From NCBI RefSeq assembly GCF_007747445.1, contig NZ_CP036425.1, positions 3,766,175 to 3,830,174 of the forward strand: 64,000 bases of DNA. Direction: 5' to 3'. The stretch comes from Poriferisphaera corsica. Lineage in GTDB: Bacteria; Planctomycetota; Phycisphaerae; Phycisphaerales; Phycisphaeraceae. Shown piece after piece: positions 1 to 64,000 of the stretch (positions are counted from its first letter, which is position 1; every line of letters begins with the position of its first letter). The position numbers and the translations under genes are program-made. Under the pieces are notes generated by a model. It made no database searches and was not told the DNA's origin. It saw only the letters and a program-made list of their open reading frames with translations.

Positions 1-1
1 A

Positions 2-826
2 AAGCAGTTCCCATTGCCTCATCTGATTGGGACGAGGGATGAAAACAATTCGATGCTTCAACTTGGTGGGCGTGTATACGAATTGTTTGAGTACATTAAG
101 GGGTCGAGTTACGACGGGGAGTTGGAGACAACGAGTGAAGGCGGAAAGATTCTGGGGTTGTATCACCGGCTAACGAAAGATTTTAAGTCAGAGTATGAGC
201 CGGCTAAAGGGACGTACCATGATTCTGTGATGGTCAAGAAAACATTTGAATTGATTCCGCAGGCGATCAATAAGGTGAAGGGGGATCATGGGATCGGTCG
301 GATGAAGGAGTTGGAAGAACTGAGCGATGGGTTGGAAGAGGACTATCTAAGCGCGGGATTGAAGGGGAAATTGCTGGGTATGGACGATTGGCCAACACAG
401 GTGGTACATTCGGATTGGCATCCGGGTAATTTGTTATATCGGCGTGGGCGGGTTGTTGCGGTGATCGATTATGATGCGGCGCGCATACAGCAACGTGTGA
501 TGGATGTCGCGAATGGTGCGTTACAGTTTTCGATTTTGGGTGGCGGCGATCATCCGGAGAGATGGCCAGCGTATCTAGATGAATCACGGCTTAAACGGTT
601 TGTGAGAGGGTATGAAGGGGTGAGAGATTGCGTGTTATCGAAGGCAGAGGTGGAAGTAATGCCGTGGCTGATGATTGAAGCGTTGATTGCTGAGAGCGCG
701 ATCCCTGTGGCGGCGACTGGACAGTTTGCGAATATGGATGGTGCTGCGTTTTTAGAGATGGTTGGGCGAAAAGTAGATTGGCTAAAAGAGAATGCGGAAC
801 GGTTAGTTGGCCTACTCGTTGAATAG
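2..826 (+). CDS. APH-family phosphotransferase, 5' truncated by window edge
   Basis: This is the C-terminal part of an aminoglycoside-phosphotransferase/homoserine-kinase-II-like kinase. The reading frame is open to the window edge (it reads KQFPLPHLIG before the first candidate TTG at 14), so the true start lies upstream. The Brenner motif HSDWHPGNLL supplies the catalytic Asp and the metal-binding Asn, and VIDYDAA follows as the second Mg-binding Asp motif. The family phosphorylates small molecules with ATP in the cytoplasm, and the substrate cannot be read from the sequence. The C-terminal 80 residues are helical. The next gene is nearly 300 bases downstream, so this looks like the end of a transcription unit. 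Confidence 0.85.
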   Translation, partial: KQFPLPHLIGTRDENNSMLQLGGRVYELFEYIKGSSYDGELETTSEGGKILGLYHRLTKDFKSEYEPAKGTYHDSVMVKKTFELIPQAINKVKGDHGIGRMKELEELSDGLEEDYLSAGLKGKLLGMDDWPTQVVHSDWHPGNLLYRRGRVVAVIDYDAARIQQRVMDVANGALQFSILGGGDHPERWPAYLDESRLKRFVRGYEGVRDCVLSKAEVEVMPWLMIEALIAESAIPVAATGQFANMDGAAFLEMVGRKVDWLKENAERLVGLLVE

Positions 827-1110
827 ACGAAGTGTCATTGCATTGAAAGAATCTGAAGCAGCTCGTGCGATCATTGCTATTCATCACAAAGAATATCATA
901 TTGAATAAACAACATTGAGACTATCGCGATTTAATCGTTATAGCCGTTATGGTTTAACATACGTAATTCTGTTTGGATCGTGCAGTATGGGGAAGTGGGA
1001 TTAAATAATAAAAATAGCTAAAAAGATTTGCCTTTAAGGGTGTTATATTTTCTATTGATTACAGATCCAATTTGTTTTAACGAATCTAATTGAGCAGCTA
1101 TGGAGGCAGT
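827..1110. other. AT-rich intergenic region
   Basis: About 280 bases separate the kinase gene from the next small gene. The last 120 bases are strongly AT-rich (runs such as aataataaaaatag and gttatattttctattgatt) and probably hold the promoter of the small membrane protein gene. No convincing gene or hairpin terminator is visible. Confidence 0.4.
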
Positions 1111-1320
1111 ATGAATCCGATGATCAGGCTAATCACGGCAACTATTACGATTGTGTTTGTGCTTTACGTGAGTTTAGGGCATGAAGGCGGATTGATGATG
1201 AGTCACGTGCTGGCGATCGTTGGTCTATTAATGATCGGATTCGGTTTAACAAAGCATGCTCAGGAACAACATCGCGTGGTTGAAGTTAGGGCGAGCACGA
1301 ACGAACGTCCAAATAAATAA
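1111..1320 (+). CDS. small two-helix membrane protein, hypothetical
   Basis: A 69-residue protein with two predicted transmembrane helices (about residues 5-20 and 27-47) and a short charged C-terminal tail. I chose ATG 1111 over an upstream TTG at 1090 because GGAGG lies five bases before the ATG. No family was recognised. It is followed by a strong terminator, so it is probably a monocistronic unit. Function unknown. Confidence 0.6.
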   Translation: MNPMIRLITATITIVFVLYVSLGHEGGLMMSHVLAIVGLLMIGFGLTKHAQEQHRVVEVRASTNERPNK

Positions 1321-1387
1321 ACTGATAGATGGGAGTGTTGGTCTGAAATCTTGGTAAATAAACGAATCTATCTACCATCCAACGCTG

Positions 1388-1427
1388 GGACGGCTGATGT
1401 GCAAAGCACCAGCCGTCCGTTTTTTTA
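1388..1427 (+). terminator. Rho-independent terminator
   Basis: A nine-base-pair perfect stem (GGACGGCTG pairing with CAGCCGTCC) is followed by a run of seven or more T. It ends the small membrane protein transcript. Confidence 0.9.
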
Positions 1428-1460
1428 TGCGCTTTGTGGTGTGGTTCCGAATATTAAGAT

Positions 1461-2003
1461 ATGAGCACAAAACAAAGAGCAAGTTGGTTGGTTGTGGCAT
1501 TGATGGTTGCGAATTTGGGCGGATGCGTGCTTGGCCCGTTATTGGACTCGTCAGATAAACGACGATCTGAGGCAGCTCGAAGCATCAATGATCAGAATGT
1601 TAAAAGGGCGACTACGCTAAAAAATGCGTTTTTGCAATACCATCATGACATGGGGTTCTATGCACAGAGTTACATGGATTTCGAACGATATCTGCAAGAT
1701 TCGCGTGTCTATGAAGAAGTAACGATCAAGCGCAATAAGGATGACAGCTTTAAGATCACGTTTAAAGTAACGCGGAAGGATCGGACATACTCGGTGGTTC
1801 AATTTTTAGTTGAGACGCAGGAATCAAAGGCGGGCAAGGATATAACGTATGAACGTCCGATGCGAGATCTGGTACAGCAAAGAGTCTATGCATTAGATGG
1901 ACATCGCGCAGGCAGACTGAACGGTAAAAAAATCGAACGAAAAACGGATAAACATGGCGATGATGTGATCAAAGAGCGGAACCATGATGGATATGTCGAA
2001 TAA
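1461..2003 (+). CDS. hypothetical lipoprotein
   Basis: A 180-residue protein with a lipoprotein signal peptide: a basic N-terminus (TKQR), a hydrophobic stretch, then the lipobox LGGC with Cys at about residue 22. The mature part is hydrophilic and rich in Lys, Arg and Asp, with no recognised domain. The segment around residues 85-115 (KITFKVTRKDRTYSVVQF) suggests a small beta sheet. It is probably anchored in a membrane and faces the periplasm. It starts just after the preceding terminator and ends in a shared bidirectional terminator, so it is likely monocistronic. Function unknown. Confidence 0.75.
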   Translation: MSTKQRASWLVVALMVANLGGCVLGPLLDSSDKRRSEAARSINDQNVKRATTLKNAFLQYHHDMGFYAQSYMDFERYLQDSRVYEEVTIKRNKDDSFKITFKVTRKDRTYSVVQFLVETQESKAGKDITYERPMRDLVQQRVYALDGHRAGRLNGKKIERKTDKHGDDVIKERNHDGYVE

Positions 2004-2024
2004 GGCATCTAACTCATTAATAGT

Positions 2025-2056
2025 AAAAGGCACGCAATTAGAGGCGTGCCTTTTTT
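2025..2056. terminator. bidirectional terminator between convergent genes
   Basis: AAGGCACGC pairs with GCGTGCCTT around an eight-base loop. A T run follows on the plus strand, and an A run precedes the stem so that it also works on the minus strand. It lies between the lipoprotein gene and the convergent msrP gene. Confidence 0.9.
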
Positions 2057-2072
2057 ATATGTTTCTATGTGC

Positions 2073-3107
2073 TTATGATTTCTTGTAGAGCTTGGCAACG
2101 TAATCGCCGTATCCGCCATACAAAAGTGTTTGTCGACGTTTGCCGTCATCGATAAGGACTTCGGAGGCTTGAGACCAGCGGGGATGGGGAACAGCAGGAT
2201 TGATGTTTGAGAGCCAAGAGTATTCATCTGGAACTTCTGCGTGCCAAAAAGTTTCAGGACGTTCTTTAAGAAGTTCTATTTTTACAGGGCATTTCGGGCC
2301 TTTGTAGCCATATTTCCAAGGGATGATCATGCGGAAGGGGGAGCCGTTTTGGCGTGGGATGGGTTGGTCGTAGATGCCTGTGACGAGTAGCGGAAGTGGG
2401 TTCATAGCTTCGTCGATTCGCCAAGCTTCGAAATAGGGCCATTTATACCAAGGCATGCTGACCTGGCCAGGCATTTGTTTGGGACGCTCGACGCATGTAA
2501 ATTTGACGTACTTTGCATTAGAGGTAGGTTCGACGGATTCGAGAACTTTATGGAATGGGACACCGGTCCAAGGGACATCCATCGCCCAAGCTTCGACACA
2601 TCGGAAACGGTAGTTGCGTTGTTCAAGTGGGAAGTTGTAGATATCGTCGATGGAAAGTGTTCTGGGTTTGTGGCATTCGCCGGTGATTTCGATTGACCAT
2701 GGATCTGGATCGAAGTCTTGGGCTAGCTTCCAGACATCGGTTTTTGTGGTCGTGAATTCGTAGTAATTATTGTAGGCGAGTGCATCGAGTTTAGGGGTAA
2801 GCCGCTTCACGTTGCCGGGCATTTGGATAAAATCGGGGTTGCGTTTAGCGGGATATTTGGAGAGAACGAAATCGGAATTGAGCCCGGGTCGTTCAATGGT
2901 GGGGATGTCGGCTTTGGTGTAACGCGCGCGGCCCATTTGAGCTTGAGCTCGGGTTGGGAACGCAAAGGGTGATGTGGCGGCAAGGGCAATGGAGCCGAGG
3001 CCGAGGGCTTTAATGAAAGCACGGCGATTGAAAAAAACATCGGGAGGTGTGGGGTCGAGCTTGGGGAGTTGATTCCAAATGAAGTTGTTGTTCTTAATGT
3101 TTGCCAT
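2073..3107 (-). CDS. msrP: protein-methionine-sulfoxide reductase catalytic subunit MsrP
   Basis: A molybdopterin oxidoreductase of the YedY/MsrP family (344 aa), which reduces methionine sulfoxide in oxidised envelope proteins. It has a Tat signal (NRRAFIKALG at about residues 27-36), a hydrophobic stretch and an AQA processing site near residue 56. The Mo-ligating Cys is Cys170 in RFRCVEAWAMDVPWTG. The family motif GIYDQPIPRQNGSPFR follows further on. I chose the ATG at 3107 because GGAG lies six bases upstream; an in-frame ATG 18 bases earlier has no such site. The usual haem membrane partner MsrQ is not in the window, so the electron donor is unclear. Confidence 0.93.
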   Translation of the reverse strand: MANIKNNNFIWNQLPKLDPTPPDVFFNRRAFIKALGLGSIALAATSPFAFPTRAQAQMGRARYTKADIPTIERPGLNSDFVLSKYPAKRNPDFIQMPGNVKRLTPKLDALAYNNYYEFTTTKTDVWKLAQDFDPDPWSIEITGECHKPRTLSIDDIYNFPLEQRNYRFRCVEAWAMDVPWTGVPFHKVLESVEPTSNAKYVKFTCVERPKQMPGQVSMPWYKWPYFEAWRIDEAMNPLPLLVTGIYDQPIPRQNGSPFRMIIPWKYGYKGPKCPVKIELLKERPETFWHAEVPDEYSWLSNINPAVPHPRWSQASEVLIDDGKRRQTLLYGGYGDYVAKLYKKS

Positions 3108-3293
3108 GTAGGGCTCCATTGGCATGGCGGGGCTAGTCCTTTAGCGCAGTTACAACGAAAAGGCAACGTTGCACCTTATAAACATCTGTGATCGGTCCAG
3201 AATTATCTATAAACATTTACGGCAATGATCGGGGATGAATACCCGTAGGCGAAACTATAGTGATTGGCTTGCAAGAAAATCCACAGCGGATGA

Positions 3294-4832
3294 TTAGGCA
3301 TTTATTAAGTTTGCGATGTGTTGATATTCAGAGGCGAGAGCATGATACAAACGTTGATATTGTGCGTGCTGTTTTTTATAGAATGCAATGAGTTTGCGAT
3401 TAGGTTTGAGTTTCTTAGATTGTTCGATCGCGGTTTTACAGGCAGCGTGAATGTCGGGGTGCAGACCGATGCCGACGGCTGCGAGGAGGGCGGCGCCGTA
3501 GGCGGGACCTTCATCTGTGTTAACGGTTGCGACAGGTGAGTTGTATATATCGGCTTGAAGTTGTCGCCAAAATGGATCGCGTGCGCCGCCGCCGGTCAGG
3601 CGGATCGTTTTTGTGGGGATTTGCATATTGCGAAGGATTTGTAGGATGTCATTCATGCCGAAGGTGACGCCTTCGACGAGAGCGCGTGTCAGGTGAGGAT
3701 GGGTGTGGCGGATGGTTAGGCCGATCCATGCTGCTTTGGCGAGTGGATCGGGATGAGGGCAACGTTCGCCGGTAAGGTATGGGAGGAAGTAAAGACCTTC
3801 GGCGCCGGGGGGCGTTTGTGAGGCTTGCTGGAGCAGAAGTGTGTAGGGATCTTGTTTCTGTTTTTTGGCTTGCTTGATTGTGTCCTCGGCGAGGTTATTG
3901 TGGAACCATTGAAGGCATGCACCGGCAGATAGTTCGCAGCCGAAGACGCACCATTTATCAGCGACGGCAGAGCACATTGTGTGGACACGGCCATCGGGAT
4001 CGAGAGTGGGGGTGTCGGCATGCGCGAACATAACGCCTGAGGTGCCGATGGATGCGGTAAGGATGCCGGGTGAAGTGACGCCATTACCGATAGCGGCGGC
4101 GGCATTGTCACCAGCGCCGGCAACAACGGGGATACCGGGAAGTAGGCCGAGCGACTTAGCGCCGGAAGTTGAGAGTTCGGCAGTGACTTCATGAGATTCG
4201 TATGTTGGGGGAAGGAGGGATGAGTCGATTTGCAGCTTACGAAGCACAGTTGGATTGTATTTGCGTTTAGCGATGTCGAGAAGGAGGTAGCCGGAGGCAT
4301 CAGCGACGTCGGTGGCGAACGTGCTGGTCATGCGGAAACGGATGTAGTCCTTTGGAAGAAGGATTTGAGTGGTGCGATCATAAAGGCGAGGTTGATGGTT
4401 GCGAAGCCAAAGAATTTTAGGGGCTGTGAAACCGGTGAGCGCGGGGTTGCCAACGGCTTTTATGAGCTTTTTACGTGAACCCATGAGAGATTCGATCTCG
4501 GCGCATTCAGCGGCGGTGCGTTGATCGTTCCATAAGATGGCGGGGCGGAGAGGTGTGTGATTTTTTGAAAGAAAGACCGAGCCGTGCATCTGTCCCGATA
4601 GACCTATTGCCTGAATAGATGACTTGGGGATTGCGGCTTTACGAAAAACGGCACGGGTCGCTTTACAGGTGGCGGCCCACCATTGATCCGGGTCTTGCTC
4701 AGAGTAGCCGGGTTTGGGGGATTGAAGGGTATGGGGTGCGGTTGCGGTTGCTAGAACTTTGCCGGTGGGAGTGCAGATGAGTGTTTTGGTGCCTGAAGTT
4801 CCGATGTCGATGCCGAGGAGATGCTGTTCCAT
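3294..4832 (-). CDS. xylB: xylulokinase
   Basis: A FGGY-family sugar kinase of 512 aa, close to the usual xylulokinase length. It phosphorylates D-xylulose to xylulose 5-phosphate for the pentose phosphate pathway. The N-terminal phosphate loop is LGIDIGTSGTKT; GLSGQMHGSVFL and WNDQRT form the sugar-binding region, and RLTGGGARDPFWRQ plus GPAYGAALLA are typical of the second domain. The ATG at 4832 gives the normal FGGY N-terminus, whereas the longer open frame adds 51 residues of unlikely low-complexity sequence. No xylose isomerase or transporter is adjacent. The ribulose-phosphate epimerase gene at 34468 could act on its product downstream. Confidence 0.93.
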   Translation of the reverse strand: MEQHLLGIDIGTSGTKTLICTPTGKVLATATAPHTLQSPKPGYSEQDPDQWWAATCKATRAVFRKAAIPKSSIQAIGLSGQMHGSVFLSKNHTPLRPAILWNDQRTAAECAEIESLMGSRKKLIKAVGNPALTGFTAPKILWLRNHQPRLYDRTTQILLPKDYIRFRMTSTFATDVADASGYLLLDIAKRKYNPTVLRKLQIDSSLLPPTYESHEVTAELSTSGAKSLGLLPGIPVVAGAGDNAAAAIGNGVTSPGILTASIGTSGVMFAHADTPTLDPDGRVHTMCSAVADKWCVFGCELSAGACLQWFHNNLAEDTIKQAKKQKQDPYTLLLQQASQTPPGAEGLYFLPYLTGERCPHPDPLAKAAWIGLTIRHTHPHLTRALVEGVTFGMNDILQILRNMQIPTKTIRLTGGGARDPFWRQLQADIYNSPVATVNTDEGPAYGAALLAAVGIGLHPDIHAACKTAIEQSKKLKPNRKLIAFYKKQHAQYQRLYHALASEYQHIANLINA

Positions 4833-4962
4833 AGAAGTATTATGCGAAATGTTTTGGGGGATGGAAGGCAAAGTTACGATAGCGGGTAAATGGGGTGATG
4901 AAAGATTGCGTGTGTGGATATAAAATTGTGGTTGTACATGGTGCGAGAAAAAGGAGAAAACC

Positions 4963-5493
4963 ATGCCGGTGTTAAAAGGACGCAAAATCGCGATGTTTGT
5001 AGGAGATGATTATGAGGACTTGGAATTGCAGTATCCGAAATATCGGATGCGTGAAGTGGGCGCAGAGGTGATAATTGCGGGAATTGAAGCGGGTGAGAAA
5101 TATGTTGGGAAATATGGATATCCGCAGGTGTCGGATGTTGCGGTGCGGGTGCTACGGGCAGAAGATTTCGATGGGTTAATTGTTCCGGGTGGGTGGATGC
5201 CTGATAAGCTCAGACGGTTTGACGAGGTATTGACGTTTACGAAGGGATTTGAGGAGCAAGAGAAAATGATTGCGTCGATCTGTCATGGGGCGTGGATTAA
5301 TATCAGCGCAGATGTGGTGAAGGGGTATCAGTACACGAGTACACCGGGAATTAAGGATGACATGATCAATGCGGGTGCAGTATGGGAAGATAGCGAAGTG
5401 GTCGTGGATCGGCATCATATTTCATCGAGAAGGCCGGATGATCTGCCTGCATTTTGCCGGGCGATGATTGATTACATGGTCAAACAGCGGTGA
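4963..5493 (+). CDS. DJ-1/PfpI family protein
   Basis: A 176-residue class I glutamine-amidotransferase-like protein of the PfpI/YhbO type. The nucleophile elbow is ASICHGAW with Cys107 and His108, and an acidic cluster at residues 18-21 (EDLE) supplies the usual partner Glu. PGGWMPD forms the oxyanion-side loop. Relatives act as glyoxalase/deglycase-like stress proteins or intracellular proteases, and the exact activity cannot be deduced. Start ATG 4963 follows AAGGAG at good spacing. It diverges from xylB across 130 bases, and no transcriptional link is implied. Confidence 0.88.
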   Translation: MPVLKGRKIAMFVGDDYEDLELQYPKYRMREVGAEVIIAGIEAGEKYVGKYGYPQVSDVAVRVLRAEDFDGLIVPGGWMPDKLRRFDEVLTFTKGFEEQEKMIASICHGAWINISADVVKGYQYTSTPGIKDDMINAGAVWEDSEVVVDRHHISSRRPDDLPAFCRAMIDYMVKQR

Positions 5494-5550
5494 GAATTTT
5501 GAGGGAGAGAGATGAGGGGGGATATGAGTTGAAGGCAATTGGTGCTTTTA

Positions 5551-5582
5551 TAGAAAAATAACCCGTCACCGGCGGTGACGGG
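5551..5582 (-). terminator. hairpin terminator for the SGNH hydrolase gene
   Basis: A perfect nine-base-pair stem CCCGTCACC/GGTGACGGG with a three-base loop. On the minus strand it is followed by TTATTTTTC. The plus-strand side has no T run, so it mainly serves the minus-strand gene. Confidence 0.75.
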
Positions 5583-5618
5583 CTTGACTGCGCTTTATTG
5601 TTTCTGCCTATTTAACGA

Positions 5619-6308
5619 TTAGCTAGTGGGTTGAGATTCGGGTTGCATGGCATGGGTCTGTGCAAATTGGCTAGTTGCGGATTGTGGTTCGAGGATGCCG
5701 AGTTCGGAGAAGATAAGGTGCGTAAAGGCGGCGTGGCCGAAAGCGTTGGGATGGAATGGGTCAGACATGCGGTTGATGTGTGCGTAGGGCGATGCGGATT
5801 GCCAGAGTTTGGCATGGTCGATGATTGGTAAGTTGTGTTTTTGGGCAGCATCACGGATGGCTTGCATGTAATCGTTAAAGGAGTTTTCGCGATCAAGGTT
5901 GAATCCGCCGGGGAGGACGGGGCATGTGGTTTGGAGGATGGTGTCGGTACCGAGTTTGGTGTTCATATCAATGAGGGTATCGAGGTTTTCGGCGAATTGT
6001 GGGAGTGGGACGTTGAGTTCATTTTGAGCGCAATCGTTCATGCCAATCATGAGGAAAATGACATCGGGGATGCGTTTGGTGACACGATGATCGTATTCAG
6101 CGATAAGGTTTTTTGTTGTTTGGCCGGAAATTGCGGTGTTGAGAACGATATCGTGTATGCGCGCCATTTCGCCGCGAATGCGTTCGTGAAAATGATCAAC
6201 GTAATTGCGTTGTGTGTTTGTATGACAGAGGCCGTGGGTGATGGAGTCGCCGTAGAAGAGCCATGTGATGGGTTGCTCGGATTGAAGGCGGGCTTTGATA
6301 CGTTGCAT
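5619..6308 (-). CDS. SGNH/GDSL-type hydrolase
   Basis: A 229-residue serine esterase/lipase-fold protein. Block I is FYGDSITHG (nucleophile Ser22), the block III Asn lies in IGMNDCAQNE, and the block V Asp/His pair is in DPFHPNAFGH. There is no signal peptide, so it is probably cytoplasmic. Family members deacylate carbohydrates, lipids or polysaccharides, and the substrate is unknown. AAGGA sits six bases before the ATG. About 200 bases separate it from the HAD gene; that gap holds an eight-base inverted repeat (6419-6426 with 6455-6462) without a T run. Confidence 0.88.
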   Translation of the reverse strand: MQRIKARLQSEQPITWLFYGDSITHGLCHTNTQRNYVDHFHERIRGEMARIHDIVLNTAISGQTTKNLIAEYDHRVTKRIPDVIFLMIGMNDCAQNELNVPLPQFAENLDTLIDMNTKLGTDTILQTTCPVLPGGFNLDRENSFNDYMQAIRDAAQKHNLPIIDHAKLWQSASPYAHINRMSDPFHPNAFGHAAFTHLIFSELGILEPQSATSQFAQTHAMQPESQPTS

Positions 6309-6508
6309 GTTGCGTCCTTGATTGATGATGGTTGCTAATACAGGGAACGAATGTGTGAGAATGCAGGCGTATTATAGGGGCATTTAAAGCGTCTTACTTA
6401 AATACCTACAGTGTTGACCAGCAGGTCGTTACGCGACAAATGCTTCTGATGTGAACCTGCTGTTGTTTGAGACATTGGCTTACTCTGCAAGTCATGACGC
6501 AAAATGCT

Positions 6509-7225
6509 CTAGATGAGGTCAGCGAGTGAGTGGATGATGAGATCGGGGATGATGTCGGACTCGGCGGGCAGGCCTTGGCGGCGCCAGTCGAGCCAAACGC
6601 CTTTGATGCCGAGTTGCTGAGGGGCGGCCACTTCCCAAGCGAGGCTATCGCCAATCATCCAGGCTTGGTCGGGGGTAACATCGAGTTCACTGAGTACGCG
6701 GTGGAAAAGTTTGGGTTCGGGCTTGCCGATGCCAATCTCACCTTCGATGTAGATTTTGTCGAAGTATTGTTCGAGCTCGAAATGAATAACTTTGGCACGT
6801 TGGGTGGCGGCCATGCCGTTGGTGAGGAGTGCGGTTTTGATGTTGCGATTTTTGAATTCGGCGAGTGCTGTCATCGCGCCGTCAAGTGGCTGCATGACGG
6901 GAATACGGTTGGCGGTGAAATCTTTTTGGAGTTGCTCGGCAAGGGTAGGAATATCATTGGGATATTCCATACGAACGAGCGTTTCGGTGATCATGTCAGC
7001 GCGAGCTTGCTCGAGATTGAGACGGCCGATGAGTGAACGCTGTGGATCTGACCAGAACCAATCGCGTACATCATCCATGTGTTGCGTAAAATGAGTGGGA
7101 TCGATGGGGATGCCGGCATCTCGGGCTCGCTGAGCAGTGTTGAGCCAATTACGATCGGCGGATGGCGTGGTATCGAGGATGGTATCATCGAGGTCGATGA
7201 GCAGAGCTGGAGGTAGCGTGATCAT
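6509..7225 (-). CDS. HAD-superfamily hydrolase (YjjG-like nucleotidase/phosphatase)
   Basis: A 238-residue phosphatase with all four HAD motifs: motif I LIDLDDTILDT (Asp11 and Asp13), motif II LLTNG, motif III Lys in GIGKPEPKLF, and motif IV MIGDSLAWEV. The alpha-helical cap between motifs I and II resembles YjjG-type pyrimidine 5'-nucleotidases, which remove phosphate from nucleoside monophosphates. Specificity is not certain. The ATG at 7225 places motif I at the usual N-terminal distance; the open frame extends 26 codons further into low-complexity sequence. It lies 75 bases downstream of ruvC on the same strand, so the two may be cotranscribed. Confidence 0.85.
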   Translation of the reverse strand: MITLPPALLIDLDDTILDTTPSADRNWLNTAQRARDAGIPIDPTHFTQHMDDVRDWFWSDPQRSLIGRLNLEQARADMITETLVRMEYPNDIPTLAEQLQKDFTANRIPVMQPLDGAMTALAEFKNRNIKTALLTNGMAATQRAKVIHFELEQYFDKIYIEGEIGIGKPEPKLFHRVLSELDVTPDQAWMIGDSLAWEVAAPQQLGIKGVWLDWRRQGLPAESDIIPDLIIHSLADLI

Positions 7226-7299
7226 GAAAGTAGGGTATATCGAAGATGGAAGTGAGTCTATTGGATGGGAAAGAAGGGATGGAAAATATGGGGGAGATA

Positions 7300-7875
7300 T
7301 CAACGAGAAGAAGTGACTTGATCAAAAGCGATGCGGCGGGCATGGGTGAGGGCAATGGCGATGGCGTCGGCGACATCGGGCGGTTCGGGGAGATTTGGGA
7401 GATTGCACTGGGACTGGACGGCGAGTTGCATTTGTGATTTGGAGGCGTGGCCGTAACCGGTGACGGATTTTTTCACTTCGTTGGCGGCGAGATGGAAAAT
7501 TTCCAAGCTGTGCTGCTTTGCGGCGAGGAGGATTGTGCCTCGAGCATGACCCATGATGATGGCGGTGTTGGGATGTTTGTAGTGTGCGAAGAGCTTTTCG
7601 ATAGCGAGTTGATGGGGATTAAGTTCGGTGATCAAAGCGGTGAGATCGGTGTGGAGAGCAAGCAGGCGGGATTCGATGGATTTCTTGGAGGAAAACTTGA
7701 ACACGCCGGCCTCAACAAGGGTGGGTTCGATTTCATTAGGCTGAAGATCGACGATGCCGTAGCCTGTGATCTGAAGGCCGGGGTCGATGCCAAGGATACG
7801 GAGAGGGCGATCGGGGTTGCGGGGATGATCAGCGAGGTCATCGGGGGTATGAGGATGGGCGTTGAGATCTGGCAT
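7300..7875 (-). CDS. ruvC: crossover junction endodeoxyribonuclease RuvC
   Basis: A Holliday-junction resolvase of 191 aa. The four acidic active-site residues are visible: Asp31 in LGIDPGLQITGYG, Glu93 in AIEKLF, and Asp167/Asp170 in PPDVADAIAIA. It cuts four-way junctions symmetrically with RuvA and RuvB, neither of which is in the window. About 25 non-conserved residues precede the core; no better start is available in frame. No clear Shine-Dalgarno site precedes the ATG. Confidence 0.95.
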   Translation of the reverse strand: MPDLNAHPHTPDDLADHPRNPDRPLRILGIDPGLQITGYGIVDLQPNEIEPTLVEAGVFKFSSKKSIESRLLALHTDLTALITELNPHQLAIEKLFAHYKHPNTAIIMGHARGTILLAAKQHSLEIFHLAANEVKKSVTGYGHASKSQMQLAVQSQCNLPNLPEPPDVADAIAIALTHARRIAFDQVTSSR

Positions 7876-8065
7876 AGGCTTAAGGATACCTGAGACGTGT
7901 TGAAAAGGTAAGTTTGCGAGCAGAGAAGGCGAAATATGCTTAAAATAAGTCGTTGGCGCAGATGCTTGTCATGGGCTTAGTGCGCGATTATGTTGATATA
8001 GTAAGCAGAGATCAGCGTCATTGGATGACACTGGTACTCAAGAAATTGCCACGGAGGGCCGCAGG

Positions 8066-10528
8066 TTGGCCAAGCGTAAGTCATCGAGTCGTAGAAAATC
8101 TAAAAGCAGCGACGAAGGTTTGCTGTTTGGTGGTGGTGCGTCTGAAGAGGGCGGGGGGTTAAAAGCTAGTGAAGAGCAGGTTTCATTGCATGAAGCAGCT
8201 CAGAAGCGGTATCTGAATTATGCGCTGAGTGTGATTACCTCACGTGCGTTGCCGGATGTTCGTGATGGATTTAAGCCGGTTCAGCGACGAATCGGGTTTA
8301 CGATGTGGCAGCAACGGCTGACTCATGAAGCGAAATTCCGTAAGAGTGCGAAGGTGGTGGGTGATGTGATGGGTAACTATCACCCGCATGGCGACTCGAG
8401 TATTTATGATGCGTTGGTGAGAATGGCGCAGCCGTTTGCGATGCGATTGCCGATGGTGGATGGGTCGGGGAACTTCGGGTCACTGGACGGGGATCCTGCG
8501 GCGGCGATGCGATATACGGAATGCCGTATGACAGCGGCAGCGGTGGAGATGCTGAATGAGATCGGGCAAAACACGGTCACGTTTCGGCCGAACTATGATG
8601 GCACGAAGAGTGAGCCGGTGGTATTGCCTGCGAAACTGCCGAACTTGTTGCTGAATGGGGCTACAGGTATTGCGGTGGGGATGGCGACAAGTATTCCGCC
8701 ACATAACTTGAGTGAGTTATGCAAAGCGCTGATTAGACTGATCGACGATCCGGAATTGACCAGCGCACAGCTAGCAAGAACGGTGAAAGGGCCGGACTTC
8801 CCAACGGGCGGCCAAATAATTAATAACCGGGAAGAACTTACGCAGATCTATAAAACGGGGTCGGGGACGGTGCGGACGCGAGGGACATGGGAGGCGGGCC
8901 CGGCAACGAGAACGGTTAAGAAACTTTACATCACATCGATCCCGTACATGGTGAACAAATCGACATTGGTGGAACGGATCGCGGATGTAGTGATCTCTCG
9001 AAAGATGCCGCTACTACTGGATGTGCGCGATGTGTCGACAGACGATATCCGTATTGAGCTTGACCTGAAAAAGGATGCAGACGAAAACAAAGTATTGGCG
9101 TATCTATATAAGAACACGCCGCTGCAGTCGAATTTTTCGGTCAACCTAACGTGCCTAGTACCGACGGACAATCCTGAGGTATGCGCGCCGGACAGGCTCG
9201 ATTTACGCTCGATTTTAAGGTATTTTCTTAACTTTAGGCTCGAAGTGGTCACACGGCGGCTTGAACATGAACTGAATGCACTGAATAAACGGATTCACAT
9301 TCTCGAAGGCTTCATGACGGTCTTTGATGCGCTTGATGAGATCATTCGTATCATCCGAAAATCCGAAGGCAAAGCGGATGCAGCGTCAAAGATCATAAAA
9401 AAATTCAAGCTGGATGAAGAACAGACAGATGCAATTCTTGAATTGAAATTGTATCGCTTGGCTCGACTTGAAATTCTAGTGATTCAAGATGAGCTTAAAG
9501 CAAAGAAAAAGCGGGCGAATGAGATTAAGAAGCTGTTGAACGACGAGACAGCAAACGGACGCTGGAAAATTGTTCGTGGTGAAGTCGAAGAGATGGAACA
9601 GCGATTTGGGAAGACTGACAAACGCCGCTCACTGATTGCATCGGTAGATGACGAGCCGGAATTCTCAGAAGAAGACTTCATCGTCGCTGAAGAAGCAAAC
9701 GTGCTCATCACGACAGATGGCTGGGTAAAACGCCAGAAAGAAATCAAAGATCCTGCAAACACTCGTTTGCGTGAAGGCGATTCTGTATTAGCGTGTGTCG
9801 CGGGATCGACTAGAAATACAGTTGTTTTCTTTTCGAATCTGGGCACAGCGTATACTGCACGCGTGCTGGATATCCCAGCAACGACCGGTTACGGGGAACC
9901 GATTCAGAAACTCTTCAAGCTGAAAGATGGCGAGAAAATTGTTGCGGCATACTCGCTTGACCCGCGTGCATTGGGCACGGACAAAAAATTCAGTGATGTT
10001 AAACTGAACGAAAAAAGCGGCTTAGAGTGGCCTCTGCAACATCTACTTGCGGTCACTTCGGATGGGTATGCCTTACGTATCTCGATTGAAAACTATATCG
10101 AGCCCTCAACGAAGGCTGGTAGAAAATTTGCACGCCCAGCGAAAGGCTCACGTGTCGTGGGAGTCGAGCTGGTCACAACCAAACCGAGAACAAAAACGAA
10201 GCTCCTTGAAACGATCTTGGCGGTCTCGGCAAATTGTCGCGCAATGATCTGCAAAGCAGAAGATGTCAACTTCCTGTCAGGACCAGGCAAAGGTGTGCAG
10301 CTGATTAAACTAGCGAAAGACGATCAAATCGTAGGATTCAAAGCGTCGACAGGTGATCGGGATCTCTTACGGGTCAAAACGAATCGTGGCGCGGAGAAGA
10401 CGATCTCAACCGCAAAATATAAGACAACTTCACGTGGCGGCAAAGGCACGGAGATCCAGAAACATGGCAAGATTACTTCTGTGATCCCTGAAGAGCCCGC
10501 ACCGCCACTGTTGATTGAAGATGAATAA
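8066..10528 (+). CDS. DNA gyrase/topoisomerase IV subunit A
   Basis: The breakage-reunion subunit of a type IIA topoisomerase, about 820 aa. [21 protein letters not shown] opens the core, and the catalytic Tyr150 lies in AAMRYTECR. The tower region ends near residue 490, and a beta-pinwheel C-terminal domain follows. The canonical GyrA box is absent where blade 1 normally carries it (the sequence there is [18 protein letters not shown]). A degenerate SRGGKG occurs only at residues 789-794, so gyrase versus topo IV identity is open. TTG 8066 is preferred because GGAGGG precedes it; TTG 8021 is an alternative. The B subunit gene lies about 490 bases downstream. Confidence 0.92.
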
Positions 10529-10572
10529 TCTTCGTGCCATACATGAGACTGTGTTGTAGTTAGGATTGTGAT

Positions 10573-10965
10573 ATGAAATGCTTACTGATCTTGGTTTTAT
10601 GCTTAGGTATGGCTGCATGCGGCGGAAATGGCAATGAGAATACTACAGAATCAACAGCCGAGGCAAGTAAGCCTAAGAAAATCACATTCACAGTCAAAAA
10701 TAAAACCGGCGCAAAAATCATAGATGTTGGCATCAATAGTAGCGATTCACGGATGACGCACATGAGCTACGGTTCGATAGAGAAAAGTAGCACAGAAACT
10801 CTGAAAAATAAGTACTTGCCAAGAACGATCGGCCTCCACTGGTCAAAAATGAATAAAGATCGTACTTCGGCCAACTTAAGAATAGGCGAAGCATTGGGGC
10901 CGAATTATCAAGGGCCGGTGACATTGACGATCCAACCCAACGGCAGCGTCAGCATTAGTAAATAA
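10573..10965 (+). CDS. small hypothetical lipoprotein between topoisomerase genes
   Basis: A 130-residue protein with a short basic start (MKC), a hydrophobic helix and a lipobox MAAC, with lipidated Cys at about residue 16, followed by a Gly/Asn/Thr-rich linker (GGNGNENTTEST). The mature domain from residue 35 (KITFTVKNKTGAKIIDVGI) looks like a compact beta sandwich. It is probably a periplasm-facing lipoprotein. It lies in the same direction between the two topoisomerase subunit genes, 44 bases after the first and 51 before the second, so it is probably in their operon. AGGA precedes the ATG. Function unknown. Confidence 0.75.
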   Translation: MKCLLILVLCLGMAACGGNGNENTTESTAEASKPKKITFTVKNKTGAKIIDVGINSSDSRMTHMSYGSIEKSSTETLKNKYLPRTIGLHWSKMNKDRTSANLRIGEALGPNYQGPVTLTIQPNGSVSISK

Positions 10966-11016
10966 ACAAATTTCAACCATACGTTGATCACAATAAAGAG
11001 TGGCATTAGGGAAACA

Positions 11017-12951
11017 ATGGCCAAGAAAAAAGCAGCATCATCTGGTGGATCATATACCGCGAAGGATATCACGGTCCTAGAAGGACTTGACCCTGTCCGT
11101 AAACGTCCTGGCATGTATATTGGTGGCGTTGGGTCAACGGGCTTACATCACTTGGTATGGGAAATATTAGATAACTCTGTCGATGAAGCCATGAACGGCC
11201 ACGCGACCGAAATCAGTCTAACACTGCACAAAGATGGTACATCCATCTCTGTCTCAGACAATGGGCGCGGTATCCCTGTAGATATTCATCCGAAGCATAA
11301 GAAATCTGCACTGGAAATCATTCTCTCCACGCTTCATGCGGGCGGTAAATTTGAAAACGCCAACTACAAAACTTCCGGTGGCTTACATGGTGTTGGTGCT
11401 TCAGTCGTTAATGCACTTTCAACAAAGCTCTACGCAACGGTGAAACGTGATGGCTACGAATGGCAGTTAAAATTTAGGACGGGCAAAGCCGACGGTAAAA
11501 TCAAAAAACTTGGGAAAGCTCGCGGCTCGGGTACGACCATCTATTTCCACCCAGATCCAACCATTTTTCCTAAAACCAACTTCAATCCAGAAACGATCCA
11601 GCAACGACTTGAAATAGTGTCGTTCCTACATAAAAACGTAAAGGTCACCTACCACAATGAGGTGGATGGCAAGACTGAAGTCTTCGAGAATAAAAACGGC
11701 ATCGCGGATTTTTTACAAAAAATCACCAAAGAGCATAACGCCAAGCCCTTAAACCATGCAGTCTTTGCCTTGGAAAAGGAAGGCATTGAAGGTAAATGCG
11801 AAATTGTTTTCCATTGGACAGAATCAACCGATGAGTTGATCCGGTCTTACGTCAACGGCATTCCAACCGGGTCAGGCGGATCACACGAAAACGGCATGCG
11901 GGCTGGGATCACCAAAGCAGTCCGCAACTATATCGATACGCACAACCTCACTCCGCGCGGCGTCAAACTCACACATGAAGACATCCGCGAAGGCATCGTT
12001 GGTATCTTGTCTATCTTTATTCCAGATCCGCAATTCCAGGGCCAGACGAAAGATCGTTTGAACAATTCTGAGGTTCAACCTTATATTGATAATGCTCTTC
12101 GACCTGCCCTTGAACATTGGCTGAATCATAATCGAACATCTGCTGAAGGCATCGTTTCACGTATCATTGCTGCAGCCAGAGCGCGTGAAGCATCACGTGC
12201 TGCATCGGCTTCGGTCTCTCGTAAGTCAGCAACAACAAACCGCTTGACTTTACCTGGGAAGTTGGCTGATTGCCTGACTTCAAATCGAAATAACACGGAA
12301 CTGTTCATCGTCGAAGGTGATTCTGCAGGCGGCTCAGCAAAACAAGGCCGCGATAGAAATCACCAAGCAATTCTACCTCTTCGCGGCAAGGTTCTGAATA
12401 CCGAATCTCTTGGCCTTTCTAAAGTCATGGGCAATAAAGAAATTTCCGATCTAATCACTGCATTGGGTTGTGGAATTGGCAAAGATTTTGATATTAGTCG
12501 GCTAAGATATGCACGTGTCGTCCTGTTAGCCGATGCTGATTCTGATGGCCATCACATTACCACGCTGCTTCTGACATTCTTCTTCAGGCACATGAAGGAT
12601 CTTATTACTGCAGGCCGTGTTTATATCGCGGTTCCACCGCTCTACCGCGTAGATATTGGCAAAGAAACCTACTGGGCTGCTGACGAAGATCACCGCGAAA
12701 AAATCCTCACAGATTATAAAAAAGGCAATGCAAAGGTTGAGATCACGCGTTTCAAAGGGTTGGGCGAGATGATGCCCAAAACACTCTGGCAGACAACGCT
12801 TAACCCAAAAACCCGAAGCCTTTTGCGTGTCGATATTACAGACGGCTTAACTGCCGACCGCATCATGAACGATCTTATGGGTAAGGATCCTTCTGCACGC
12901 TTCTCATTTATTATGGAACATGCAGAGGATGCAGATGATTTAGACGTTTAA
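11017..12951 (+). CDS. DNA gyrase/topoisomerase IV subunit B
   Basis: The ATPase/TOPRIM subunit of a type IIA topoisomerase (644 aa, without the insert seen in long proteobacterial GyrB). The GHKL ATPase motifs are EGLDPVRKRPGMYIG, EILDNSVDEA, DNGRGIPV and GGLHGVGASVVNALS. The TOPRIM domain has FIVEGDSAGGSAKQGRD and the metal-binding DADSDGHH. RFKGLGEM is typical of the C-terminus. I chose ATG 11017 (AGGGA upstream) over an in-frame TTG 33 bases earlier. It works with the A subunit encoded upstream to change DNA supercoiling or decatenate chromosomes. Confidence 0.94.
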   Translation: MAKKKAASSGGSYTAKDITVLEGLDPVRKRPGMYIGGVGSTGLHHLVWEILDNSVDEAMNGHATEISLTLHKDGTSISVSDNGRGIPVDIHPKHKKSALEIILSTLHAGGKFENANYKTSGGLHGVGASVVNALSTKLYATVKRDGYEWQLKFRTGKADGKIKKLGKARGSGTTIYFHPDPTIFPKTNFNPETIQQRLEIVSFLHKNVKVTYHNEVDGKTEVFENKNGIADFLQKITKEHNAKPLNHAVFALEKEGIEGKCEIVFHWTESTDELIRSYVNGIPTGSGGSHENGMRAGITKAVRNYIDTHNLTPRGVKLTHEDIREGIVGILSIFIPDPQFQGQTKDRLNNSEVQPYIDNALRPALEHWLNHNRTSAEGIVSRIIAAARAREASRAASASVSRKSATTNRLTLPGKLADCLTSNRNNTELFIVEGDSAGGSAKQGRDRNHQAILPLRGKVLNTESLGLSKVMGNKEISDLITALGCGIGKDFDISRLRYARVVLLADADSDGHHITTLLLTFFFRHMKDLITAGRVYIAVPPLYRVDIGKETYWAADEDHREKILTDYKKGNAKVEITRFKGLGEMMPKTLWQTTLNPKTRSLLRVDITDGLTADRIMNDLMGKDPSARFSFIMEHAEDADDLDV

Positions 12952-12964
12952 TTGAAAGCCTATT

Positions 12965-12985
12965 AATAAAAGCGATTCGCTTTTG
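12965..12985. terminator. possible weak bidirectional terminator
   Basis: AAAAGCG and CGCTTTT form a seven-base-pair stem with a three-base loop at 12968-12984, between the convergent topoisomerase B and HD-GYP genes. The stem is AT-rich and its tail is short, so the call is tentative. Confidence 0.4.
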
Positions 12986-12995
12986 CCAACCGCTT

Positions 12996-14636
12996 TTATG
13001 CTGATATTCTTTTCTGCTTATCATCGTGATGCTTTGCGATCAGATCAAAGAATGGGCTAAAATCTAAGCGTACAAATACGTCTACTAATTCAGGATCAAA
13101 TTGCTGCCCGCGACACCGAACGATCTCGCTCAAAACTTCATTAAGATTCATCGCTTGACGATATGTGCGATTCGAACTCATCGCATCAAATGCATCAGCA
13201 AGCCCAATGATCCGCCCCATAATCGGAATGTCATTCCCCGCCAATTTGTTCGGATAACCACACCCATCCCATCGTTCGTGGTGACAGAGTACACCCGGGA
13301 TCAAATCACTCATCTGTCGAATCCCACTTACAATTCTTGAGCCAATCTCCGGATGTTGTTTGATCTGATCGTATTCAGATTCTGATAGGCGCCCGGGTTT
13401 CGACAGAACTGATTCAGGCACACCGATTTTTCCGACATCGTGCAGCAGTCCTGCAATATAGGTGCGTTCGACAAAAGTTGCGTCAAAACCTGCTGCTTCT
13501 GCAAGGTTACGACTCATCAAAGCAACACGCTCTGAGTGGCCATGTGTGTATGAATCTTTCGCATCAATTGCGTTTGTCAGTGCATGAAGCGTACCTATAA
13601 ACATAGACTGTGCATCTTCATACAGCATCATGTTGCCGAGAAAAATCGACATACTATTGACAAGCGAATCGCATAGCTTCACATCAATAGAATCAATATG
13701 CGTACCTTCAATTTTATCCCCACCAAACAGAATGCCGAGCTGTTTGCCTTCAAATCGAATCGGCACGATTAACATCGTTTTGGCTAACTTAGGTATAAGA
13801 GGCACATCAAGCATCGCGGTATCGTCATGCACAACCGAATGTTCCTCATGACTCATGCGAACCATGAGGTATTTACCTGCCTCATGCACACACCTTGTGC
13901 TTTGAGCACAGTCACCCGCAGTAATCAGACGACCCGCAAGATCTTCGAGACGCGGATCATCCTCTATCAATTGAATAGCCAGCCACTTAACGCCCAATAC
14001 TTGCTGAAGTTCCACGCAGGCATCTTGAAGAAAAGCTGCAGGCTCCTGATTCACTCGCATATTCACTGATAGTTTATAGAGTAAACTTAATTCTTCATAG
14101 GATTCACTTAATTCCAAGCTCATTGATTGCAACTCAGTTAATCGCCGATCAATCTCAGTCACATCCTGATGCATCCAACTCAACATGGATACAAGCCGAT
14201 TAACTTCGCCTGATGATACAACACTAATCTTCGATAGTTGTTCACGCAAATTTGCTGAAGTGATTTGCTGCGATCTCGCAATACACTCGATCAAACCATT
14301 TTCGTGTATAGATTCGGTCAGCACTACCACCGCAAGGCTATGCTCATTGAAACGATCTTCAACGCGGCGACGACGTTTTATCGGCATTGATACAAGTATC
14401 ACGCCAGGTAAAACTTCGTACATCAATCTATTGGGATCTGTAATCTGCTCCCAACTCTGACAAAGCGCATCAGAAAAATTTTGACTTGCGACAACAAGTT
14501 CAACTCCGTTATCCTGCCCCAGCACCGAAGAATGCCCATCGTGTGAGATATCTACTAAAGTGAATCCTAATTGACGCACTCGCATCATAATCTCAGGCGA
14601 CATGCCGATGTCATGTTGGATAACATCTAAACTCAA
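12996..14636 (-). CDS. GAF/HD-GYP domain protein, probable c-di-GMP phosphodiesterase
   Basis: A 546-residue signalling enzyme. The N-terminal 130 residues are an unrecognised sensor-like region. A helical stretch (about 130-190) follows, then a GAF-like domain (about 190-340) and an HD-GYP domain (about 350-520). The catalytic HD pair is His399-Asp400 in AGLLHDVGKIG, and the GYP loop is HHERWDGCGYP. HD-GYP enzymes hydrolyse cyclic di-GMP to GMP. It starts with TTG overlapping the stop codon of the upstream response regulator by four bases (TTGA), which implies translational coupling. It is probably the output of the adjacent kinase and receiver. Confidence 0.9.
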   Translation of the reverse strand: MSLDVIQHDIGMSPEIMMRVRQLGFTLVDISHDGHSSVLGQDNGVELVVASQNFSDALCQSWEQITDPNRLMYEVLPGVILVSMPIKRRRRVEDRFNEHSLAVVVLTESIHENGLIECIARSQQITSANLREQLSKISVVSSGEVNRLVSMLSWMHQDVTEIDRRLTELQSMSLELSESYEELSLLYKLSVNMRVNQEPAAFLQDACVELQQVLGVKWLAIQLIEDDPRLEDLAGRLITAGDCAQSTRCVHEAGKYLMVRMSHEEHSVVHDDTAMLDVPLIPKLAKTMLIVPIRFEGKQLGILFGGDKIEGTHIDSIDVKLCDSLVNSMSIFLGNMMLYEDAQSMFIGTLHALTNAIDAKDSYTHGHSERVALMSRNLAEAAGFDATFVERTYIAGLLHDVGKIGVPESVLSKPGRLSESEYDQIKQHPEIGSRIVSGIRQMSDLIPGVLCHHERWDGCGYPNKLAGNDIPIMGRIIGLADAFDAMSSNRTYRQAMNLNEVLSEIVRCRGQQFDPELVDVFVRLDFSPFFDLIAKHHDDKQKRISA

Positions 14637-15037
14637 CTTGCTTTTCTTGCCTCCATCATCTGACTTCGATTCATTATTTCATCAACACGAGCTAAAACTT
14701 CTCGTGGACTAAAGGGCTTTGTCAAAACACCCTCAATATTGGTTTGCTCGAGATATTCATTCGCAAGACTAAAACCCCTTGCAGTCAGCATCAAAGCCGG
14801 TATCTCTTTTGTTTTTTCATGCTCGCATAACTTGATACAAAGCTCTAACCCGGTCATAAATGGCATCTGATAGTCTGTAATCAAAAGGTCGGGCATATGA
14901 ACCTGCGCTTTAGCAAGCCCTTCTTCCCCGTCTTCAGCTGTGATGACTTCATAGCCTGCATTTCGTAGCTTTAATGAAACAACATGCAAAATATGTGTCT
15001 CGTCATCAACAACTAAAATTGTTTTCAGCTCTTTCAT
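14633..15037 (-). CDS. single-domain response regulator (CheY-like)
   Basis: A 134-residue receiver domain alone. The acidic pocket is Asp11/Asp12 in VVDDE, the phosphoacceptor is Asp55 in LLITDYQMP, the switch Thr is in LMLTARG, and Lys107 is in VLTKPFS. It has no output domain, so it acts through a partner, most likely the HD-GYP protein whose TTG start overlaps this gene's stop. GGAG lies five bases before the ATG. The histidine kinase gene about 110 bases upstream on the same strand is the probable phosphodonor. Confidence 0.93.
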   Translation of the reverse strand: MKELKTILVVDDETHILHVVSLKLRNAGYEVITAEDGEEGLAKAQVHMPDLLITDYQMPFMTGLELCIKLCEHEKTKEIPALMLTARGFSLANEYLEQTNIEGVLTKPFSPREVLARVDEIMNRSQMMEARKAS

Positions 15038-15148
15038 GTCCGCTCCGAAAACCGGAAACTAACATACCGGTTATCTCACCATAATAAATGTTTATTACTT
15101 CCGCCTTCTTCATTCCGGCAGGAACAGACATTCCTTCTCCGGCCTTCC

Positions 15149-16621
15149 CTATGTGTTGTCGGCAATCGGCAAAGCAAAAGTAAATGTACTTCCGTGATTC
15201 ACTGTACTTTCAACGTTAATCCGTCCGCCGTGTACAGTTTCAATGACATGCTTAACCAAATTCAGACCGAGCCCGGTACCTTTTGCCAAGTTTTTGTGAT
15301 CAGCAACTCGATAGAACTTATCAAATAAATGCGGTAAACTTATTTCCGGTATACCAACTCCATTATCAGTCACGCTTACTGTTACTTTCTCACCTTCAAC
15401 ACCAACACGCAACGATACAACGACTCGCCCACCATGCTCTGTGTACTTTATCGCATTACTGATCAGATTCAGTACGCTCTGAAGAATCATGTCGTGATCC
15501 GCGAATACTTGAACACCTGTAATAACACTATTCTGAACAAGCTCAATTCTCTTAGCTCTTGCCTGTGGCAACATAATACTAATCGCATCGCCAACCAAAG
15601 AGGATATCTCAACATGCTCACGTTGTATGCGCACCATTCCTGACTCAATACGGCTAATGTTCAATATGTTATCTATTAAACGTGACAACCGGTTCGTTTC
15701 ACTTTGAACAATATTGTAAAACTCATGTCGCGTTTCGTCATCCGCTGCCTCACCGTCAATCAACATCTCCATATAAGCCTTGATGCTAGACAGCGGCGTT
15801 CTAAGCTCATGGGACACATTCGAAACAAAATCGCTTTTTGTTTCTGCTATTTCTCGTTCCTTTGTGACATCCCGCAAAATCGTAACCACACCCGCGTTCA
15901 CTTGTTCCTCGATGCCGCCAACCACATTACTCGGCTGCATTTCCGCATCAACACAAGATAAGGTGACATCGTATATTGATTCTTCCCCCGCCTTCATGAT
16001 CCGTTGCTCAACACGCTTCATGCCTCGTTGTCTTGATTCACGTATATCGGTTATCAAACGTGAAATCGACGGGTCTGCGATCACCTCGTCCACCGGCATA
16101 CGCTTCGATTCATCAATATCAAAATGGAATAAGCGTGAAGCTGCCGTATTCGCCATTGCAAGCTCATTAAAACTATCTGTCACAACGACCGCATCATTCA
16201 AACTATCAAGAATCGACACCAAATGTTTCTGCTCGGCTTCAGCCAATCGCAATCGAATATCCAGTTCACGCTTTTGGATCAAGAGTTGCGATTGTTTACC
16301 ACGAACTTGCTCAACAGCATCCGCAACGACCTTCATCATACCATCGTAACCGAATCGACTTTTAAATCGTCCTTCTTCAGCTTTCCCCTCCAACAATAAT
16401 TCAATATGAGTGACAGCATCAATCACCTCTGCCTGCGATTGATGCATAATAATACATTGCCAGATCATCATAACCACACAGGCCGCGCCACCACCTGTCG
16501 CAATCGCTATCATGCCTAACCAATTGATACCCTGCACATTTAATACGACAGCAACCAACACCATGACAAGCATGCTGCTCGAAGCGACCGCCGCAATATT
16601 AATGTATTTACACGCTGACAA
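15149..16621 (-). CDS. PAS-containing membrane sensor histidine kinase
   Basis: A 490-residue kinase. Two transmembrane helices (about residues 8-30 and 34-58) are separated by only a few residues, so there is almost no periplasmic sensor. A coiled linker and a PAS domain (about 130-250) follow. HisKA has the phosphoacceptor His271 in VSNVSHELRTPLSS. HATPase_c has the N box SNAIKY, the G1 box DNGVGIP, the F box FDKFYR and the G2 box GTGLGLNL. Sensing is therefore probably cytoplasmic or within the membrane. The start is TTG 16621 with AGGA upstream. The response regulator and HD-GYP genes lie downstream on the same strand, and the pseudopilin-secretin genes lie upstream. Confidence 0.9.
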   Translation of the reverse strand: MSACKYINIAAVASSSMLVMVLVAVVLNVQGINWLGMIAIATGGGAACVVMMIWQCIIMHQSQAEVIDAVTHIELLLEGKAEEGRFKSRFGYDGMMKVVADAVEQVRGKQSQLLIQKRELDIRLRLAEAEQKHLVSILDSLNDAVVVTDSFNELAMANTAASRLFHFDIDESKRMPVDEVIADPSISRLITDIRESRQRGMKRVEQRIMKAGEESIYDVTLSCVDAEMQPSNVVGGIEEQVNAGVVTILRDVTKEREIAETKSDFVSNVSHELRTPLSSIKAYMEMLIDGEAADDETRHEFYNIVQSETNRLSRLIDNILNISRIESGMVRIQREHVEISSLVGDAISIMLPQARAKRIELVQNSVITGVQVFADHDMILQSVLNLISNAIKYTEHGGRVVVSLRVGVEGEKVTVSVTDNGVGIPEISLPHLFDKFYRVADHKNLAKGTGLGLNLVKHVIETVHGGRINVESTVNHGSTFTFALPIADNT

Positions 16622-16660
16622 CTTTCATCTTCCTGGATAAATCTTCTCAATTCAGCTCAA

Positions 16661-17875
16661 TTAGTAACCTGTTGGCACTAATGTTTGCAGCAACTTCAAC
16701 GCACGTTCATCACGTGGTTTCCTCCGAAGCGCTTCCTCATATGCCGCAATTGCCGCCGACGTCCGACCCGTTCTTTGCAAGGAAATGCCTCTTAAAATAC
16801 AGGGCACAGCATCACCTGGCGCGAGTTCTGCAGCACGATCAAAATTCTTTAAAGCTCTCTCCAACTCTCCACGTTTTTGCCACACCATACCTGCCAGAAG
16901 ATATCCATCATGTCGTTCCGGATCCATCTTCATGACACGGGTTGCCGCAGTCAATGATCCTCCCAAATCACCTTTCATCCATGCGATATCCCCTAATTTC
17001 ACCCAATCGCCAGCCTTAACCTCTCGCATACGAGTTAAATCCAGGTAAGCTTGACGAGATTGCTCATACCGTCCTGACTGGTAATACGACTCCGCCAATA
17101 ACCGCTTGATATCTGTACGATCTTTATATGACTCATTACGCAGCAACATATCTAATGTATGAATCGATTTACTATATTTTTTAGCTGAGATCTGTGAAAC
17201 CGCAACCTCTTCAATCAGCTTCATGTTCTCTGGATCAAGCATTGATGCTTTCTCAAAATACCATGCAGCTTCGTTATGATCGCGTTTTAATCTATAAATA
17301 TGCCCAAGTGTACTACGTAAACCAGCAACCTGATCAAAATAAACAAGTTTGCCTTCAAGCAACTCTGCCGCCTCATCCACGCGATCCTGCTGTACAATCA
17401 TTTCAGATAGTGCGAGTAAGTATGACGGATTATCACGCTGCGAATCATACGCTTGCTTATAGCTAAGCTCCGCCTCGTCGTACTGCTTCCACCGCTGCTG
17501 AACCACACCACGATAGTAGTATGCATCCGCATTTTTATCATTCAGATCAACTGTATGATTAAACCAATGATAAGCTCTCTCCAGCTGACCCTTTTCCAGT
17601 GAAACGCGACCAGCTAAAAGTGAAAGCCCATCATTTTTCTGATCAATCCGCATAGCTTCATTAATCGTTTTTGCCGCAATATCAAGATCGCCTGTCTCAA
17701 ATTGCTGTGTTGCCATCTGAAGCATCATGCCTGATCGCATCTCATGCCAACGATCGTTCGCCTCGCCCACCCATTGTTTATGTGTCTTGTTATTACCTGC
17801 TTCGCAACCACAAATTAGCAGTAACCCCACAAATAAAGCATATACATTGATTTGTCTTTGATTTCTGATCTTCAT
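16661..17875 (-). CDS. TPR-repeat lipoprotein of the pseudopilin-secretin operon
   Basis: A 404-residue protein with a signal peptide and lipobox LICGC (lipidated Cys at about residue 24), followed by consecutive tetratricopeptide repeats from about residue 50 to the C-terminus (for example DADAYYYRGVVQQRWKQYDE). Such lipoproteins act as pilotins (PilF-like) or scaffolds that help secretins assemble in the outer membrane. That role is inferred from its position directly downstream of the secretin gene. GGGAG lies five bases before the ATG. It is the last gene of the pseudopilin-secretin run; the histidine kinase gene begins only 40 bases later and may be read through. Confidence 0.85.
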   Translation of the reverse strand: MKIRNQRQINVYALFVGLLLICGCEAGNNKTHKQWVGEANDRWHEMRSGMMLQMATQQFETGDLDIAAKTINEAMRIDQKNDGLSLLAGRVSLEKGQLERAYHWFNHTVDLNDKNADAYYYRGVVQQRWKQYDEAELSYKQAYDSQRDNPSYLLALSEMIVQQDRVDEAAELLEGKLVYFDQVAGLRSTLGHIYRLKRDHNEAAWYFEKASMLDPENMKLIEEVAVSQISAKKYSKSIHTLDMLLRNESYKDRTDIKRLLAESYYQSGRYEQSRQAYLDLTRMREVKAGDWVKLGDIAWMKGDLGGSLTAATRVMKMDPERHDGYLLAGMVWQKRGELERALKNFDRAAELAPGDAVPCILRGISLQRTGRTSAAIAAYEEALRRKPRDERALKLLQTLVPTGY

Positions 17876-17949
17876 ACTTTCTCCCTGATCATGCGAAGAT
17901 CCCCGTTAAATCGCAGCTACACCCGTTAAGGCATAGCCGCGTATCATTT

Positions 17950-20400
17950 CTACTTCAGCGGACTTTCGCTCAAGCCCGTTTCTACTTCAGTTAACAGCAC
18001 ACTTTCAACTGCCCCATCAACAGTATCCACAACCTGAATTGCTTCACCTTCCGAAGCGTCTTCAAGCGTATAGTCAAAAACTTCAACCAACTGCTCTTCA
18101 ACGTTCGAATTTGTCTCATCAGCAAGATACTCATCGTATCCATCAAAAATCGACATTTCATCTGCCTGTGTTACCGTTTGAGTTATTTCTGAAGCCTCAA
18201 CTTCCGCAACATCGCCCGGCTCCGAATATTCTTCAAAAATTGAGATTGGGGCAATTGCTTCGGCATCATTGGTTTCAACAGATACAGTCTGCTCAACGAC
18301 ATCACTCGTAACAACCGAAGCTTCGGCTGAATCCTCAACTCGTAATGAATCAAAGATCTCATCTACGGATGCTTCTTCTGATATTGAGGTATCCATTACG
18401 GACATTTCATCATTAACGACTGTGGCATCAACCATAGGTTCGGTAATGTTCTCAGTATTATCTTCCGCACGTAAAGCCTCAAAAATAGCATCGACTGAAG
18501 TATTCTCAGCAACGGCAGCAACCTCATCAGCCATCACCTTTTCATACGCAGCGACTACATCACCATTTACAGGTTGAGATTTACGAGAACTCTTTGCCGC
18601 ATTATTCGCTTCTTCTATATTCTGACTAATCTCTTCTTGCTGCTTCTCAACTTCAGCATTAATCATGGCATCAACAGCATTATCAAGAATACTATCTGAT
18701 TTATAGTAGAACTCTTGACCCGTCAACTCTTCCTTCATCCGCATCGCTTCGACGCTGCTTGGATCTATATACAAAGCTGCATCTACTGCCCACATCGCCT
18801 TATCACTTTCACCCCGTGCGAGCTGCTCACGCGCATCTCTAAGATAGGCATTAGTCATCTTTGCTTGACCAAACGGCAACAATCCATCACGCGATCCCAT
18901 GATAGCTTTCTGAGCACCATCAAGTGCGCTATCACCCATCGCAGCCAACTGCTTGTCCTTAATAACTGTTGGCCTAATCATAAAGATCACTTCGTCACGT
19001 TGAATCGTATCATCCTGACCCTTAAAAGCGGCACCAGCTATCGGGATATCACCCAATCCAGGAATCTGACGACGATCGATCTGATTGCTCTCTTTAAAGA
19101 AACCACCCAGCACAACCGTCTGGCCGCTCTTGACCATGACATTGGTCGTCATTTGATTCGTCGTCTCATTCGGGATGATCGTTCCATCCTCACTTGTTGT
19201 CGAACCTTCACTGATCTTCGGCATCAACTCCATACGCACAAAGCCATCATTCGATATGAACGGCCTAACATTCAGTGATGTACCAATCTCCAAGAACTCA
19301 ACCGTCTGCGTTGTACTGGTCTCAGTCTGTGTCGTTGACAGATAGCCAAGCTTCTCACCAACCAAAAGTTCCGCACGCTGTCTATTCAAAACCAACAATT
19401 GCGGCTTCGCCAAAACGGTCGTATCAGTCACCTGATCTAAAGCTCTTACAAATACCGAAAAATCACTACCAAAGAAACCCAACTTCGCACCACCAACACG
19501 ATTCGTCTGCCCAACCTGCGATGTAATCACCTGTCCACTATTGACTGGATTCGCAGTATCGCCTGCAATAATCTCATTGATCGCGTTGAGTGGATTTGTG
19601 AAGTCACTAATATTCACATCGGTAAAGATGGCGAAGTCAACGCCAAACTCATTGTTCTCGTCTAACTGTGCCTGCAGAATCCATGATTCAATCAACACCT
19701 GCGCTGGCCGAATATCCAGCTGTTCAATCAAAGCCAGAACATCTTCCATATTGTCTTCATAATCACGAACGACAATCGTTCCACTATTTGCATATGTATC
19801 CGAACCACCATCCGACAACGTTGCTTCAAAACCTGCAGCAACCTGTCCTACGCCCGTCACCGAACCAACGCCCGGCGTCAAGACCGGCGTAATAAACTGT
19901 GCAGCATCAATCGAATTCAAATAATTCAACCGAATAATTTTTGTCACCAACTGGCGATTCATCTCCTCCAGCTGACGCAGCTCATCCTTCGTATACACAT
20001 AGATAAAGTTACCTTTCTCACGGTAACCAAACCCATTACTATCAAGTATTGCATCCAACGCTTCATAAAAATCAACGCCATACAAATCCGCTGAAATTTC
20101 ACCCGACACATTGCGACTAACAATAATATTGCGTTGGCTTTGCGTACTCAGTTGCTGAAGTACCCGTGAAATATCCAATCGTTTCGTATGGATATCCACC
20201 TCACCAAAAGAACCGACCTTTACTGCATCATCATCAATCAATTCTTCATCGTAAAGATCAATGACCTCAGGCTCAACCATCTCATAATCGACAGCCTCTA
20301 CCTCGTTCTGCGCATTCGCCTTGTTTCCCGAACCGGTATAAACCGTACCTACAGAGCATAAAAAAATGCCTAGCCAGAAGCTGGTTGTCAGCTTACCCAT
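17950..20400 (-). CDS. type II/III secretion system secretin with long acidic tail
   Basis: An 816-residue secretin-family protein expected to form a gated outer-membrane ring. A signal peptide ends near residue 30 (KANAQ). An N-terminal STN/N0-like module (about 60-140: VDIHTKRLDISRVLQQLS) and an N1-like module (about 150-230) precede the secretin core (about 230-480), which has VLAKPQLLVLN, SGQTVVLGGFF and the family motif IPGLGDIPIAGAAF. A short TPR-like stretch (about 510-560) follows, then roughly 230 acidic residues with repeated IFxxL/Y motifs. ATG 20400 has AAGGAG seven bases upstream; the longer frame lacks this. It lies downstream of PilM-like and pseudopilin genes on the same strand. 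Confidence 0.92.
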   Translation of the reverse strand: MGKLTTSFWLGIFLCSVGTVYTGSGNKANAQNEVEAVDYEMVEPEVIDLYDEELIDDDAVKVGSFGEVDIHTKRLDISRVLQQLSTQSQRNIIVSRNVSGEISADLYGVDFYEALDAILDSNGFGYREKGNFIYVYTKDELRQLEEMNRQLVTKIIRLNYLNSIDAAQFITPVLTPGVGSVTGVGQVAAGFEATLSDGGSDTYANSGTIVVRDYEDNMEDVLALIEQLDIRPAQVLIESWILQAQLDENNEFGVDFAIFTDVNISDFTNPLNAINEIIAGDTANPVNSGQVITSQVGQTNRVGGAKLGFFGSDFSVFVRALDQVTDTTVLAKPQLLVLNRQRAELLVGEKLGYLSTTQTETSTTQTVEFLEIGTSLNVRPFISNDGFVRMELMPKISEGSTTSEDGTIIPNETTNQMTTNVMVKSGQTVVLGGFFKESNQIDRRQIPGLGDIPIAGAAFKGQDDTIQRDEVIFMIRPTVIKDKQLAAMGDSALDGAQKAIMGSRDGLLPFGQAKMTNAYLRDAREQLARGESDKAMWAVDAALYIDPSSVEAMRMKEELTGQEFYYKSDSILDNAVDAMINAEVEKQQEEISQNIEEANNAAKSSRKSQPVNGDVVAAYEKVMADEVAAVAENTSVDAIFEALRAEDNTENITEPMVDATVVNDEMSVMDTSISEEASVDEIFDSLRVEDSAEASVVTSDVVEQTVSVETNDAEAIAPISIFEEYSEPGDVAEVEASEITQTVTQADEMSIFDGYDEYLADETNSNVEEQLVEVFDYTLEDASEGEAIQVVDTVDGAVESVLLTEVETGLSESPLK

Positions 20401-20713
20401 GCTCGACTCCTTCTCTTGCCTCACCAGTGACCGTGGCTTTTGTTCGGGACCCAAGTCCTGCCGCAATCGGCTTCACCACTTCTCGATTTAACATTTCACG
20501 AAATTTCATACCCATGATCTTCTTCGTAAAATGTTACGTTTAATTCCTGATTTCAATCCGCAGCCATCTGCCGCGAAACTACTCAAAACAATTCGAGCAG
20601 TATTAAAACTTCAACACGAACATACATTACGTATCGTCCCCCTGTTTAACTAACTTTCCACACTTTCCTACCTTCACCACACTTCATATCCGTCTGTAAC
20701 ACCTATGTGCATA
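20401..20713. other. intergenic region upstream of the secretin gene
   Basis: About 310 bases between the small membrane protein gene and the secretin gene. It is AT-rich and holds the secretin ribosome-binding site (AAGGAG just after 20400 on the minus strand). It may contain an internal promoter. No gene or strong hairpin was seen. Confidence 0.35.
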
Positions 20714-20980
20714 TTAGAAATCATCACGGTTAGACCTATCATCATCATTCGTCACATCGACTTCCTCTTCGTCATCCACCCGAATGTCAATCTGCAATCT
20801 CTCTGACGGCTGTACCGCTTGTAACACCTTCTCTGGCTCAGCCGTAACTGACCTTGGCACATCCTTCAACAATAAGCGACCCCAAATCAATAAGCCCAAT
20901 GCGCAAACACTGCAAACAATCACACCCTTTTTCACATCCGTTCGCAGTAAAAACCAAACATGATTTAAAAATAATTTCAT
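20714..20980 (-). CDS. small single-pass membrane protein in the secretin operon
   Basis: An 88-residue protein with one transmembrane helix (about residues 19-36, VIVCSVCALGLLIWGRLLL), a short cytoplasmic N-terminus and an acidic periplasmic tail (DDEEEVDVTNDDD). The topology resembles a minimal GspC/PilP-type connector between the inner membrane and the secretin, but there is no sequence proof. AAGGAGGA lies eight bases before the ATG and overlaps the 3' end of the PilM-like gene, so the two genes are tightly linked. Confidence 0.7.
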   Translation of the reverse strand: MKLFLNHVWFLLRTDVKKGVIVCSVCALGLLIWGRLLLKDVPRSVTAEPEKVLQAVQPSERLQIDIRVDDEEEVDVTNDDDRSNRDDF

Positions 20981-20995
20981 AACACAATTCCTCCT

Positions 20996-21478
20996 TCAGG
21001 AAGCAAGCCGCATCTCACAACCTACATGCTCCACAACACCACACTCAATATTAAGAAGCTCACCCACCTCACTCGCCAGCCAATCACACCATGCCCCCGA
21101 GCCAATCACGCCAACCTCATCAAACACAAGCCCAGCATGTTCACTCAACCAAAATCGTAAACACAAATCCATTTCACGTATTAGACCTTCACTGATTTCG
21201 CGCTGACAACGATCCACACGCCGTGCCAATCGATCTTCCCCTATATACGACACGCCTAACCGCTGCCTCAGCATCGCCGCATCTTTCAAACAAACATGAA
21301 ATCGCGTCGCGAGTTGTTCATCAAAAGCCTTAATTCCAACACCAATCTCATGTCGAAATAGGACGTTACGATCAGCCTCAAAGATCAACTCACTATCATG
21401 TTCATTAACCACTAAAAGCACACGCCCATGACGAGCATATGCCTGCTTTATTTCCTGATGATTCACTTTGCCTCTCAC
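20996..21478 (-). CDS. PilM-like protein, short
   Basis: A 160-residue protein beginning with GTG and a strong GAGGAG site. The middle (LARRVDRCQREISEGLIREMDLCLRFWL, given here as residues about 82-109) and the C-terminus (GVIGSGAWCDWLASEVGELL) resemble the late helix and the final GG(A/G)xxLPGL region of PilM/GspL actin-like proteins. It is about half the usual PilM length and lacks the N-terminal ATP-binding half. PilM normally tethers PilN/PilO on the cytoplasmic side of type IV pilus machines. Position between pseudopilin and secretin genes supports this assignment. It could instead be a remnant. Confidence 0.5.
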   Translation of the reverse strand: MRGKVNHQEIKQAYARHGRVLLVVNEHDSELIFEADRNVLFRHEIGVGIKAFDEQLATRFHVCLKDAAMLRQRLGVSYIGEDRLARRVDRCQREISEGLIREMDLCLRFWLSEHAGLVFDEVGVIGSGAWCDWLASEVGELLNIECGVVEHVGCEMRLAS

Positions 21479-21529
21479 AACGAACTCCTCATAACACTTA
21501 TCATCCTGGATCCTCCCCCATCAAAACTA

Positions 21530-22051
21530 TTACATTCGTTTAATCGCCACCTTCCCCGTGAACGCCGCCACACTCACCTCATACCGATCGTCATTAAATT
21601 TCAACTCGATCACGCCACCTTCATTAGGCGCACCCAATTCATCAAATGTTATAAATGATTCGCCTCCGAAATCGGCGCGCACAATATCAACACCAGAAAA
21701 CCGTTGATCATCCCGAAAGCTAACCTCATAGTTATCTGAGCCACCACCCCGCCATCGCGCCGTCAACTTCGTATTCGTCTCGTCCTCAAGTTGGTAATGT
21801 TCTTTACCCGCATTAAATCGCACCGTACGCGGCTTCTGCTTTGCCACCGCATCATTCTGCGCAATAAGCAAATCCGAAATCACCATACGCGCCGCCGCCT
21901 GAACACCCAACTTCCCAACCGACAACATAGATGGCACAACAATCCCCGCCGCAATACCAAGTATCGTGACGACAATCAACACCTCGACCAGCGTATACCC
22001 GGGCCTAAACCCAGCAAACACGCCTCGATATTGCCTATTCATCCGCTGCAT
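21530..22051 (-). CDS. type II secretion minor pseudopilin (GspH-like)
   Basis: A 173-residue prepilin. The class III signal is FRPGYTLVEVLIVVTILGIA: cleavage is expected after the Gly, with N-methylation of the new N-terminal residue (a Tyr rather than the usual Phe), and Glu+5 is conserved (TLVE). The C-terminal half is a beta-rich globular domain of the GspH/FimT type. A long 18-residue leader precedes the cleavage site. It lies between the pseudopilin GspG gene and the PilM-like gene on the same strand. No prepilin peptidase gene is in the window. Confidence 0.85.
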   Translation of the reverse strand: MQRMNRQYRGVFAGFRPGYTLVEVLIVVTILGIAAGIVVPSMLSVGKLGVQAAARMVISDLLIAQNDAVAKQKPRTVRFNAGKEHYQLEDETNTKLTARWRGGGSDNYEVSFRDDQRFSGVDIVRADFGGESFITFDELGAPNEGGVIELKFNDDRYEVSVAAFTGKVAIKRM

Positions 22052-22070
22052 ACCAAGCTCTCAATGTTTC

Positions 22071-22352
22071 TTATTGTTTCTTCTTGAATTCGGGATTACG
22101 CAACTCAACAACAACCTTGCCACTCTGTAGCAAACCCGTAATCCCAGCAGCCTTGCTATTCAGTATCTTGAGTTCATCAATAATCATCTTTCGTTGTGCT
22201 CCGGAGTTCGCAATCCCCTGCGCCTCCGCTTTACTCGCCAAACTCATCACCTCACCCCCGGGCGTGCTTTGCCACATCGCCCATAAATTCAGCGTCAACA
22301 ACACTGCGATCACCGTCAACACACCATTCAAATATCTCAACGATCTTGTCAT
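22071..22352 (-). CDS. small membrane-anchored protein in the pseudopilin operon
   Basis: A 93-residue protein with one N-terminal transmembrane helix (about residues 8-26: LNGVLTVIAVLLTLNLW) and a helical soluble part (GAQRKMIIDELKILNSKAAGITGLL). ATG 22352 is chosen because AAGGAG lies six bases before it; that site falls inside a longer frame starting with TTG. It sits between gspG and the GspH-like gene. It could be an accessory assembly factor, but no family was recognised. Confidence 0.65.
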   Translation of the reverse strand: MTRSLRYLNGVLTVIAVLLTLNLWAMWQSTPGGEVMSLASKAEAQGIANSGAQRKMIIDELKILNSKAAGITGLLQSGKVVVELRNPEFKKKQ

Positions 22353-22578
22353 ATCAATCTCCTTCAAGTCAGCTCACGCAACTTGCCTTACGAATTTCAT
22401 CGTCCATTCGCCAAAGTAACTCATCCCCATTCGCCCGCCCTCGAGCCTTCACACCAAACCTAAACCCCATAACCACACCAATCCCCACCACCCTCATAAT
22501 CCCCCACCACCTATTCCCCACACATCCTTCCCATCACCCGCCGCATCCCCACCCCCGATAACCTTTTTACTCCTCCCT

Positions 22579-22609
22579 AAAAAAACTGCCTCGGCTTCCA
22601 CCGAGACAG
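22579..22609 (-). terminator. terminator after the GspG-like pseudopilin gene
   Basis: A nine-base-pair stem (CTGTCTCGG with CCGAGGCAG, one wobble pair) is followed by seven T on the minus strand. Leaky termination here would make the pseudopilin far more abundant than the downstream operon products, a common arrangement for major pilins. That consequence is inference. Confidence 0.85.
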
Positions 22610-22636
22610 CTTTCTTTGTTCATTCATTTACGCAAT

Positions 22637-23110
22637 TTAGTCATCACTTGAAGGTGCACTTTCACCATCAACATCGCTCCAAGGAATACCATAGTCTGCA
22701 TAGTTCGTTAACGCTTTACCGGTCAGCTTCAAGCGAATCTCACCTGATGTACTGTCATACGCCCAGTCAGTACCAACAGCGCTATTACGTGTAAACGGAT
22801 TCGTCGGTGCTTTCTGCAAGTACGGGCCAAACTTACCGCTCGAATCAACTGTACCTGCAGCATCCGTCTTCTTCGTCATCGCATCCCAGCTACCAGAAAG
22901 ATCCGGATACTCACCATTGTGTTCAATCTGATACAGTTCAAGCTGACTGCGGATCGATTGAAGTGTCGAGATTGAGCTCGAAGCCTTCGCGTTTTCACTC
23001 GCACTTGAGAACTGCGGAATAACAATCGCCGCCAAAATACCAAGAATCACGACCACGATCAGAATTTCAACCAGTGTAAAACCTTTTTTAACCATCTTTC
23101 GTGCCGACAT
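22637..23110 (-). CDS. gspG: type II secretion major pseudopilin GspG
   Basis: A 157-residue major pseudopilin. The class III leader MSARKMVKKG is followed by FTLVEILIVVVILGILAAI, with cleavage after the Gly and the conserved Glu+5. The hallmark GspG features follow: the helix with IRSQLELYQIEHNGEYPD, the PTNPFTR segment, and an Asp-rich C-terminus (PWSDVDGESAPSSDD) that could hold the calcium site typical of GspG. AGGAGA lies seven bases before the ATG. It heads the pseudopilin-secretin operon and ends in its own terminator. Confidence 0.93.
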   Translation of the reverse strand: MSARKMVKKGFTLVEILIVVVILGILAAIVIPQFSSASENAKASSSISTLQSIRSQLELYQIEHNGEYPDLSGSWDAMTKKTDAAGTVDSSGKFGPYLQKAPTNPFTRNSAVGTDWAYDSTSGEIRLKLTGKALTNYADYGIPWSDVDGESAPSSDD

Positions 23111-23598
23111 AGTTCACTCTCCTGATGTTTCCACCAATGCTCTTGTTAACTCGTTCCGAACAGGCAACATGCCCGTCACACACTTCGGCCTGCTCCGCTT
23201 ACTCCCCTCCATCCTTTGGAGAGCCAGCTTACACAAACCCGCTTTTTCAATTTTCGTCTACCTGCTTGTCCTACTTAAGCAGCCTTTTCGTTTGTTATCA
23301 GCCGCAAACTTTCACTCGCTTAACGCTGACAACAACTCCACTAACCAATACGCCTATCAGCAAAGCAAGCGCTTCGTCTCATTTATCTGTGTCACCTAAC
23401 CACACACACTTACCCACCCCATATAACTACTACAGCCCGCACATCTAACCGCTGATTACCCCAACTTCACCCCTATAATCCGCACAAGTTAACATCAACA
23501 ACCATCAATAAAATCGGCCATCATCCACTAATCCACTGAATATCCCCCTCTCTTTCTGCTTATCACCCGTTAATATCAATCCATCCATAGCGCGCATT
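23111..23598. other. intergenic region upstream of gspG
   Basis: Nearly 490 bases between the gspG start and the Nudix gene terminator. It should hold the promoter for the pseudopilin-secretin operon, reading leftward. The sequence is C- and T-rich on the plus strand, and short frames there look like chance frames. No conserved hairpin or gene was found. Confidence 0.4.
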
Positions 23599-23626
23599 AA
23601 AAAAGCGTGTTTTTTTCAAACACGCT
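23599..23626 (-). terminator. terminator after the Nudix gene
   Basis: AGCGTGTTT pairs with AAACACGCT, followed on the minus strand by a T run. It directly follows the Nudix stop codon. Confidence 0.88.
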
Positions 23627-23643
23627 CAAATGATTGACTTAAA

Positions 23644-24096
23644 TCATTTGCCATCCAGATACGATTTCACCCGCTCAAAAAGCTCCCGTCCCTCTTTGAA
23701 GGTCATCCGCTCCATCACCCAGTCCGCATCTCCCCATTTCGCATCCAGCAACTCCGCTTCCTGAATCACAACCTCACCCCCCTGACTCGACACATGCTTT
23801 TCATGCACCTCACCCACATAATAACTCACCTTTTTGCGAATCAAATTCCCCTTCTTCGAGATATACTCATAGTACTCTTCAAACACCCGCCCCTCATTTA
23901 ATGCCACATCCGTAATCCCCGTTTCCTCAGCCAATTCGCGCCTAGCCGTTTCCAACATGCTTTCTCCCGCATCCGCATGCCCCTTCGGAAACCCCCAATG
24001 CCCTTTCTGGTGTTTCACCAGCAAAAACTCTCGCCGCCCTTCACCGTCCTCAAAGATCGGCACAACCCCAAATGACGCATCCATCTTCACTTCCAT
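23644..24096 (-). CDS. Nudix hydrolase (dinucleoside tetraphosphatase-like)
   Basis: A 150-residue Nudix enzyme with a complete Nudix box, G-x5-E-x7-REL-x2-EE-x-GI, at about residues 39-61 (GHADAGES...RRELAEETGI). WGFPKGHAD before the box and the overall size match bis(5'-nucleosyl)-tetraphosphatases (Ap4A hydrolases), which clear stress-related dinucleotides. ATG 24096 is preferred because GGGAG lies about eight bases upstream; the GTG at 24105 is too close to that site. It is monocistronic with its own terminator. Confidence 0.88.
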   Translation of the reverse strand: MEVKMDASFGVVPIFEDGEGRREFLLVKHQKGHWGFPKGHADAGESMLETARRELAEETGITDVALNEGRVFEEYYEYISKKGNLIRKKVSYYVGEVHEKHVSSQGGEVVIQEAELLDAKWGDADWVMERMTFKEGRELFERVKSYLDGK

Positions 24097-24231
24097 ATCA
24101 CACACTCCCTATCTAACCAAAAGTTAGCCTCACCTTTTAAAACAACACAAACAGCAACAACTAATCTCAAGCAAAATCAAACGTAAAGATCGCGGTTCAG
24201 TACCTGCGATGCTTAAAGAATCGCACTAAAA

Positions 24232-26049
24232 TTACTCGCCCGTATCTAAGACAGCCATAAACGCTTCTTGCGGAATATCAACCGTACCCACACGCTTCAT
24301 GCGTTCTTTACCCTTCTTCTGCTTTTCAAGCAGCTTACGCTTACGTGTCACATCACCACCATAACATTTAGCAGTAACATTCTTACCCACACTCTTAATC
24401 GTCTCGCGAGCAATAATCTTCCCACCAATCGCTGCCTGCAACGGGATCTCAAACAAGTGACGATCAATCTCCTGTTTAAGCCGCTTCAGCAAAACGCGCC
24501 CACGGTACTCCGCCTTATCCCTGTGAACAATCACACTCAGCGCATCCACCCGCGTACCATTCACCAAGATATCCATCTTCACAAGGTTATCCCGCCTAAA
24601 CCCATTGAGCTGATAGTCCATCGTCCCATACCCACTCGTGATCGACTTTAGCTTGTCATAGAAATCATAAATTGTCTCAGCCAGAGGCAACTCATAATCC
24701 AAAATTTGCCGCGTTTCCGACAAATACTGCTGCTTCTTATATTCACCGCGTCGCTGATCACACAGCTTCATCAAATCGCCTATCGACTTGTTAGGCGTAA
24801 TGATCTCCGCCGTAATCATCGGCTCCCGTATCTCTTTAATCAGCGACGGATCAGGCAAATCAGCTGGGTTCGTAATCTCAAACACCACTCCATCTCGCTG
24901 CTCGATCTCATACGTCACCGTCGGCGCCGTCTGTACCAGACTCACATTCCCCTCACGTTCCAGCCGCTCCTGAATAATATCCATGTGCAGCATCCCCAAG
25001 AATCCACAACGGAAACCCGACCCCAGCGCCTCACTCGTCGTGGGCTGATACGTAAAGCTCGCATCATTAATATGCAGCTTCGTCACCGCCTCACGCAAGT
25101 CATCAAACTGCGTTTCACCACTCGGGTAAAAATCGCAGAACACCATCGGGTGCGGCTCTTGATAGCCCGGCAACGCGCACTCCGCCGGATCATTATCCAA
25201 CGTAATCGTGTCACCAATATTCACGTCCGCCAGCGTCTTAATACTCGCAACCATATACCCCACTTCCCCCGCCTCCATCGGCTCTTTCTGCCGTGTCATC
25301 TTAGGCTTAAACTTGCCCAACTCACCCACAGCAAATCCTCGCTTCGTCCCCATCATCCGAATCTTATCACCAACCTTCAGCTTCCCACCAAACAACCTGA
25401 AGTACACCACAACCCCACGATAATCATCGTACTTCGCATCAAAGATCAGCGCCCTCGTCTTCTGGTCATCACTCTCAGGCGCCTCATCCCCCGCCTTCCG
25501 CGGGGCCGGGTCCGGCAACTTCGCACAAATTGCATCTAACAATTCCTGAATCCCCGCACCCGTCTTCGCACTCGTAAAAATGCATTCCTCTGCCGGCAAC
25601 CCAAGCACCTGCTCTGTCTCCAAAGCAATCTCCTCAGGCCGCGCACCCGGCAAGTCAATCTTATTAATCACCGGAATCATCTCGAGATCCGACTCAATCG
25701 CCAGATACGCATTCGCCACCGTCTGCGCCTCAACCCCTTGCGCACTATCCACCACCAAGATCGCGCCCTCGCACGCCTGCAGCGCCCGACTCACCTCATA
25801 GTGAAAGTCCACATGTCCCGGCGTATCAATGAAATTCAGCATGTAATCCTCACCCGCATAGTGATGAATCACACTCACCGAACTCGCCTTGATCGTGATC
25901 CCACGCTCCCGCTCCAGATCCATGCTGTCCAGTGTCTGCTCACGCTCTTCGCGCTTCGTCACCGCCCCCGTACTCGCCAGCAACCTGTCAGCCAGCGTAC
26001 TCTTACCGTGGTCAATATGCGCAATGATGCAGAAGTTCCGTATCTTCAT
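24232..26049 (-). CDS. lepA: elongation factor 4 (LepA)
   Basis: A 605-residue translational GTPase of standard LepA length. G1 is AHIDHGKST, G2 lies around RGITIKAS, G3 is DTPGHVDF and G4 is NKIDLPGA. The LepA-specific C-terminus (FKGLGY-type replacement, with YGTMDYQLNGFRRDNLVKMDILVNG and QKKGKERMKRVG) is intact. LepA binds stalled or aberrantly translocated ribosomes and promotes back-translocation or 30S maturation. The gene is isolated, with about 135 bases before the Nudix gene. No clear Shine-Dalgarno site precedes the ATG. Confidence 0.97.
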   Translation of the reverse strand: MKIRNFCIIAHIDHGKSTLADRLLASTGAVTKREEREQTLDSMDLERERGITIKASSVSVIHHYAGEDYMLNFIDTPGHVDFHYEVSRALQACEGAILVVDSAQGVEAQTVANAYLAIESDLEMIPVINKIDLPGARPEEIALETEQVLGLPAEECIFTSAKTGAGIQELLDAICAKLPDPAPRKAGDEAPESDDQKTRALIFDAKYDDYRGVVVYFRLFGGKLKVGDKIRMMGTKRGFAVGELGKFKPKMTRQKEPMEAGEVGYMVASIKTLADVNIGDTITLDNDPAECALPGYQEPHPMVFCDFYPSGETQFDDLREAVTKLHINDASFTYQPTTSEALGSGFRCGFLGMLHMDIIQERLEREGNVSLVQTAPTVTYEIEQRDGVVFEITNPADLPDPSLIKEIREPMITAEIITPNKSIGDLMKLCDQRRGEYKKQQYLSETRQILDYELPLAETIYDFYDKLKSITSGYGTMDYQLNGFRRDNLVKMDILVNGTRVDALSVIVHRDKAEYRGRVLLKRLKQEIDRHLFEIPLQAAIGGKIIARETIKSVGKNVTAKCYGGDVTRKRKLLEKQKKGKERMKRVGTVDIPQEAFMAVLDTGE

Positions 26050-26303
26050 GGACTTATAGCAACCTTATCAAATCTTGTTCAACATCTCCCCCCACTTACT
26101 TCGACACGACACCTCCACCCTCTATATAGACACACTATTGTAGCATCACTCGCCCCCGCCTCCCAACCATCAACCATCCCCCCGTCCCCCCACATCCCCT
26201 CCCCATCTTCCCCGATCACCGCCCATCTGCCTTTTTCGCCCCATAACCTCACCCTCCTCCCCATTTCCAACCAGCCTCTCTCTGCTCACCCGATCCCAAT
26301 AAC

Positions 26304-26459
26304 ATGATGCTCCTCCTCTACATCCTCACCCTCCTCACCTTCTTCCTCGCATGCCGTGGCCACTACCGCTCCACCATCATCCTCTTCTTCATCTCACTCC
26401 TCTACGCATCACTCATCTTCGCCTATCACGCTTCCTCTCCCCTCGACATCCAACTCTAA
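26304..26459 (+). CDS. possible micro-membrane protein upstream of dsbB-like gene
   Basis: A 51-residue frame encodes two hydrophobic helices (MMLLLYILTLLTFFLA and TIILFFISLLYASLIFA) separated by a short basic loop (CRGHYRST). It ends 52 bases before the DsbB-like start in the same direction. The surrounding DNA is extremely C/T-rich, which by itself gives hydrophobic frames, and no ribosome-binding site is visible. The two-helix-plus-basic-loop pattern is the only support. Confidence 0.35.
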   Translation: MMLLLYILTLLTFFLACRGHYRSTIILFFISLLYASLIFAYHASSPLDIQL

Positions 26460-26511
26460 CCCCCCCCATCCCCCCAATTTCATCCAATACCACATTGATA
26501 AAACCCCCCAC

Positions 26512-27144
26512 ATGCAACGAATCGCCATGCCTCCCCAACCCCCACCCCTAAAACCTTCCCAAGTCCTCAATCTCATTCTCCTCACCCTCACGCTCATCGT
26601 CCTCCTCCTCCCGCTCGCCTTCCAATTCTCAATGCGCGAAATCCCCTGCCCGCTCTGCCTCCTCCAGCGTTTCGCCCTCCTCGGCGTCGCCCTCGGCCCA
26701 ATCCTCAACCTCCGATTCCAAACCCACCCCCGCCATTACGCCATCTCTCTATTCAGCGCTTTGTTCGGCATCACCATCGCCACACGCCAGATCCTCCTTC
26801 ACATCCTCCCCTCCACCCCAACCTTCGGCTCCCCAATCCTCTCCCTCCACTTTTATACCTGGTCATTCCTCCTCTTCACCATCATCATCCTCATCCTCGC
26901 CGTCATCTTCTTCCTCGACAACCACACCAATCCCCCCCCTCCCTCCCGCCATACTTCCCCCACACACCCCTCATCCACCACAACCATCTCCACCCCCTTC
27001 CGTACGCTCCCCCGCATCACCCAAACTCTCTTCATCGCCACCCTCCTCATCACCCTCTTCTATACCTACACCACCTATCGCATCTGCCACTTCTCCCCCT
27101 GCCCCCCATCACCTACCGAAAAATTCACCACCCCCATCGAATAA
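26512..27144 (+). CDS. DsbB-like disulfide bond formation protein
   Basis: A membrane protein of about 210 aa with a DsbB core. The first helix is followed by the redox pair in IPCPLCLLQRF (C-x2-C, then the conserved Gln-Arg). Further helices span about 60-75, 80-95 and 110-132, and a Pro/Ser/Thr-rich loop precedes a last helix ending in the pair CHFSPC. DsbB transfers electrons from DsbA to quinones. The second Cys pair lies after the final helix at the C-terminus rather than in the second periplasmic loop, which is unusual. ATG 26512 is assumed; upstream in-frame codons encode low-complexity sequence. No DsbA gene is adjacent. Confidence 0.75.
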   Translation: MQRIAMPPQPPPLKPSQVLNLILLTLTLIVLLLPLAFQFSMREIPCPLCLLQRFALLGVALGPILNLRFQTHPRHYAISLFSALFGITIATRQILLHILPSTPTFGSPILSLHFYTWSFLLFTIIILILAVIFFLDNHTNPPPPSRHTSPTHPSSTTTISTPFRTLPRITQTLFIATLLITLFYTYTTYRICHFSPCPPSPTEKFTTPIE

Positions 27145-27361
27145 CCTCTTAGTTCGCTCTGTATCCTCCCAACTTCATAACCTCAACAAGCCCCGCACCG
27201 CCGGTGCGAGGGGTGTGCTGCAAATACACCTCTAATCGCCTGCAACAAACGCGGGCTGACACCCCGCCAGCCTTTCAAATCCCGCATCACCACCCCCTCA
27301 ACAAAAAACAAAACAGCACAAGCCCCTTGTATAAACCCGCCCTCCACGCATAATAAAACCC
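27145..27361. other. C-rich intergenic region
   Basis: The 217 bases between the DsbB-like and TPR genes contain a GC-rich hairpin (around 27197-27212, GCACCG/CGGTGC) without a T tail. No gene was seen. Confidence 0.35.
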
Positions 27362-29245
27362 ATGACCACCCGAGAGCAAATACTAAAAGCCATCTTCACC
27401 GCACTTCGCGACGAATGCACCAACATCCCCGGCCTCAAAGTCGTCACTACCCTCGTCGTCGAAATCGCCTGCCTAACCCTCGACAAAGACAAGCAGCTCA
27501 ACACCTCTCTCCCCGATGACCAGTTCAAAGACTTACTCTCAAACCTCAAACTATCCGCCGAAAACACCGCCCTCGCCCACATCGAAATCAAAGCCCTCAA
27601 ATGCGCCCTCAATCAAGCCTACCAATACACCCATCAAGACCTTCGCTCATTGCAGGATTTCACCGAAGAAGAATTTCAAAACCTCCGCATCTTCACCGGC
27701 GACACCAACCAACGTGTTCGATCACTCGAAAAAAAAATTGACCTGCTTCTTGATGCTCAGCAACAATATCCAACCCCGCCAACAAGTACCACAGAAATTG
27801 GCAACATCAACGTTGCCGGCAGCCAAAACATCAATATCACCAATAATCAAAACATCACAATCAATCAAACTCCATTAAGTGATGCCTCCAAAAAATCCAT
27901 CAAACGCATCTTCCTCGACCTGCTCGGCCAGCAAGATATCCCAGAATGGCAATGGCCCGACAAACTCCAGGAAATCGCCGCCAACTACAATATAATGGTC
28001 AACCAATTAGCCGAACAGCAAGCCAACCCCAACACCGACCAGCAAACCAAACAACTCAACCAGCAAGTGACCACCGCCATCGAGCAAGGCAACCTCCATA
28101 TCGCCCAAACCACCCTCCAAAACTTCATCGAAAAAGCAAACCAAGAAACCAAAACCAAACAACTCGCCGCCGCCGACGCCCTCGACACCCTCGCCGACAC
28201 CTATGAAATCGAACTCAACTACAACGCCGCAGCCCAAGCCCTCGAACAAGCCCTCCAAATTCGCAAAACTTATCTCGATCCGGATGACCCAGAGCTAGCA
28301 CGGTCAATGAATTGTTTAGGGTATATCTACCACACACAAGGCCAATACGATAATGCACTCCCATTCTTCGAGCAGGCACTACAAATCCGCAAAAAGTTCC
28401 TCAGCAAAGACCACCCCGACACCGCAACGAGTTGCAACAACCTCGCAAGTCTCTATGACACACAAGGTCGCTACGAAGAGGCCCTCCTACTGTACGAGCA
28501 TGCGTTACAAATTTGCAAGCAATCCTTTGGTGAAGACCACCCCGACACCGCAACGAGTTGCAACAACCTCGCAAGTCTCTATGACACACAAGGTCGCTAC
28601 GAAGAGGCCCTCCTACTTTACGAGCATGCGTTACAAATTTGCAAGCAATCCTTTGGTGAAGACCACCCCGACACCGCAAATAGCATGGGCAACCTCGCCA
28701 GCTTTTATTACTCACACGGCCACTACGAAGAGGCCCTCCCGCTCTACGAGCAAGCACTACAAATCCACCAAAAATTCCTCGATAAAAATCATCCCGACAC
28801 CGCGACCAGCCTGAACAACCTCGCCAACCTTTATCAATCACAAGGCGATTATGTAAAAGCTCTCCCGCTCTACGAGCAGGCTTTAAAAATCTCCAAGAAT
28901 TCTCTCGGAAAAAATCACCCCGACACTGCAAAAAGCATGGGCAACCTCGCCAGCTTTTATTACTCACACGGCCACTACGAAGAGGCCCTCCCGCTCTACG
29001 AGCAAGCACTACAAATCCACCAAAAATTCCTCGATAAAAATCATCCCGACACCGCACAAAGCCTAAGCAATCTTGCAGTATGGTACTGCAACAAAGGCCA
29101 ATTCAAGAAAGCACTCCCGCTACTCGAACAAGCCGCCCAAATCCTCCTCAATACCCTCGGCAAAAACCACCCACAAACTCAGCAAATCATCGAAATCCTC
29201 ACCTACGTCCGCAGCCAACTCAACCAAAATCAGCCCACCACTTAA
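27362..29245 (+). CDS. TPR-repeat protein with unrecognised N-terminal helical domain
   Basis: A 627-residue protein, probably cytoplasmic (no signal peptide). Residues 1-130 form a helical domain of unknown type. Residues about 145-172 form a short Asn/Ile-rich beta segment (IGNINVAGSQNINITNNQN) of a kind often seen as a linker in large bacterial sensor proteins. Residues about 240-620 hold kinesin-light-chain-type TPRs of 42 residues with the signature DHPDTAxSxxNLAxLYxxQGxYEEAL. Two repeats are nearly identical at DNA level and two more are identical. It probably binds peptides or proteins. A role in signalling or conflict is speculation from architecture only; no effector domain was recognised. 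Confidence 0.85.
   Translation: MTTREQILKAIFTALRDECTNIPGLKVVTTLVVEIACLTLDKDKQLNTSLPDDQFKDLLSNLKLSAENTALAHIEIKALKCALNQAYQYTHQDLRSLQDFTEEEFQNLRIFTGDTNQRVRSLEKKIDLLLDAQQQYPTPPTSTTEIGNINVAGSQNINITNNQNITINQTPLSDASKKSIKRIFLDLLGQQDIPEWQWPDKLQEIAANYNIMVNQLAEQQANPNTDQQTKQLNQQVTTAIEQGNLHIAQTTLQNFIEKANQETKTKQLAAADALDTLADTYEIELNYNAAAQALEQALQIRKTYLDPDDPELARSMNCLGYIYHTQGQYDNALPFFEQALQIRKKFLSKDHPDTATSCNNLASLYDTQGRYEEALLLYEHALQICKQSFGEDHPDTATSCNNLASLYDTQGRYEEALLLYEHALQICKQSFGEDHPDTANSMGNLASFYYSHGHYEEALPLYEQALQIHQKFLDKNHPDTATSLNNLANLYQSQGDYVKALPLYEQALKISKNSLGKNHPDTAKSMGNLASFYYSHGHYEEALPLYEQALQIHQKFLDKNHPDTAQSLSNLAVWYCNKGQFKKALPLLEQAAQILLNTLGKNHPQTQQIIEILTYVRSQLNQNQPTT
28409..28660 (+). repeat. tandem 126-bp repeat inside the TPR gene
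   Basis: Two adjacent 126-base copies (28409-28534 and 28535-28660) differ by a single base (G at 28490, T at 28616) by direct reading. Each encodes one 42-residue TPR. Near-identity also at silent sites indicates a recent duplication or gene conversion. Confidence 0.95.
28682..29055 (+). repeat. second identical repeat pair inside the TPR gene
   Basis: The 122-base segment 28682-28803 recurs without difference at 28934-29055, an offset of 252 bases (two TPR units). The unit between them is divergent. This suggests a two-repeat block duplication or later gene conversion. Confidence 0.93.
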
Positions 29246-29722
29246 CCATCAACATTTCTCCTCGCAACACGCTTTACTCAAACAACAATCCCACATGCCA
29301 TGCGTGTAAAATAACGAACACACCATCCCCCCCATCTCCCCACCCAACGACACGCTTTAGTGTAACAATTCACACCACTCCACCCCCTACAATCCGCGCG
29401 CACAAAAACACATCCCGCCACAAATCACCCTCAATTCCTTACCAAAAACAACCCAAAACCCACCAAAATACTTTCACGTCTAACCATTCCTCATCATTCC
29501 CACACACTTTTTAACCTCAAAACCAACCTCGCGCCCACATCTGTGCGCAAAACCGCGCTCAGCAAATTCCTACACCGTTCATAACCCCTGATATCCAACT
29601 AAAATTTTCACACAACCAACCCCACATTTCACAATACCGCTCAAAACACATTTCAAAATCCCCTCAATTTTCGCGCGCACAAAACCGCACAACAAAACAT
29701 TTCATGCGCACAAACACAAATC
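29246..29722. other. intergenic region with GCGCGCACA-type words
   Basis: About 480 bases, A/C-rich on the plus strand, without a credible gene. It contains GCGCGCACAAAA at 29396-29407 and 29673-29684, GCGCACAAA at 29706-29714, and ATCTGTGCGCAAAACCGCGC at 29539-29558. Related words occur in reverse orientation at 61.8-62.2 kb. The words may be protein-binding sites or remnants of a dispersed repeat. Confidence 0.6.
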
Positions 29723-30520
29723 TCAATCTTCCCGCTGCCCCAAAAGCAATTCCAATCCCACATGCGCACACCTGAGCCCAAACATCCCCGTCAGCGTTGG
29801 CAAACTCCCCATCGTCCGATGTTTCAATTCACCCTTCGCATCAATATCCGCCATCCGTTCATCCTTTACCTCACTCATTAATTCATCCGACCATACGCAC
29901 CAATGTTCGCACACCCCCTCTTGCCGCCAACATCGCCCCGCTTCAACTTCTTCTCGATGCCGTTTTCGTAATTGTTTACGTAAATCCTTCGCCAGCCCGC
30001 ATCGCCGTGTTTTCTTCGCGCGGCTCACATGCACCGCATCCGAATCCCAGCGCATTGCAGCCCCCATACTCGACACCAATCGCAAACCCCGATCATAACA
30101 CTGCCACGCCAACTCGATCTTCGGCCAAAGCGAATCGATCGCATCAATGACAAGCGAGCTACCCCCAAAGTCCTTGGACACCAAATCCCCCAAAACATCA
30201 TCCGCAGTCTCGTCATTAAAAAAACAATCCATCATCTCGACATTGCACGCACGATTGATATCCAAACACCGTGTGCGCGCGACCTCGGTTTTCTTTTGAC
30301 CGATCGTGCTTTCCAGTGCGTACAACTGCCGATTCAGGTTGCTGGGCGAAACTGTGTCAAAATCCACAAGCCGAATATGCCCGATCCCCGCGCGGACGAG
30401 CGCCTCGGCGGCGAAGCTGCCAACGGCGCCAAGGCCGATCACAACGACAAAGCTGTTTTGTAATTGTTCAACCCCCTGATCGCCAATCATCCTTCTTGTT
30501 CTCGCAAAGCGATCTTCCAT
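29723..30520 (-). CDS. tcdA: tRNA threonylcarbamoyladenosine dehydratase
   Basis: A 265-residue E1-like ThiF-family enzyme (also CsdL/YgdL). The N-terminal FARTRRMIGDQGVEQLQ is typical, and the ATP-binding loop is VIGLGAVGSFAAEAL. DFDTVSPSNLNRQ and VIDAIDSLWPK give the adenylate-binding residues. It converts t6A37 in tRNAs to cyclic t6A using ATP. AAGGAG lies seven bases before the ATG. No csdA or csdE sulfur-transfer gene is adjacent, and it appears monocistronic. Confidence 0.93.
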   Translation of the reverse strand: MEDRFARTRRMIGDQGVEQLQNSFVVVIGLGAVGSFAAEALVRAGIGHIRLVDFDTVSPSNLNRQLYALESTIGQKKTEVARTRCLDINRACNVEMMDCFFNDETADDVLGDLVSKDFGGSSLVIDAIDSLWPKIELAWQCYDRGLRLVSSMGAAMRWDSDAVHVSRAKKTRRCGLAKDLRKQLRKRHREEVEAGRCWRQEGVCEHWCVWSDELMSEVKDERMADIDAKGELKHRTMGSLPTLTGMFGLRCAHVGLELLLGQRED

Positions 30521-30666
30521 ACTGAAACTCCTTCATCGGCTGCTCGCAAACCCCCTCCATATCTGTACCTACAAAGCTTAAAAGCGGTTTTCAGGCACAT
30601 AATATTGAATGTCAGCCTGACAGCAAATGTGAGCCATGTCGGGTTTGGTTAAATGGGAGTTTTGAC

Positions 30667-31140
30667 ATGATACGAAGCAATCATCCGAACATCATCCTTC
30701 ATATTGATCACAATCAAGCGAAACTGTATCACTTAAAACCAGAAGGGGATTATGAGGTGCAGGAAATTACGCCGGAGAACATGCCGGAAGATCGACCTCC
30801 ATCGTTTAAACGTAAATTCTCCATTTTGCCAACGCGGTCGGCGCAAAAGTCGCGTGGCACGAAAACACCTCGTGGGCAAATCAATCCACAATACTACAGT
30901 GAGATCGCACATGCGATACGCAACGCACCATCTGTAATTGTGCTTTCGCGTGGGAAAGGGAAATCAAATGCGGCTAATTATCTGATGAAGCATTTAAAGG
31001 CTCATCACGCAGAGATCCTGCCACGGATTATTGAAAACAAAACGATTAATCGTCCGACCACGAATCAAATGATTGCGGAGTCGCGATTAGCCTTCGAACG
31101 ACATGAAAACAATGTGAACATTGCTAAATTTAGTACATAA
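30667..31140 (+). CDS. eRF1-like 'translational machinery' family protein
   Basis: A 157-residue protein whose start (NIILHIDHNQAKLYHL) and second half (YYSEIAHAIRNAPSVIVLSR, then MKHLKAHHAEILPRII and RPTTNQMIAESRLAF) match the general pattern of bacterial proteins annotated as translational machinery proteins, which have an eRF1/Pelota domain 2-3-like fold (bacterial eRF1-like group). Such proteins are proposed to act on ribosomes, but none of the catalytic GGQ-type features is visible here. The middle (about 40-75) is basic and probably disordered. GGGAG lies seven bases before the ATG. The family assignment is from memory of the pattern, so moderately sure. Confidence 0.6.
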   Translation: MIRSNHPNIILHIDHNQAKLYHLKPEGDYEVQEITPENMPEDRPPSFKRKFSILPTRSAQKSRGTKTPRGQINPQYYSEIAHAIRNAPSVIVLSRGKGKSNAANYLMKHLKAHHAEILPRIIENKTINRPTTNQMIAESRLAFERHENNVNIAKFST

Positions 31141-31181
31141 ACTGATCTAACTGTCGCTTAGTATAGCCAGTATTGGATGCC

Positions 31182-31235
31182 AGCTTGTTGTACCTTAACA
31201 GCTTGTTGCACCTGAATGGTTTGTTGTACCTTAAT
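31182..31235. repeat. three tandem 18-bp repeats
   Basis: Units start at 31182, 31200 and 31218 (AGCTTGTTGTACCTTAAC, AGCTTGTTGCACCTGAAT, GGTTTGTTGTACCTTAAT). They share 14-16 of 18 positions pairwise. They lie just downstream of the eRF1-like gene and lead directly into the 25-bp array. Confidence 0.85.
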
Positions 31236-31404
31236 GGTTTGGCATTTACCGCGACTGGACGGCTGGCCATTTATTGCGAATGGACCACTGACCGTTTGTA
31301 GTGATTAGGCCACTGATCATTGGCAATGACTAGACCAATCGCTATTTGTGTGATTAGCTCGTTCGTTATTTGTAACGACTGGACGACTGATCATCTTAAG
31401 TTTG
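31231..31404. repeat. degenerate 25-bp tandem array
   Basis: Seven degenerate units with starts at 31231, 31256, 31281, 31306, 31331, 31355 and 31380. Most begin with TGGAC or TAGNC and carry CCATTTGT-like and GCGAC/GTGAT-like segments; one unit is 24 bases. The units have diverged too far for a CRISPR, and there are no spacers. The array separates the eRF1-like gene from the methyltransferase gene. Confidence 0.75.
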
Positions 31405-31491
31405 CGCGCGATTGATGCGCTAACAAACGGCTTGGCAATACATGTGAGCCGCGTACTTGGCAAGTTTGCGGGTTGCGATTAGTCTAGTTGC

Positions 31492-32394
31492 ATGACTGAC
31501 ACGAAGACGACAAAACGTGCGGGGAAGTATGAACCTTTTGATTGGTACCGCACACCCTTGTATTACGACATGATTTTTGATGAAGGTACGCAAGACGAAG
31601 CAGATTTTATTGAAGCAGCGGCGGAGCTTTACTGTGCGAATCGGCGGCGAGGTGCATCTGCACTGAAAATCATGGAGCCTGCGTGTGGATCGTCGCGGTT
31701 GGTGATTGAGTTGGCGAAACGTGGTCATACGTGCAGCGGGTTTGATCTTGAGCCGGGGATGATTGAGTACTCGAAAAAGTTGTTGAAGAAGCGGGGCTTG
31801 AAAGCGGATCTATCGGTGCAGGATATGACATCGTTCAAGTATCCGAGAACAAAAAAATTTGATGTGGCTCACTGCGTCGTTTCAACGTTCAAGTATTTAA
31901 TCAAGGAAGCTGATGCGCGGAAGCATTTGGAATTGGTGGCGGAGAGTTTGCGGCCAGGCGGGATTTATATTTTGGGGTTGCATCTGACACCGGAGGATCA
32001 GACGGGGAAACTGCGTGAGCGGTGGACAGCGCATCGCGGGGGAGAGCATGTGACGTGCAATATTCAGAGCTGGCCGCCGGATTACAGGAAGCGGACGGAG
32101 GCGATTCGATCACGGCTGATCGTGACGCCGCTGAAGGGATCATCACCTGCAGGGACATGTGATCCACGGTGGAAGGTGGCTGAGACGAAAGAGACGAAGT
32201 ACTACGAATCAAGCTGGACGTTTCGGACATACAACCTTAAACAGCTCAAATCGTTGATTAGGTCGGTGCCTGCGTTCGATCATTTAGCGACGTATGATTT
32301 TAATCACGATATCACGTATCCGATCGAGTTTGGGTCTCAGTTAGATAATGTACTGGTTTTGCAAAAACGTCAACCTCCGAAAGCAGAATCTTGA
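31492..32394 (+). CDS. class I SAM-dependent methyltransferase
   Basis: A 300-residue methyltransferase with a Rossmann core from about residue 55. Motif I is KIMEPACGSSRLVIELAKRG, followed by the acidic residue in GFDLEPGMIEY; motif II VQDMTSF and motif IV FDVAHCVVSTFKYL follow. LRPGGIYILGLHL is the post-IV strand. There is no signal peptide. The substrate is unknown; small-molecule methylation is as likely as macromolecular. No ribosome-binding site is evident. It follows the tandem repeat zone. Confidence 0.85.
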   Translation: MTDTKTTKRAGKYEPFDWYRTPLYYDMIFDEGTQDEADFIEAAAELYCANRRRGASALKIMEPACGSSRLVIELAKRGHTCSGFDLEPGMIEYSKKLLKKRGLKADLSVQDMTSFKYPRTKKFDVAHCVVSTFKYLIKEADARKHLELVAESLRPGGIYILGLHLTPEDQTGKLRERWTAHRGGEHVTCNIQSWPPDYRKRTEAIRSRLIVTPLKGSSPAGTCDPRWKVAETKETKYYESSWTFRTYNLKQLKSLIRSVPAFDHLATYDFNHDITYPIEFGSQLDNVLVLQKRQPPKAES

Positions 32395-32636
32395 ATCCTG
32401 TCAATTTGGACGAGAAGACAAATAACATGTGGCTTACACGGATCACAGATCCCCAGCTAGGGAAGATGTAATAAGTGGCGAGTAGGCGGTGAGATCCGGT
32501 ATCAAGTGTGATCTTGGCTAATTTTTGGTAGGCAATGTGGTTCGGAGCGTAATCGCGTGGAACACGGCTCTGCGGCTATTTCATCGGAATGAATGATGGA
32601 TTATCGTATTAAAATAGTTTTATCTTAATTTGAGAT

Positions 32637-33101
32637 TCAACTGAACGTATCAACCAAAAACCCTAAAAACAAGAAAGCCAATACTAAAAGTTGTATGCAA
32701 ATAGCGACGTAAGTTGCTACCCGCTGCCAACCCTTTCTTTTACGGTTCATCACAAATGATGGGATGATCAGAACAATCGCAATGATCGGTAAGATGGAAA
32801 CTAACAATGAACAAAACGCAAGGGCAGAAGCAGCAACTTTCCAAGGAGGCTCTACCATTTCACATAATTCATCCGGCGAATACCGATGAATATATTTTAG
32901 ATCAATATCCACATACCGACGTTTACCACAGGACGTACATTTTAACTCTGTTCTCTTTTGGACAATGAGTGGCAGAACAACTAGTAAAGTAAGGGCAGTA
33001 TCAACACTTCTAGTTTCAGCGACAATACCTTTTTCATTACATATAGGACAATCATACAGAACATCTTCACCTTGAATGGTTTCTTCTTTGACTCCAATCA
33101 T
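32637..33101 (-). CDS. zinc-ribbon membrane protein, hypothetical
   Basis: A 154-residue protein with an N-terminal zinc ribbon (DCPICNEKG at about 17-25 and KCTSCGKRRY at about 54-63) and two C-terminal transmembrane helices (about 89-118 and 129-150). A hydrophobic stretch between the Cys pairs (ALTLLVVLPLIV) could also insert. AAGGA lies seven bases before the ATG. No family was recognised. It may be regulated with the downstream DUF2585-like gene only loosely, because that gene lies upstream on the same strand. Confidence 0.7.
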   Translation of the reverse strand: MIGVKEETIQGEDVLYDCPICNEKGIVAETRSVDTALTLLVVLPLIVQKRTELKCTSCGKRRYVDIDLKYIHRYSPDELCEMVEPPWKVAASALAFCSLLVSILPIIAIVLIIPSFVMNRKRKGWQRVATYVAICIQLLVLAFLFLGFLVDTFS

Positions 33102-33130
33102 GACAGATCCTTAAAGATTAGATGATTATT

Positions 33131-33727
33131 TTAAGATCCTAGTTGCCATTGCGTGATGCTATCGATTGGATAGATGAGCATAATAACGTTGAGGGTGAGG
33201 TTGTCGCGGATGAAGTAGAGCATTGTGAGTTCAATAATGATGAAGATAGCGAGTGTCTTTTTCCAGCCCAAAATATAGGCGATCCAAAAGCCGAGGGCGC
33301 AGCAGAGTAAATCGCCGAGGGAGTTGACGACGGTATCGCCGGTGTAGCCTTGTGCGACGGTTTGGCGGTAACGGTCGATGACAATGGGTGAGTTTTCTAG
33401 TACTTCCCAAGCGGCTTCAATGGTGAGGGCTGCGAGGAAGAGCCAGCGTTTGCCGATTTTTATGCCGGGGATTTTGTTGATGGGACTAAGCGCCCAATAG
33501 AAGATAAAACCGTGAAGGACGTGGGAGAGTGAGTACCAGTCGATGAGGTGTTGTGAATTGTGGGCGGAATCGACTTCACCTCCCCAAAGACGAGGTTGGC
33601 CACATGCACACCACCAGAGTCGTCCCATGTATTTCATAGCGCCGACCATGCCGCCGACGACGAGGAGGAAGGCAAAGGCGTAGATACCCCATAGCCACAT
33701 TTTGATTGTTGTTTTGATCAAGCCCAT
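33131..33727 (-). CDS. DUF2585/UPF0314 family membrane protein
   Basis: A 198-residue multi-pass membrane protein with five or so helices. Family-specific residues are visible: WWCACGQPRLW, AHNSQHLIDWYSLSHVLHGFIFY, EAAWEVLENSPIVIDRYR and GYTGDTVVNSLGD. The conserved acidic and histidine residues at membrane borders suggest an enzyme or transporter, but the function is unknown in the literature I recall. It starts nine bases after the stop codon of the DUF1294 gene, so the two are probably cotranscribed. Confidence 0.82.
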   Translation of the reverse strand: MGLIKTTIKMWLWGIYAFAFLLVVGGMVGAMKYMGRLWWCACGQPRLWGGEVDSAHNSQHLIDWYSLSHVLHGFIFYWALSPINKIPGIKIGKRWLFLAALTIEAAWEVLENSPIVIDRYRQTVAQGYTGDTVVNSLGDLLCCALGFWIAYILGWKKTLAIFIIIELTMLYFIRDNLTLNVIMLIYPIDSITQWQLGS

Positions 33728-33736
33728 GCGAATATT

Positions 33737-34060
33737 TTACAGGAAGTGATTGGTTGCGTAAGTCAGCGCGGCGAAAAGAGCAATATAAAGTAACGCGCCA
33801 AGGATGAAGAAGAGGATGGCGCGCCATTTGAATGACCATTTGCTGGTTTTATGTCGCCAAATGAGCATACCGAGCGCGCTGCCGAGGGGGGCGAAGAGCA
33901 TATATTTGTGTAGCGTTTTTTCGTTGATGCGTTCTGAATGGGATTTGTTGGCGTCACGGATTGCGCGCCACTTGTCGTAGCCATAGGTGAGGAAAGCGAT
34001 CGTGTTTAGGGCGAATAACACGGAAGCGATTGCGATGTCTATCCATGAGTGCGTTGACAT
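33737..34060 (-). CDS. DUF1294 family membrane protein
   Basis: A 107-residue protein with an N-terminal helix, the family motif RINEKTLHKYMLFAPLGSALGMLIWRHKTSKWSF (residues about 44-77), and a C-terminal helix. DUF1294 proteins are small inner-membrane proteins of unknown function, sometimes fused to cold-shock domains; no such fusion here. It precedes the DUF2585 gene by nine bases. Confidence 0.85.
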   Translation of the reverse strand: MSTHSWIDIAIASVLFALNTIAFLTYGYDKWRAIRDANKSHSERINEKTLHKYMLFAPLGSALGMLIWRHKTSKWSFKWRAILFFILGALLYIALFAALTYATNHFL

Positions 34061-34150
34061 GCGTTAATGATAGTTGAGCCTGTAAATGGAGGATAATTGA
34101 TGTGGGCGTGGGGGCATGATTCTGCTGCGTCGTGGGTTATTTCAGCCCAC

Positions 34151-34184
34151 AAAAAAACCCATCTCTGAGAACAGAAATAGGTTT
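34151..34184 (-). terminator. terminator after tRNA-Gln
   Basis: A 13-pair stem including two G-T pairs (AAACCTATTTCTG with CAGAGATGGGTTT) and a TTCT loop, followed on the minus strand by a T run. It lies about 35 bases downstream of the tRNA gene. Confidence 0.85.
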
Positions 34185-34218
34185 CAAATTTGTGCCATGC
34201 TCCAGCGTTTGCTGGAAA

Positions 34219-34290
34219 CTGGCCCTCAGGGACTCGAACCCCGACTAAGTGGACCAGAACCACTCGTGCTACCGATTACACCAAGGGCCA
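34219..34290 (-). tRNA. tRNA-Gln (anticodon CUG)
   Basis: On the minus strand the sequence folds as a tRNA: acceptor stem TGGCCCT/AGGGCCA with discriminator G, D arm with TGTAATCGGTAGCA, anticodon arm AGTGG-TTCTGGT-CCACT, and T arm CGGGGTTCGAGTCCCTG. The anticodon CTG reads the glutamine codon CAG. There is no encoded CCA end. Confidence 0.95.
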
Positions 34291-34467
34291 AAATATCTAA
34301 ACTGCAGTGAGCGGTTTAGTTCTGATGAAACCTGCGCTAAGCAGCACATCCCGCATCAGAGTGAGATATCCTACATCTGGGCGATTACTCAGTCAAACAG
34401 AAGAAGGCATCCACAAGGTATACACCGGTGGCAAATCATGGTGCTTAAGTGTTTTGTTTGAAGCGAG

Positions 34468-35214
34468 TTAGCGAAGCGCGGCGGGCCAGTATTTTGCACC
34501 ATCATGGAGGGCGGCGATAACGGCTTGGCGGTCGTCGGAGCCGAAGACTGCGGAGGCGCTAACGATCATGTCGCAGCCAGCTTGGGCACAGGCTTGAACG
34601 GTTTCGGGAGCGACGCCGCCATCCATCTCGACGCGCATGGTATCGGGGCCATTTTCACGAAGCCATTGCACTTTGGCGAGGACTTCGGGCATGAACTTTT
34701 GACCGCTGAACCCGGGCCAAACGCTCATGACAAGGGCAACTTGGATCTGATCGAGGTATTTTTCGAGTGCTTGTGCGGGAGTGTCGGGGTTAATGACCAG
34801 ACCCGCATCCATGCCAAGGTCATGGATCTGCTTGATGAGGTCGGTGGCGTTAACGCCTTCAACGCGATTGTTGCGTTCGGGATTGTCGGTTGTGACTTCC
34901 CAGTGGAAAGAGAAGTTATTGCAGCCTGCTTTGGCGAATTGCTCAACGTAATCCTGGGGACGCTCGACCATGAGATGGGCGTCTAGGTAGGTATCGGGGA
35001 GGTGCTTGCGAACACCTTTGACCATATCAGCACCCATCGTGAGATTAGGGGCGAAGTGGCCGTCCATGACATCGAGGTGAAGTGCGTCGGCACCTTTATT
35101 GATGACGTCATGACAGTCCATGGCCATCTGACCGAAGTCGGCGGAGAGAATGGAGACGGCGATGATGGGCTGCGACGGCTTGTTCTTGATGTTGAGCATA
35201 GGGATATGATACAT
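34468..35214 (-). CDS. rpe: ribulose-phosphate 3-epimerase
   Basis: A (beta/alpha)8-barrel epimerase of 248 aa (243 if it starts at ATG 35199). It interconverts ribulose 5-phosphate and xylulose 5-phosphate in the pentose phosphate pathway. AVSILSADFG, LHLDVMDGHFAPNLTMG (metal-binding His and Asp), AHLMVERP and VMSVWPGFSGQKF are family signatures, and the final phosphate-binding MDGGV and VSASAVFG are present. About 25 residues of the N-terminus and 10 of the C-terminus are variable. Neither candidate ATG has a clear ribosome-binding site. It overlaps in pathway with xylB at 3294. Confidence 0.93.
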   Translation of the reverse strand: MYHIPMLNIKNKPSQPIIAVSILSADFGQMAMDCHDVINKGADALHLDVMDGHFAPNLTMGADMVKGVRKHLPDTYLDAHLMVERPQDYVEQFAKAGCNNFSFHWEVTTDNPERNNRVEGVNATDLIKQIHDLGMDAGLVINPDTPAQALEKYLDQIQVALVMSVWPGFSGQKFMPEVLAKVQWLRENGPDTMRVEMDGGVAPETVQACAQAGCDMIVSASAVFGSDDRQAVIAALHDGAKYWPAALR

Positions 35215-35282
35215 CGGTTGAAGGTTTGATGCAGATGGCGAGTGAAATGGGTATGCGGTATTTGGTTATGGCTATTGGTTGA

Positions 35283-36284
35283 TTAGATAAGGGATTTGAG
35301 GGATTTGATATCGGTCGTGATACGCTCGATATCGTGATCACCGAGGACGAGTTCTCCGCCACGGGCGTTGGCTTCGGCTTGCTGGACGTTGCGGGCACCT
35401 GCCAAGACATGGGTGACACCGGGCTGTTCGATGGTCCAGGCGAGGACGAGTTGAGCGAGGGTGCAATCGTATTTGTGCGTGAGGTCTTGCCAAGAGTCGA
35501 GGATGTCTAGGACATGGTCGCGACGTGTGGGCTCGAACCATGGGTTCCAATCGTAATTGCTTCGGATATCGCCGTCCTCGAAGGTGGTTTCGCGTGTGAT
35601 CTTACCTGTGAGAAGGCCTTGCTCGAGGGGTTGATATGCGATGAAAGCGATATGCATTTCACGGCATTCCTCGATCATGGCTTCCTCTTGCTTTTGAGTG
35701 AGCATTGAGAAACGGGCTTGGTTGGAAACGATGTGCGCGTGCTTGAGGTATTGGTCGAGTTCGTTAACGGAGAGATTGGAGACGCCGATAGCTCGGATCT
35801 TACCTTGATCTTGGAGTTTAGTGAGGGTAGCGAGTGTATCGGAGACGGGCATGGTCATGTGATCGACGGTGGGCCAATGGATTTGGTATAGGTCGATGTA
35901 GGTAGTGCCAAGGCGTTGGAGTGATTGTTCAATTTCGTGTTGGATGGAATCAGGGCGCGTGTTGCGGAATATTTTCTTGCCATAGCTTTCACCAAAAGCT
36001 GTGCCTGTGGCGTCATCCCAGCGGAGGCCGCATTTGGTTGCGAGGACGACTTGATCACGTTTGCCTTTGATCGCGCGGCCAACGATTTCTTCGGATTTGC
36101 CAATGCCGTAAATGGGAGCGGTATCGATGAAATTGATACCCGCCTCGATCGCTGACTCTATTGCTCGAATAGATTCACTATCATCAGGTTCTTGGCCCCA
36201 AATGGGAGAGCCACCTGTGACCCAAGTACCGAGCCCGATGACAGAAGCGTGTATGCCGGAATCGCCTAATGGTCTGTATCTCAT
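35283..36284 (-). CDS. aldo/keto reductase
   Basis: A 333-residue NADPH-dependent oxidoreductase. The catalytic tetrad is visible: Asp in FIDTAPIYG, Tyr in the same motif, Lys in VVLATKCGLRW, and His in LYQIHWPTVD. IRAIGVSNLS and QPLEQGLLTGKI match the YhdN/IolS-like (AKR11/12) group. ATG 36284 is chosen since it begins directly with MRYRPLGDSGI; the frame extends eight codons upstream. Substrate unknown. It lies 70 bases upstream of rpe on the same strand and may be cotranscribed. Confidence 0.9.
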   Translation of the reverse strand: MRYRPLGDSGIHASVIGLGTWVTGGSPIWGQEPDDSESIRAIESAIEAGINFIDTAPIYGIGKSEEIVGRAIKGKRDQVVLATKCGLRWDDATGTAFGESYGKKIFRNTRPDSIQHEIEQSLQRLGTTYIDLYQIHWPTVDHMTMPVSDTLATLTKLQDQGKIRAIGVSNLSVNELDQYLKHAHIVSNQARFSMLTQKQEEAMIEECREMHIAFIAYQPLEQGLLTGKITRETTFEDGDIRSNYDWNPWFEPTRRDHVLDILDSWQDLTHKYDCTLAQLVLAWTIEQPGVTHVLAGARNVQQAEANARGGELVLGDHDIERITTDIKSLKSLI

Positions 36285-36308
36285 AGTCACAATCAACTTA
36301 TTACACAT

Positions 36309-36740
36309 GTGTTATTCGTGAGTTCGTTATCACTCATCGTCAAATGAGTCATCAATACAAAAATTAATGGTAGGCCAATATTCATGGCAAAGTTGAGATA
36401 AAGAGAAAAACATTATCGCATCTAAGGGAAGACAAATTATCAAATGTTACGATTGTCATTGAATTGGAGTTATCAGACAAAAAACAGAGGATTTTACTTA
36501 AAATGCGCGTATAAGTCATGCTGAAATGAGCGTACATATACATTTGACGCAATGATGAGAAAATTGGCATTCACAATAAATTGAATTCGTTGGTTGGGAA
36601 CTCGTAATATCCGTCTCGTATCTGCATTTTGTTTTTGAGTAGATCTGGAAAATGGGTCTTCTGAAATCGCTCAACATTCAAAAGCTTATTTTTGCAATTC
36701 GTATGTTGCACGTTCTATTGTTTTACTTTTGGAGATGTGT
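36309..36740. other. AT-rich intergenic region
   Basis: About 430 bases between the divergent aldo/keto reductase and VPTPA protein genes. It is AT-rich and should carry promoters in both directions. GGAG at 36731 is the ribosome-binding site of the right-hand gene. No gene seen. Confidence 0.4.
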
Positions 36741-37484
36741 ATGAAAGTTTTACGTGATTTGATTATTAGGCGTACCTTTTCTGCAGGGAAGAAAAGGAAA
36801 TTTGTATCGGGGGCTATGATGGGCACAATCGCTGCTTTTACAGGCATAGACAGCTCCGAAGCGGCTAGCGTCGAGACTGTTCTTCAAGACCAAGTAAATG
36901 GTGGCGCACAATATTCCATTGGTGGGAGTTCAAACGGCGCATCTGTTGGTTGGACATTTACGGTTAATTCACCGGATTTGATTGTGACGCAACTTTCAAC
37001 ACTAACGGGTGCTAGTGGAAATAATGATACGATTTCTCTATGGAATCTTGATACCAATGAACTCGTTACGTCAGTTAACAGCCTTGCGAATACTGATTCT
37101 TGGCGAACCGTTGAACTTGACGAAGGTGTCACGTTAGAAGAAGGCGGGAATTACGGGATTCTTTTAACAAGCTCTGCTGGAGATCAATATCGCAGGGTTA
37201 TTGAGAGCTTTACTGAAAACTCAACAGGTGGAGATATCACGTATAACAATAGTGTTTACAATCCAATCTCTGGTGCTGTCCCAAGTTCATTCAGTTCACT
37301 TTGGAACTTCCCAGATGCGATCGGTGAATTCCAATGGTTAGTAGATTTTGGGTATATTGATCCAAACGAAGCTGCTAACTCACCTGACACGGTCGCTGTA
37401 CCAACACCTGCAGCATTTGGCTTGGGTGCACTGACACTTGGACTTCTTGGATTACGACGAGGACGTCATTCACGTAATCAGTAA
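36741..37484 (+). CDS. secreted protein with VPTPA-type C-terminal sorting signal
   Basis: A 247-residue secreted protein. A long basic N-terminus (about 25 residues with RRTFSAGKKRK) precedes a hydrophobic signal stretch ending near SSEAAS. The middle is a beta-rich domain (choice-of-anchor type: TGASGNNDTISLWNLDTNELVTS and similar). The C-terminus has VPTPAAFGLGALTLGLLG followed by LRRGRHSRNQ, a PEP-CTERM-like anchor with VPTPA replacing VPEPA. Such tags are processed by exosortase-type transpeptidases. ATG 36741 is chosen because GGAG lies six bases upstream; an earlier TTG overlaps it. Confidence 0.8.
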   Translation: MKVLRDLIIRRTFSAGKKRKFVSGAMMGTIAAFTGIDSSEAASVETVLQDQVNGGAQYSIGGSSNGASVGWTFTVNSPDLIVTQLSTLTGASGNNDTISLWNLDTNELVTSVNSLANTDSWRTVELDEGVTLEEGGNYGILLTSSAGDQYRRVIESFTENSTGGDITYNNSVYNPISGAVPSSFSSLWNFPDAIGEFQWLVDFGYIDPNEAANSPDTVAVPTPAAFGLGALTLGLLGLRRGRHSRNQ

Positions 37485-37544
37485 AACATTACAAATGCAT
37501 CACATCATTAATTCGTGGCCTGCTTACGGTAACTCGTGAGCAGG

Positions 37545-38243
37545 TCATTTACGATAAAACTCATGTAACGGCTGCACGATCACGAAACCAGATCCTTCGA
37601 ACTTCATTTGTAGCGTTTCACCTGAAGTACGGCCGACGAGTGTTTTGATTGAGATGTCAGCTTTGAGTTTTGGCGTAAGGCTGCCGGACCAAGCGATGGT
37701 GGCATTTGGATCAGTAAACACAGGTGTATGTGGTTCAACAATCAGAACCATAGGATCGTAATAGGAAGTTATGGCAAGAAGTCCGGTGCCTTGGAAGCGG
37801 ACATTGAAGAGATCGCCGGAGAGCATTGCGACCATCTTTTTCATCATTCTGATATCCCATTGCAAGGTGGGTTCAAAGGCGAGAATATCGCGGCCGGTGA
37901 CGAATATAGATTCATCGCGGAGTTGCAATGCGGTTATTTTTTTACCGAGATCGGCAAGATACACTTTACCTCGGCCTTTGATTTTGGTGAGTTGTGTGCC
38001 TTCGCCTGAGAAGCGTTTTTTAAGAAGACGACGTATGCCGTGCTCAAAGATCCCCTCTCGGATGAACTTGACGGCTCCTTGATATGCGATCATCGAACCC
38101 ATTTTGGTCCAGATCATATCGTGAAGGTTCACCTCAAGAATGCGTTGAGATTCAAGTTCAAACAAATCATGGCCATGCATTTTTTGTTGAGCTTGTGTAA
38201 CGAAGTCCGTGAGCGAGTAACGAGCCGCATGGATTTGAGTCAT
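37545..38243 (-). CDS. AIM24/TIGR00266 family protein (paralogue A)
   Basis: A 232-residue single-domain protein of the AIM24 family, related to mitochondrial Aim24 and the TRAP-like beta-helix fold. Typical features include FELESQRILEVNL, WTKMGSMIAYQGAVKF, SGEGTQLTKIKGRGKVYLADLGK, GTGLLAITSY and LQMKFEGSGFVIVQP. There is no signal peptide. The function in bacteria is unclear. GGAG lies seven bases before the ATG. It is about 60 per cent similar by eye to the next gene upstream, and the two probably form an operon with a partial terminator between them. Confidence 0.85.
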   Translation of the reverse strand: MTQIHAARYSLTDFVTQAQQKMHGHDLFELESQRILEVNLHDMIWTKMGSMIAYQGAVKFIREGIFEHGIRRLLKKRFSGEGTQLTKIKGRGKVYLADLGKKITALQLRDESIFVTGRDILAFEPTLQWDIRMMKKMVAMLSGDLFNVRFQGTGLLAITSYYDPMVLIVEPHTPVFTDPNATIAWSGSLTPKLKADISIKTLVGRTSGETLQMKFEGSGFVIVQPLHEFYRK

Positions 38244-38363
38244 ATCAGATCTCCAACTTCATACCGAATGGTATGTTGTCCAGCTCAGGATATGTACTAA
38301 TTATTGCAGAAAGTTTGTGCGACTATTGTTACGTGGATCACAATATTGATTTTGATGACAAAC

Positions 38364-38390
38364 TAAAAAATCCTGCAGATGCAGGATTTT
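38364..38390 (-). terminator. hairpin between AIM24 paralogues
   Basis: AAATCCTGC pairs with GCAGGATTT around a four-base loop. T tracts follow on both strands. It lies just after the paralogue B gene and before the start of paralogue A, so it may attenuate read-through into paralogue A. Confidence 0.8.
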
Positions 38391-38417
38391 GTTGAATGAA
38401 TTTAGTTCGTAGATCAA

Positions 38418-39128
38418 TCAGGTTGAGCTGGTGTTCTGAAAATAAACTTCCTCATATGGCTGTACGACGACGAAACCAGAGCCTTCAAATTTCATTTGTA
38501 GTGATTCGCCGGAACCACGTCCGAAGAATGTTTTGACTGAGATGTCTGTCTTAAACTCGGGCATGAGGTCACCTGACCATGCGATGGTCGCGTTAGGATC
38601 AGTAATGACAGGCTTACCAGGCTCGACTAACAGTGTCATAGGGTCGTAATGGGAAGTAATAGCGAGGAGGCCGGTACCTTCAAGACGGACATTGAATAGG
38701 CCGCCGGAAAGCATAGCTGCCATCTTTTTCATCATTTTGATATCCCAATCAAGCGTGGGCTCGAATGCGAGCACATCGTTACCATTCACATAGATCGATT
38801 CATTTTCAAGCTGAAGGATTGAGATTTTTTTACCTTCATCAGCAAGATAGAGCTGGCCACAACCTTCGGCTTTTGTGAGTTGTGTGCCTTCACCTGAGAC
38901 TGCTTTTTTGAGTAGTTTACCGATACCATGTTCAAGAATTTTCTCGCGTGTAAATCTGATGTCCCCATTATAAGAGATCATGGAGCCCATCTTGGTCCAG
39001 ACCATGCTATCGAGATTAACCTCGAGGATACGTTCGGATTCAAGTTCGAACAGCCCCTGCCCTCTATCTTTTTGTTTAGTTTTCTCGATAAAATCAGCGA
39101 TTGAGTAGCGTGAATCGATTTGAGACAT
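38418..39128 (-). CDS. AIM24/TIGR00266 family protein (paralogue B)
   Basis: A 236-residue AIM24-family protein with the same landmarks as its neighbour: FELESERILEVNL, WTKMGSMISYNG, SGEGTQLTKAEGCGQLYLADEGK, GTGLLAITSHYDP and LQMKFEGSGFVVVQP. ATG 39128 follows GGAG by about eight bases. A longer frame adds nine residues without a site. The pair represents a tandem duplication. Probably cytoplasmic; Aim24-like proteins have been proposed to have scaffold roles, but nothing specific is known here. Confidence 0.85.
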   Translation of the reverse strand: MSQIDSRYSIADFIEKTKQKDRGQGLFELESERILEVNLDSMVWTKMGSMISYNGDIRFTREKILEHGIGKLLKKAVSGEGTQLTKAEGCGQLYLADEGKKISILQLENESIYVNGNDVLAFEPTLDWDIKMMKKMAAMLSGGLFNVRLEGTGLLAITSHYDPMTLLVEPGKPVITDPNATIAWSGDLMPEFKTDISVKTFFGRGSGESLQMKFEGSGFVVVQPYEEVYFQNTSST

Positions 39129-39333
39129 GGGGCGGGCTCCAGTAATTATTTTCATTTATTTGAATGGTCAATTTACCAAACTGAAGAATGACAATGATGA
39201 GCCCATTATGCAAGTGGAATTATTAGTTATGGGAATGTGTTGAATGATTTCTGCAAACAAGACGATACGCAATATTTATTAAGTTGCCATAAGAATCGAG
39301 GTATTTTAGTAAGTGCAGCTTTCTTGATGGCAG

Positions 39334-39373
39334 TAAAAAATAAGCCGATACATGCGTCTGCACATACCGGCTT
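39334..39373 (-). terminator. terminator after the pseudopilin-like gene
   Basis: AAGCCG...TGCAGACGCA...CGGCTT forms a 14-pair interrupted stem, followed on the minus strand by ATTTTTTA. It lies about 50 bases after the stop codon at 39420. Confidence 0.75.
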
Positions 39374-39419
39374 AATCAATCGTTATCATTAATTTCTTAG
39401 ATCTAATGCTTGGCTTATG

Positions 39420-40241
39420 TTACTCAAAATTCAATGGCACACTACCAACTGCACCTGTATATTTAAGCTCAATATATTCTGATCGCCATAAGTTCTTATC
39501 AAAACCATTCGCCGATTTGCCGAACGACTCCCATGATTCACCCCAACCAACAGATCCTGCATGGCCATCCATATAATTCACATTGAAGCTTTTCGATTGG
39601 CTATTACTGTTCCCCTCATGACGAAAGGCAACAAGCTCGTCATGATTCTTGGACACATGCTTCCATGAGCCCGATGATTCAAAGGTAGCAAAATGGTGTG
39701 AAAGACTTAGATCCCCTGCATCATTACGTGAGTTTCCATCCACGATATAGATTGCTTGGGAAGGGTGACTCATTCTTTCAATATTCATTGCGAGCTTGTC
39801 CATCTCGTGGCCATTACTCATATTTACACGGTACGAAGCAGGAAATTCTGTCTCAGGATCGCCAAGAACAATACGGACGTCTTCCGAGGCGTCGGCTGGA
39901 CACCGAAAAAGACCATCCATATTCATCGTATCATTTAGCACATAATCAAAGCCTATACGCGGAAACTCATAACTCCATTTCTGGCCGAGCGTTTCCCATC
40001 CACTCCCAGAAAGGTACTCCATTGCCGCTACATTGTGCCATCCTTTGGGCACAAATCCCTCATGATTTACAGCAAATGCATTCGCGGCTGTCCCCATCTG
40101 CCTCAAACCAGAAAGACATTGAATGGAGATTGCAGTTCTTTTTGCAGCTCCCAATGCTGGCAATAGTATGCCAATAAGCAATGCGATTATTGATATGACA
40201 ACTAATAGTTCAATTAATGTGAAAGCTGTTTTTCTTTTCAT
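39420..40241 (-). CDS. planctomycete pseudopilin-like protein (H-X9-DG type)
   Basis: A 273-residue protein with a class III prepilin leader (MKRKTAFTLIELLVVISIIALLIGILLPAL), cleaved after Ala with Glu+5 conserved. The C-terminal NVNYMDGHAGSV matches the H-X9-DG-like motif seen in the large planctomycete-specific pseudopilin family (related to DUF1559). The middle part has FRCPAD, a Cys-Pro motif common in this family. The role is unknown; it may be a surface fibre or a T2SS-dependent exoprotein. It stands alone, not next to secretion genes. Confidence 0.85.
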   Translation of the reverse strand: MKRKTAFTLIELLVVISIIALLIGILLPALGAAKRTAISIQCLSGLRQMGTAANAFAVNHEGFVPKGWHNVAAMEYLSGSGWETLGQKWSYEFPRIGFDYVLNDTMNMDGLFRCPADASEDVRIVLGDPETEFPASYRVNMSNGHEMDKLAMNIERMSHPSQAIYIVDGNSRNDAGDLSLSHHFATFESSGSWKHVSKNHDELVAFRHEGNSNSQSKSFNVNYMDGHAGSVGWGESWESFGKSANGFDKNLWRSEYIELKYTGAVGSVPLNFE

Positions 40242-40960
40242 ATTATGCCAACCTTATTTTAATAAATGCGTATTAAGTGATAAGAATGCCCTGTTTTCAT
40301 ACAAGTAAGCACATCACCCAAAATTAACCTGAGCATCACAAATCATTATGACGATAGCAATATGCATCATTTTCTCTGAATAGATTCAGTATATTTGGCG
40401 GAAAATCTGCAATACATCATGAATTGGTACGTAAGCAATTAATCTTCGACAATGTGCGACATAATCGTAACGTTCAATATGAGGTAAAATACTAAAACCC
40501 TTCAATTTCTATTTGATACATTTTTTGCGTTACTTTTACTAACTGCTCTATCATCATTTCCGGAAATATTGTTTCTACCAAAGACAGTTACCCGCCAATT
40601 GGCCGATGACTTATAGAACTGCTAAATACAAATCTAATTTTTAACTTTTAGATTTATGCCGTAAATTATATTTGTTAATTTGATTCTGGCCATAGCTCCA
40701 AAACATCAAAATATCGCTTGTTTCACAAATTTTTAGTCACCATTTAATTTGCCACACATATTCTATTTACAAGACGCTTATCGTTTCATCTTAAATCCGT
40801 GGATACATATCCTAGAAACCATATAAAACCTAGCTTACTTCGAAATATAGTCTCCTTATTAAACAGAACGTTGAACAAATATAGAACAACTATTGGCTCG
40901 CCCAATATCGTCAACACAACTCTACATATTCGCAATCACAAGTTGTTGTGTTAGGCAAAT
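40242..40960. other. AT-rich intergenic desert
   Basis: About 720 bases without a credible gene, clearly AT-richer than the flanks (for example taaattatatttgttaatttgatt). It should carry the promoter of the pseudopilin-like gene. Nothing else was identified. A degraded or horizontally acquired stretch is possible. Confidence 0.4.
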
Positions 40961-40989
40961 AAAAAGCAGCTCATTATGAGCTGCTTTTT
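40961..40989. terminator. terminator after pgk
   Basis: AAAAAGCAGCTC pairs with GAGCTGCTTTTT around a five-base loop. T tracts occur on both strands. It lies about 85 bases beyond the pgk stop codon. Confidence 0.88.
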
Positions 40990-41073
40990 AATCTCTAATT
41001 ATGTTAATTATTTGAGGTAATGAGGTTTCTCACACCACAGCGGGTATGGGCTTGTGGAATGAGAGAGTTAAGT

Positions 41074-42264
41074 TTATTTTTCGTCAAGGAGCTCGACTGC
41101 TGCGAACTTCTTGCCTTCGAGCATTGCGAGGGATGCACCGCCTCCGGTGGAGACGTGGGTGACTTTGTCTGCGTAGCCGAGTTGTTTGACGGCTGCTGCT
41201 GAGTCGCCGCCGCCGATGATGGAAACTGCGTCTGATTCAGCGATAGCTTGTGCGACTGCTTTTGTGCCTTCATCGAATGGAGGCATTTCGAAGACGCCCA
41301 TTGGGCCGTTCCATACAACTGTCTTGGATTCACGAACGATGTCAGCGAAAAGTTTTGCTGATTTAGGGCCGATGTCGAAACCTTGGAAGCCGTCGGAGAT
41401 ATCGTTGTCGACGATTTCTTTGTTGCAGTCAGAGGAGAATGCGTCGCCGCAGTTTGAGTCGATTGGGAGAACGATTTTGTCGCCACCTTTTTCGAGCATT
41501 TCTTTGGCTTTCTCTACGAAGTCTGGCTCGACGAGGGAGTTGCCGACTTTGATACCTTTTGCGAGGAAGAAGGTGTAAGCCATTGCGCCGCCGATGATGA
41601 TCTTGTCGCAGATGTTGATGAGGTTTTCGATGACGACGATCTTGTCAGAGACTTTAGCGCCGCCGAGGATGGCGACGAAAGGACGGCCTGGTGTGGCGAT
41701 GGTGTCAGCGAGGAACTTGATTTCTTTTTCAACGAGGAAACCACAAACGGTAGGCTTGCCAGCTGCTTTCATTGCAGATGGGACAGCGACCATTGAAGCG
41801 TGCTCGCGGTGACATGTGCCGAAGGCGTCGTTGACGTAGACATCAGCCATGTCAGCGATTGCTTTGCCGAAGTCTGCGTTGCCCTTCTTCTCTTCCTTAG
41901 CGAAACGAAGGTTTTCGAGGACGAGGATTTGACCCGCTTCGAGTGCAGCAGCCTTTGCCTTTGCATCCTCGCCGACGGTGTCGGTTGCCATGATGACTTC
42001 ATTGCTGGAGAGGATTTCGCCTAGACGGGCGGCGGCTGGAGCGAGTGAGAAGGCGGGTTCGATGCCTTCACCCTTCGGGCGGCCGAGGTGTGACATAAGG
42101 ATGACGGCGGCACCGTTATCGAGGGCAGCTTTGATGGTGGGGAGAGCCATCTGGATTCGACGGTCGTCGGTAATTTTGCCTTCGTTGAGGGGGACGTTGA
42201 AGTCAACACGGATGAGGACTTTCTTGTCAGCGACATCGACGTCAGCGATGGTTTTCTTCGCCAT
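41074..42264 (-). CDS. pgk: phosphoglycerate kinase
   Basis: A 396-residue glycolytic kinase, standard length. It converts 1,3-bisphosphoglycerate and ADP to 3-phosphoglycerate and ATP. Signatures include [39 protein letters not shown] and the ATP-binding WNGPMGVFE and [15 protein letters not shown] 42264 has GGAG at nine bases; the longer frame starting further upstream has an unlikely N-terminus. It stands alone, divergent from ygfZ. Confidence 0.97.
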
Positions 42265-42459
42265 GTTCTTACACTCCAAAGATTTAGGGGTGGTTTTATT
42301 CTGGATCGGTTGAACAATAGAGGCCATCTCGGAGAGATTCCAGAGGATAGCTGGGGGTTATTATATCGAAAAATCAGGGCAAGGTTGGCGGGCAGGAGCA
42401 ATGAAGAGTGGCGGATCAGGCAGAGATGAAGCGATCGGGAATAGGAGTATAATCGTGGG

Positions 42460-43683
42460 ATGAACGAGACTCACGAGAATGGCACGGGCATGTTTGGCGG
42501 CGCAGACGAGGCAAACCCGCTGATGCGGATCCAGGAGAAAATGGGCGGAATGTTTATTGCGTGGGGTGGCGATGGAGGTGAGTTCACGGGTGTGCCGCTG
42601 GTTGAGTCGTTTGACGAGTACTATGCGGAATATGCTGCGATCAGGCAACGTGTTGGAATTTTGCACATGCCGCAGCGAACGGTGGTCAAAATGAGAGGGT
42701 CTGAGGCGTGTGATTTTCTGCACCGGATGAACACGAACGATGTCAACGGCTTAAAGGTGGGCGAATCCAATCACGCGCTACTGTTGAACCAGAAGGGGCG
42801 GATTGATGTGGACATGATTGTGATGAAAGTGGGGGAAGATGAACTTTGGTTGGAGGTGGATCAACATAATGCAAGCCGATTGATTGAAAGCCTCGATAAA
42901 ATGATCTTCACTGAAGATATTGAGTTTGAGGATTGCAGCGATCAATTAGAACATATTGCTTTGCATGGGCCTGCAGGTGTGAAGTTACTTGAAAAGTTGA
43001 GAACTCAAGAGACAGAGGGGTTGAGCGGAATTGAGTTGTGGGAACATCGTGAAGTGAAATTGCACGGGGTCGATTGCCGAGTATATCGCAGGGATGATGC
43101 GGGGAGTTTGGGATTGCACGTGCTGGTGCCGCGTGATGCATTGATTGCGATTTATGGCGAGATGGTGCGAGCGAGTGGATGGGAAGCAGGGGCGGAAGTT
43201 GATGCGGAATGGGCGGAGAAGAGAAGAGAAGGATTGAGGGGACGGCCGATTGGCTGGATGGCATATAACACGGCTAGAATTGAAGCGGGGACGCCGATCT
43301 GGATGATTGATTATGGTACGGACTCATTGCCAGCCGAAACGGGGATCATTGATGAATTGGTCTCTTTTACCAAAGGATGCTATTTGGGGCAGGAAATCGT
43401 GGCACGCATGCATAGCCGAGGACACCCTAAGCGTATATTAGTTGGTTTAAAGCTAGATGCCGACAAGATTCCGGTCGCAGGGTCAGCGGTAACTGAGGAA
43501 AAGAATGGTGAATCCGCGATTATTGGCGGAATCACCAGTTCGACGGCTTCACCTCTGCTTGGCAATCAATCCATTGCACTGGCGGTAATGAAGTGGGGTA
43601 AACATAGAGCCGGCTCAAAATTTTCGGTTGTGGCCGAAGAAGCGAGTATTGCCGCTGAGACTTGCACACTTGGTGTGATGTAA
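42460..43683 (+). CDS. YgfZ/GcvT family folate-binding protein
   Basis: A 407-residue protein of the YgfZ/GcvT (aminomethyltransferase-like) superfamily. The diagnostic motif FTKGCYLGQEIVARMHSRGH matches YgfZ (KGCYxGQE), with a Cys needed for activity. SGIELWEHREV and GLHVLVPRDA belong to the folate-binding domains. YgfZ supports assembly or repair of Fe-S enzymes in a folate-dependent way. It diverges from pgk across about 195 bases. A bidirectional terminator follows. Confidence 0.88.
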   Translation: MNETHENGTGMFGGADEANPLMRIQEKMGGMFIAWGGDGGEFTGVPLVESFDEYYAEYAAIRQRVGILHMPQRTVVKMRGSEACDFLHRMNTNDVNGLKVGESNHALLLNQKGRIDVDMIVMKVGEDELWLEVDQHNASRLIESLDKMIFTEDIEFEDCSDQLEHIALHGPAGVKLLEKLRTQETEGLSGIELWEHREVKLHGVDCRVYRRDDAGSLGLHVLVPRDALIAIYGEMVRASGWEAGAEVDAEWAEKRREGLRGRPIGWMAYNTARIEAGTPIWMIDYGTDSLPAETGIIDELVSFTKGCYLGQEIVARMHSRGHPKRILVGLKLDADKIPVAGSAVTEEKNGESAIIGGITSSTASPLLGNQSIALAVMKWGKHRAGSKFSVVAEEASIAAETCTLGVM

Positions 43684-43701
43684 AAAGACGCTAACAAATA
43701 A

Positions 43702-43728
43702 CCCCGACTAACGCATGATTAGCCGGGG
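43702..43728. terminator. bidirectional terminator between ygfZ and MCP genes
   Basis: CCCCGACTAA pairs with TTAGCCGGGG (one mismatch) around a seven-base loop. The T-rich tail is short on the plus strand (CTTT) and moderate on the minus strand. It lies between two convergent genes. Confidence 0.75.
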
Positions 43729-43754
43729 CTTTATCTTGATTGATATTAATTAGG

Positions 43755-45764
43755 TTAGGAAGCCACTCTAAACTGCCCGACCAGACGTTGCAGTTCTTCC
43801 GACTTCTGAGAGAGCGAGGTCGCTGCGCCTGCGGCCTGGTTGGCACCTTCGGTATTTTGTGAAATAACTGCTGAAATACCGGTAATATTGCCTGAAATCT
43901 GCTGAGCGGCGGCGGACTGCTGCTCAGCTGCTGCGGCGATATTCTGAATCATTTCCGCAACTTCTTCAGCACCGGACACGATCGTGGCAAGTGCTTCGCC
44001 GGCTTGTTGCGCTTGAGAAACACCTGACTCAACAGTTGCTTTCGAGCTATTCATCTGCTCAACCGCTTGATTAGTGTTGCCTTGAATTTGATCGATGAGT
44101 GTATTGATGTTTTCTGTAGCTTGAGTGGTACGATCGGCTAGTTTACGAACCTCATCAGCGACAACGGCGAAGCCGCGTCCATGTTCACCCGCTCGTGCTG
44201 CTTCAATCGCAGCATTGAGTGCAAGCAGATTGGTTTGATCCGCGATATCGTTGATGACCAAAATAATCTCACCAATCTTGTCGGATTGCTGACCAAGGTC
44301 ATTGATGACGCCGCTAACGGTCTCAGTGTCGGAAGAGATTTGCTGAATACCTTCAATGGTATTGTGAACAATGTTGCCACCTTTTTCTGCGACGTCGCGT
44401 GCATTAGTAGCGGTGTTGTTTGCATCAGTCGCTTTATTGGCAACTTCGACAACGGAGGATGACATTTCCTCAATCGCTGTCGAGACTTGTGTTACCTGAT
44501 CGGATTGTTCGATCATGCCCTGCGCCATTTCTTCTGCAGATGCGGCGATCTGTGTTGCGGCGGAAGCAACATCGTGCGTGGCATATGAAACCTGTTGCAC
44601 GATATTGTGAACTTTCTCGACAAACGCATTGAACCAAGTCGCTAATTCACCAACCTCATCTTGTGATTGCACGTCGACACGCTTCGTGAGATCACCTTCA
44701 CCTTGCGCGATATCTTTAATACGTTCAACGATCTCACGGACTGGCTGCACGATACCTCGTGTAATCAGAAGGGCTATGATTGAACCGATTAATAATGAAG
44801 CGACAATGCCCGCAATCATCATCCATGAAGCGCGTGAAACGGTTTGATTCGTCAGATTTGCGACTTCATCCGCAACTTCTCTTGCGTCGCCAACCACTTC
44901 ATCAGCTAATGCCATCATTTCCAACCCAATCTCAGATCGCTCTTTGTATGACTGATCAAGCTTGGCCCAAACAGATACGATTGCGTCCATGGATTCACGA
45001 TATGCCTGTGCTGACACTAACGCGCCATTCAGCAAATCTAGATCACTTTGCTTACTGGTCATCGGCAGAATTTGCTCAATATTCTCTTTCAGCAAATCGA
45101 CATGATCGAATGCTTGCTGCATAACCGATACGTCACGACTGATCTGGGCCTTGTAATTCGCAACCTGAATACTATTACCTGCGTTAATCGTGTTGTTAAT
45201 CAGCTCTATCTTACGATTACGCTCTTTCACTTCTTTTGCATTCTCAACCTTATCCGCAGCAGCAGCCATCTTTAGATGCTGCGGTCCAAGATAATCGTTG
45301 CAATATTGCAGAAACGCATTTGCGGCATCATTCATTGCTGAACGGTTGGCTACTATTTCTAATTGCGCCTGCATATTTGCATCAATTTGTTTACGATATT
45401 GTGATCCTAATTCCGACATAAGCCGCGTATCTTCTGTGACTTCATCAAGGCCAATGGATTTCGTCACAGTTGCCAGATTCGCGATCGCTTGATCAACCTT
45501 CTCTAATTCGTTCTTCGCATCATTTAAATACTTCACATGACCTGTTCGATCGTATTTTGCCACATCGTAGCGAGCAAGCAAAAATGAAGACTTGATCTCT
45601 GTCGTCGCTTCCTTAATTGGCGTTACCTCTTCTTCGAAACGACCAACATTTTTCTGGATCTGCCCCATTTCAACAATCGCTGTCACACCAAGCACTGCAG
45701 TCAATACAAGCATCAGCGCAAAACCTGCTGTCATCTTCGCGCTAATCTTCAAACGTTTTAACAT
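43755..45764 (-). CDS. methyl-accepting chemotaxis protein
   Basis: A 669-residue MCP. A transmembrane helix at about 12-32 is followed by a periplasmic helical-bundle sensor (to about 285), a second helix (about 290-315, [21 protein letters not shown]), a HAMP domain and a long cytoplasmic signalling domain. The hairpin tip [35 protein letters not shown] (about 525-560) binds CheA/CheW. There is no C-terminal pentapeptide for CheR tethering. No che gene is in the window, so it signals to a distant chemosensory array. ATG 45764 follows GGAGGA by six bases; an earlier in-frame start lacks this. Confidence 0.94.
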
Positions 45765-46620
45765 CTTGATTCCTCCAAATACAAATTGATAGCGTTCCTT
45801 GCAGCCATCGCCACAAAGCTCGGGTCTTTCAAAATTCAATTTAGCTGAACGGTTATTTAACTTTCGTACTGGTAGACATGCAACACAAACAAGCTTTGCT
45901 CAAAATGTAATTGAGAATCATCTCTTCGTTGTATGCATTTCTGCTATAGCCAGATAACTTTTCCTGACATACGCAACAAACCAATACAGACCGTCTTAAC
46001 TCACAGCCAAGTCACATACTTTTCAACGTGCGATAATGTCAACCCATAGAAAGCTGCAAAGCCTTCTATCTTTGCAATTGAAACCTTATCGCGTGGCCTC
46101 AATCACAACCCACTGTGCGATAGGTTGCCCAAGGAAGAAATGTAGCACAGCAGCCATCCCATTTATCGCCCTATTTAGAACCGTTATTTAGTAACTCAAT
46201 CTCATCTGGCGCAATAAGCAAGATAACGTATTTGACTCATACTCCGATAATCCGCATAAACCGATCCACATTTCAGCTATTACCGAATCGATCCTGAAAT
46301 ATTCTGGCATCCCCCCAATCCGTATCGTCCATTCCCTACATTCAAGGGCTATGAGCACCTCACACACCCATCAACCGCTCACCCACACAACAACCGATAA
46401 CACGATAACGTGACAGAAGTCGTGATTTTATATGTGGTTCTGTTTATTATAAACCATGCAAAAGAACCACAACGCTCATACATCGCATGATTTCTTATAG
46501 CCAATGACTTAACCATGCGCTATAACCTGCATATGTATTTGCGATTTCAATGTTCACCGCATCACTCACCCGATACAAAAAGATATCAGGCATATCATCA
46601 ACTTTATTGAGGGCATATGA
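45765..46620. other. long divergent intergenic region with alternative stems
   Basis: About 850 bases between the MCP and STAS genes. At 46028-46035 and 46115-46122 the word GTGCGATA is repeated. TTATCGC at 46086-46092 can pair with either GCGATAA at 46030-46036 or GCGATA at 46117-46122, but not with both. Inside the first stem a seven-pair hairpin (TGCAAAG 46055-46061 with CTTTGCA 46070-46076) occurs. It could be a regulatory leader of the MCP or a double operator. No gene was seen. Confidence 0.45.
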
Positions 46621-46968
46621 ATGCTGCCTAGCGGAATGGAAATTGACATCAACACCGGCGTTGCCACCTGCAAGATTGACCTCCCCGAGGTCACCCATCT
46701 TGAAATGCAGGAGATGGTCGACGAATGCATGAGCCTCATGCGCAACGACAACATCCGCAACTTCGTTTTCGACCTCGAAGCCGTCGAGTTTCTTGCCTCA
46801 AGTTGCATCGGTGCACTCGTCTCATTCCTCCAAGACATTGAGCACGTCAAAGGCAAAATCGCCATCGCCAACTGCAAAGACAACGTCTCATTCCTTTTCA
46901 AAGTCACCCGACTCGACAGTGTCTTCGCCATATACGATGACGTTGACGACGCCATCGCGTCCTTCTAG
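46621..46968 (+). CDS. STAS-domain anti-sigma factor antagonist-like protein
   Basis: A 115-residue STAS domain. The conserved helix start FLASSCIGALVSFL carries Ser60 and Ser61, in the position of the phosphorylatable Ser of SpoIIAA. VFDLEAVEFL is the usual preceding strand. STAS proteins relay signals by partner switching with an anti-sigma kinase, and neither kinase nor PP2C phosphatase is in the window. GAGGG lies about eight bases before the ATG. It diverges from the MCP gene. Confidence 0.85.
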   Translation: MLPSGMEIDINTGVATCKIDLPEVTHLEMQEMVDECMSLMRNDNIRNFVFDLEAVEFLASSCIGALVSFLQDIEHVKGKIAIANCKDNVSFLFKVTRLDSVFAIYDDVDDAIASF

Positions 46969-47001
46969 CCCATCCCCTCATCGCTTAAACAAAATCAATT
47001 A

Positions 47002-47031
47002 AAAACCCATGCACGTCTATGCATGGGTTTT
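47002..47031. terminator. bidirectional terminator
   Basis: AAAACCCATGCA pairs with TGCATGGGTTTT around a six-base loop. T tracts occur on both strands. It separates the STAS and metallophosphoesterase genes, which converge. Confidence 0.92.
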
Positions 47032-47054
47032 CATTTATCGATTTCATATTCAGC

Positions 47055-47810
47055 TTACCGGCCTTCGAACAAACGCTGCCCTAAAAAGTCATTCAACTGC
47101 GGGATCTTCGTAACTTTATCAGCCACCTTCTGAATATCATAATTGAGCCGCACAAACTCAACGCTACCATCATGTAAAATCGCATATGAAGCACGCGGAT
47201 CCCGATCACGCGGTTGCCCCACCGAACCCGGATTCACAATGCATTTCTCCCCAGCTGTAAACGTATACTTCCCACCCAAATCCGTTGGCGGATAAAAGTC
47301 AGGTTCATCCGTAAACACACCCGGCACATGCGTATGGCCCGTAAAACATTTCCAATCAATCCGATCATAAATCTGCTGCATCTTCACCGGGGCCGTCAGC
47401 ACATCATCCGGAAAAATATACTCATTAATAGGCCGCCTCGGCGATGCATGCACAAACAATCCTTCATCCGTTTTTCGGCGAATACTCAGATTCCCCAAAA
47501 ACTCAAACCGTTTCTTTCGCTTCGCCAGATCTGTCTCCCCCTCAAACTGCGACCGTGTCCAGTAGCAGCTCTGCTCCGCTGACGCATTAAAGCTCGTCGG
47601 TTCGTATAGCACTGCGAAGTCGTGATTCCCCATCATTGCAAACTCACACTTCTCCATCACCAGATCCACACATCTCAGCGGGTCCGGCCCATAACCAATA
47701 ATGTCACCCAAACATAGAATCCGCTTGATTCCACGTTTCTCAATATCCGCTAGAACAACCTCCAGCGCATCAACATTACCATGTATGTCAGAAATCAGAG
47801 CCGTCGTCAT
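47055..47810 (-). CDS. metallophosphoesterase (YfcE/MJ0936-like)
   Basis: A 251-residue calcineurin-like phosphoesterase. The binuclear metal site is built from LISDIHGN (Asp8 and His10), CLGDIIGYGPDP (Asp36), MMGNHDFAV (Asn62 and His63), a downstream HASP, and CFTGHTHVPG. IVNPGSVGQPRDRDPRASY is typical of the group acting on nucleotides, phosphodiesters or phosphoproteins. Substrate unknown. AGGAAG lies about eight bases before the ATG. Monocistronic. Confidence 0.9.
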   Translation of the reverse strand: MTTALISDIHGNVDALEVVLADIEKRGIKRILCLGDIIGYGPDPLRCVDLVMEKCEFAMMGNHDFAVLYEPTSFNASAEQSCYWTRSQFEGETDLAKRKKRFEFLGNLSIRRKTDEGLFVHASPRRPINEYIFPDDVLTAPVKMQQIYDRIDWKCFTGHTHVPGVFTDEPDFYPPTDLGGKYTFTAGEKCIVNPGSVGQPRDRDPRASYAILHDGSVEFVRLNYDIQKVADKVTKIPQLNDFLGQRLFEGR

Positions 47811-48111
47811 ATCTCACACTTCCTATGGGGACTCACAAACTTTAGAGCAACTTGCGTGATGATCTGGAACATCCGAATATTCAGAACTAAGCAGCCAACC
47901 CTTGTCATGGGTACCTTTTACTGAAACGGCCCACTGGTCAACGATCCGGGCATTTTCGCAAAACGCTCTAGAACCTATAGTTTGACGCCCACATCCTATA
48001 TTGCAAGTCTCTTGCTATCCATATTTTGCATCTCGCAACCCAGTCCCTCTTTTTCAGCAACTTCACCCCATAACACACTCAAAACGATCGTATTTCAGAT
48101 ATATTAGACGT

Positions 48112-49200
48112 ATGTACGCTCCCCTGCCCACACATCCCGATTCCGTACGCAACATCCTCATCGTACGCCCCTCTGCCCTCGGCGATGTCGCTCGTACCGT
48201 CGGTATCCCCACTTCCCTCAAAGCCTTCTACCCCAACGCGAAAATCCACTGGGTCGTCAACAGCCTATTTACCGATGTCGTCCGCGCCCACCCCGCGGTC
48301 GATCGTGTCATCCCCTTCAACCGTAAACGCCTCAACAAAATCGGCCGATCCCTCCCCGCAACTCGAGCAGCATTCGATTTTAAACGTGATCTCCAATCAG
48401 TCCGCTACGATCTCGCCTTCGACTTACAAGGCCTCGCCCGTTCCGGCTTCATTACCTACCTCTCCAAAGCCCCGATCCGCATCGGCTTCCGCAACGCACG
48501 CGAACTCGCACACCTCGCCTACAACCACAAACACGTCATTACCGAAACGCACACCATCGATCAGATGCACGCACTCCTCGAAGCTGAGAATATCCCCTCG
48601 ACCAAGGATCTCACGCTCTACACCCACGCTGACGATACGGATTGGCTCAACGATTTCCTTGTCGACAACAACCTCACCAACAACAACTACACCTGCCTCG
48701 CCCCCACCGCACGTTGGCTATGCAAGTGTTGGCCTATTGAAAAGTACGCCGAGATCGGCAAACGCCTCATCGAACAATCACTCACCGACAAACTTGTCAT
48801 CCTCGCCGCACCCAATGAAAAAGATCAACTCACCACGCTTTTCAACCGCTTCAACCATTGGCATCTCTCAGACCGCATCATTATCTCCACCACCACTGTC
48901 GGTCAGATGGCCTCTCTAATCAGCCGCTGTAAATTACTCGTCTGCAACGATTCTGCCGCCCTTCACATCGGCGTTGGCTTCGACCGCGCCATCGCCACCA
49001 TCTTCGGCCCAACCGATCCCGCATTCGTCGGCCCATACAATCGATCCGAAACCGTCATCCAACCCGATGCCGCCAAAGACTCTAACTTCAAATTCGATTA
49101 CCGCGCCCACAAAAACGACCAATCCCTCATCGCACAAGTCCCCACCGACGCCGTCTGGCAAATCATCCAACATCAAATACAACGCAACAACAACTCGTAA
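48112..49200 (+). CDS. glycosyltransferase family 9 (heptosyltransferase-like)
   Basis: A 362-residue GT-B glycosyltransferase of family 9. The N-terminal NILIVRPSALGDVARTVGIPTSL is the family signature with Asp as the proposed catalytic residue. The C-terminal nucleotide-sugar site has LVCNDSAALHIGVGFDRAIATIFGPTDP. These enzymes add heptose or a related sugar to lipopolysaccharide inner core. ATG 48112 lies close to the start of the core; the longer frame adds 37 unlikely residues. No ribosome-binding site is evident. It implies an LPS-like outer-membrane glycolipid. Confidence 0.9.
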   Translation: MYAPLPTHPDSVRNILIVRPSALGDVARTVGIPTSLKAFYPNAKIHWVVNSLFTDVVRAHPAVDRVIPFNRKRLNKIGRSLPATRAAFDFKRDLQSVRYDLAFDLQGLARSGFITYLSKAPIRIGFRNARELAHLAYNHKHVITETHTIDQMHALLEAENIPSTKDLTLYTHADDTDWLNDFLVDNNLTNNNYTCLAPTARWLCKCWPIEKYAEIGKRLIEQSLTDKLVILAAPNEKDQLTTLFNRFNHWHLSDRIIISTTTVGQMASLISRCKLLVCNDSAALHIGVGFDRAIATIFGPTDPAFVGPYNRSETVIQPDAAKDSNFKFDYRAHKNDQSLIAQVPTDAVWQIIQHQIQRNNNS

Positions 49201-49283
49201 CACATCCTTCTCACCACGCCAACAAGCAACCTGGCAACCCAACACGGCCTATCTACAACATAGACCATCGAAATACATTTTAA

Positions 49284-49592
49284 TTATTGACCCAAATATG
49301 CCTGCCCCCATTGTCTCAGGGATTCCAATGTTGGGCCCAATTTGCGCCCCAAAGGTGTTAGGCTATATTCCACCTTCGGCGGAATTTCCGGATAAACCTC
49401 GCGATGAACAACGCCTTCCTTCTCCAACTCCCGAAGCTGCTTCGTGAGCATTCGCTGAGTGACCCCAGGTATTGAGCGGCGCAACTCATTAAATCGTTTT
49501 GTCCCATCATATAAATAGAACAAAATCATCCCCTTCCACTTCCCACCAATAACCTCCAAAGCTGTCTCTGTAGGGCAAATGTCTTCGTCCAC
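49284..49592 (-). CDS. HxlR-family transcriptional regulator
   Basis: A 102-residue winged-helix protein. Landmarks are [22 protein letters not shown] with the family Cys at residue 6, [50 protein letters not shown], which gives recognition helix and wing. HxlR proteins sense electrophiles or aldehydes, often by Cys modification. It starts with GTG preceded by AAGGA. It diverges from the OYE gene, which is its likely target. Confidence 0.93.
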
Positions 49593-49611
49593 GGTTCAAT
49601 CCTTCATTTTT

Positions 49612-49653
49612 AAGTATACTTTTTGATACTATATAACAAAAAAGTGCGTACTT
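49612..49653. promoter_or_regulatory. candidate HxlR operators in the divergent promoter
   Basis: AAGTATACTT (49612-49621) is a perfect palindrome. AGTAT...ATACT (49613-49630) and AAGTGCGTACTT (49642-49653) are further inverted repeats of similar half-sites. Twofold AT-rich sites with TAC/GTA halves are typical for HxlR-type regulators. Location between the two start codons supports joint control. Confidence 0.55.
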
Positions 49654-49710
49654 ATATTTTTTTAATATATCTCCTATTATACCTCCGAAATCATTAAAAG
49701 GAGATATACA

Positions 49711-50835
49711 ATGACTCACATCGCTCTTAAAAACTTCCAAATGGGCCGCCAAAAGCTCAAAAACAGAGCTGTCCTCGCACCAATGTCCAGAGTAAGCACC
49801 CGTGGCGATGGCATACCGACCATCGCAATGGCCGACTATTACGAACGCTATGCCTCCGGCGACTTCGGCCTCATCATCACAGAAGGCACCTACACCGACC
49901 GATTTTTCTCTCAGGCATACCCCAACCAGCCCGGCATAACGAATGCGCAGCAATTAGACGGCTGGAAAAGAACTGTCGATCAAACAAAACAACACGACAC
50001 AAAAATCATCCTGCAACTCATGCATGGCGGCGCATTATCGCAACACCTCAGTAACACACGCGCACCGTCACGCATCGAACCCATGCGCAACATGCTTCCC
50101 GGTTACAGCCGCAAGCAAGGCCGTTATCCAATCCCCCAAGCCATGAATCTAGCCGAAATTGATCAAGTCATTGAAGGCTTCATCAACTCATCCCAAAAAG
50201 CAAAAGAAGCCGGTTTTGATGGCGTCGAAATCCACTCTGCAAACGGCTACCTTCTCGATCAATTCATCACACCCTATACCAATACACGAGAAGACCAATA
50301 TGGCGGATCCTTGGGAAACAGAATCCGATTAACAACTGAAATCACTGAATTGATCCGCCAATTTCATACTGATGATTTCATAGTCGGCGTACGACTATCA
50401 CAGGGCAAAGTCAACGATTTTGACTACCTGTGGGAAGGCGGCCTCGAATATGGACGGATTCTTTTCAACGCAGTAGCCAACGCTGGTGCCACATACATCC
50501 ATTTTGCAAGTGAAGGCAAAGGGTTTGATCATGGAAGCCTTACACGTAATGGCGAAAGTCTGCCCAAGCTCGCAAAAGAAATCACCAATCTTCCCGTTAT
50601 TGCTAATGGCGGACTCCATCATCCAAACGAATCAGAACGTATTCTCAACGATGGCCACGCAGATCTAATTGCTCTGGGAACTGGCGCTATTGCAAATCCA
50701 GATTGGCCTAGGAAAATTGAGAGAAACGAAGAAATAAACGAGTTTACACCCGATGTATTCCAGTTCGGCGTCGACATTGATTCACAGATGAAGTTTGAAC
50801 ACTCACAATTAACCACACCACTTGACGCGCTTTAG
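49711..50835 (+). CDS. Old Yellow Enzyme-family NADH:flavin oxidoreductase
   Basis: A 374-residue FMN-dependent ene-reductase. LKNRAVLAPMSRVST begins the barrel; QLMHGGAL, DGVEIHSANGYLLDQFITPYTNTR and YGGSLGNRIRL give FMN-binding and substrate residues, and VIANGGLHHP and LIALGTGAIANPDW bind the phosphate. OYEs reduce electrophilic alkenes such as enones. AAAGGAGATATACA before the ATG gives an excellent ribosome-binding site. The divergent HxlR gene suggests induction by reactive electrophiles, a well-known pairing. Confidence 0.93.
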   Translation: MTHIALKNFQMGRQKLKNRAVLAPMSRVSTRGDGIPTIAMADYYERYASGDFGLIITEGTYTDRFFSQAYPNQPGITNAQQLDGWKRTVDQTKQHDTKIILQLMHGGALSQHLSNTRAPSRIEPMRNMLPGYSRKQGRYPIPQAMNLAEIDQVIEGFINSSQKAKEAGFDGVEIHSANGYLLDQFITPYTNTREDQYGGSLGNRIRLTTEITELIRQFHTDDFIVGVRLSQGKVNDFDYLWEGGLEYGRILFNAVANAGATYIHFASEGKGFDHGSLTRNGESLPKLAKEITNLPVIANGGLHHPNESERILNDGHADLIALGTGAIANPDWPRKIERNEEINEFTPDVFQFGVDIDSQMKFEHSQLTTPLDAL

Positions 50836-50940
50836 GGAAATTTGCGTGATGATCCGCAGGACTTAAATCATAATGACTGACAATCAATCACTGTTCTTTC
50901 TACTCAAACGCTATCGACCTAATGGTCGGCAAGTGAGTAT

Positions 50941-51630
50941 TTACGAAAGACGTGCTAATATTTTCTCGCTCTGTAACTCTCGGATTGCGCCCCTTGCAAT
51001 CCAATCTGCTGTTCTATCACCCATCCCAAGCAGCTCCTCCGACAACCCAACCGCTTCTCTGTTCAGCATCAAGCTTCGCTTGCCTATTTGACGAATAGAC
51101 CAGTTCACTGCCTTCTTTACAAAGTTTCTCTCATCCGTTGCATGCTGCTTAATCAACGGAAAAAATTCCAAGAACCGCTCATCATCCGCTTCCTTATCAT
51201 GTACAGCCAACGTACACATCATCACAAACCCCGCTCTTCTCACAAACTCCTCTCGCCGCCCACACCACACCCGCGGCCTCCCCCATGCCTCCTTCGTCTT
51301 TCCAAACAAATCCACCACCACATCCACCATCGCCCATGAATCAAAATCTCCCGCCCATTGATTCATCAACCTCACTGTCATCCGTTCCGGGTCCGCGATC
51401 AAGCTCGCCACAATCCGCGCCTCATGCACCTCATACCCCCACAATCGCATCGCCACCTCGTGACGATCCGCCAACTCCTTCTTCAACTCTTTACCCATCG
51501 CTCGCAGCCGCGGCATGCTCACCCCTAAATACTCTAGCTCCGTCACAATCCCAAATCGCTGCACACCCATCACAACCGCTCGCTCATCCCGCATCCCCCG
51601 CAGCTTCTCAACAATGATTCGCTCATCCAT
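50941..51630 (-). CDS. AlkD-like DNA alkylation repair protein
   Basis: A 229-residue HEAT-like repeat protein of the AlkD/AlkC group. The C-terminal half holds GDFDSWAMVDVVVDLFGK, FVRRAGFVMMCTLAVHDK and FVKKAVNWSIRQIGKRS, typical of DNA glycosylases that remove N3- and N7-alkylpurines. Asp/Trp/Arg residues of the AlkD active cleft (FDSWAMVD, VKKAVNWSIRQIG) are recognisable. It could take part in alkylation repair alongside the electrophile-response pair next to it. It converges with the OYE gene; no Shine-Dalgarno site at the right spacing is visible. Confidence 0.88.
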   Translation of the reverse strand: MDERIIVEKLRGMRDERAVVMGVQRFGIVTELEYLGVSMPRLRAMGKELKKELADRHEVAMRLWGYEVHEARIVASLIADPERMTVRLMNQWAGDFDSWAMVDVVVDLFGKTKEAWGRPRVWCGRREEFVRRAGFVMMCTLAVHDKEADDERFLEFFPLIKQHATDERNFVKKAVNWSIRQIGKRSLMLNREAVGLSEELLGMGDRTADWIARGAIRELQSEKILARLS

Positions 51631-51824
51631 TCCTTAATCATAACATTCCCCCAACCGATCCACATCACCCAATACCCACCGCAAATAGTTATCATGAGAA
51701 CAGCTTGCCTGAATCTTCTTCAGTTACTCTGTTGAAGCGAAGCAGCTGATTGCGATAAAAACGCCAGCATGACATAACGACCAGCTGGTCAGCGCGATCG
51801 AAAATTCGAAAGACACACCCAAAA

Positions 51825-52874
51825 ATGTACATCTTCGCAGGTATCGACGAAGCCGGTTATGGCCCACTCCTCGGCCCACTCCTCGTGGGCCGATCCATTT
51901 TCGCATTCTCAAACCTCCCCACCCCCAAACAACACGACCTCGACAATCTCCCCGACATCTGGGACATCCTCTCCGCCGCCATCGCCCCCAAACTCGTCGG
52001 CCGCAAGCACCGCATCACCATCGGCGATTCCAAAAAACTTATCACCAAATCCGCCGGCATAAAGCACCTTGAAACCGCGCTCCTATCCTTCATCAAACTC
52101 ACCCCCCACTACTCCAAGCACGCCCCATCCCCTCCCCTCTCAGATTCATCATCCACCGATTTCACCATCACCCTCGACAACCTCCTCGACCTCTTCCATA
52201 ACAATGCCCATCACGACCTCACCGCCCTCCCTTGGTACACACCCTCCGACACCCACCCCTGGCAGCAGCTCCCCATCGACACTACTCACGGCGAGATCGC
52301 CATCGCGTCTGCCATGCTCAAACGTGAACTCGACAAAACCCAAACCCAAATCCTCGACATTGCCGCCACCACGATCTTCGAAGATCACTTCAACCACCTC
52401 GCCCAAACTACCCGCAACAAAGCCTCCACCTCCTTTACCTTTGTCGCTCAACACCTCGCGCACGTTTGGCATCATCACGGCCAGCACCACCCCATCATCA
52501 CCGTCGACCGTCAGGGCGGCCGCACTCGCTACCGCCACGTACTCCAAACCTACTTCCCCGATACCTCTATCCGCATATTAGACGAATCCGACCACCGATC
52601 AGCCTATCAACTCACTCAACAAAATCGTCAAATGACTATCACCTTTGAAACCAAGGGCGAAGACAAACACCTCCCTATTGCACTCGCTTCCATTGCCTGT
52701 AAATACACCCGCGAATTGCTCATGCACCGGCTCAACGCTTTCTTCCAAACCCATGCCCCCGACCTCAAGCCCACTAAAGGCTATACAACCGACGGCCGCC
52801 GCTTTCTCACAGACCTCGAACCACATCTTTCATCACTCAACATCTCCCCCGCCCAACTCACTCGCATCCTCTAA
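51825..52874 (+). CDS. RNase HII-like protein, divergent and long
   Basis: A 349-residue protein with an RNase HII signature at its N-terminus: FAGIDEAGYGPLLGPLLVG (compare GIDEAGRGPLAGPV), giving Asp8 and Glu9. GDSKKL (about 67-72) matches the second family motif. VDRQGGRTRYRHVL supplies Asp228, and ALASIACKYTRELLM matches ASIIAKVTRDRLM with Glu297 replacing Asp. GYTTDGRRFL corresponds to the GYGT motif. A 130-residue insertion separates motifs II and III. The family cleaves RNA of RNA-DNA hybrids; activity of this variant is uncertain. No canonical rnhB is in the window. Confidence 0.72.
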   Translation: MYIFAGIDEAGYGPLLGPLLVGRSIFAFSNLPTPKQHDLDNLPDIWDILSAAIAPKLVGRKHRITIGDSKKLITKSAGIKHLETALLSFIKLTPHYSKHAPSPPLSDSSSTDFTITLDNLLDLFHNNAHHDLTALPWYTPSDTHPWQQLPIDTTHGEIAIASAMLKRELDKTQTQILDIAATTIFEDHFNHLAQTTRNKASTSFTFVAQHLAHVWHHHGQHHPIITVDRQGGRTRYRHVLQTYFPDTSIRILDESDHRSAYQLTQQNRQMTITFETKGEDKHLPIALASIACKYTRELLMHRLNAFFQTHAPDLKPTKGYTTDGRRFLTDLEPHLSSLNISPAQLTRIL

Positions 52875-53071
52875 CCATCCGCCCTTCCTCCACCCCACAC
52901 ACCATCTCTTCAGCCAAGATCTCACCTGAAGATTATTCCCCAAATCTGCTCAAATACATGACCCTTCTATAGGCTGGTCATGAGACGTTTTCCCAAACAA
53001 CAACCTTTTACTTCCAATATCGATCGTCATGATCTTAATCGATCAATCCCATCTCATCCCCACAGCGCAAT

Positions 53072-53105
53072 AAAAAGGGAGACGCCACCGGTACTGGCGT
53101 CTCCC
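53072..53105 (-). terminator. terminator after the GHL10 gene
   Basis: GGGAGACGCCA pairs with TGGCGTCTCCC (11 bp) around a seven-base loop. Five T follow on the minus strand. It lies about 60 bases beyond the stop codon at 53165. Confidence 0.92.
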
Positions 53106-53164
53106 ATGGAGGTATCCTTGCTTTGAGCTTGCATGCGATCAAAGCATTATCTATCTAAATCAAA

Positions 53165-54709
53165 TTACTTCTTAGGCAACTCAAGAACACTCTTCTCTGA
53201 AAGTGCTGCATTCTCACCTTGAAGCGTGACAACAACCATCTCCACATCACCCTTCTTGCCTGGCAGCTTGACCTTCGCGCTACGATCACTCGTTGGCAAA
53301 ATGTCATACGTCCACGCACCATCACGTTTTACCTGAACAACCCAGTTAATGCCCTGCTTCGCACTCTTTGCATCAAGCATCACATCAACTGTTTTCGCGG
53401 TAATCCGTGAAACCTTCGCTTTAGGCAGCGCCGGCGCTTCAGTACCTAACCATGGCGATTCAGGCACCAAAGCCTTCTTCGCATACACAGTACTCTTAAG
53501 GGTATCCGTCAGACCGCCCTTATTTTTCATCAAACTAATCATCGAGAAGTGAACCGTACCCGGATTTTCCTTCACGATAATACGTGACCATTCAACCTGA
53601 CGTTTAATCTCATCACGGTCGTAAGGACGACGTGTCCCTTCTTCCGTCATCGATGTAAACAAGCCCGGCCACAAGTGACGCTGCTGCGTATTCTCATCGT
53701 TCCACCAGTTCAGCAAACTGATATACGACTGCGCTGGCTTACGGATTTCCCAGTAGAGCTGAGGTGTGAAGTAATCCAACCAGCCTTCATTAAACCACAG
53801 TTTCGCATCAGCATAAATGGCTTCGTACTGATCCATTCCTGCGACATTCGATGGATAGCCCGGCTTCCAAATCCCAAACGGGCTGATACCAAACTTCACT
53901 TCAGGATTAACCTTCTTAAGTTCTTTGTAGAACTTCTTGATGAACTGATTCACGTTATCACGACGCCAGTCGTTCTTCGACAACTTGCCGCCAGCATCTT
54001 GGTAACGCTTATATGAATCCGCATCCGGGAAATCCAAATACGCACCCTTCTTGTTCGGATCAGCCGCACGATACGGATAAAAGTAGTCATCAATATGAAT
54101 ACCATCAACGTCGTATCGCTTCGCAACGTCGAGGAACACATCCATCGACCGCTGCATCACTTCTGGCTCACCCGGATCCATCCACATAAACGAACCGTAT
54201 TCTTTCGAAAGCTCCGGATTCGTCTTATTAATATGGTTGTCCGCATACTTCTTATTCGTTGGATGCCCTGAACGATACGGATTAAACCAAGCATGAAGCT
54301 CTAACCCGCGCTTATGCGCTTCTTCAACAGCCATTTCTAATGGATCGTAATATGGCTTCGGCGCCACACCCTGCTCACCAGTAATATAGTATGACCAAGG
54401 CTCAAGATCCGACTCATAAAGCGCATCAGCCGTCGTACGGATCTGGAAGATCACCGCATTCAGGTTAAGCTCTTTACACTTATCCATGATCGCGATCAGC
54501 TCTTTTTTCTGCTCAGCTGTCGTCAAGCCCGGCTTGGTCGGCCAGTCTATATTCGCAACCGTCGCAACCCATGCCGCACGAAACTCGCTCGGCACATCCG
54601 GTATCTCTGACAACTGTTTCTCCGTTGCAGGCTTCGCTTGCGCGACGCAAGCCATAAGCCCCATCACGAATCCCACCATCAACATCATTGTCCAACGCGT
54701 GTTATGCAT
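53165..54709 (-). CDS. GHL10-family glycosyl hydrolase (DigH-like)
   Basis: A 514-residue exported enzyme of the GHL10/DUF187 family. A signal peptide (about 1-25) ends in LMACVAQA, which may be a lipobox (LMAC). The barrel begins with FRAAWVATVANIDWP; NAVIFQIRTTADALY, GLELHAWFNPYRS, DGIHIDDYFYPY (catalytic acid region), FGISPFGIW and LDYFTPQLYWEI follow. E. coli DigH of this group cleaves peptide-free peptidoglycan glycan strands at division sites. A small C-terminal beta domain (about 420-514) follows. AGAGGA is four bases before the ATG. It lies next to a SpoIID-domain gene on the same strand. Confidence 0.9.
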   Translation of the reverse strand: MHNTRWTMMLMVGFVMGLMACVAQAKPATEKQLSEIPDVPSEFRAAWVATVANIDWPTKPGLTTAEQKKELIAIMDKCKELNLNAVIFQIRTTADALYESDLEPWSYYITGEQGVAPKPYYDPLEMAVEEAHKRGLELHAWFNPYRSGHPTNKKYADNHINKTNPELSKEYGSFMWMDPGEPEVMQRSMDVFLDVAKRYDVDGIHIDDYFYPYRAADPNKKGAYLDFPDADSYKRYQDAGGKLSKNDWRRDNVNQFIKKFYKELKKVNPEVKFGISPFGIWKPGYPSNVAGMDQYEAIYADAKLWFNEGWLDYFTPQLYWEIRKPAQSYISLLNWWNDENTQQRHLWPGLFTSMTEEGTRRPYDRDEIKRQVEWSRIIVKENPGTVHFSMISLMKNKGGLTDTLKSTVYAKKALVPESPWLGTEAPALPKAKVSRITAKTVDVMLDAKSAKQGINWVVQVKRDGAWTYDILPTSDRSAKVKLPGKKGDVEMVVVTLQGENAALSEKSVLELPKK

Positions 54710-54790
54710 TGTATCCTCTAATCGTTTAATAGAATTCTAAAACGTTCGAACATCAGCCCATCGCCTGACGCCCAAATCTAATGTTTCCTC

Positions 54791-56245
54791 TTATTTACCA
54801 CGCCGCCTCAGCAGCATACCCATCACTCCACCAAACACCAACAAACTCGCAGGCTCTGGGATCGGTACAGCAACCGCACTCATGTCATAAAAGACATCAT
54901 CCATATAAACCACCGTATCCGATTTTCCAAACAATTGGATCGAATCCAGCGAGAACCTCATACCAATCTCCCCATTACCACCACCCGTCCAAGCTTCCCA
55001 ATAATCCGCATCCTCAAAGAACCACTCATATTTATGCCACTCACCGTCACCAATCACATCAAACTTCACACCACGATCGCCCGTTCCGACTGCCGCACTG
55101 TACCCATCCGCATTATCATCCACAGCAATCGACACCTTCATGTCGTCTGCTTCTGTCTTCAGCCATACCCCGACCGACCCCTCTGCCTCCAGTAATACGT
55201 TCGCTGTCTTCGACGCGATCATCGAATTCTGAACATTCTGAACCCCAGCGACGTGACGCAGAAAATATCCTGAATCGGACGTGTCTGTTGCCTCATCATA
55301 ATCAATAACGATCTTCTGTGAGCCATCACCTGAGTGAGCCATTCCTGCGTCATCAAGCAATGAGGTCGTCGTCCCCGCTCCAATATGCTTATTGCTACCA
55401 GAATACAGCGGCGAATGCCCAAATATCCCTGATTTCGACTTGGATTGCTGCCATGTAGGCGATTCGAAATCCGCCAAGCTACGCTTCTCAAATTTCGCCT
55501 GATCCGTCCACGTCTTACGCATCACACTCTCAAGCTGAATATCACCACCGTAGTAATATTTTAGAATGTCCATATAGTTCCAACCCAGATCAGCTAAATA
55601 ATCCGCCCCATTCTGCGACATACACCCACGATTGATCGGATTCGCCAACGATCCAAGCGTTGACCCCTGATTGTTATCGCCCCATTTGTCATTTGGATAG
55701 TTGTACGTCACATATTTTTCAGTTGGATAGTCCCACCAGAAATCCTTTGGCGTGTCATCACCAGGCTTCAGCGGCAACTCACTAACCTTACTCCCAGCAA
55801 CATAAAACGACGCAATATACTTCCCATTAAACGTCAGTATCTCACCCGCCGTCGCTTTTACAGCATCCTTATGCTTCTGCCGTGGGTCTTGCTTCCCCGG
55901 CGTTCTGAAAACCTGATCCCCCTGCCCGTTTTGAATCTTGCCCCAGTTGTACATCTTGTAATAAGCAAACGTTCTCGCCGCCACCGCCTGCGCCTTCAAC
56001 GCTTCCGTACCCGCTGCACCATTCTCACAATCCACAACGCCCGGCAAATACGTATCTTCTAAGTTGTATACACCATCAAACTGATTACCCCACTCACCTC
56101 CCTCGACTGTAATATCTTCCATCCGCCACATGTAATCTATCGCACCCGCTTCACCACTCATCATCAAACTCATCCCGCCCGCCAACAATGCCCCACATAA
56201 ACAGTTCATACCAAAACGTACGGTGTCTCTCTTCGACTGCTGCAT
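54791..56245 (-). CDS. SpoIID/LytB-domain protein with PEP-CTERM anchor
   Basis: A 484-residue exported protein. A signal peptide (1-36) is followed by a SpoIID domain: LPGVVDCENGAAGTEALKAQ with the probable catalytic Glu74, then AVAARTFAYYK and the rest up to about residue 240 (FNGKYIASFYVAGSKVSELPL). SpoIID cuts peptide-free glycan strands as a lytic transglycosylase. Residues about 270-450 form a beta-rich carbohydrate-binding-like domain (MIASKTANVLLEAEGSVGVW, YMDDVFYDMS). The C-terminus is IPEPASLLVFGGVMG plus LLRRRGK, a PEP-CTERM signal. ATG 56245 follows GGGAG by eight bases. It lies 82 bases upstream of the GHL10 gene, so the two are probably cotranscribed. Confidence 0.88.
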   Translation of the reverse strand: MQQSKRDTVRFGMNCLCGALLAGGMSLMMSGEAGAIDYMWRMEDITVEGGEWGNQFDGVYNLEDTYLPGVVDCENGAAGTEALKAQAVAARTFAYYKMYNWGKIQNGQGDQVFRTPGKQDPRQKHKDAVKATAGEILTFNGKYIASFYVAGSKVSELPLKPGDDTPKDFWWDYPTEKYVTYNYPNDKWGDNNQGSTLGSLANPINRGCMSQNGADYLADLGWNYMDILKYYYGGDIQLESVMRKTWTDQAKFEKRSLADFESPTWQQSKSKSGIFGHSPLYSGSNKHIGAGTTTSLLDDAGMAHSGDGSQKIVIDYDEATDTSDSGYFLRHVAGVQNVQNSMIASKTANVLLEAEGSVGVWLKTEADDMKVSIAVDDNADGYSAAVGTGDRGVKFDVIGDGEWHKYEWFFEDADYWEAWTGGGNGEIGMRFSLDSIQLFGKSDTVVYMDDVFYDMSAVAVPIPEPASLLVFGGVMGMLLRRRGK

Positions 56246-56296
56246 CTGCGACTCTCCCTTAATGATGTCTCTCTCAAATTGCCACGCATCACGCAC

Positions 56297-56902
56297 TCAG
56301 TCTTACACAACCCACCGAGTGGATGCCCTCCATACATGACCGACTGGTCTCTCACATCTGCCTGCACGTATAGCTCAAATATTATTCTATAACTTTAACG
56401 CCCAATCACCAGACTTTTTTTTTCGACACGCTTCAATCAATCTCAGCCTATATGCACAAATAGCTTTTAAACATATACTTTATCCATCTTTACATCGATT
56501 TGTATCATATATAAAATAGACAAAAAAGTGTTGTCACTGACCTATTTGCCGGGTAAACTAGACCTTTGTTATAGAAGTATCACAAAAACTGATTACTCCG
56601 TATCTGCTGAATTTACAATCATTTATGCCTTTCCCCGCAGCAGTTCAATCATTTTTCTGTAATCAGAAATACCACAATTCCTCACATTCAGTTCACCGTA
56701 CCCCAGCCCCAGATTCATACCAATCGCATGCCGGTTCTTTGCAGCTCCTACTCTGTTGCCAAAACCATGCATGACAATCTTCTGTACTGCCCACCCCCGT
56801 TTCATATCTTTACCGGGCAGCAAAATATGTTCTGTATCTTTCTGACATTTGAACATCAATCGTGTTCAGTCACATCTTTCATTTCACTAAGGAGGAAACT
56901 CG
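56297..56902. other. intergenic region between divergent envelope genes
   Basis: About 600 bases between the SpoIID-type gene (leftward) and the first PEP-CTERM gene (rightward). It is AT-rich around 56380-56600, likely promoters in both directions. A minus-strand frame at 56623-56859 (78 aa, starting MMFKCQKDTEH) has gene-like composition but no recognised relatives, and its upstream region overlaps the leader of the right-hand gene. Confidence 0.4.
56623..56859 (-). CDS. uncertain small ORF
   Basis: A 78-residue frame (rich in Gly, Lys and Arg: GFGNRVGAAKNRHAIGMNLGLGYGEL) in an otherwise gene-free region. It has no recognised domain and no clear ribosome-binding site. It may be a real small gene, a fragment of a lost gene or chance. 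The base composition is less C/T-skewed than the neighbours. Confidence 0.2.
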   Translation of the reverse strand: MMFKCQKDTEHILLPGKDMKRGWAVQKIVMHGFGNRVGAAKNRHAIGMNLGLGYGELNVRNCGISDYRKMIELLRGKA

Positions 56903-57658
56903 ATGAGAGGGACCCTACTAACTTTGACCGGTGCTGCAGCGTTCTGCTTCGTAGCCCAAGCCAATGCCGCTGTCATCTTCGAAGATAACTTCGATAGCTA
57001 CGCAACCATTGGCGATATAAGCCCTACATGGTCTGCAACCACCACTGCTTCCATTGTTACCGACGACAATGGCGGCAACGCCATCCTCATGGACGGCTCC
57101 GCTCCAAACGGTGCTAACAACACTGCAATTCACGCAATCACCGAACTCAAACCCACCGCGACTGAATCCATCAAACTCACTGGCCGCATCTACGATGATG
57201 GTGCCGGTAACAAGCGTAGCGCCATCGGCTTCCGCAACGGCGCAACCCCGCTCTTCGAAATGGGTCGCTACAACGGCCTACTCGATACTTCATACGCTGC
57301 TCGTGCAGTCAACTTCCCCGGTGCGAACCCAAGCTGGGTACAGCTCTCCACCGAAGGCGCAACCGAAGGCTGGCACCTCTTAGAAGCCATCTTCACACTC
57401 GATAACGTCAACGTCACCATTGACCTCGGCAGCGACGGCACAATCGACGGCACACTCGATATCGCTCTTGATGAAACCCTCTGGGCAGCATCACCCGGCT
57501 TCGTCGAAGTACGCATGGGTGGCCCATCAGGCCTATCATCTGCTGGTGGTGGCCTCGCATACGACAACATCAAACTCGAAACAATTGCTGTCCCCGAACC
57601 AGCCTCACTCGCATTGCTCGGCCTCGGCTCACTCGCATTCATGCGCCGCCGCAAATAA
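56903..57658 (+). CDS. PEP-CTERM sorted protein (paralogue 1)
   Basis: A 251-residue secreted protein. A signal peptide ends at about residue 22 (AQANAAV). The beta-rich domain starts with IFEDNFDSYATI and contains GRIYDDGAGNKRSAIGFRNG and VNFPGANPSWVQLS, followed by DNIKLETIAVPEPASLALLGLG and FMRRRK. Proteins of this kind are anchored and released or bound at the cell surface by exosortase-type enzymes. The domain is LamG-like (choice-of-anchor) by pattern. Ribosome-binding site AAGGAGGAAACTCG before the ATG. It shares architecture and many identical motifs with the next gene, indicating duplication. Confidence 0.88.
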   Translation: MRGTLLTLTGAAAFCFVAQANAAVIFEDNFDSYATIGDISPTWSATTTASIVTDDNGGNAILMDGSAPNGANNTAIHAITELKPTATESIKLTGRIYDDGAGNKRSAIGFRNGATPLFEMGRYNGLLDTSYAARAVNFPGANPSWVQLSTEGATEGWHLLEAIFTLDNVNVTIDLGSDGTIDGTLDIALDETLWAASPGFVEVRMGGPSGLSSAGGGLAYDNIKLETIAVPEPASLALLGLGSLAFMRRRK

Positions 57659-57724
57659 ACCCACACAGCACACCTATCGTCGTGAAAAACCTCTGTTTTC
57701 CACGCTTTAGACAATCAAATACCG

Positions 57725-57758
57725 CAAAACGCTCACCCTTTGGTGAGCGTTTTGTTTT
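57725..57758 (+). terminator. terminator after PEP-CTERM paralogue 1
   Basis: CAAAACGCTCACC pairs with GGTGAGCGTTTTG (13 bp) around a four-base loop, followed by TTTTG. It lies about 65 bases after the stop codon. Confidence 0.92.
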
Positions 57759-58183
57759 GCGCTTTTCCCATACATGCCCACTTATCCACATCCCACGCAC
57801 GTTTCTTCGACCCCCATATCGACTCGTTCGCCCAATCTAAATCTCGCCCTAACCTCTCTCTAATTCAATCATTTACAACCTTCTCATTAATTCTTATACA
57901 AATCACCCTCTTTAAATGATTGAATGTTCATTGACGTGATATATACTTATACTTAATTATATAATTATTAGGCACTGATCTTATTTTCACCAGTACTAAC
58001 GCTTAATTTACACGCAGCTACTCAGCCGTCATACCCAGTCAAATTTGTTCTCAACCTCAATGACCGTGCGACCTCTGCCCTTACGACTGATTTTCACTGC
58101 AATCTTTTTTTTCGATTCGTAGTATTTGTGTTTGAATTGTTTCATATTTTTGCCCTACACATCTTTTCCCTCGGAGGAAACAT
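57759..58183. other. intergenic region and leader of PEP-CTERM paralogue 2
   Basis: About 425 bases. The middle (57890-57975) is very AT-rich (taattatataattatta) and likely contains the promoter. A leader of some 180 bases then precedes the start codon, with GGAGGA just before the ATG. No gene seen. Confidence 0.45.
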
Positions 58184-58915
58184 ATGAGAAGTACGCTCCT
58201 AGCTCTAACCGGTGCTGCTGCACTTGGTATTGCAACATCCGCCTCAGCCGCCGTCATCGTCGAAGATAATTTCGATTCCTATTCAGATACCGCTGCCATG
58301 CAAGCTGTCTGGGGAGACGCAGGCCTCGGAACGCTCGTCGACGCAACCACAGTCGGCGGATCCGGCAACGCCATGTCACACAACGGTGGCCAAGTCAACA
58401 GCATCGCACTCGACAACCTCGCGCCAACCGCCTCGACAAATGTCGTCCTTAGTGGCACATACTACGATGATGGTGTTGGTAACAAACGTATCTCAATCGG
58501 TTTACGTAATGGTGCCAACCCACTCTTTGAATTCGGCATCTACAACAACCCATCCGGCTATGCCACACGTATCGTTAACTTCCCTGGTGCATCACCAAGC
58601 TGGGTACAGATCGAAAAAACACAAGTCGAAGGTTGGCATTCCTTCAACATCGAATTCGGTCTCGACAGCATCACATCCGTCTTTGATATCAGCAGCGACG
58701 GCGAAGATCTCTACGAAACAACCACCGATCTCTCCGGCGACGCTTGGGCAAGCGGCTTCGGTGAACTCCGCATCGGCGGCCCTTCAAACTACTCCTCCAC
58801 AGGTGGCGGCCTCATCTTCGACAACATCAAACTCGAAACTGTCGCAGTTCCAGAGCCAGCCTCACTCGCACTCCTCAGCCTCGGCGCTCTCGTCGCACTA
58901 CGCCGTCGCAAGTAA
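58184..58915 (+). CDS. PEP-CTERM sorted protein (paralogue 2)
   Basis: A 243-residue secreted protein, paralogue of the preceding one. Signal peptide with ASA cleavage site (about residue 22, TSASAAV), beta domain with VEDNFDSYSDT, GTYYDDGVGNKRISIGLRNGANPLFEFG, and VNFPGASPSWVQIEK, then DNIKLETVAVPEPASLALLSLG and LRRRK. The conserved blocks (DDG(A/V)GNKR, VNFPGA(N/S)PSWVQ, EGWH) are shared with paralogue 1, while the surface loops differ. TCGGAGGAAACAT precedes the ATG. It has its own promoter region and terminator. Confidence 0.88.
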   Translation: MRSTLLALTGAAALGIATSASAAVIVEDNFDSYSDTAAMQAVWGDAGLGTLVDATTVGGSGNAMSHNGGQVNSIALDNLAPTASTNVVLSGTYYDDGVGNKRISIGLRNGANPLFEFGIYNNPSGYATRIVNFPGASPSWVQIEKTQVEGWHSFNIEFGLDSITSVFDISSDGEDLYETTTDLSGDAWASGFGELRIGGPSNYSSTGGGLIFDNIKLETVAVPEPASLALLSLGALVALRRRK

Positions 58916-58940
58916 ACCCATCCCCACCCATTCAAATTAC

Positions 58941-58973
58941 AAAACGCCGCGGCCAACACCGTGGCGTTTTTTT
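58941..58973 (+). terminator. terminator after PEP-CTERM paralogue 2
   Basis: AAAACGCCGCGG pairs with CCGTGGCGTTTT (one G-T wobble) around a six-base loop, followed by a T run. About 25 bases after the stop codon. Confidence 0.9.
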
Positions 58974-59300
58974 CATCCCCCCATCTCCCCCCCTGTCCCC
59001 TCTTCTGTACACCCTTTCTCTTTCTCTCTCAACACACCCTTTACACGCCATCGCGGATTCATTCCATATAACGAATTCTTTAATATTTTCATTGACTGTT
59101 CTTTTAGGAAACGTATACTCGACCCAAATAAATGCTGTAGCTCATCTTTATCTTTTCACCTCCGCCTGCCCAAGACAATGACCTTTCAGGCTACGCACAG
59201 TTCTAGCTAGCCTCAATTTCGTTCCTATCTGCTAAATATGCGTATCAGTTCGCTTTATATTTGTTCCTTTCCATGCATCTTCTACTTACCGGAGGATCTT
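58974..59300. other. intergenic region upstream of PEP-CTERM protein 3
   Basis: About 330 bases, pyrimidine-rich on the plus strand, then AT-rich with probable promoter around 59070-59120 (ttctttaatattttcattgactgttc). GGAGG precedes the next ATG. No gene or hairpin found. Confidence 0.4.
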
Positions 59301-60017
59301 ATGAGATCAACACGACTTGCCTTAGCCGGCCTCACCGCCATGACATTGGCATCCACTTCTTTCGCTGGCATGGTTTACCAAGACTACGAAGGCACCTGGG
59401 ATACAGACACAGATACCGTCAACTTCAGCTACGCCATCACCACCTCAGGCAGCAACCAGAATATCGGTGCTGAGAGTACACTCGAAATCGTCGACGGCGG
59501 ATACAACAGCACAAAAGCCGCAAAAATTAAGATCGTTGCAAGCGCCGCAGACCAAGCGCCTGACGCTCGTTACATCGTCAACAAAAACGCAACCATCACC
59601 GCCGCCAACCCAAAAGTCGATGCCAACGGCTACCTCGGCTACTACTACAAACTCGATTCACAATACGCCGATCAAGCCGTCAAACTCGCACTCACCATCG
59701 ATGATCCCGGCACAGCAGATACCGCCGTCAAAGTCGATGCCATCGCAGACGGCAACTGGCACATGGTTCAGTGGTCACTCGACAACAACGATGACTGGGA
59801 CGTATTCGCATACCCCGGTGGTCTCGGCAACGGCCAAGTCGATGAAGCCAAAATATCCATCGATTCACTCTACATCGGCGGCAAAGAAGGCGCTAACTTC
59901 GAAATCTTTATCGATACCATCACTCACGCCGAAACCGGCCTCACCGACGTTCCTGAACCCGCATCACTCGCTTTGCTCGGTCTCGGCTCACTCGCATTCA
60001 TGCGCCGCCGCAAATAA
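59301..60017 (+). CDS. PEP-CTERM sorted protein (type 3)
   Basis: A 238-residue secreted protein. Signal peptide MRSTRLALAGLTAMTLASTS with cleavage near FAG at about 23. The domain (YQDYEGTWDTDTDTVNFSY to AKISIDSLYIGGKEGANFEIFIDTITHAE) is beta-rich and not closely related to the other two, but resembles the carbohydrate-binding-like region of the SpoIID protein in its DSLYIGG/DSIQLFG and FIDTI/YMDDV elements. The C-terminus is VPEPASLALLGLG plus FMRRRK. ATG 59301 has GGAGG five bases upstream; the longer frame begins in leader sequence. Confidence 0.85.
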   Translation: MRSTRLALAGLTAMTLASTSFAGMVYQDYEGTWDTDTDTVNFSYAITTSGSNQNIGAESTLEIVDGGYNSTKAAKIKIVASAADQAPDARYIVNKNATITAANPKVDANGYLGYYYKLDSQYADQAVKLALTIDDPGTADTAVKVDAIADGNWHMVQWSLDNNDDWDVFAYPGGLGNGQVDEAKISIDSLYIGGKEGANFEIFIDTITHAETGLTDVPEPASLALLGLGSLAFMRRRK

Positions 60018-60663
60018 AACCACAACATCGCTCGCTACAGTTCTCCCCAACCCTCTCTTACCGCAACAGATGATGCACCACGCAATGTGCACCATCGATC
60101 TCAGAGCCTCATCAACCACTCATTGTATGTGTGCAATTTAAGAATCACGCAGACCTGAAAATGATTCATAGCTGCAACGGGTTTAGCACTGGATACATAC
60201 TGATATCCAATGACTTAACCTTCAGGCCAGCCAGCGTTTCTCCAAAACAGCAACCGCTGACAACCTGCAACTCAATCCGTACTTCCAAAGTATGATTGTT
60301 GATTCTTAAATTCATCAAGAAGCACCCTGCTAAAACAGGGTGCTTCTTTTCTCTCAAATAACCCCTTCAATACGCCCCCCATTTGCGACACCCCTCCCCT
60401 GACCACGCTAAGCCCCTCCACATAACATTTTCATTCAATCCCTGAAAATTCCCCCTGTGATTTGCCCAATTTTGTGTTAATCTGATAAGACTTATATAAC
60501 ACCTAAGCACAACGATGTGTTCAACATCATCGTTACCACAAAAACGCTCCTCACACTCGCCTCTACGCACAGCATTCAAATTCACAAACCACCAAGCGCC
60601 AACCACCAAGCGCCCGCTTGTTTGCTCACACAAGAGCTTTCTATTTATAAGGATACGTTGAAG
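60018..60663. other. intergenic region with an orphan terminator
   Basis: About 645 bases. A strong terminator (60317-60350: AAGAAGCACCCTG pairs with CAGGGTGCTTCTT, then TT) stands 300 bases beyond the upstream stop codon, so either the PEP-CTERM transcript has a long 3' tail or an unannotated short transcript ends here. A minus-strand frame at 60166-60315 (MNLRINNHTLEV) is not convincing. The promoter of the amidase gene likely lies around 60470-60500 (GTTAATCTGATAAGACTTATATAA). Confidence 0.45.
60317..60354 (+). terminator. orphan Rho-independent terminator
   Basis: A 13-pair stem (AAGAAGCACCCTG/CAGGGTGCTTCTT) with a six-base loop and a T run. No annotated gene ends within 250 bases upstream. 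Confidence 0.88.
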
Positions 60664-61722
60664 ATGGATTCACACATCAACAAAACCAAAACCATCAAGG
60701 CCGCTGCGATCACCGCCTGTCTCGCCGCAACGACACTCGCCATGACCGCATGTACCACCCCGCAAGAAGTAAAGCCCGGTGCAAAAATCGAGCGTTCAAA
60801 TCAGGAAATCATCGTTGCTGGCCAACGATTCAACGTCGGCGCTCCTGTCGTACTCTGGACCGATCCGGGTGGATACGATGCATACCGTGTTGATAAACGT
60901 TTCGGCGATATCGACAGCGGCAAATGGGAAAATATCAAAGAGTCGATTGATACCCCAAACCGTTACAACCTTCGCTACGGCAAGCCCAGCCAAGGGATGT
61001 GGTCCAAAGATGAACTCGAGCAGATCCGCGGCGGCGGCTGGGAACTTGAGCAACTGCAAGAGGTTGTGGATCAGTTCGTGTATCACTACGACGTCTGTGG
61101 TACGAGTGAAGTCTGCTTCCGCGTGTTGCATGATATGCGTGGATTATCCGTACACTTCATGCTCGATATTGATGGCACGATTTACCAAACGATGGACCTG
61201 AAAGAACGTGCATGGCATGCTGGGACATCGAATGACCGCTCGGTTGGGATTGAGATTGCGAACATTGGCGCATACTCAAAGAAAGAGCTGTCAAAAGAAA
61301 ACAACGCACTCGATCAGTGGTACAAGTGGGATGAAAATCAGAAAACCTACATCAGTATCCCCGAACGTTTGGGCGATGGCGGTGTGAAGACGCCTAACTT
61401 TGTTGGTCGGCCATCGTTTAATGACAAGATCAAAGGCAACGTCCAGGGCCGCGATCTTTATCAATACGATTTAACGCCGCAGCAGTACGAATCATTAGTC
61501 AAGCTGACAGCTGCACTTACTGAAATCTTCCCGAAGATGAAATTGGATTACCCACGAGATGAGCATGGTGAATTGATCACGACCGTCTTGCCAGAAAACG
61601 GTAAAGATTTTTCAGGCTTGGTAGGCCATTACCACGTCAGCAAGCGCAAGATCGATCCGGGGCCAGCGTTCCAGTGGGATCGCATCATTGATGATGTAAA
61701 GAAAATCAAGGGTAAAAAATAA
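60664..61722 (+). CDS. N-acetylmuramoyl-L-alanine amidase (Amidase_2), lipoprotein
   Basis: A 352-residue zinc amidase of the AmpD/T7-lysozyme fold that removes stem peptides from peptidoglycan glycan strands. Lipobox MTAC with lipid Cys30 predicts membrane anchoring. The zinc ligands are His141 in FVYHYDVCGTS, His322 in GHYHVS and Asp331 in KIDPGPAFQWD; the catalytic region includes HFMLDIDGTIYQTMD and AWHAGTSNDRSVGIEI. Insertions (about 205-260) are longer than in AmpD. ATG 60664 is chosen because AAGGA precedes it and the longer frame is low complexity. It lies in the same region as two glycan-strand hydrolases. Confidence 0.92.
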   Translation: MDSHINKTKTIKAAAITACLAATTLAMTACTTPQEVKPGAKIERSNQEIIVAGQRFNVGAPVVLWTDPGGYDAYRVDKRFGDIDSGKWENIKESIDTPNRYNLRYGKPSQGMWSKDELEQIRGGGWELEQLQEVVDQFVYHYDVCGTSEVCFRVLHDMRGLSVHFMLDIDGTIYQTMDLKERAWHAGTSNDRSVGIEIANIGAYSKKELSKENNALDQWYKWDENQKTYISIPERLGDGGVKTPNFVGRPSFNDKIKGNVQGRDLYQYDLTPQQYESLVKLTAALTEIFPKMKLDYPRDEHGELITTVLPENGKDFSGLVGHYHVSKRKIDPGPAFQWDRIIDDVKKIKGKK

Positions 61723-61754
61723 TTCAACCTTGTATTAGACAACTGATATATCTT

Positions 61755-61784
61755 AAAGGGTCAGCTTCGGCTGACCCTTTTCTT
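61755..61784 (+). terminator. terminator after the amidase gene
   Basis: AAAGGGTCAGC pairs with GCTGACCCTTT around a UUCG tetraloop, followed by T-rich sequence. A classical strong terminator. Confidence 0.95.
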
Positions 61785-62218
61785 TTGGCGGTTTGAACAA
61801 CTGAAAGATGGCTGAGATATTGCGAGCGAGTCGCTGCGGCGCGGCGGGGTTTGGCGCACAGATTGCTATTTTCAGGGGGTTTCCTGTAGATCTTTTGGGT
61901 TGGTTTTGATTAGAAACCATTACGTTTTTGAAAGAAACGGTCTAAAAAAGTTTGGTTTTGATTGGTTTTGAACAGGCGAAATGGGCTTATTTCCGTGTTT
62001 GTGCGCGCAAATGCAAAAGCGCATTTTTGGCACGCGGTTTGCATATGCGCACGGATGTGTGCATATGTGAGCAGATTATTTTTATTCTATTCGTCAATTA
62101 GATTGAGTATAAGACTTTGATGTGCGCGCGATCCCATTTTTGCGCACAGATTGTCATGATCTTGAACTGAGTCTTTTTCTAAACGAGTAGAAACAAAGCA
62201 TGGCTGCAAACGTCTTGA
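61785..62218. other. intergenic region with GCGCGCACA-type words and TTGGTTTTGA repeats
   Basis: About 435 bases without a gene. TTGGTTTTGA occurs at 61900, 61952 and 61962. TTTGTGCGCGCAA lies at 61998-62010, TGTGCGCGCGATC at 62121, TTTTGCGCACAGATT at about 62138-62152, and GGTTTGGCGCACAGATTG near 61848-61865. These resemble words at 29.4-29.7 kb on the other strand. Confidence 0.6.
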
Positions 62219-63961
62219 ATGATGGGTGAACTAATCCTATTTATTTTGAAAAGCGATGTAATGGAAAAACCGGGAATTGAAATGATTGAGCCGATGGCAA
62301 CGTATGTCATGGGTTCGGACGTGGACTTTGTTGAGATGGGTCTACTATCAAAGGGTGAGCGGGGCGGGGTTTATATGCTTGAGTATGCGCGGGGGATAGA
62401 TTTGTGGGGACTGGGATGGCATTACTGGATTGAGATTGCGGGGCTGATGGCGGTGATGTTGATCGTGATTGGGATGGTCGGAATCTATAGACGGCGCAGG
62501 AAATTGGCGGATGTGAGGCCTGGTGAATCCTACTGCAGTCATTGCGGGTATGGGCTGAGCGGTTTGAAGCAAGGGGCGAGCCAATGCCCGGAATGCGGAG
62601 CGAAAGATGTAGGCGAGAGCGGTAAGCGGCGGCGGGTGATGAAACGGATCAAAGGAGGAACCGGTTGGCGATGGGCGATGGTTTTCGGTGCTGTATTGAT
62701 TGCTGCGATGACGGGGGTGTTCTGGTTTGGCGCGGAAAATGAGCATGTGTGGGTGGACAATATGGCGAAGGTGATGGGGGCAGGCGATGGGGTGAAAGTG
62801 AAGAGTAGTTATGCGGGTGATGATCAGATGATTCGTCGGCTTGGGATCAAGAGTTGGCTTAAAGGGAAGGATTATGAGAGCCGATGGGCGTACCGGGCGT
62901 GCAAGGCGGTGTTGAGTGATGAGCTGATGAAAGTGGTGGATGGGCATAGCGTGCAGCAGGTGAATGTACTGCGGGCAAAGGGGGTAGGGAGAGTGAGGGG
63001 GAAGGATGGTGATGCGGGGCGGGTTGAAATTAAAACAATCTCTATTCGCGGAATAGACGATTGGGATTGCAAGCCTCAGGAGAATCTTCATATAGGACAG
63101 GTGCCGACAGCGCCGATGTTGATTCGATTTGGCGATCGAACATGGTTTTATGAGGGATGGATTGGATCACATCACGATCGGCTGTTTATGGTGGATGAAT
63201 CTAAAAATGTAATGCAAGAAATTGTGTTTGATCAGAGCGGTATGGCGGAGTTTTATGATTTACTTCGAGGCCGACCCGAGACGATGTCGTATAAGATTTC
63301 GGATGGGCTGTATTTGCTGCATCAATCGAATCACTGGGAAGCAAAGCGATTAGGCGAAAGGGCGTGGCATCACTTTTATGTGTTTGATTTTGATCAGAAA
63401 GTTTTAGGCCATTACAACAGTTTTGCGGATGTTATGGAGATGAATGTGGGGGCTTGGATGTTGGTTCAGGATGCACTGATGAAGCTTCGGTTGGAACATT
63501 TAAAAGGAGATAATCAGGTTGGGAATCGTCAGCGGTTTTTTGAAATATTGGGTGATAGGTGGATGAGTTTGAGTGAGCCGCTTGAAGCAAAGCCAGTTGA
63601 ATACAGCAAACATATTGCGTATATGGGCAATTTTACCTACACGATTCCGGCGATTGATCGAAAGATGAGTAATCGCTGGCGCGTGAGGGGAGATATGAAG
63701 GGGGACATGGGGGGGATCATGGGAAGAGACGTCAAGATGAATACGGATGGGGAGATTTTTGTTGATCGTCGGGCAAGTGCGATTTGTAAGATTGCGATGC
63801 CTTGGGATGCGATCGTGGAATCGAGGATGGATGATGAGGGATACTTGTATGTGATCGGGATGCAAAAACATGGCAATGATGAGCGGTTTGGGGTTTGGGT
63901 TTATGATTTGCCCGCCCCCCCCAGAAGCCCCCGGAAAACTTTTGGAAAAGCGGGTATTTGA
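62219..63961 (+). CDS. large zinc-ribbon membrane protein, 3' end possibly frameshifted
   Basis: A 580-residue protein. A first transmembrane helix at about residues 72-92 (AGLMAVMLIVIGMVGIY) is followed by a zinc ribbon (YCSHCGYGLSGLKQG...QCPECGAK, about 104-128), a second helix (about 150-170, WRWAMVFGAVLIAAMTGVFW) and a long soluble domain (to residue 560), probably outside the cytoplasm. Zinc ribbons of the SHCGYxLxGL type occur widely in planctomycete membrane proteins of unknown function. The last residues follow an eight-C run at 63915-63922; with one C fewer the frame ends with PEAPGKLLEKRVFELLE at 63974. The start codon among several in-frame options is uncertain. Confidence 0.8.
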   Translation: MMGELILFILKSDVMEKPGIEMIEPMATYVMGSDVDFVEMGLLSKGERGGVYMLEYARGIDLWGLGWHYWIEIAGLMAVMLIVIGMVGIYRRRRKLADVRPGESYCSHCGYGLSGLKQGASQCPECGAKDVGESGKRRRVMKRIKGGTGWRWAMVFGAVLIAAMTGVFWFGAENEHVWVDNMAKVMGAGDGVKVKSSYAGDDQMIRRLGIKSWLKGKDYESRWAYRACKAVLSDELMKVVDGHSVQQVNVLRAKGVGRVRGKDGDAGRVEIKTISIRGIDDWDCKPQENLHIGQVPTAPMLIRFGDRTWFYEGWIGSHHDRLFMVDESKNVMQEIVFDQSGMAEFYDLLRGRPETMSYKISDGLYLLHQSNHWEAKRLGERAWHHFYVFDFDQKVLGHYNSFADVMEMNVGAWMLVQDALMKLRLEHLKGDNQVGNRQRFFEILGDRWMSLSEPLEAKPVEYSKHIAYMGNFTYTIPAIDRKMSNRWRVRGDMKGDMGGIMGRDVKMNTDGEIFVDRRASAICKIAMPWDAIVESRMDDEGYLYVIGMQKHGNDERFGVWVYDLPAPPRSPRKTFGKAGI

Positions 63962-64000
63962 ATTATTGGAATGATGACAATGGGGATTCTCGCTTGATTG

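Follow-up and report, generated by a model that had tools for sequence, protein, structure and literature searches.

A putative envelope-anchored peptidoglycan-degradation gene set around a SpoIID-GHL10 pair in Poriferisphaera corsica

A known system that combines a peptidoglycan amidase with SpoIID is the DMP machinery (SpoIID-SpoIIM-SpoIIP), in which the amidase makes denuded glycan and SpoIID cuts it, with E101 as the catalytic Glu of the C. difficile enzyme (PMC6221140). A second SpoIID protein is known from the chlamydia Waddlia, where it is partly septal and cuts naked glycan in vitro (PMC6635528). Among GHL10 enzymes, C. difficile Cwp19 is a lytic transglycosylase (PMC6016235), and E. 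coli DigH gathers at midcell (PMC12288456). PEP-CTERM sorting of surface proteins is linked to exopolysaccharide (PMC1569441), and FtsZ has been reported absent from the class Phycisphaerae (PMC8882080). A literature search for Phycisphaerae and SpoIID together found nothing, and in the literature on SpoIID, planctomycetes and peptidoglycan a set of the kind described below is undescribed at the level of titles and abstracts.

Gene content and gene order

We analysed a window of 64,000 nucleotides (the whole stretch of DNA under study) from the genome of P. corsica, a single contig of 4,291,168 bases. The DigH-like GHL10 protein, the SpoIID protein and the Amidase_2 lipoprotein named by the earlier note were all recovered by profile searches, with PF02638 (E 4e-63, 213.8 against a cut-off of 27.9), PF08486 (E 7.8e-14, 52.5 against 23) and PF01510 (E 1.5e-19, 71.1 against 26), respectively.

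Features of the SpoIID-GHL10-amidase locus, in window coordinates
Feature	Position	Strand	Basis or remark
Terminator-like hairpin 3' of GHL10, 11-bp stem and T tail, strong	53077..53105	-	terminator-like site
GHL10 glycosidase, DigH/Cwp19-like, 514 aa	53165..54709	-	PF02638; gene 2 of the SpoIID-GHL10 pair
Compact SpoIID lytic-transglycosylase-like protein, 484 aa	54791..56245	-	PF08486/TIGR02669/TIGR02595
Parts of SpoIID			signal peptide, SpoIID domain, CBM-like module (about 260-455), PEP-CTERM
PEP1, PEP-CTERM protein, putative lectin-like fold (homology to PEP2)	56903..57658	+	PF07589 E 1.4e-7
PEP2, PEP-CTERM protein, concanavalin-like beta-sandwich	58184..58915	+	PF07589, AF2, Foldseek
PEP3, PEP-CTERM protein, stand-alone homolog of the CBM-like module at the SpoIID C-terminus	59301..60017	+	PF07589
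Amidase_2 lipoprotein, AmpD-fold type, 352 aa	60664..61722	+	PF01510
Terminator-like hairpin 3' of amidase	61755..61780	+	terminator-like site

Judged by Shine-Dalgarno sequence and signal peptide, three starts are shifted downstream relative to the listed open reading frames: the likely start of SpoIID (listed as 54791-56296, minus strand) is the ATG at 56245, and those of PEP3 and the amidase are the ATGs at 59301 and 60664, inside their listed frames. SpoIID and GHL10 are codirectional and separated by a gap of 81 bp that holds no terminator-like site. The locus comprises at least two transcription units on opposite strands, the amidase having a terminator-like site of its own. Beyond the amidase, and upstream of an open reading frame at 62219, lies an AT-rich stretch (window positions 61990-62160) in which TGCGCA/TGCATATG words recur and which also holds an inverted repeat of 16 pairs.

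Gene order was compared in 397 genomes of the class and then in 51 genomes of one GTDB family. The class sample had limited the linkage to the genus plus a loose case in Phycisphaera mikurensis, a picture that the family sample overturned. Adjacent, codirectional SpoIID and GHL10 genes with a divergent amidase beside the pair occur in genera g1 (two species), g285 and g295; in g285 (G413, G414, G417) and g295 (G428) the amidase lies next to SpoIID. The same trio order is found on a short contig with a larger gap in G418, the pair alone at a contig end in G415, and in a fourth genus (G422) amidase and GHL10 are divergent neighbours. SpoIID-GHL10 linkage was also seen in P. mikurensis (G149) and in the OFTM389 MAG, and in genera g4, g5 and g6 the genes are unlinked. 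The earlier note had made its reading depend on a gene order conserved beyond close relatives: the linkage does reach several genera of one GTDB family, and the one instance found beyond that family is a loose GHL10-amidase linkage in G119 (about 4 kb).

Outside the genus, the compared loci share with the window's reading frames only the trio and PEP-like genes, except for the g6 GHL10 loci and one G119 match. The g6 loci concerned (L110, L112) lie near homologs of the genes at window positions 4963-12951, which are ~45 kb away in this window. A search for related loci returned mostly canonical SpoIID of other phyla. Compact SpoIID relatives were seen in Myxococcota-like MAGs (L139-L142, L210), some of them lipoprotein-like, with neither GHL10 nor this amidase nearby, as was an Armatimonadota MAG in which a GHL10 gene adjoins a SpoIID gene (L177 8298-10378), a single case for which chance could suffice.

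In the congener P. heterotrophicis (G359; 5,234,020 bases) the whole neighbourhood is kept, unrelated flanks (AlkD, RNase HII) included; this genome also carries a tandem SpoIID duplication (L097 8353-11944). That even unrelated flanks keep their order within the genus would be expected if the three envelope genes were neighbours by descent only, inherited nearby with no joint function, and the co-occurrence statistics given below, which ignore shared ancestry, leave room for the same explanation. Across genera, however, conservation is limited to the trio and PEP-like genes and the flanks turn over, and nested presence holds also where the genes are unlinked, so we consider mere descent unlikely. 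The SpoIID-GHL10-amidase grouping is not a product of chance: its order is kept in at least three genera while the flanks differ, and this conservation, together with co-occurrence, places it beyond coincidence. Quick trees of SpoIID and GHL10, with modest support, broadly resemble each other, and linked loci fall on both sides of them; this pattern suggests that the linkage is old and has been lost several times.

Across the 51 family genomes, presence is strictly nested, SpoIID (15) falling within GHL10 (17) and GHL10 within amidase (25); the corresponding p values are 4e-11 and 7e-8 with genomes treated as independent and shared ancestry ignored, and 8e-6 and 5e-5 at the genus level, likewise ignoring ancestry. 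The most informative presence/absence contrast is g6, where G131 and G395 carry both SpoIID and GHL10, unlinked, and G410 (100% complete) has neither and keeps the amidase. G416 lacks all three genes, an absence that one assembly gap could explain. Most family genomes, many of them near-complete, are without both SpoIID and GHL10. Class-wide, GHL10 and amidase co-occur in 29 of 34 genomes (p 3e-18, family members included and ancestry ignored), mostly unlinked, and outside the family their linkage is rare. AlkD was tried as a control for co-occurrence and proved unusable because it is confined to the genus. The order of distribution would fit an amidase acting first and cutters of denuded glycan second, a genomic prediction of enzyme order that is testable in vitro.

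Predicted enzymes and PEP-CTERM proteins

The best PDB match of the GHL10 protein is Cwp19 (5oq2, E 3.5e-74), and it is 35% identical to E. coli DigH over 341 aa. Across 17 sequences including DigH, the DDYFY, NPxR and PQxYW motifs have invariant residues, among them D207, D208, Y209, R146, Q317 and Y319. A lipobox is clear in most relatives and weak (LMAC) in the P. corsica protein. By homology to DigH and Cwp19, its substrate is probably peptidoglycan.

SpoIID scores 90.6 bits against TIGR02669 (cut-off 83.3), and its E74, unchanged in 16 orthologs, lines up with E101, the catalytic residue of the C. difficile enzyme (numbering via the 5i1t alignment). In a model of low overall confidence (pTM 0.43), residues 40-242 superimpose on 5i1t (Z 14.8, rmsd 3.4, 161 aligned) and residues 275-460 match CBM-type beta-sandwiches (CBM11, Z 10.3). 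The canonical GHGVGMSQWGA region reads NRGxxSQNGA in P. corsica-type SpoIID. With a score of 59.4 bits against the sporulation equivalog TIGR02870, under its cut-off of 234.75, the protein is by profile not a sporulation SpoIID. Judging from its family and conserved residues, the protein may be a lytic transglycosylase acting on denuded glycan, with peptidoglycan as the likely substrate by homology to the SpoIID family.

The C-terminal domain of SpoIID carries no Pfam name, and its profile found no convincing sequence relative in the PDB (one match, E 0.042). PEP3, which matches it at 28% (E 1.2e-14), is the module on its own, and the same genome also has it on phosphodiester glycosidases and a further GHL10 protein; given its presence on the glycosidases, it need not bind peptidoglycan. 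Three proteins with the module are encoded near 995 kb, 997 kb and 1117 kb (L077, L078): the first is a phosphodiester glycosidase (NAGPA) with a weak PEP-CTERM match, and the other two look similar. Near 1180 kb (L079), a GHL10 domain is fused to a SpoIID-type C-terminal module and a PEP-CTERM-like end.

In the amidase, the lipobox Cys30 and the metal-ligand-type residues H141, H322 and D331 are invariant in 11 orthologs. Its PDB matches are AmpDh2 and AmpD, with an alignment to AmpDh2, and it scores 62 bits against the AmpD equivalog NF008758, under the cut-off of 143.

The three PEP-CTERM proteins that had been counted between the enzymes are confirmed, and the total rises to four, since SpoIID itself ends in this signal (TIGR02595 17.2 to 23.2 against 16 for the four). 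SpoIID has the score of 17.2 and falls just below the Pfam cut-off (19 vs 20.7), and its PEP motif is invariant in 16 orthologs. The genome encodes three exosortases (PF09721) and one SPOR domain. PEP1 and PEP2 are paralogs (50%); the AF2 model of PEP2 (pTM 0.73) gave Foldseek matches to lectin, galectin and PL7 structures, and by homology PEP1 probably has a lectin-like fold as well. Of the 13 genomes with PEP1/2-like proteins, 12 are SpoIID-positive (p 3e-8, ancestry again ignored).

Proposed role of the gene set

We favour, at somewhat better than even odds, the reading that the locus encodes an accessory peptidoglycan-degradation set, anchored in the envelope and co-inherited within a single family of the Phycisphaerae. 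Teamwork of the three enzymes is plausible. Judging from its family, the lipoprotein amidase would strip stem peptides, and the compact SpoIID transglycosylase and the DigH-like GHL10 would cut the denuded glycan, as family membership, conserved residues and nested distribution suggest. The PEP-CTERM/exosortase route would deliver SpoIID, its CBM-like module would keep it on glycan, and the neighbouring lectin-fold PEP-CTERM proteins probably bind the same surface glycan. The likeliest use of such a set is localised wall turnover or peptidoglycan processing, rather than an essential division step. Several points count against this explanation: the genes are unlinked in three genera, compact SpoIID of Myxococcota lacks GHL10 and the amidase nearby, the C-terminal module also occurs on phosphodiester glycosidases, and the co-occurrence p values ignore shared ancestry.

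A set sorted to the surface could also act on foreign glycan. For nutrition or in competition, the enzymes might degrade another surface polysaccharide or the peptidoglycan of other bacteria or of necromass, with the lectin-like proteins holding the foreign glycan. The patchy, accessory distribution, the lectin-fold neighbours, the recurrence of the CBM-like module on a phosphodiester glycosidase and other GHL10 proteins, and the tie between PEP-CTERM sorting and exopolysaccharide (PMC1569441) are in keeping with this. The closest characterised GHL10 and SpoIID proteins nevertheless target their own wall, and the lipoboxes of the amidase and of most GHL10 relatives fit a periplasmic or membrane site, which makes an outward-acting set possible, though on the unlikely side.

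The earlier note had proposed a dedicated wall-remodelling set, perhaps for division. The idea of a set survives, given the gene order in at least three genera, the nested presence and the sorting signal and CBM-like module of SpoIID; a dedicated division role is not supported. FtsZ is absent from the P. corsica genome, and the enzymes could in principle act on denuded glycan at the septum when daughter cells separate in FtsZ-less Phycisphaeraceae, by analogy with SpoIID of Chlamydiales. The septal and glycan-cutting behaviour of the chlamydial protein, the midcell gathering of DigH and the SPOR domain in the genome agree with such a role. Genes essential for division should, however, be present in all dividing members, and the set is missing in part or whole from many of the 51 genomes, including near-complete ones that also divide without FtsZ. 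Because SpoIID and GHL10 are patchy in a family generally without FtsZ, a core division role is weakened. Next to the trio we found no known division gene, and the genes are unlinked in three genera. We regard a dedicated division set as quite improbable; turnover or scavenging of the cell's own or of foreign peptidoglycan is no less likely than a core division role. A shade more doubtful again is a wall-splitting machine for daughter-cell release by budding or fission, in which the surface-sorted SpoIID, the DigH-like hydrolase, the amidase and lectin-like partners would cooperate and exosortase would place the transglycosylase outside the wall.

With accessory peptidoglycan degradation as the preferred reading, the locus bears on how FtsZ-less planctomycetes cut and reshape peptidoglycan, offering a small, named set of co-inherited enzymes from which clear biochemical predictions follow. 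A compact form of SpoIID that combines a CBM-like module with an exosortase signal comes to light as well; our literature search found no description of it, nor of a SpoIID-type wall enzyme as PEP-CTERM cargo.

Comparison with described systems

The locus resembles DMP in its predicted logic and in keeping the SpoIID catalytic Glu. In contrast to DMP, its neighbourhood contains an Amidase_2 enzyme rather than a SpoIIP-type amidase and no SpoIIM anchor near the trio, which sets it apart from that system; moreover, the P. corsica SpoIID is compact, with a CBM-like module and PEP-CTERM replacing the canonical GHGxGMSQWGA region. The GHL10 catalytic domain is shared with Cwp19, which differs in being anchored via CWB2 repeats and in having a role in autolysis. 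DigH has the same domain and conserved active-site motifs, the specificity of the P. corsica enzyme being predicted, whereas digH does not adjoin a SpoIID gene in E. coli. The Waddlia protein is alike in its PVC-superphylum, FtsZ-less host, its SpoIID domain and glycan cutting; no description of a GHL10 partner or sorting signal was found there, and chlamydial SpoIID is a conserved division candidate, while P. corsica-type SpoIID is patchy in its family. Finally, P. corsica follows PEP-CTERM/exosortase sorting in having four signal-bearing proteins at this locus and three exosortases in its genome, and departs from it in that the cargo includes a SpoIID-type wall enzyme.
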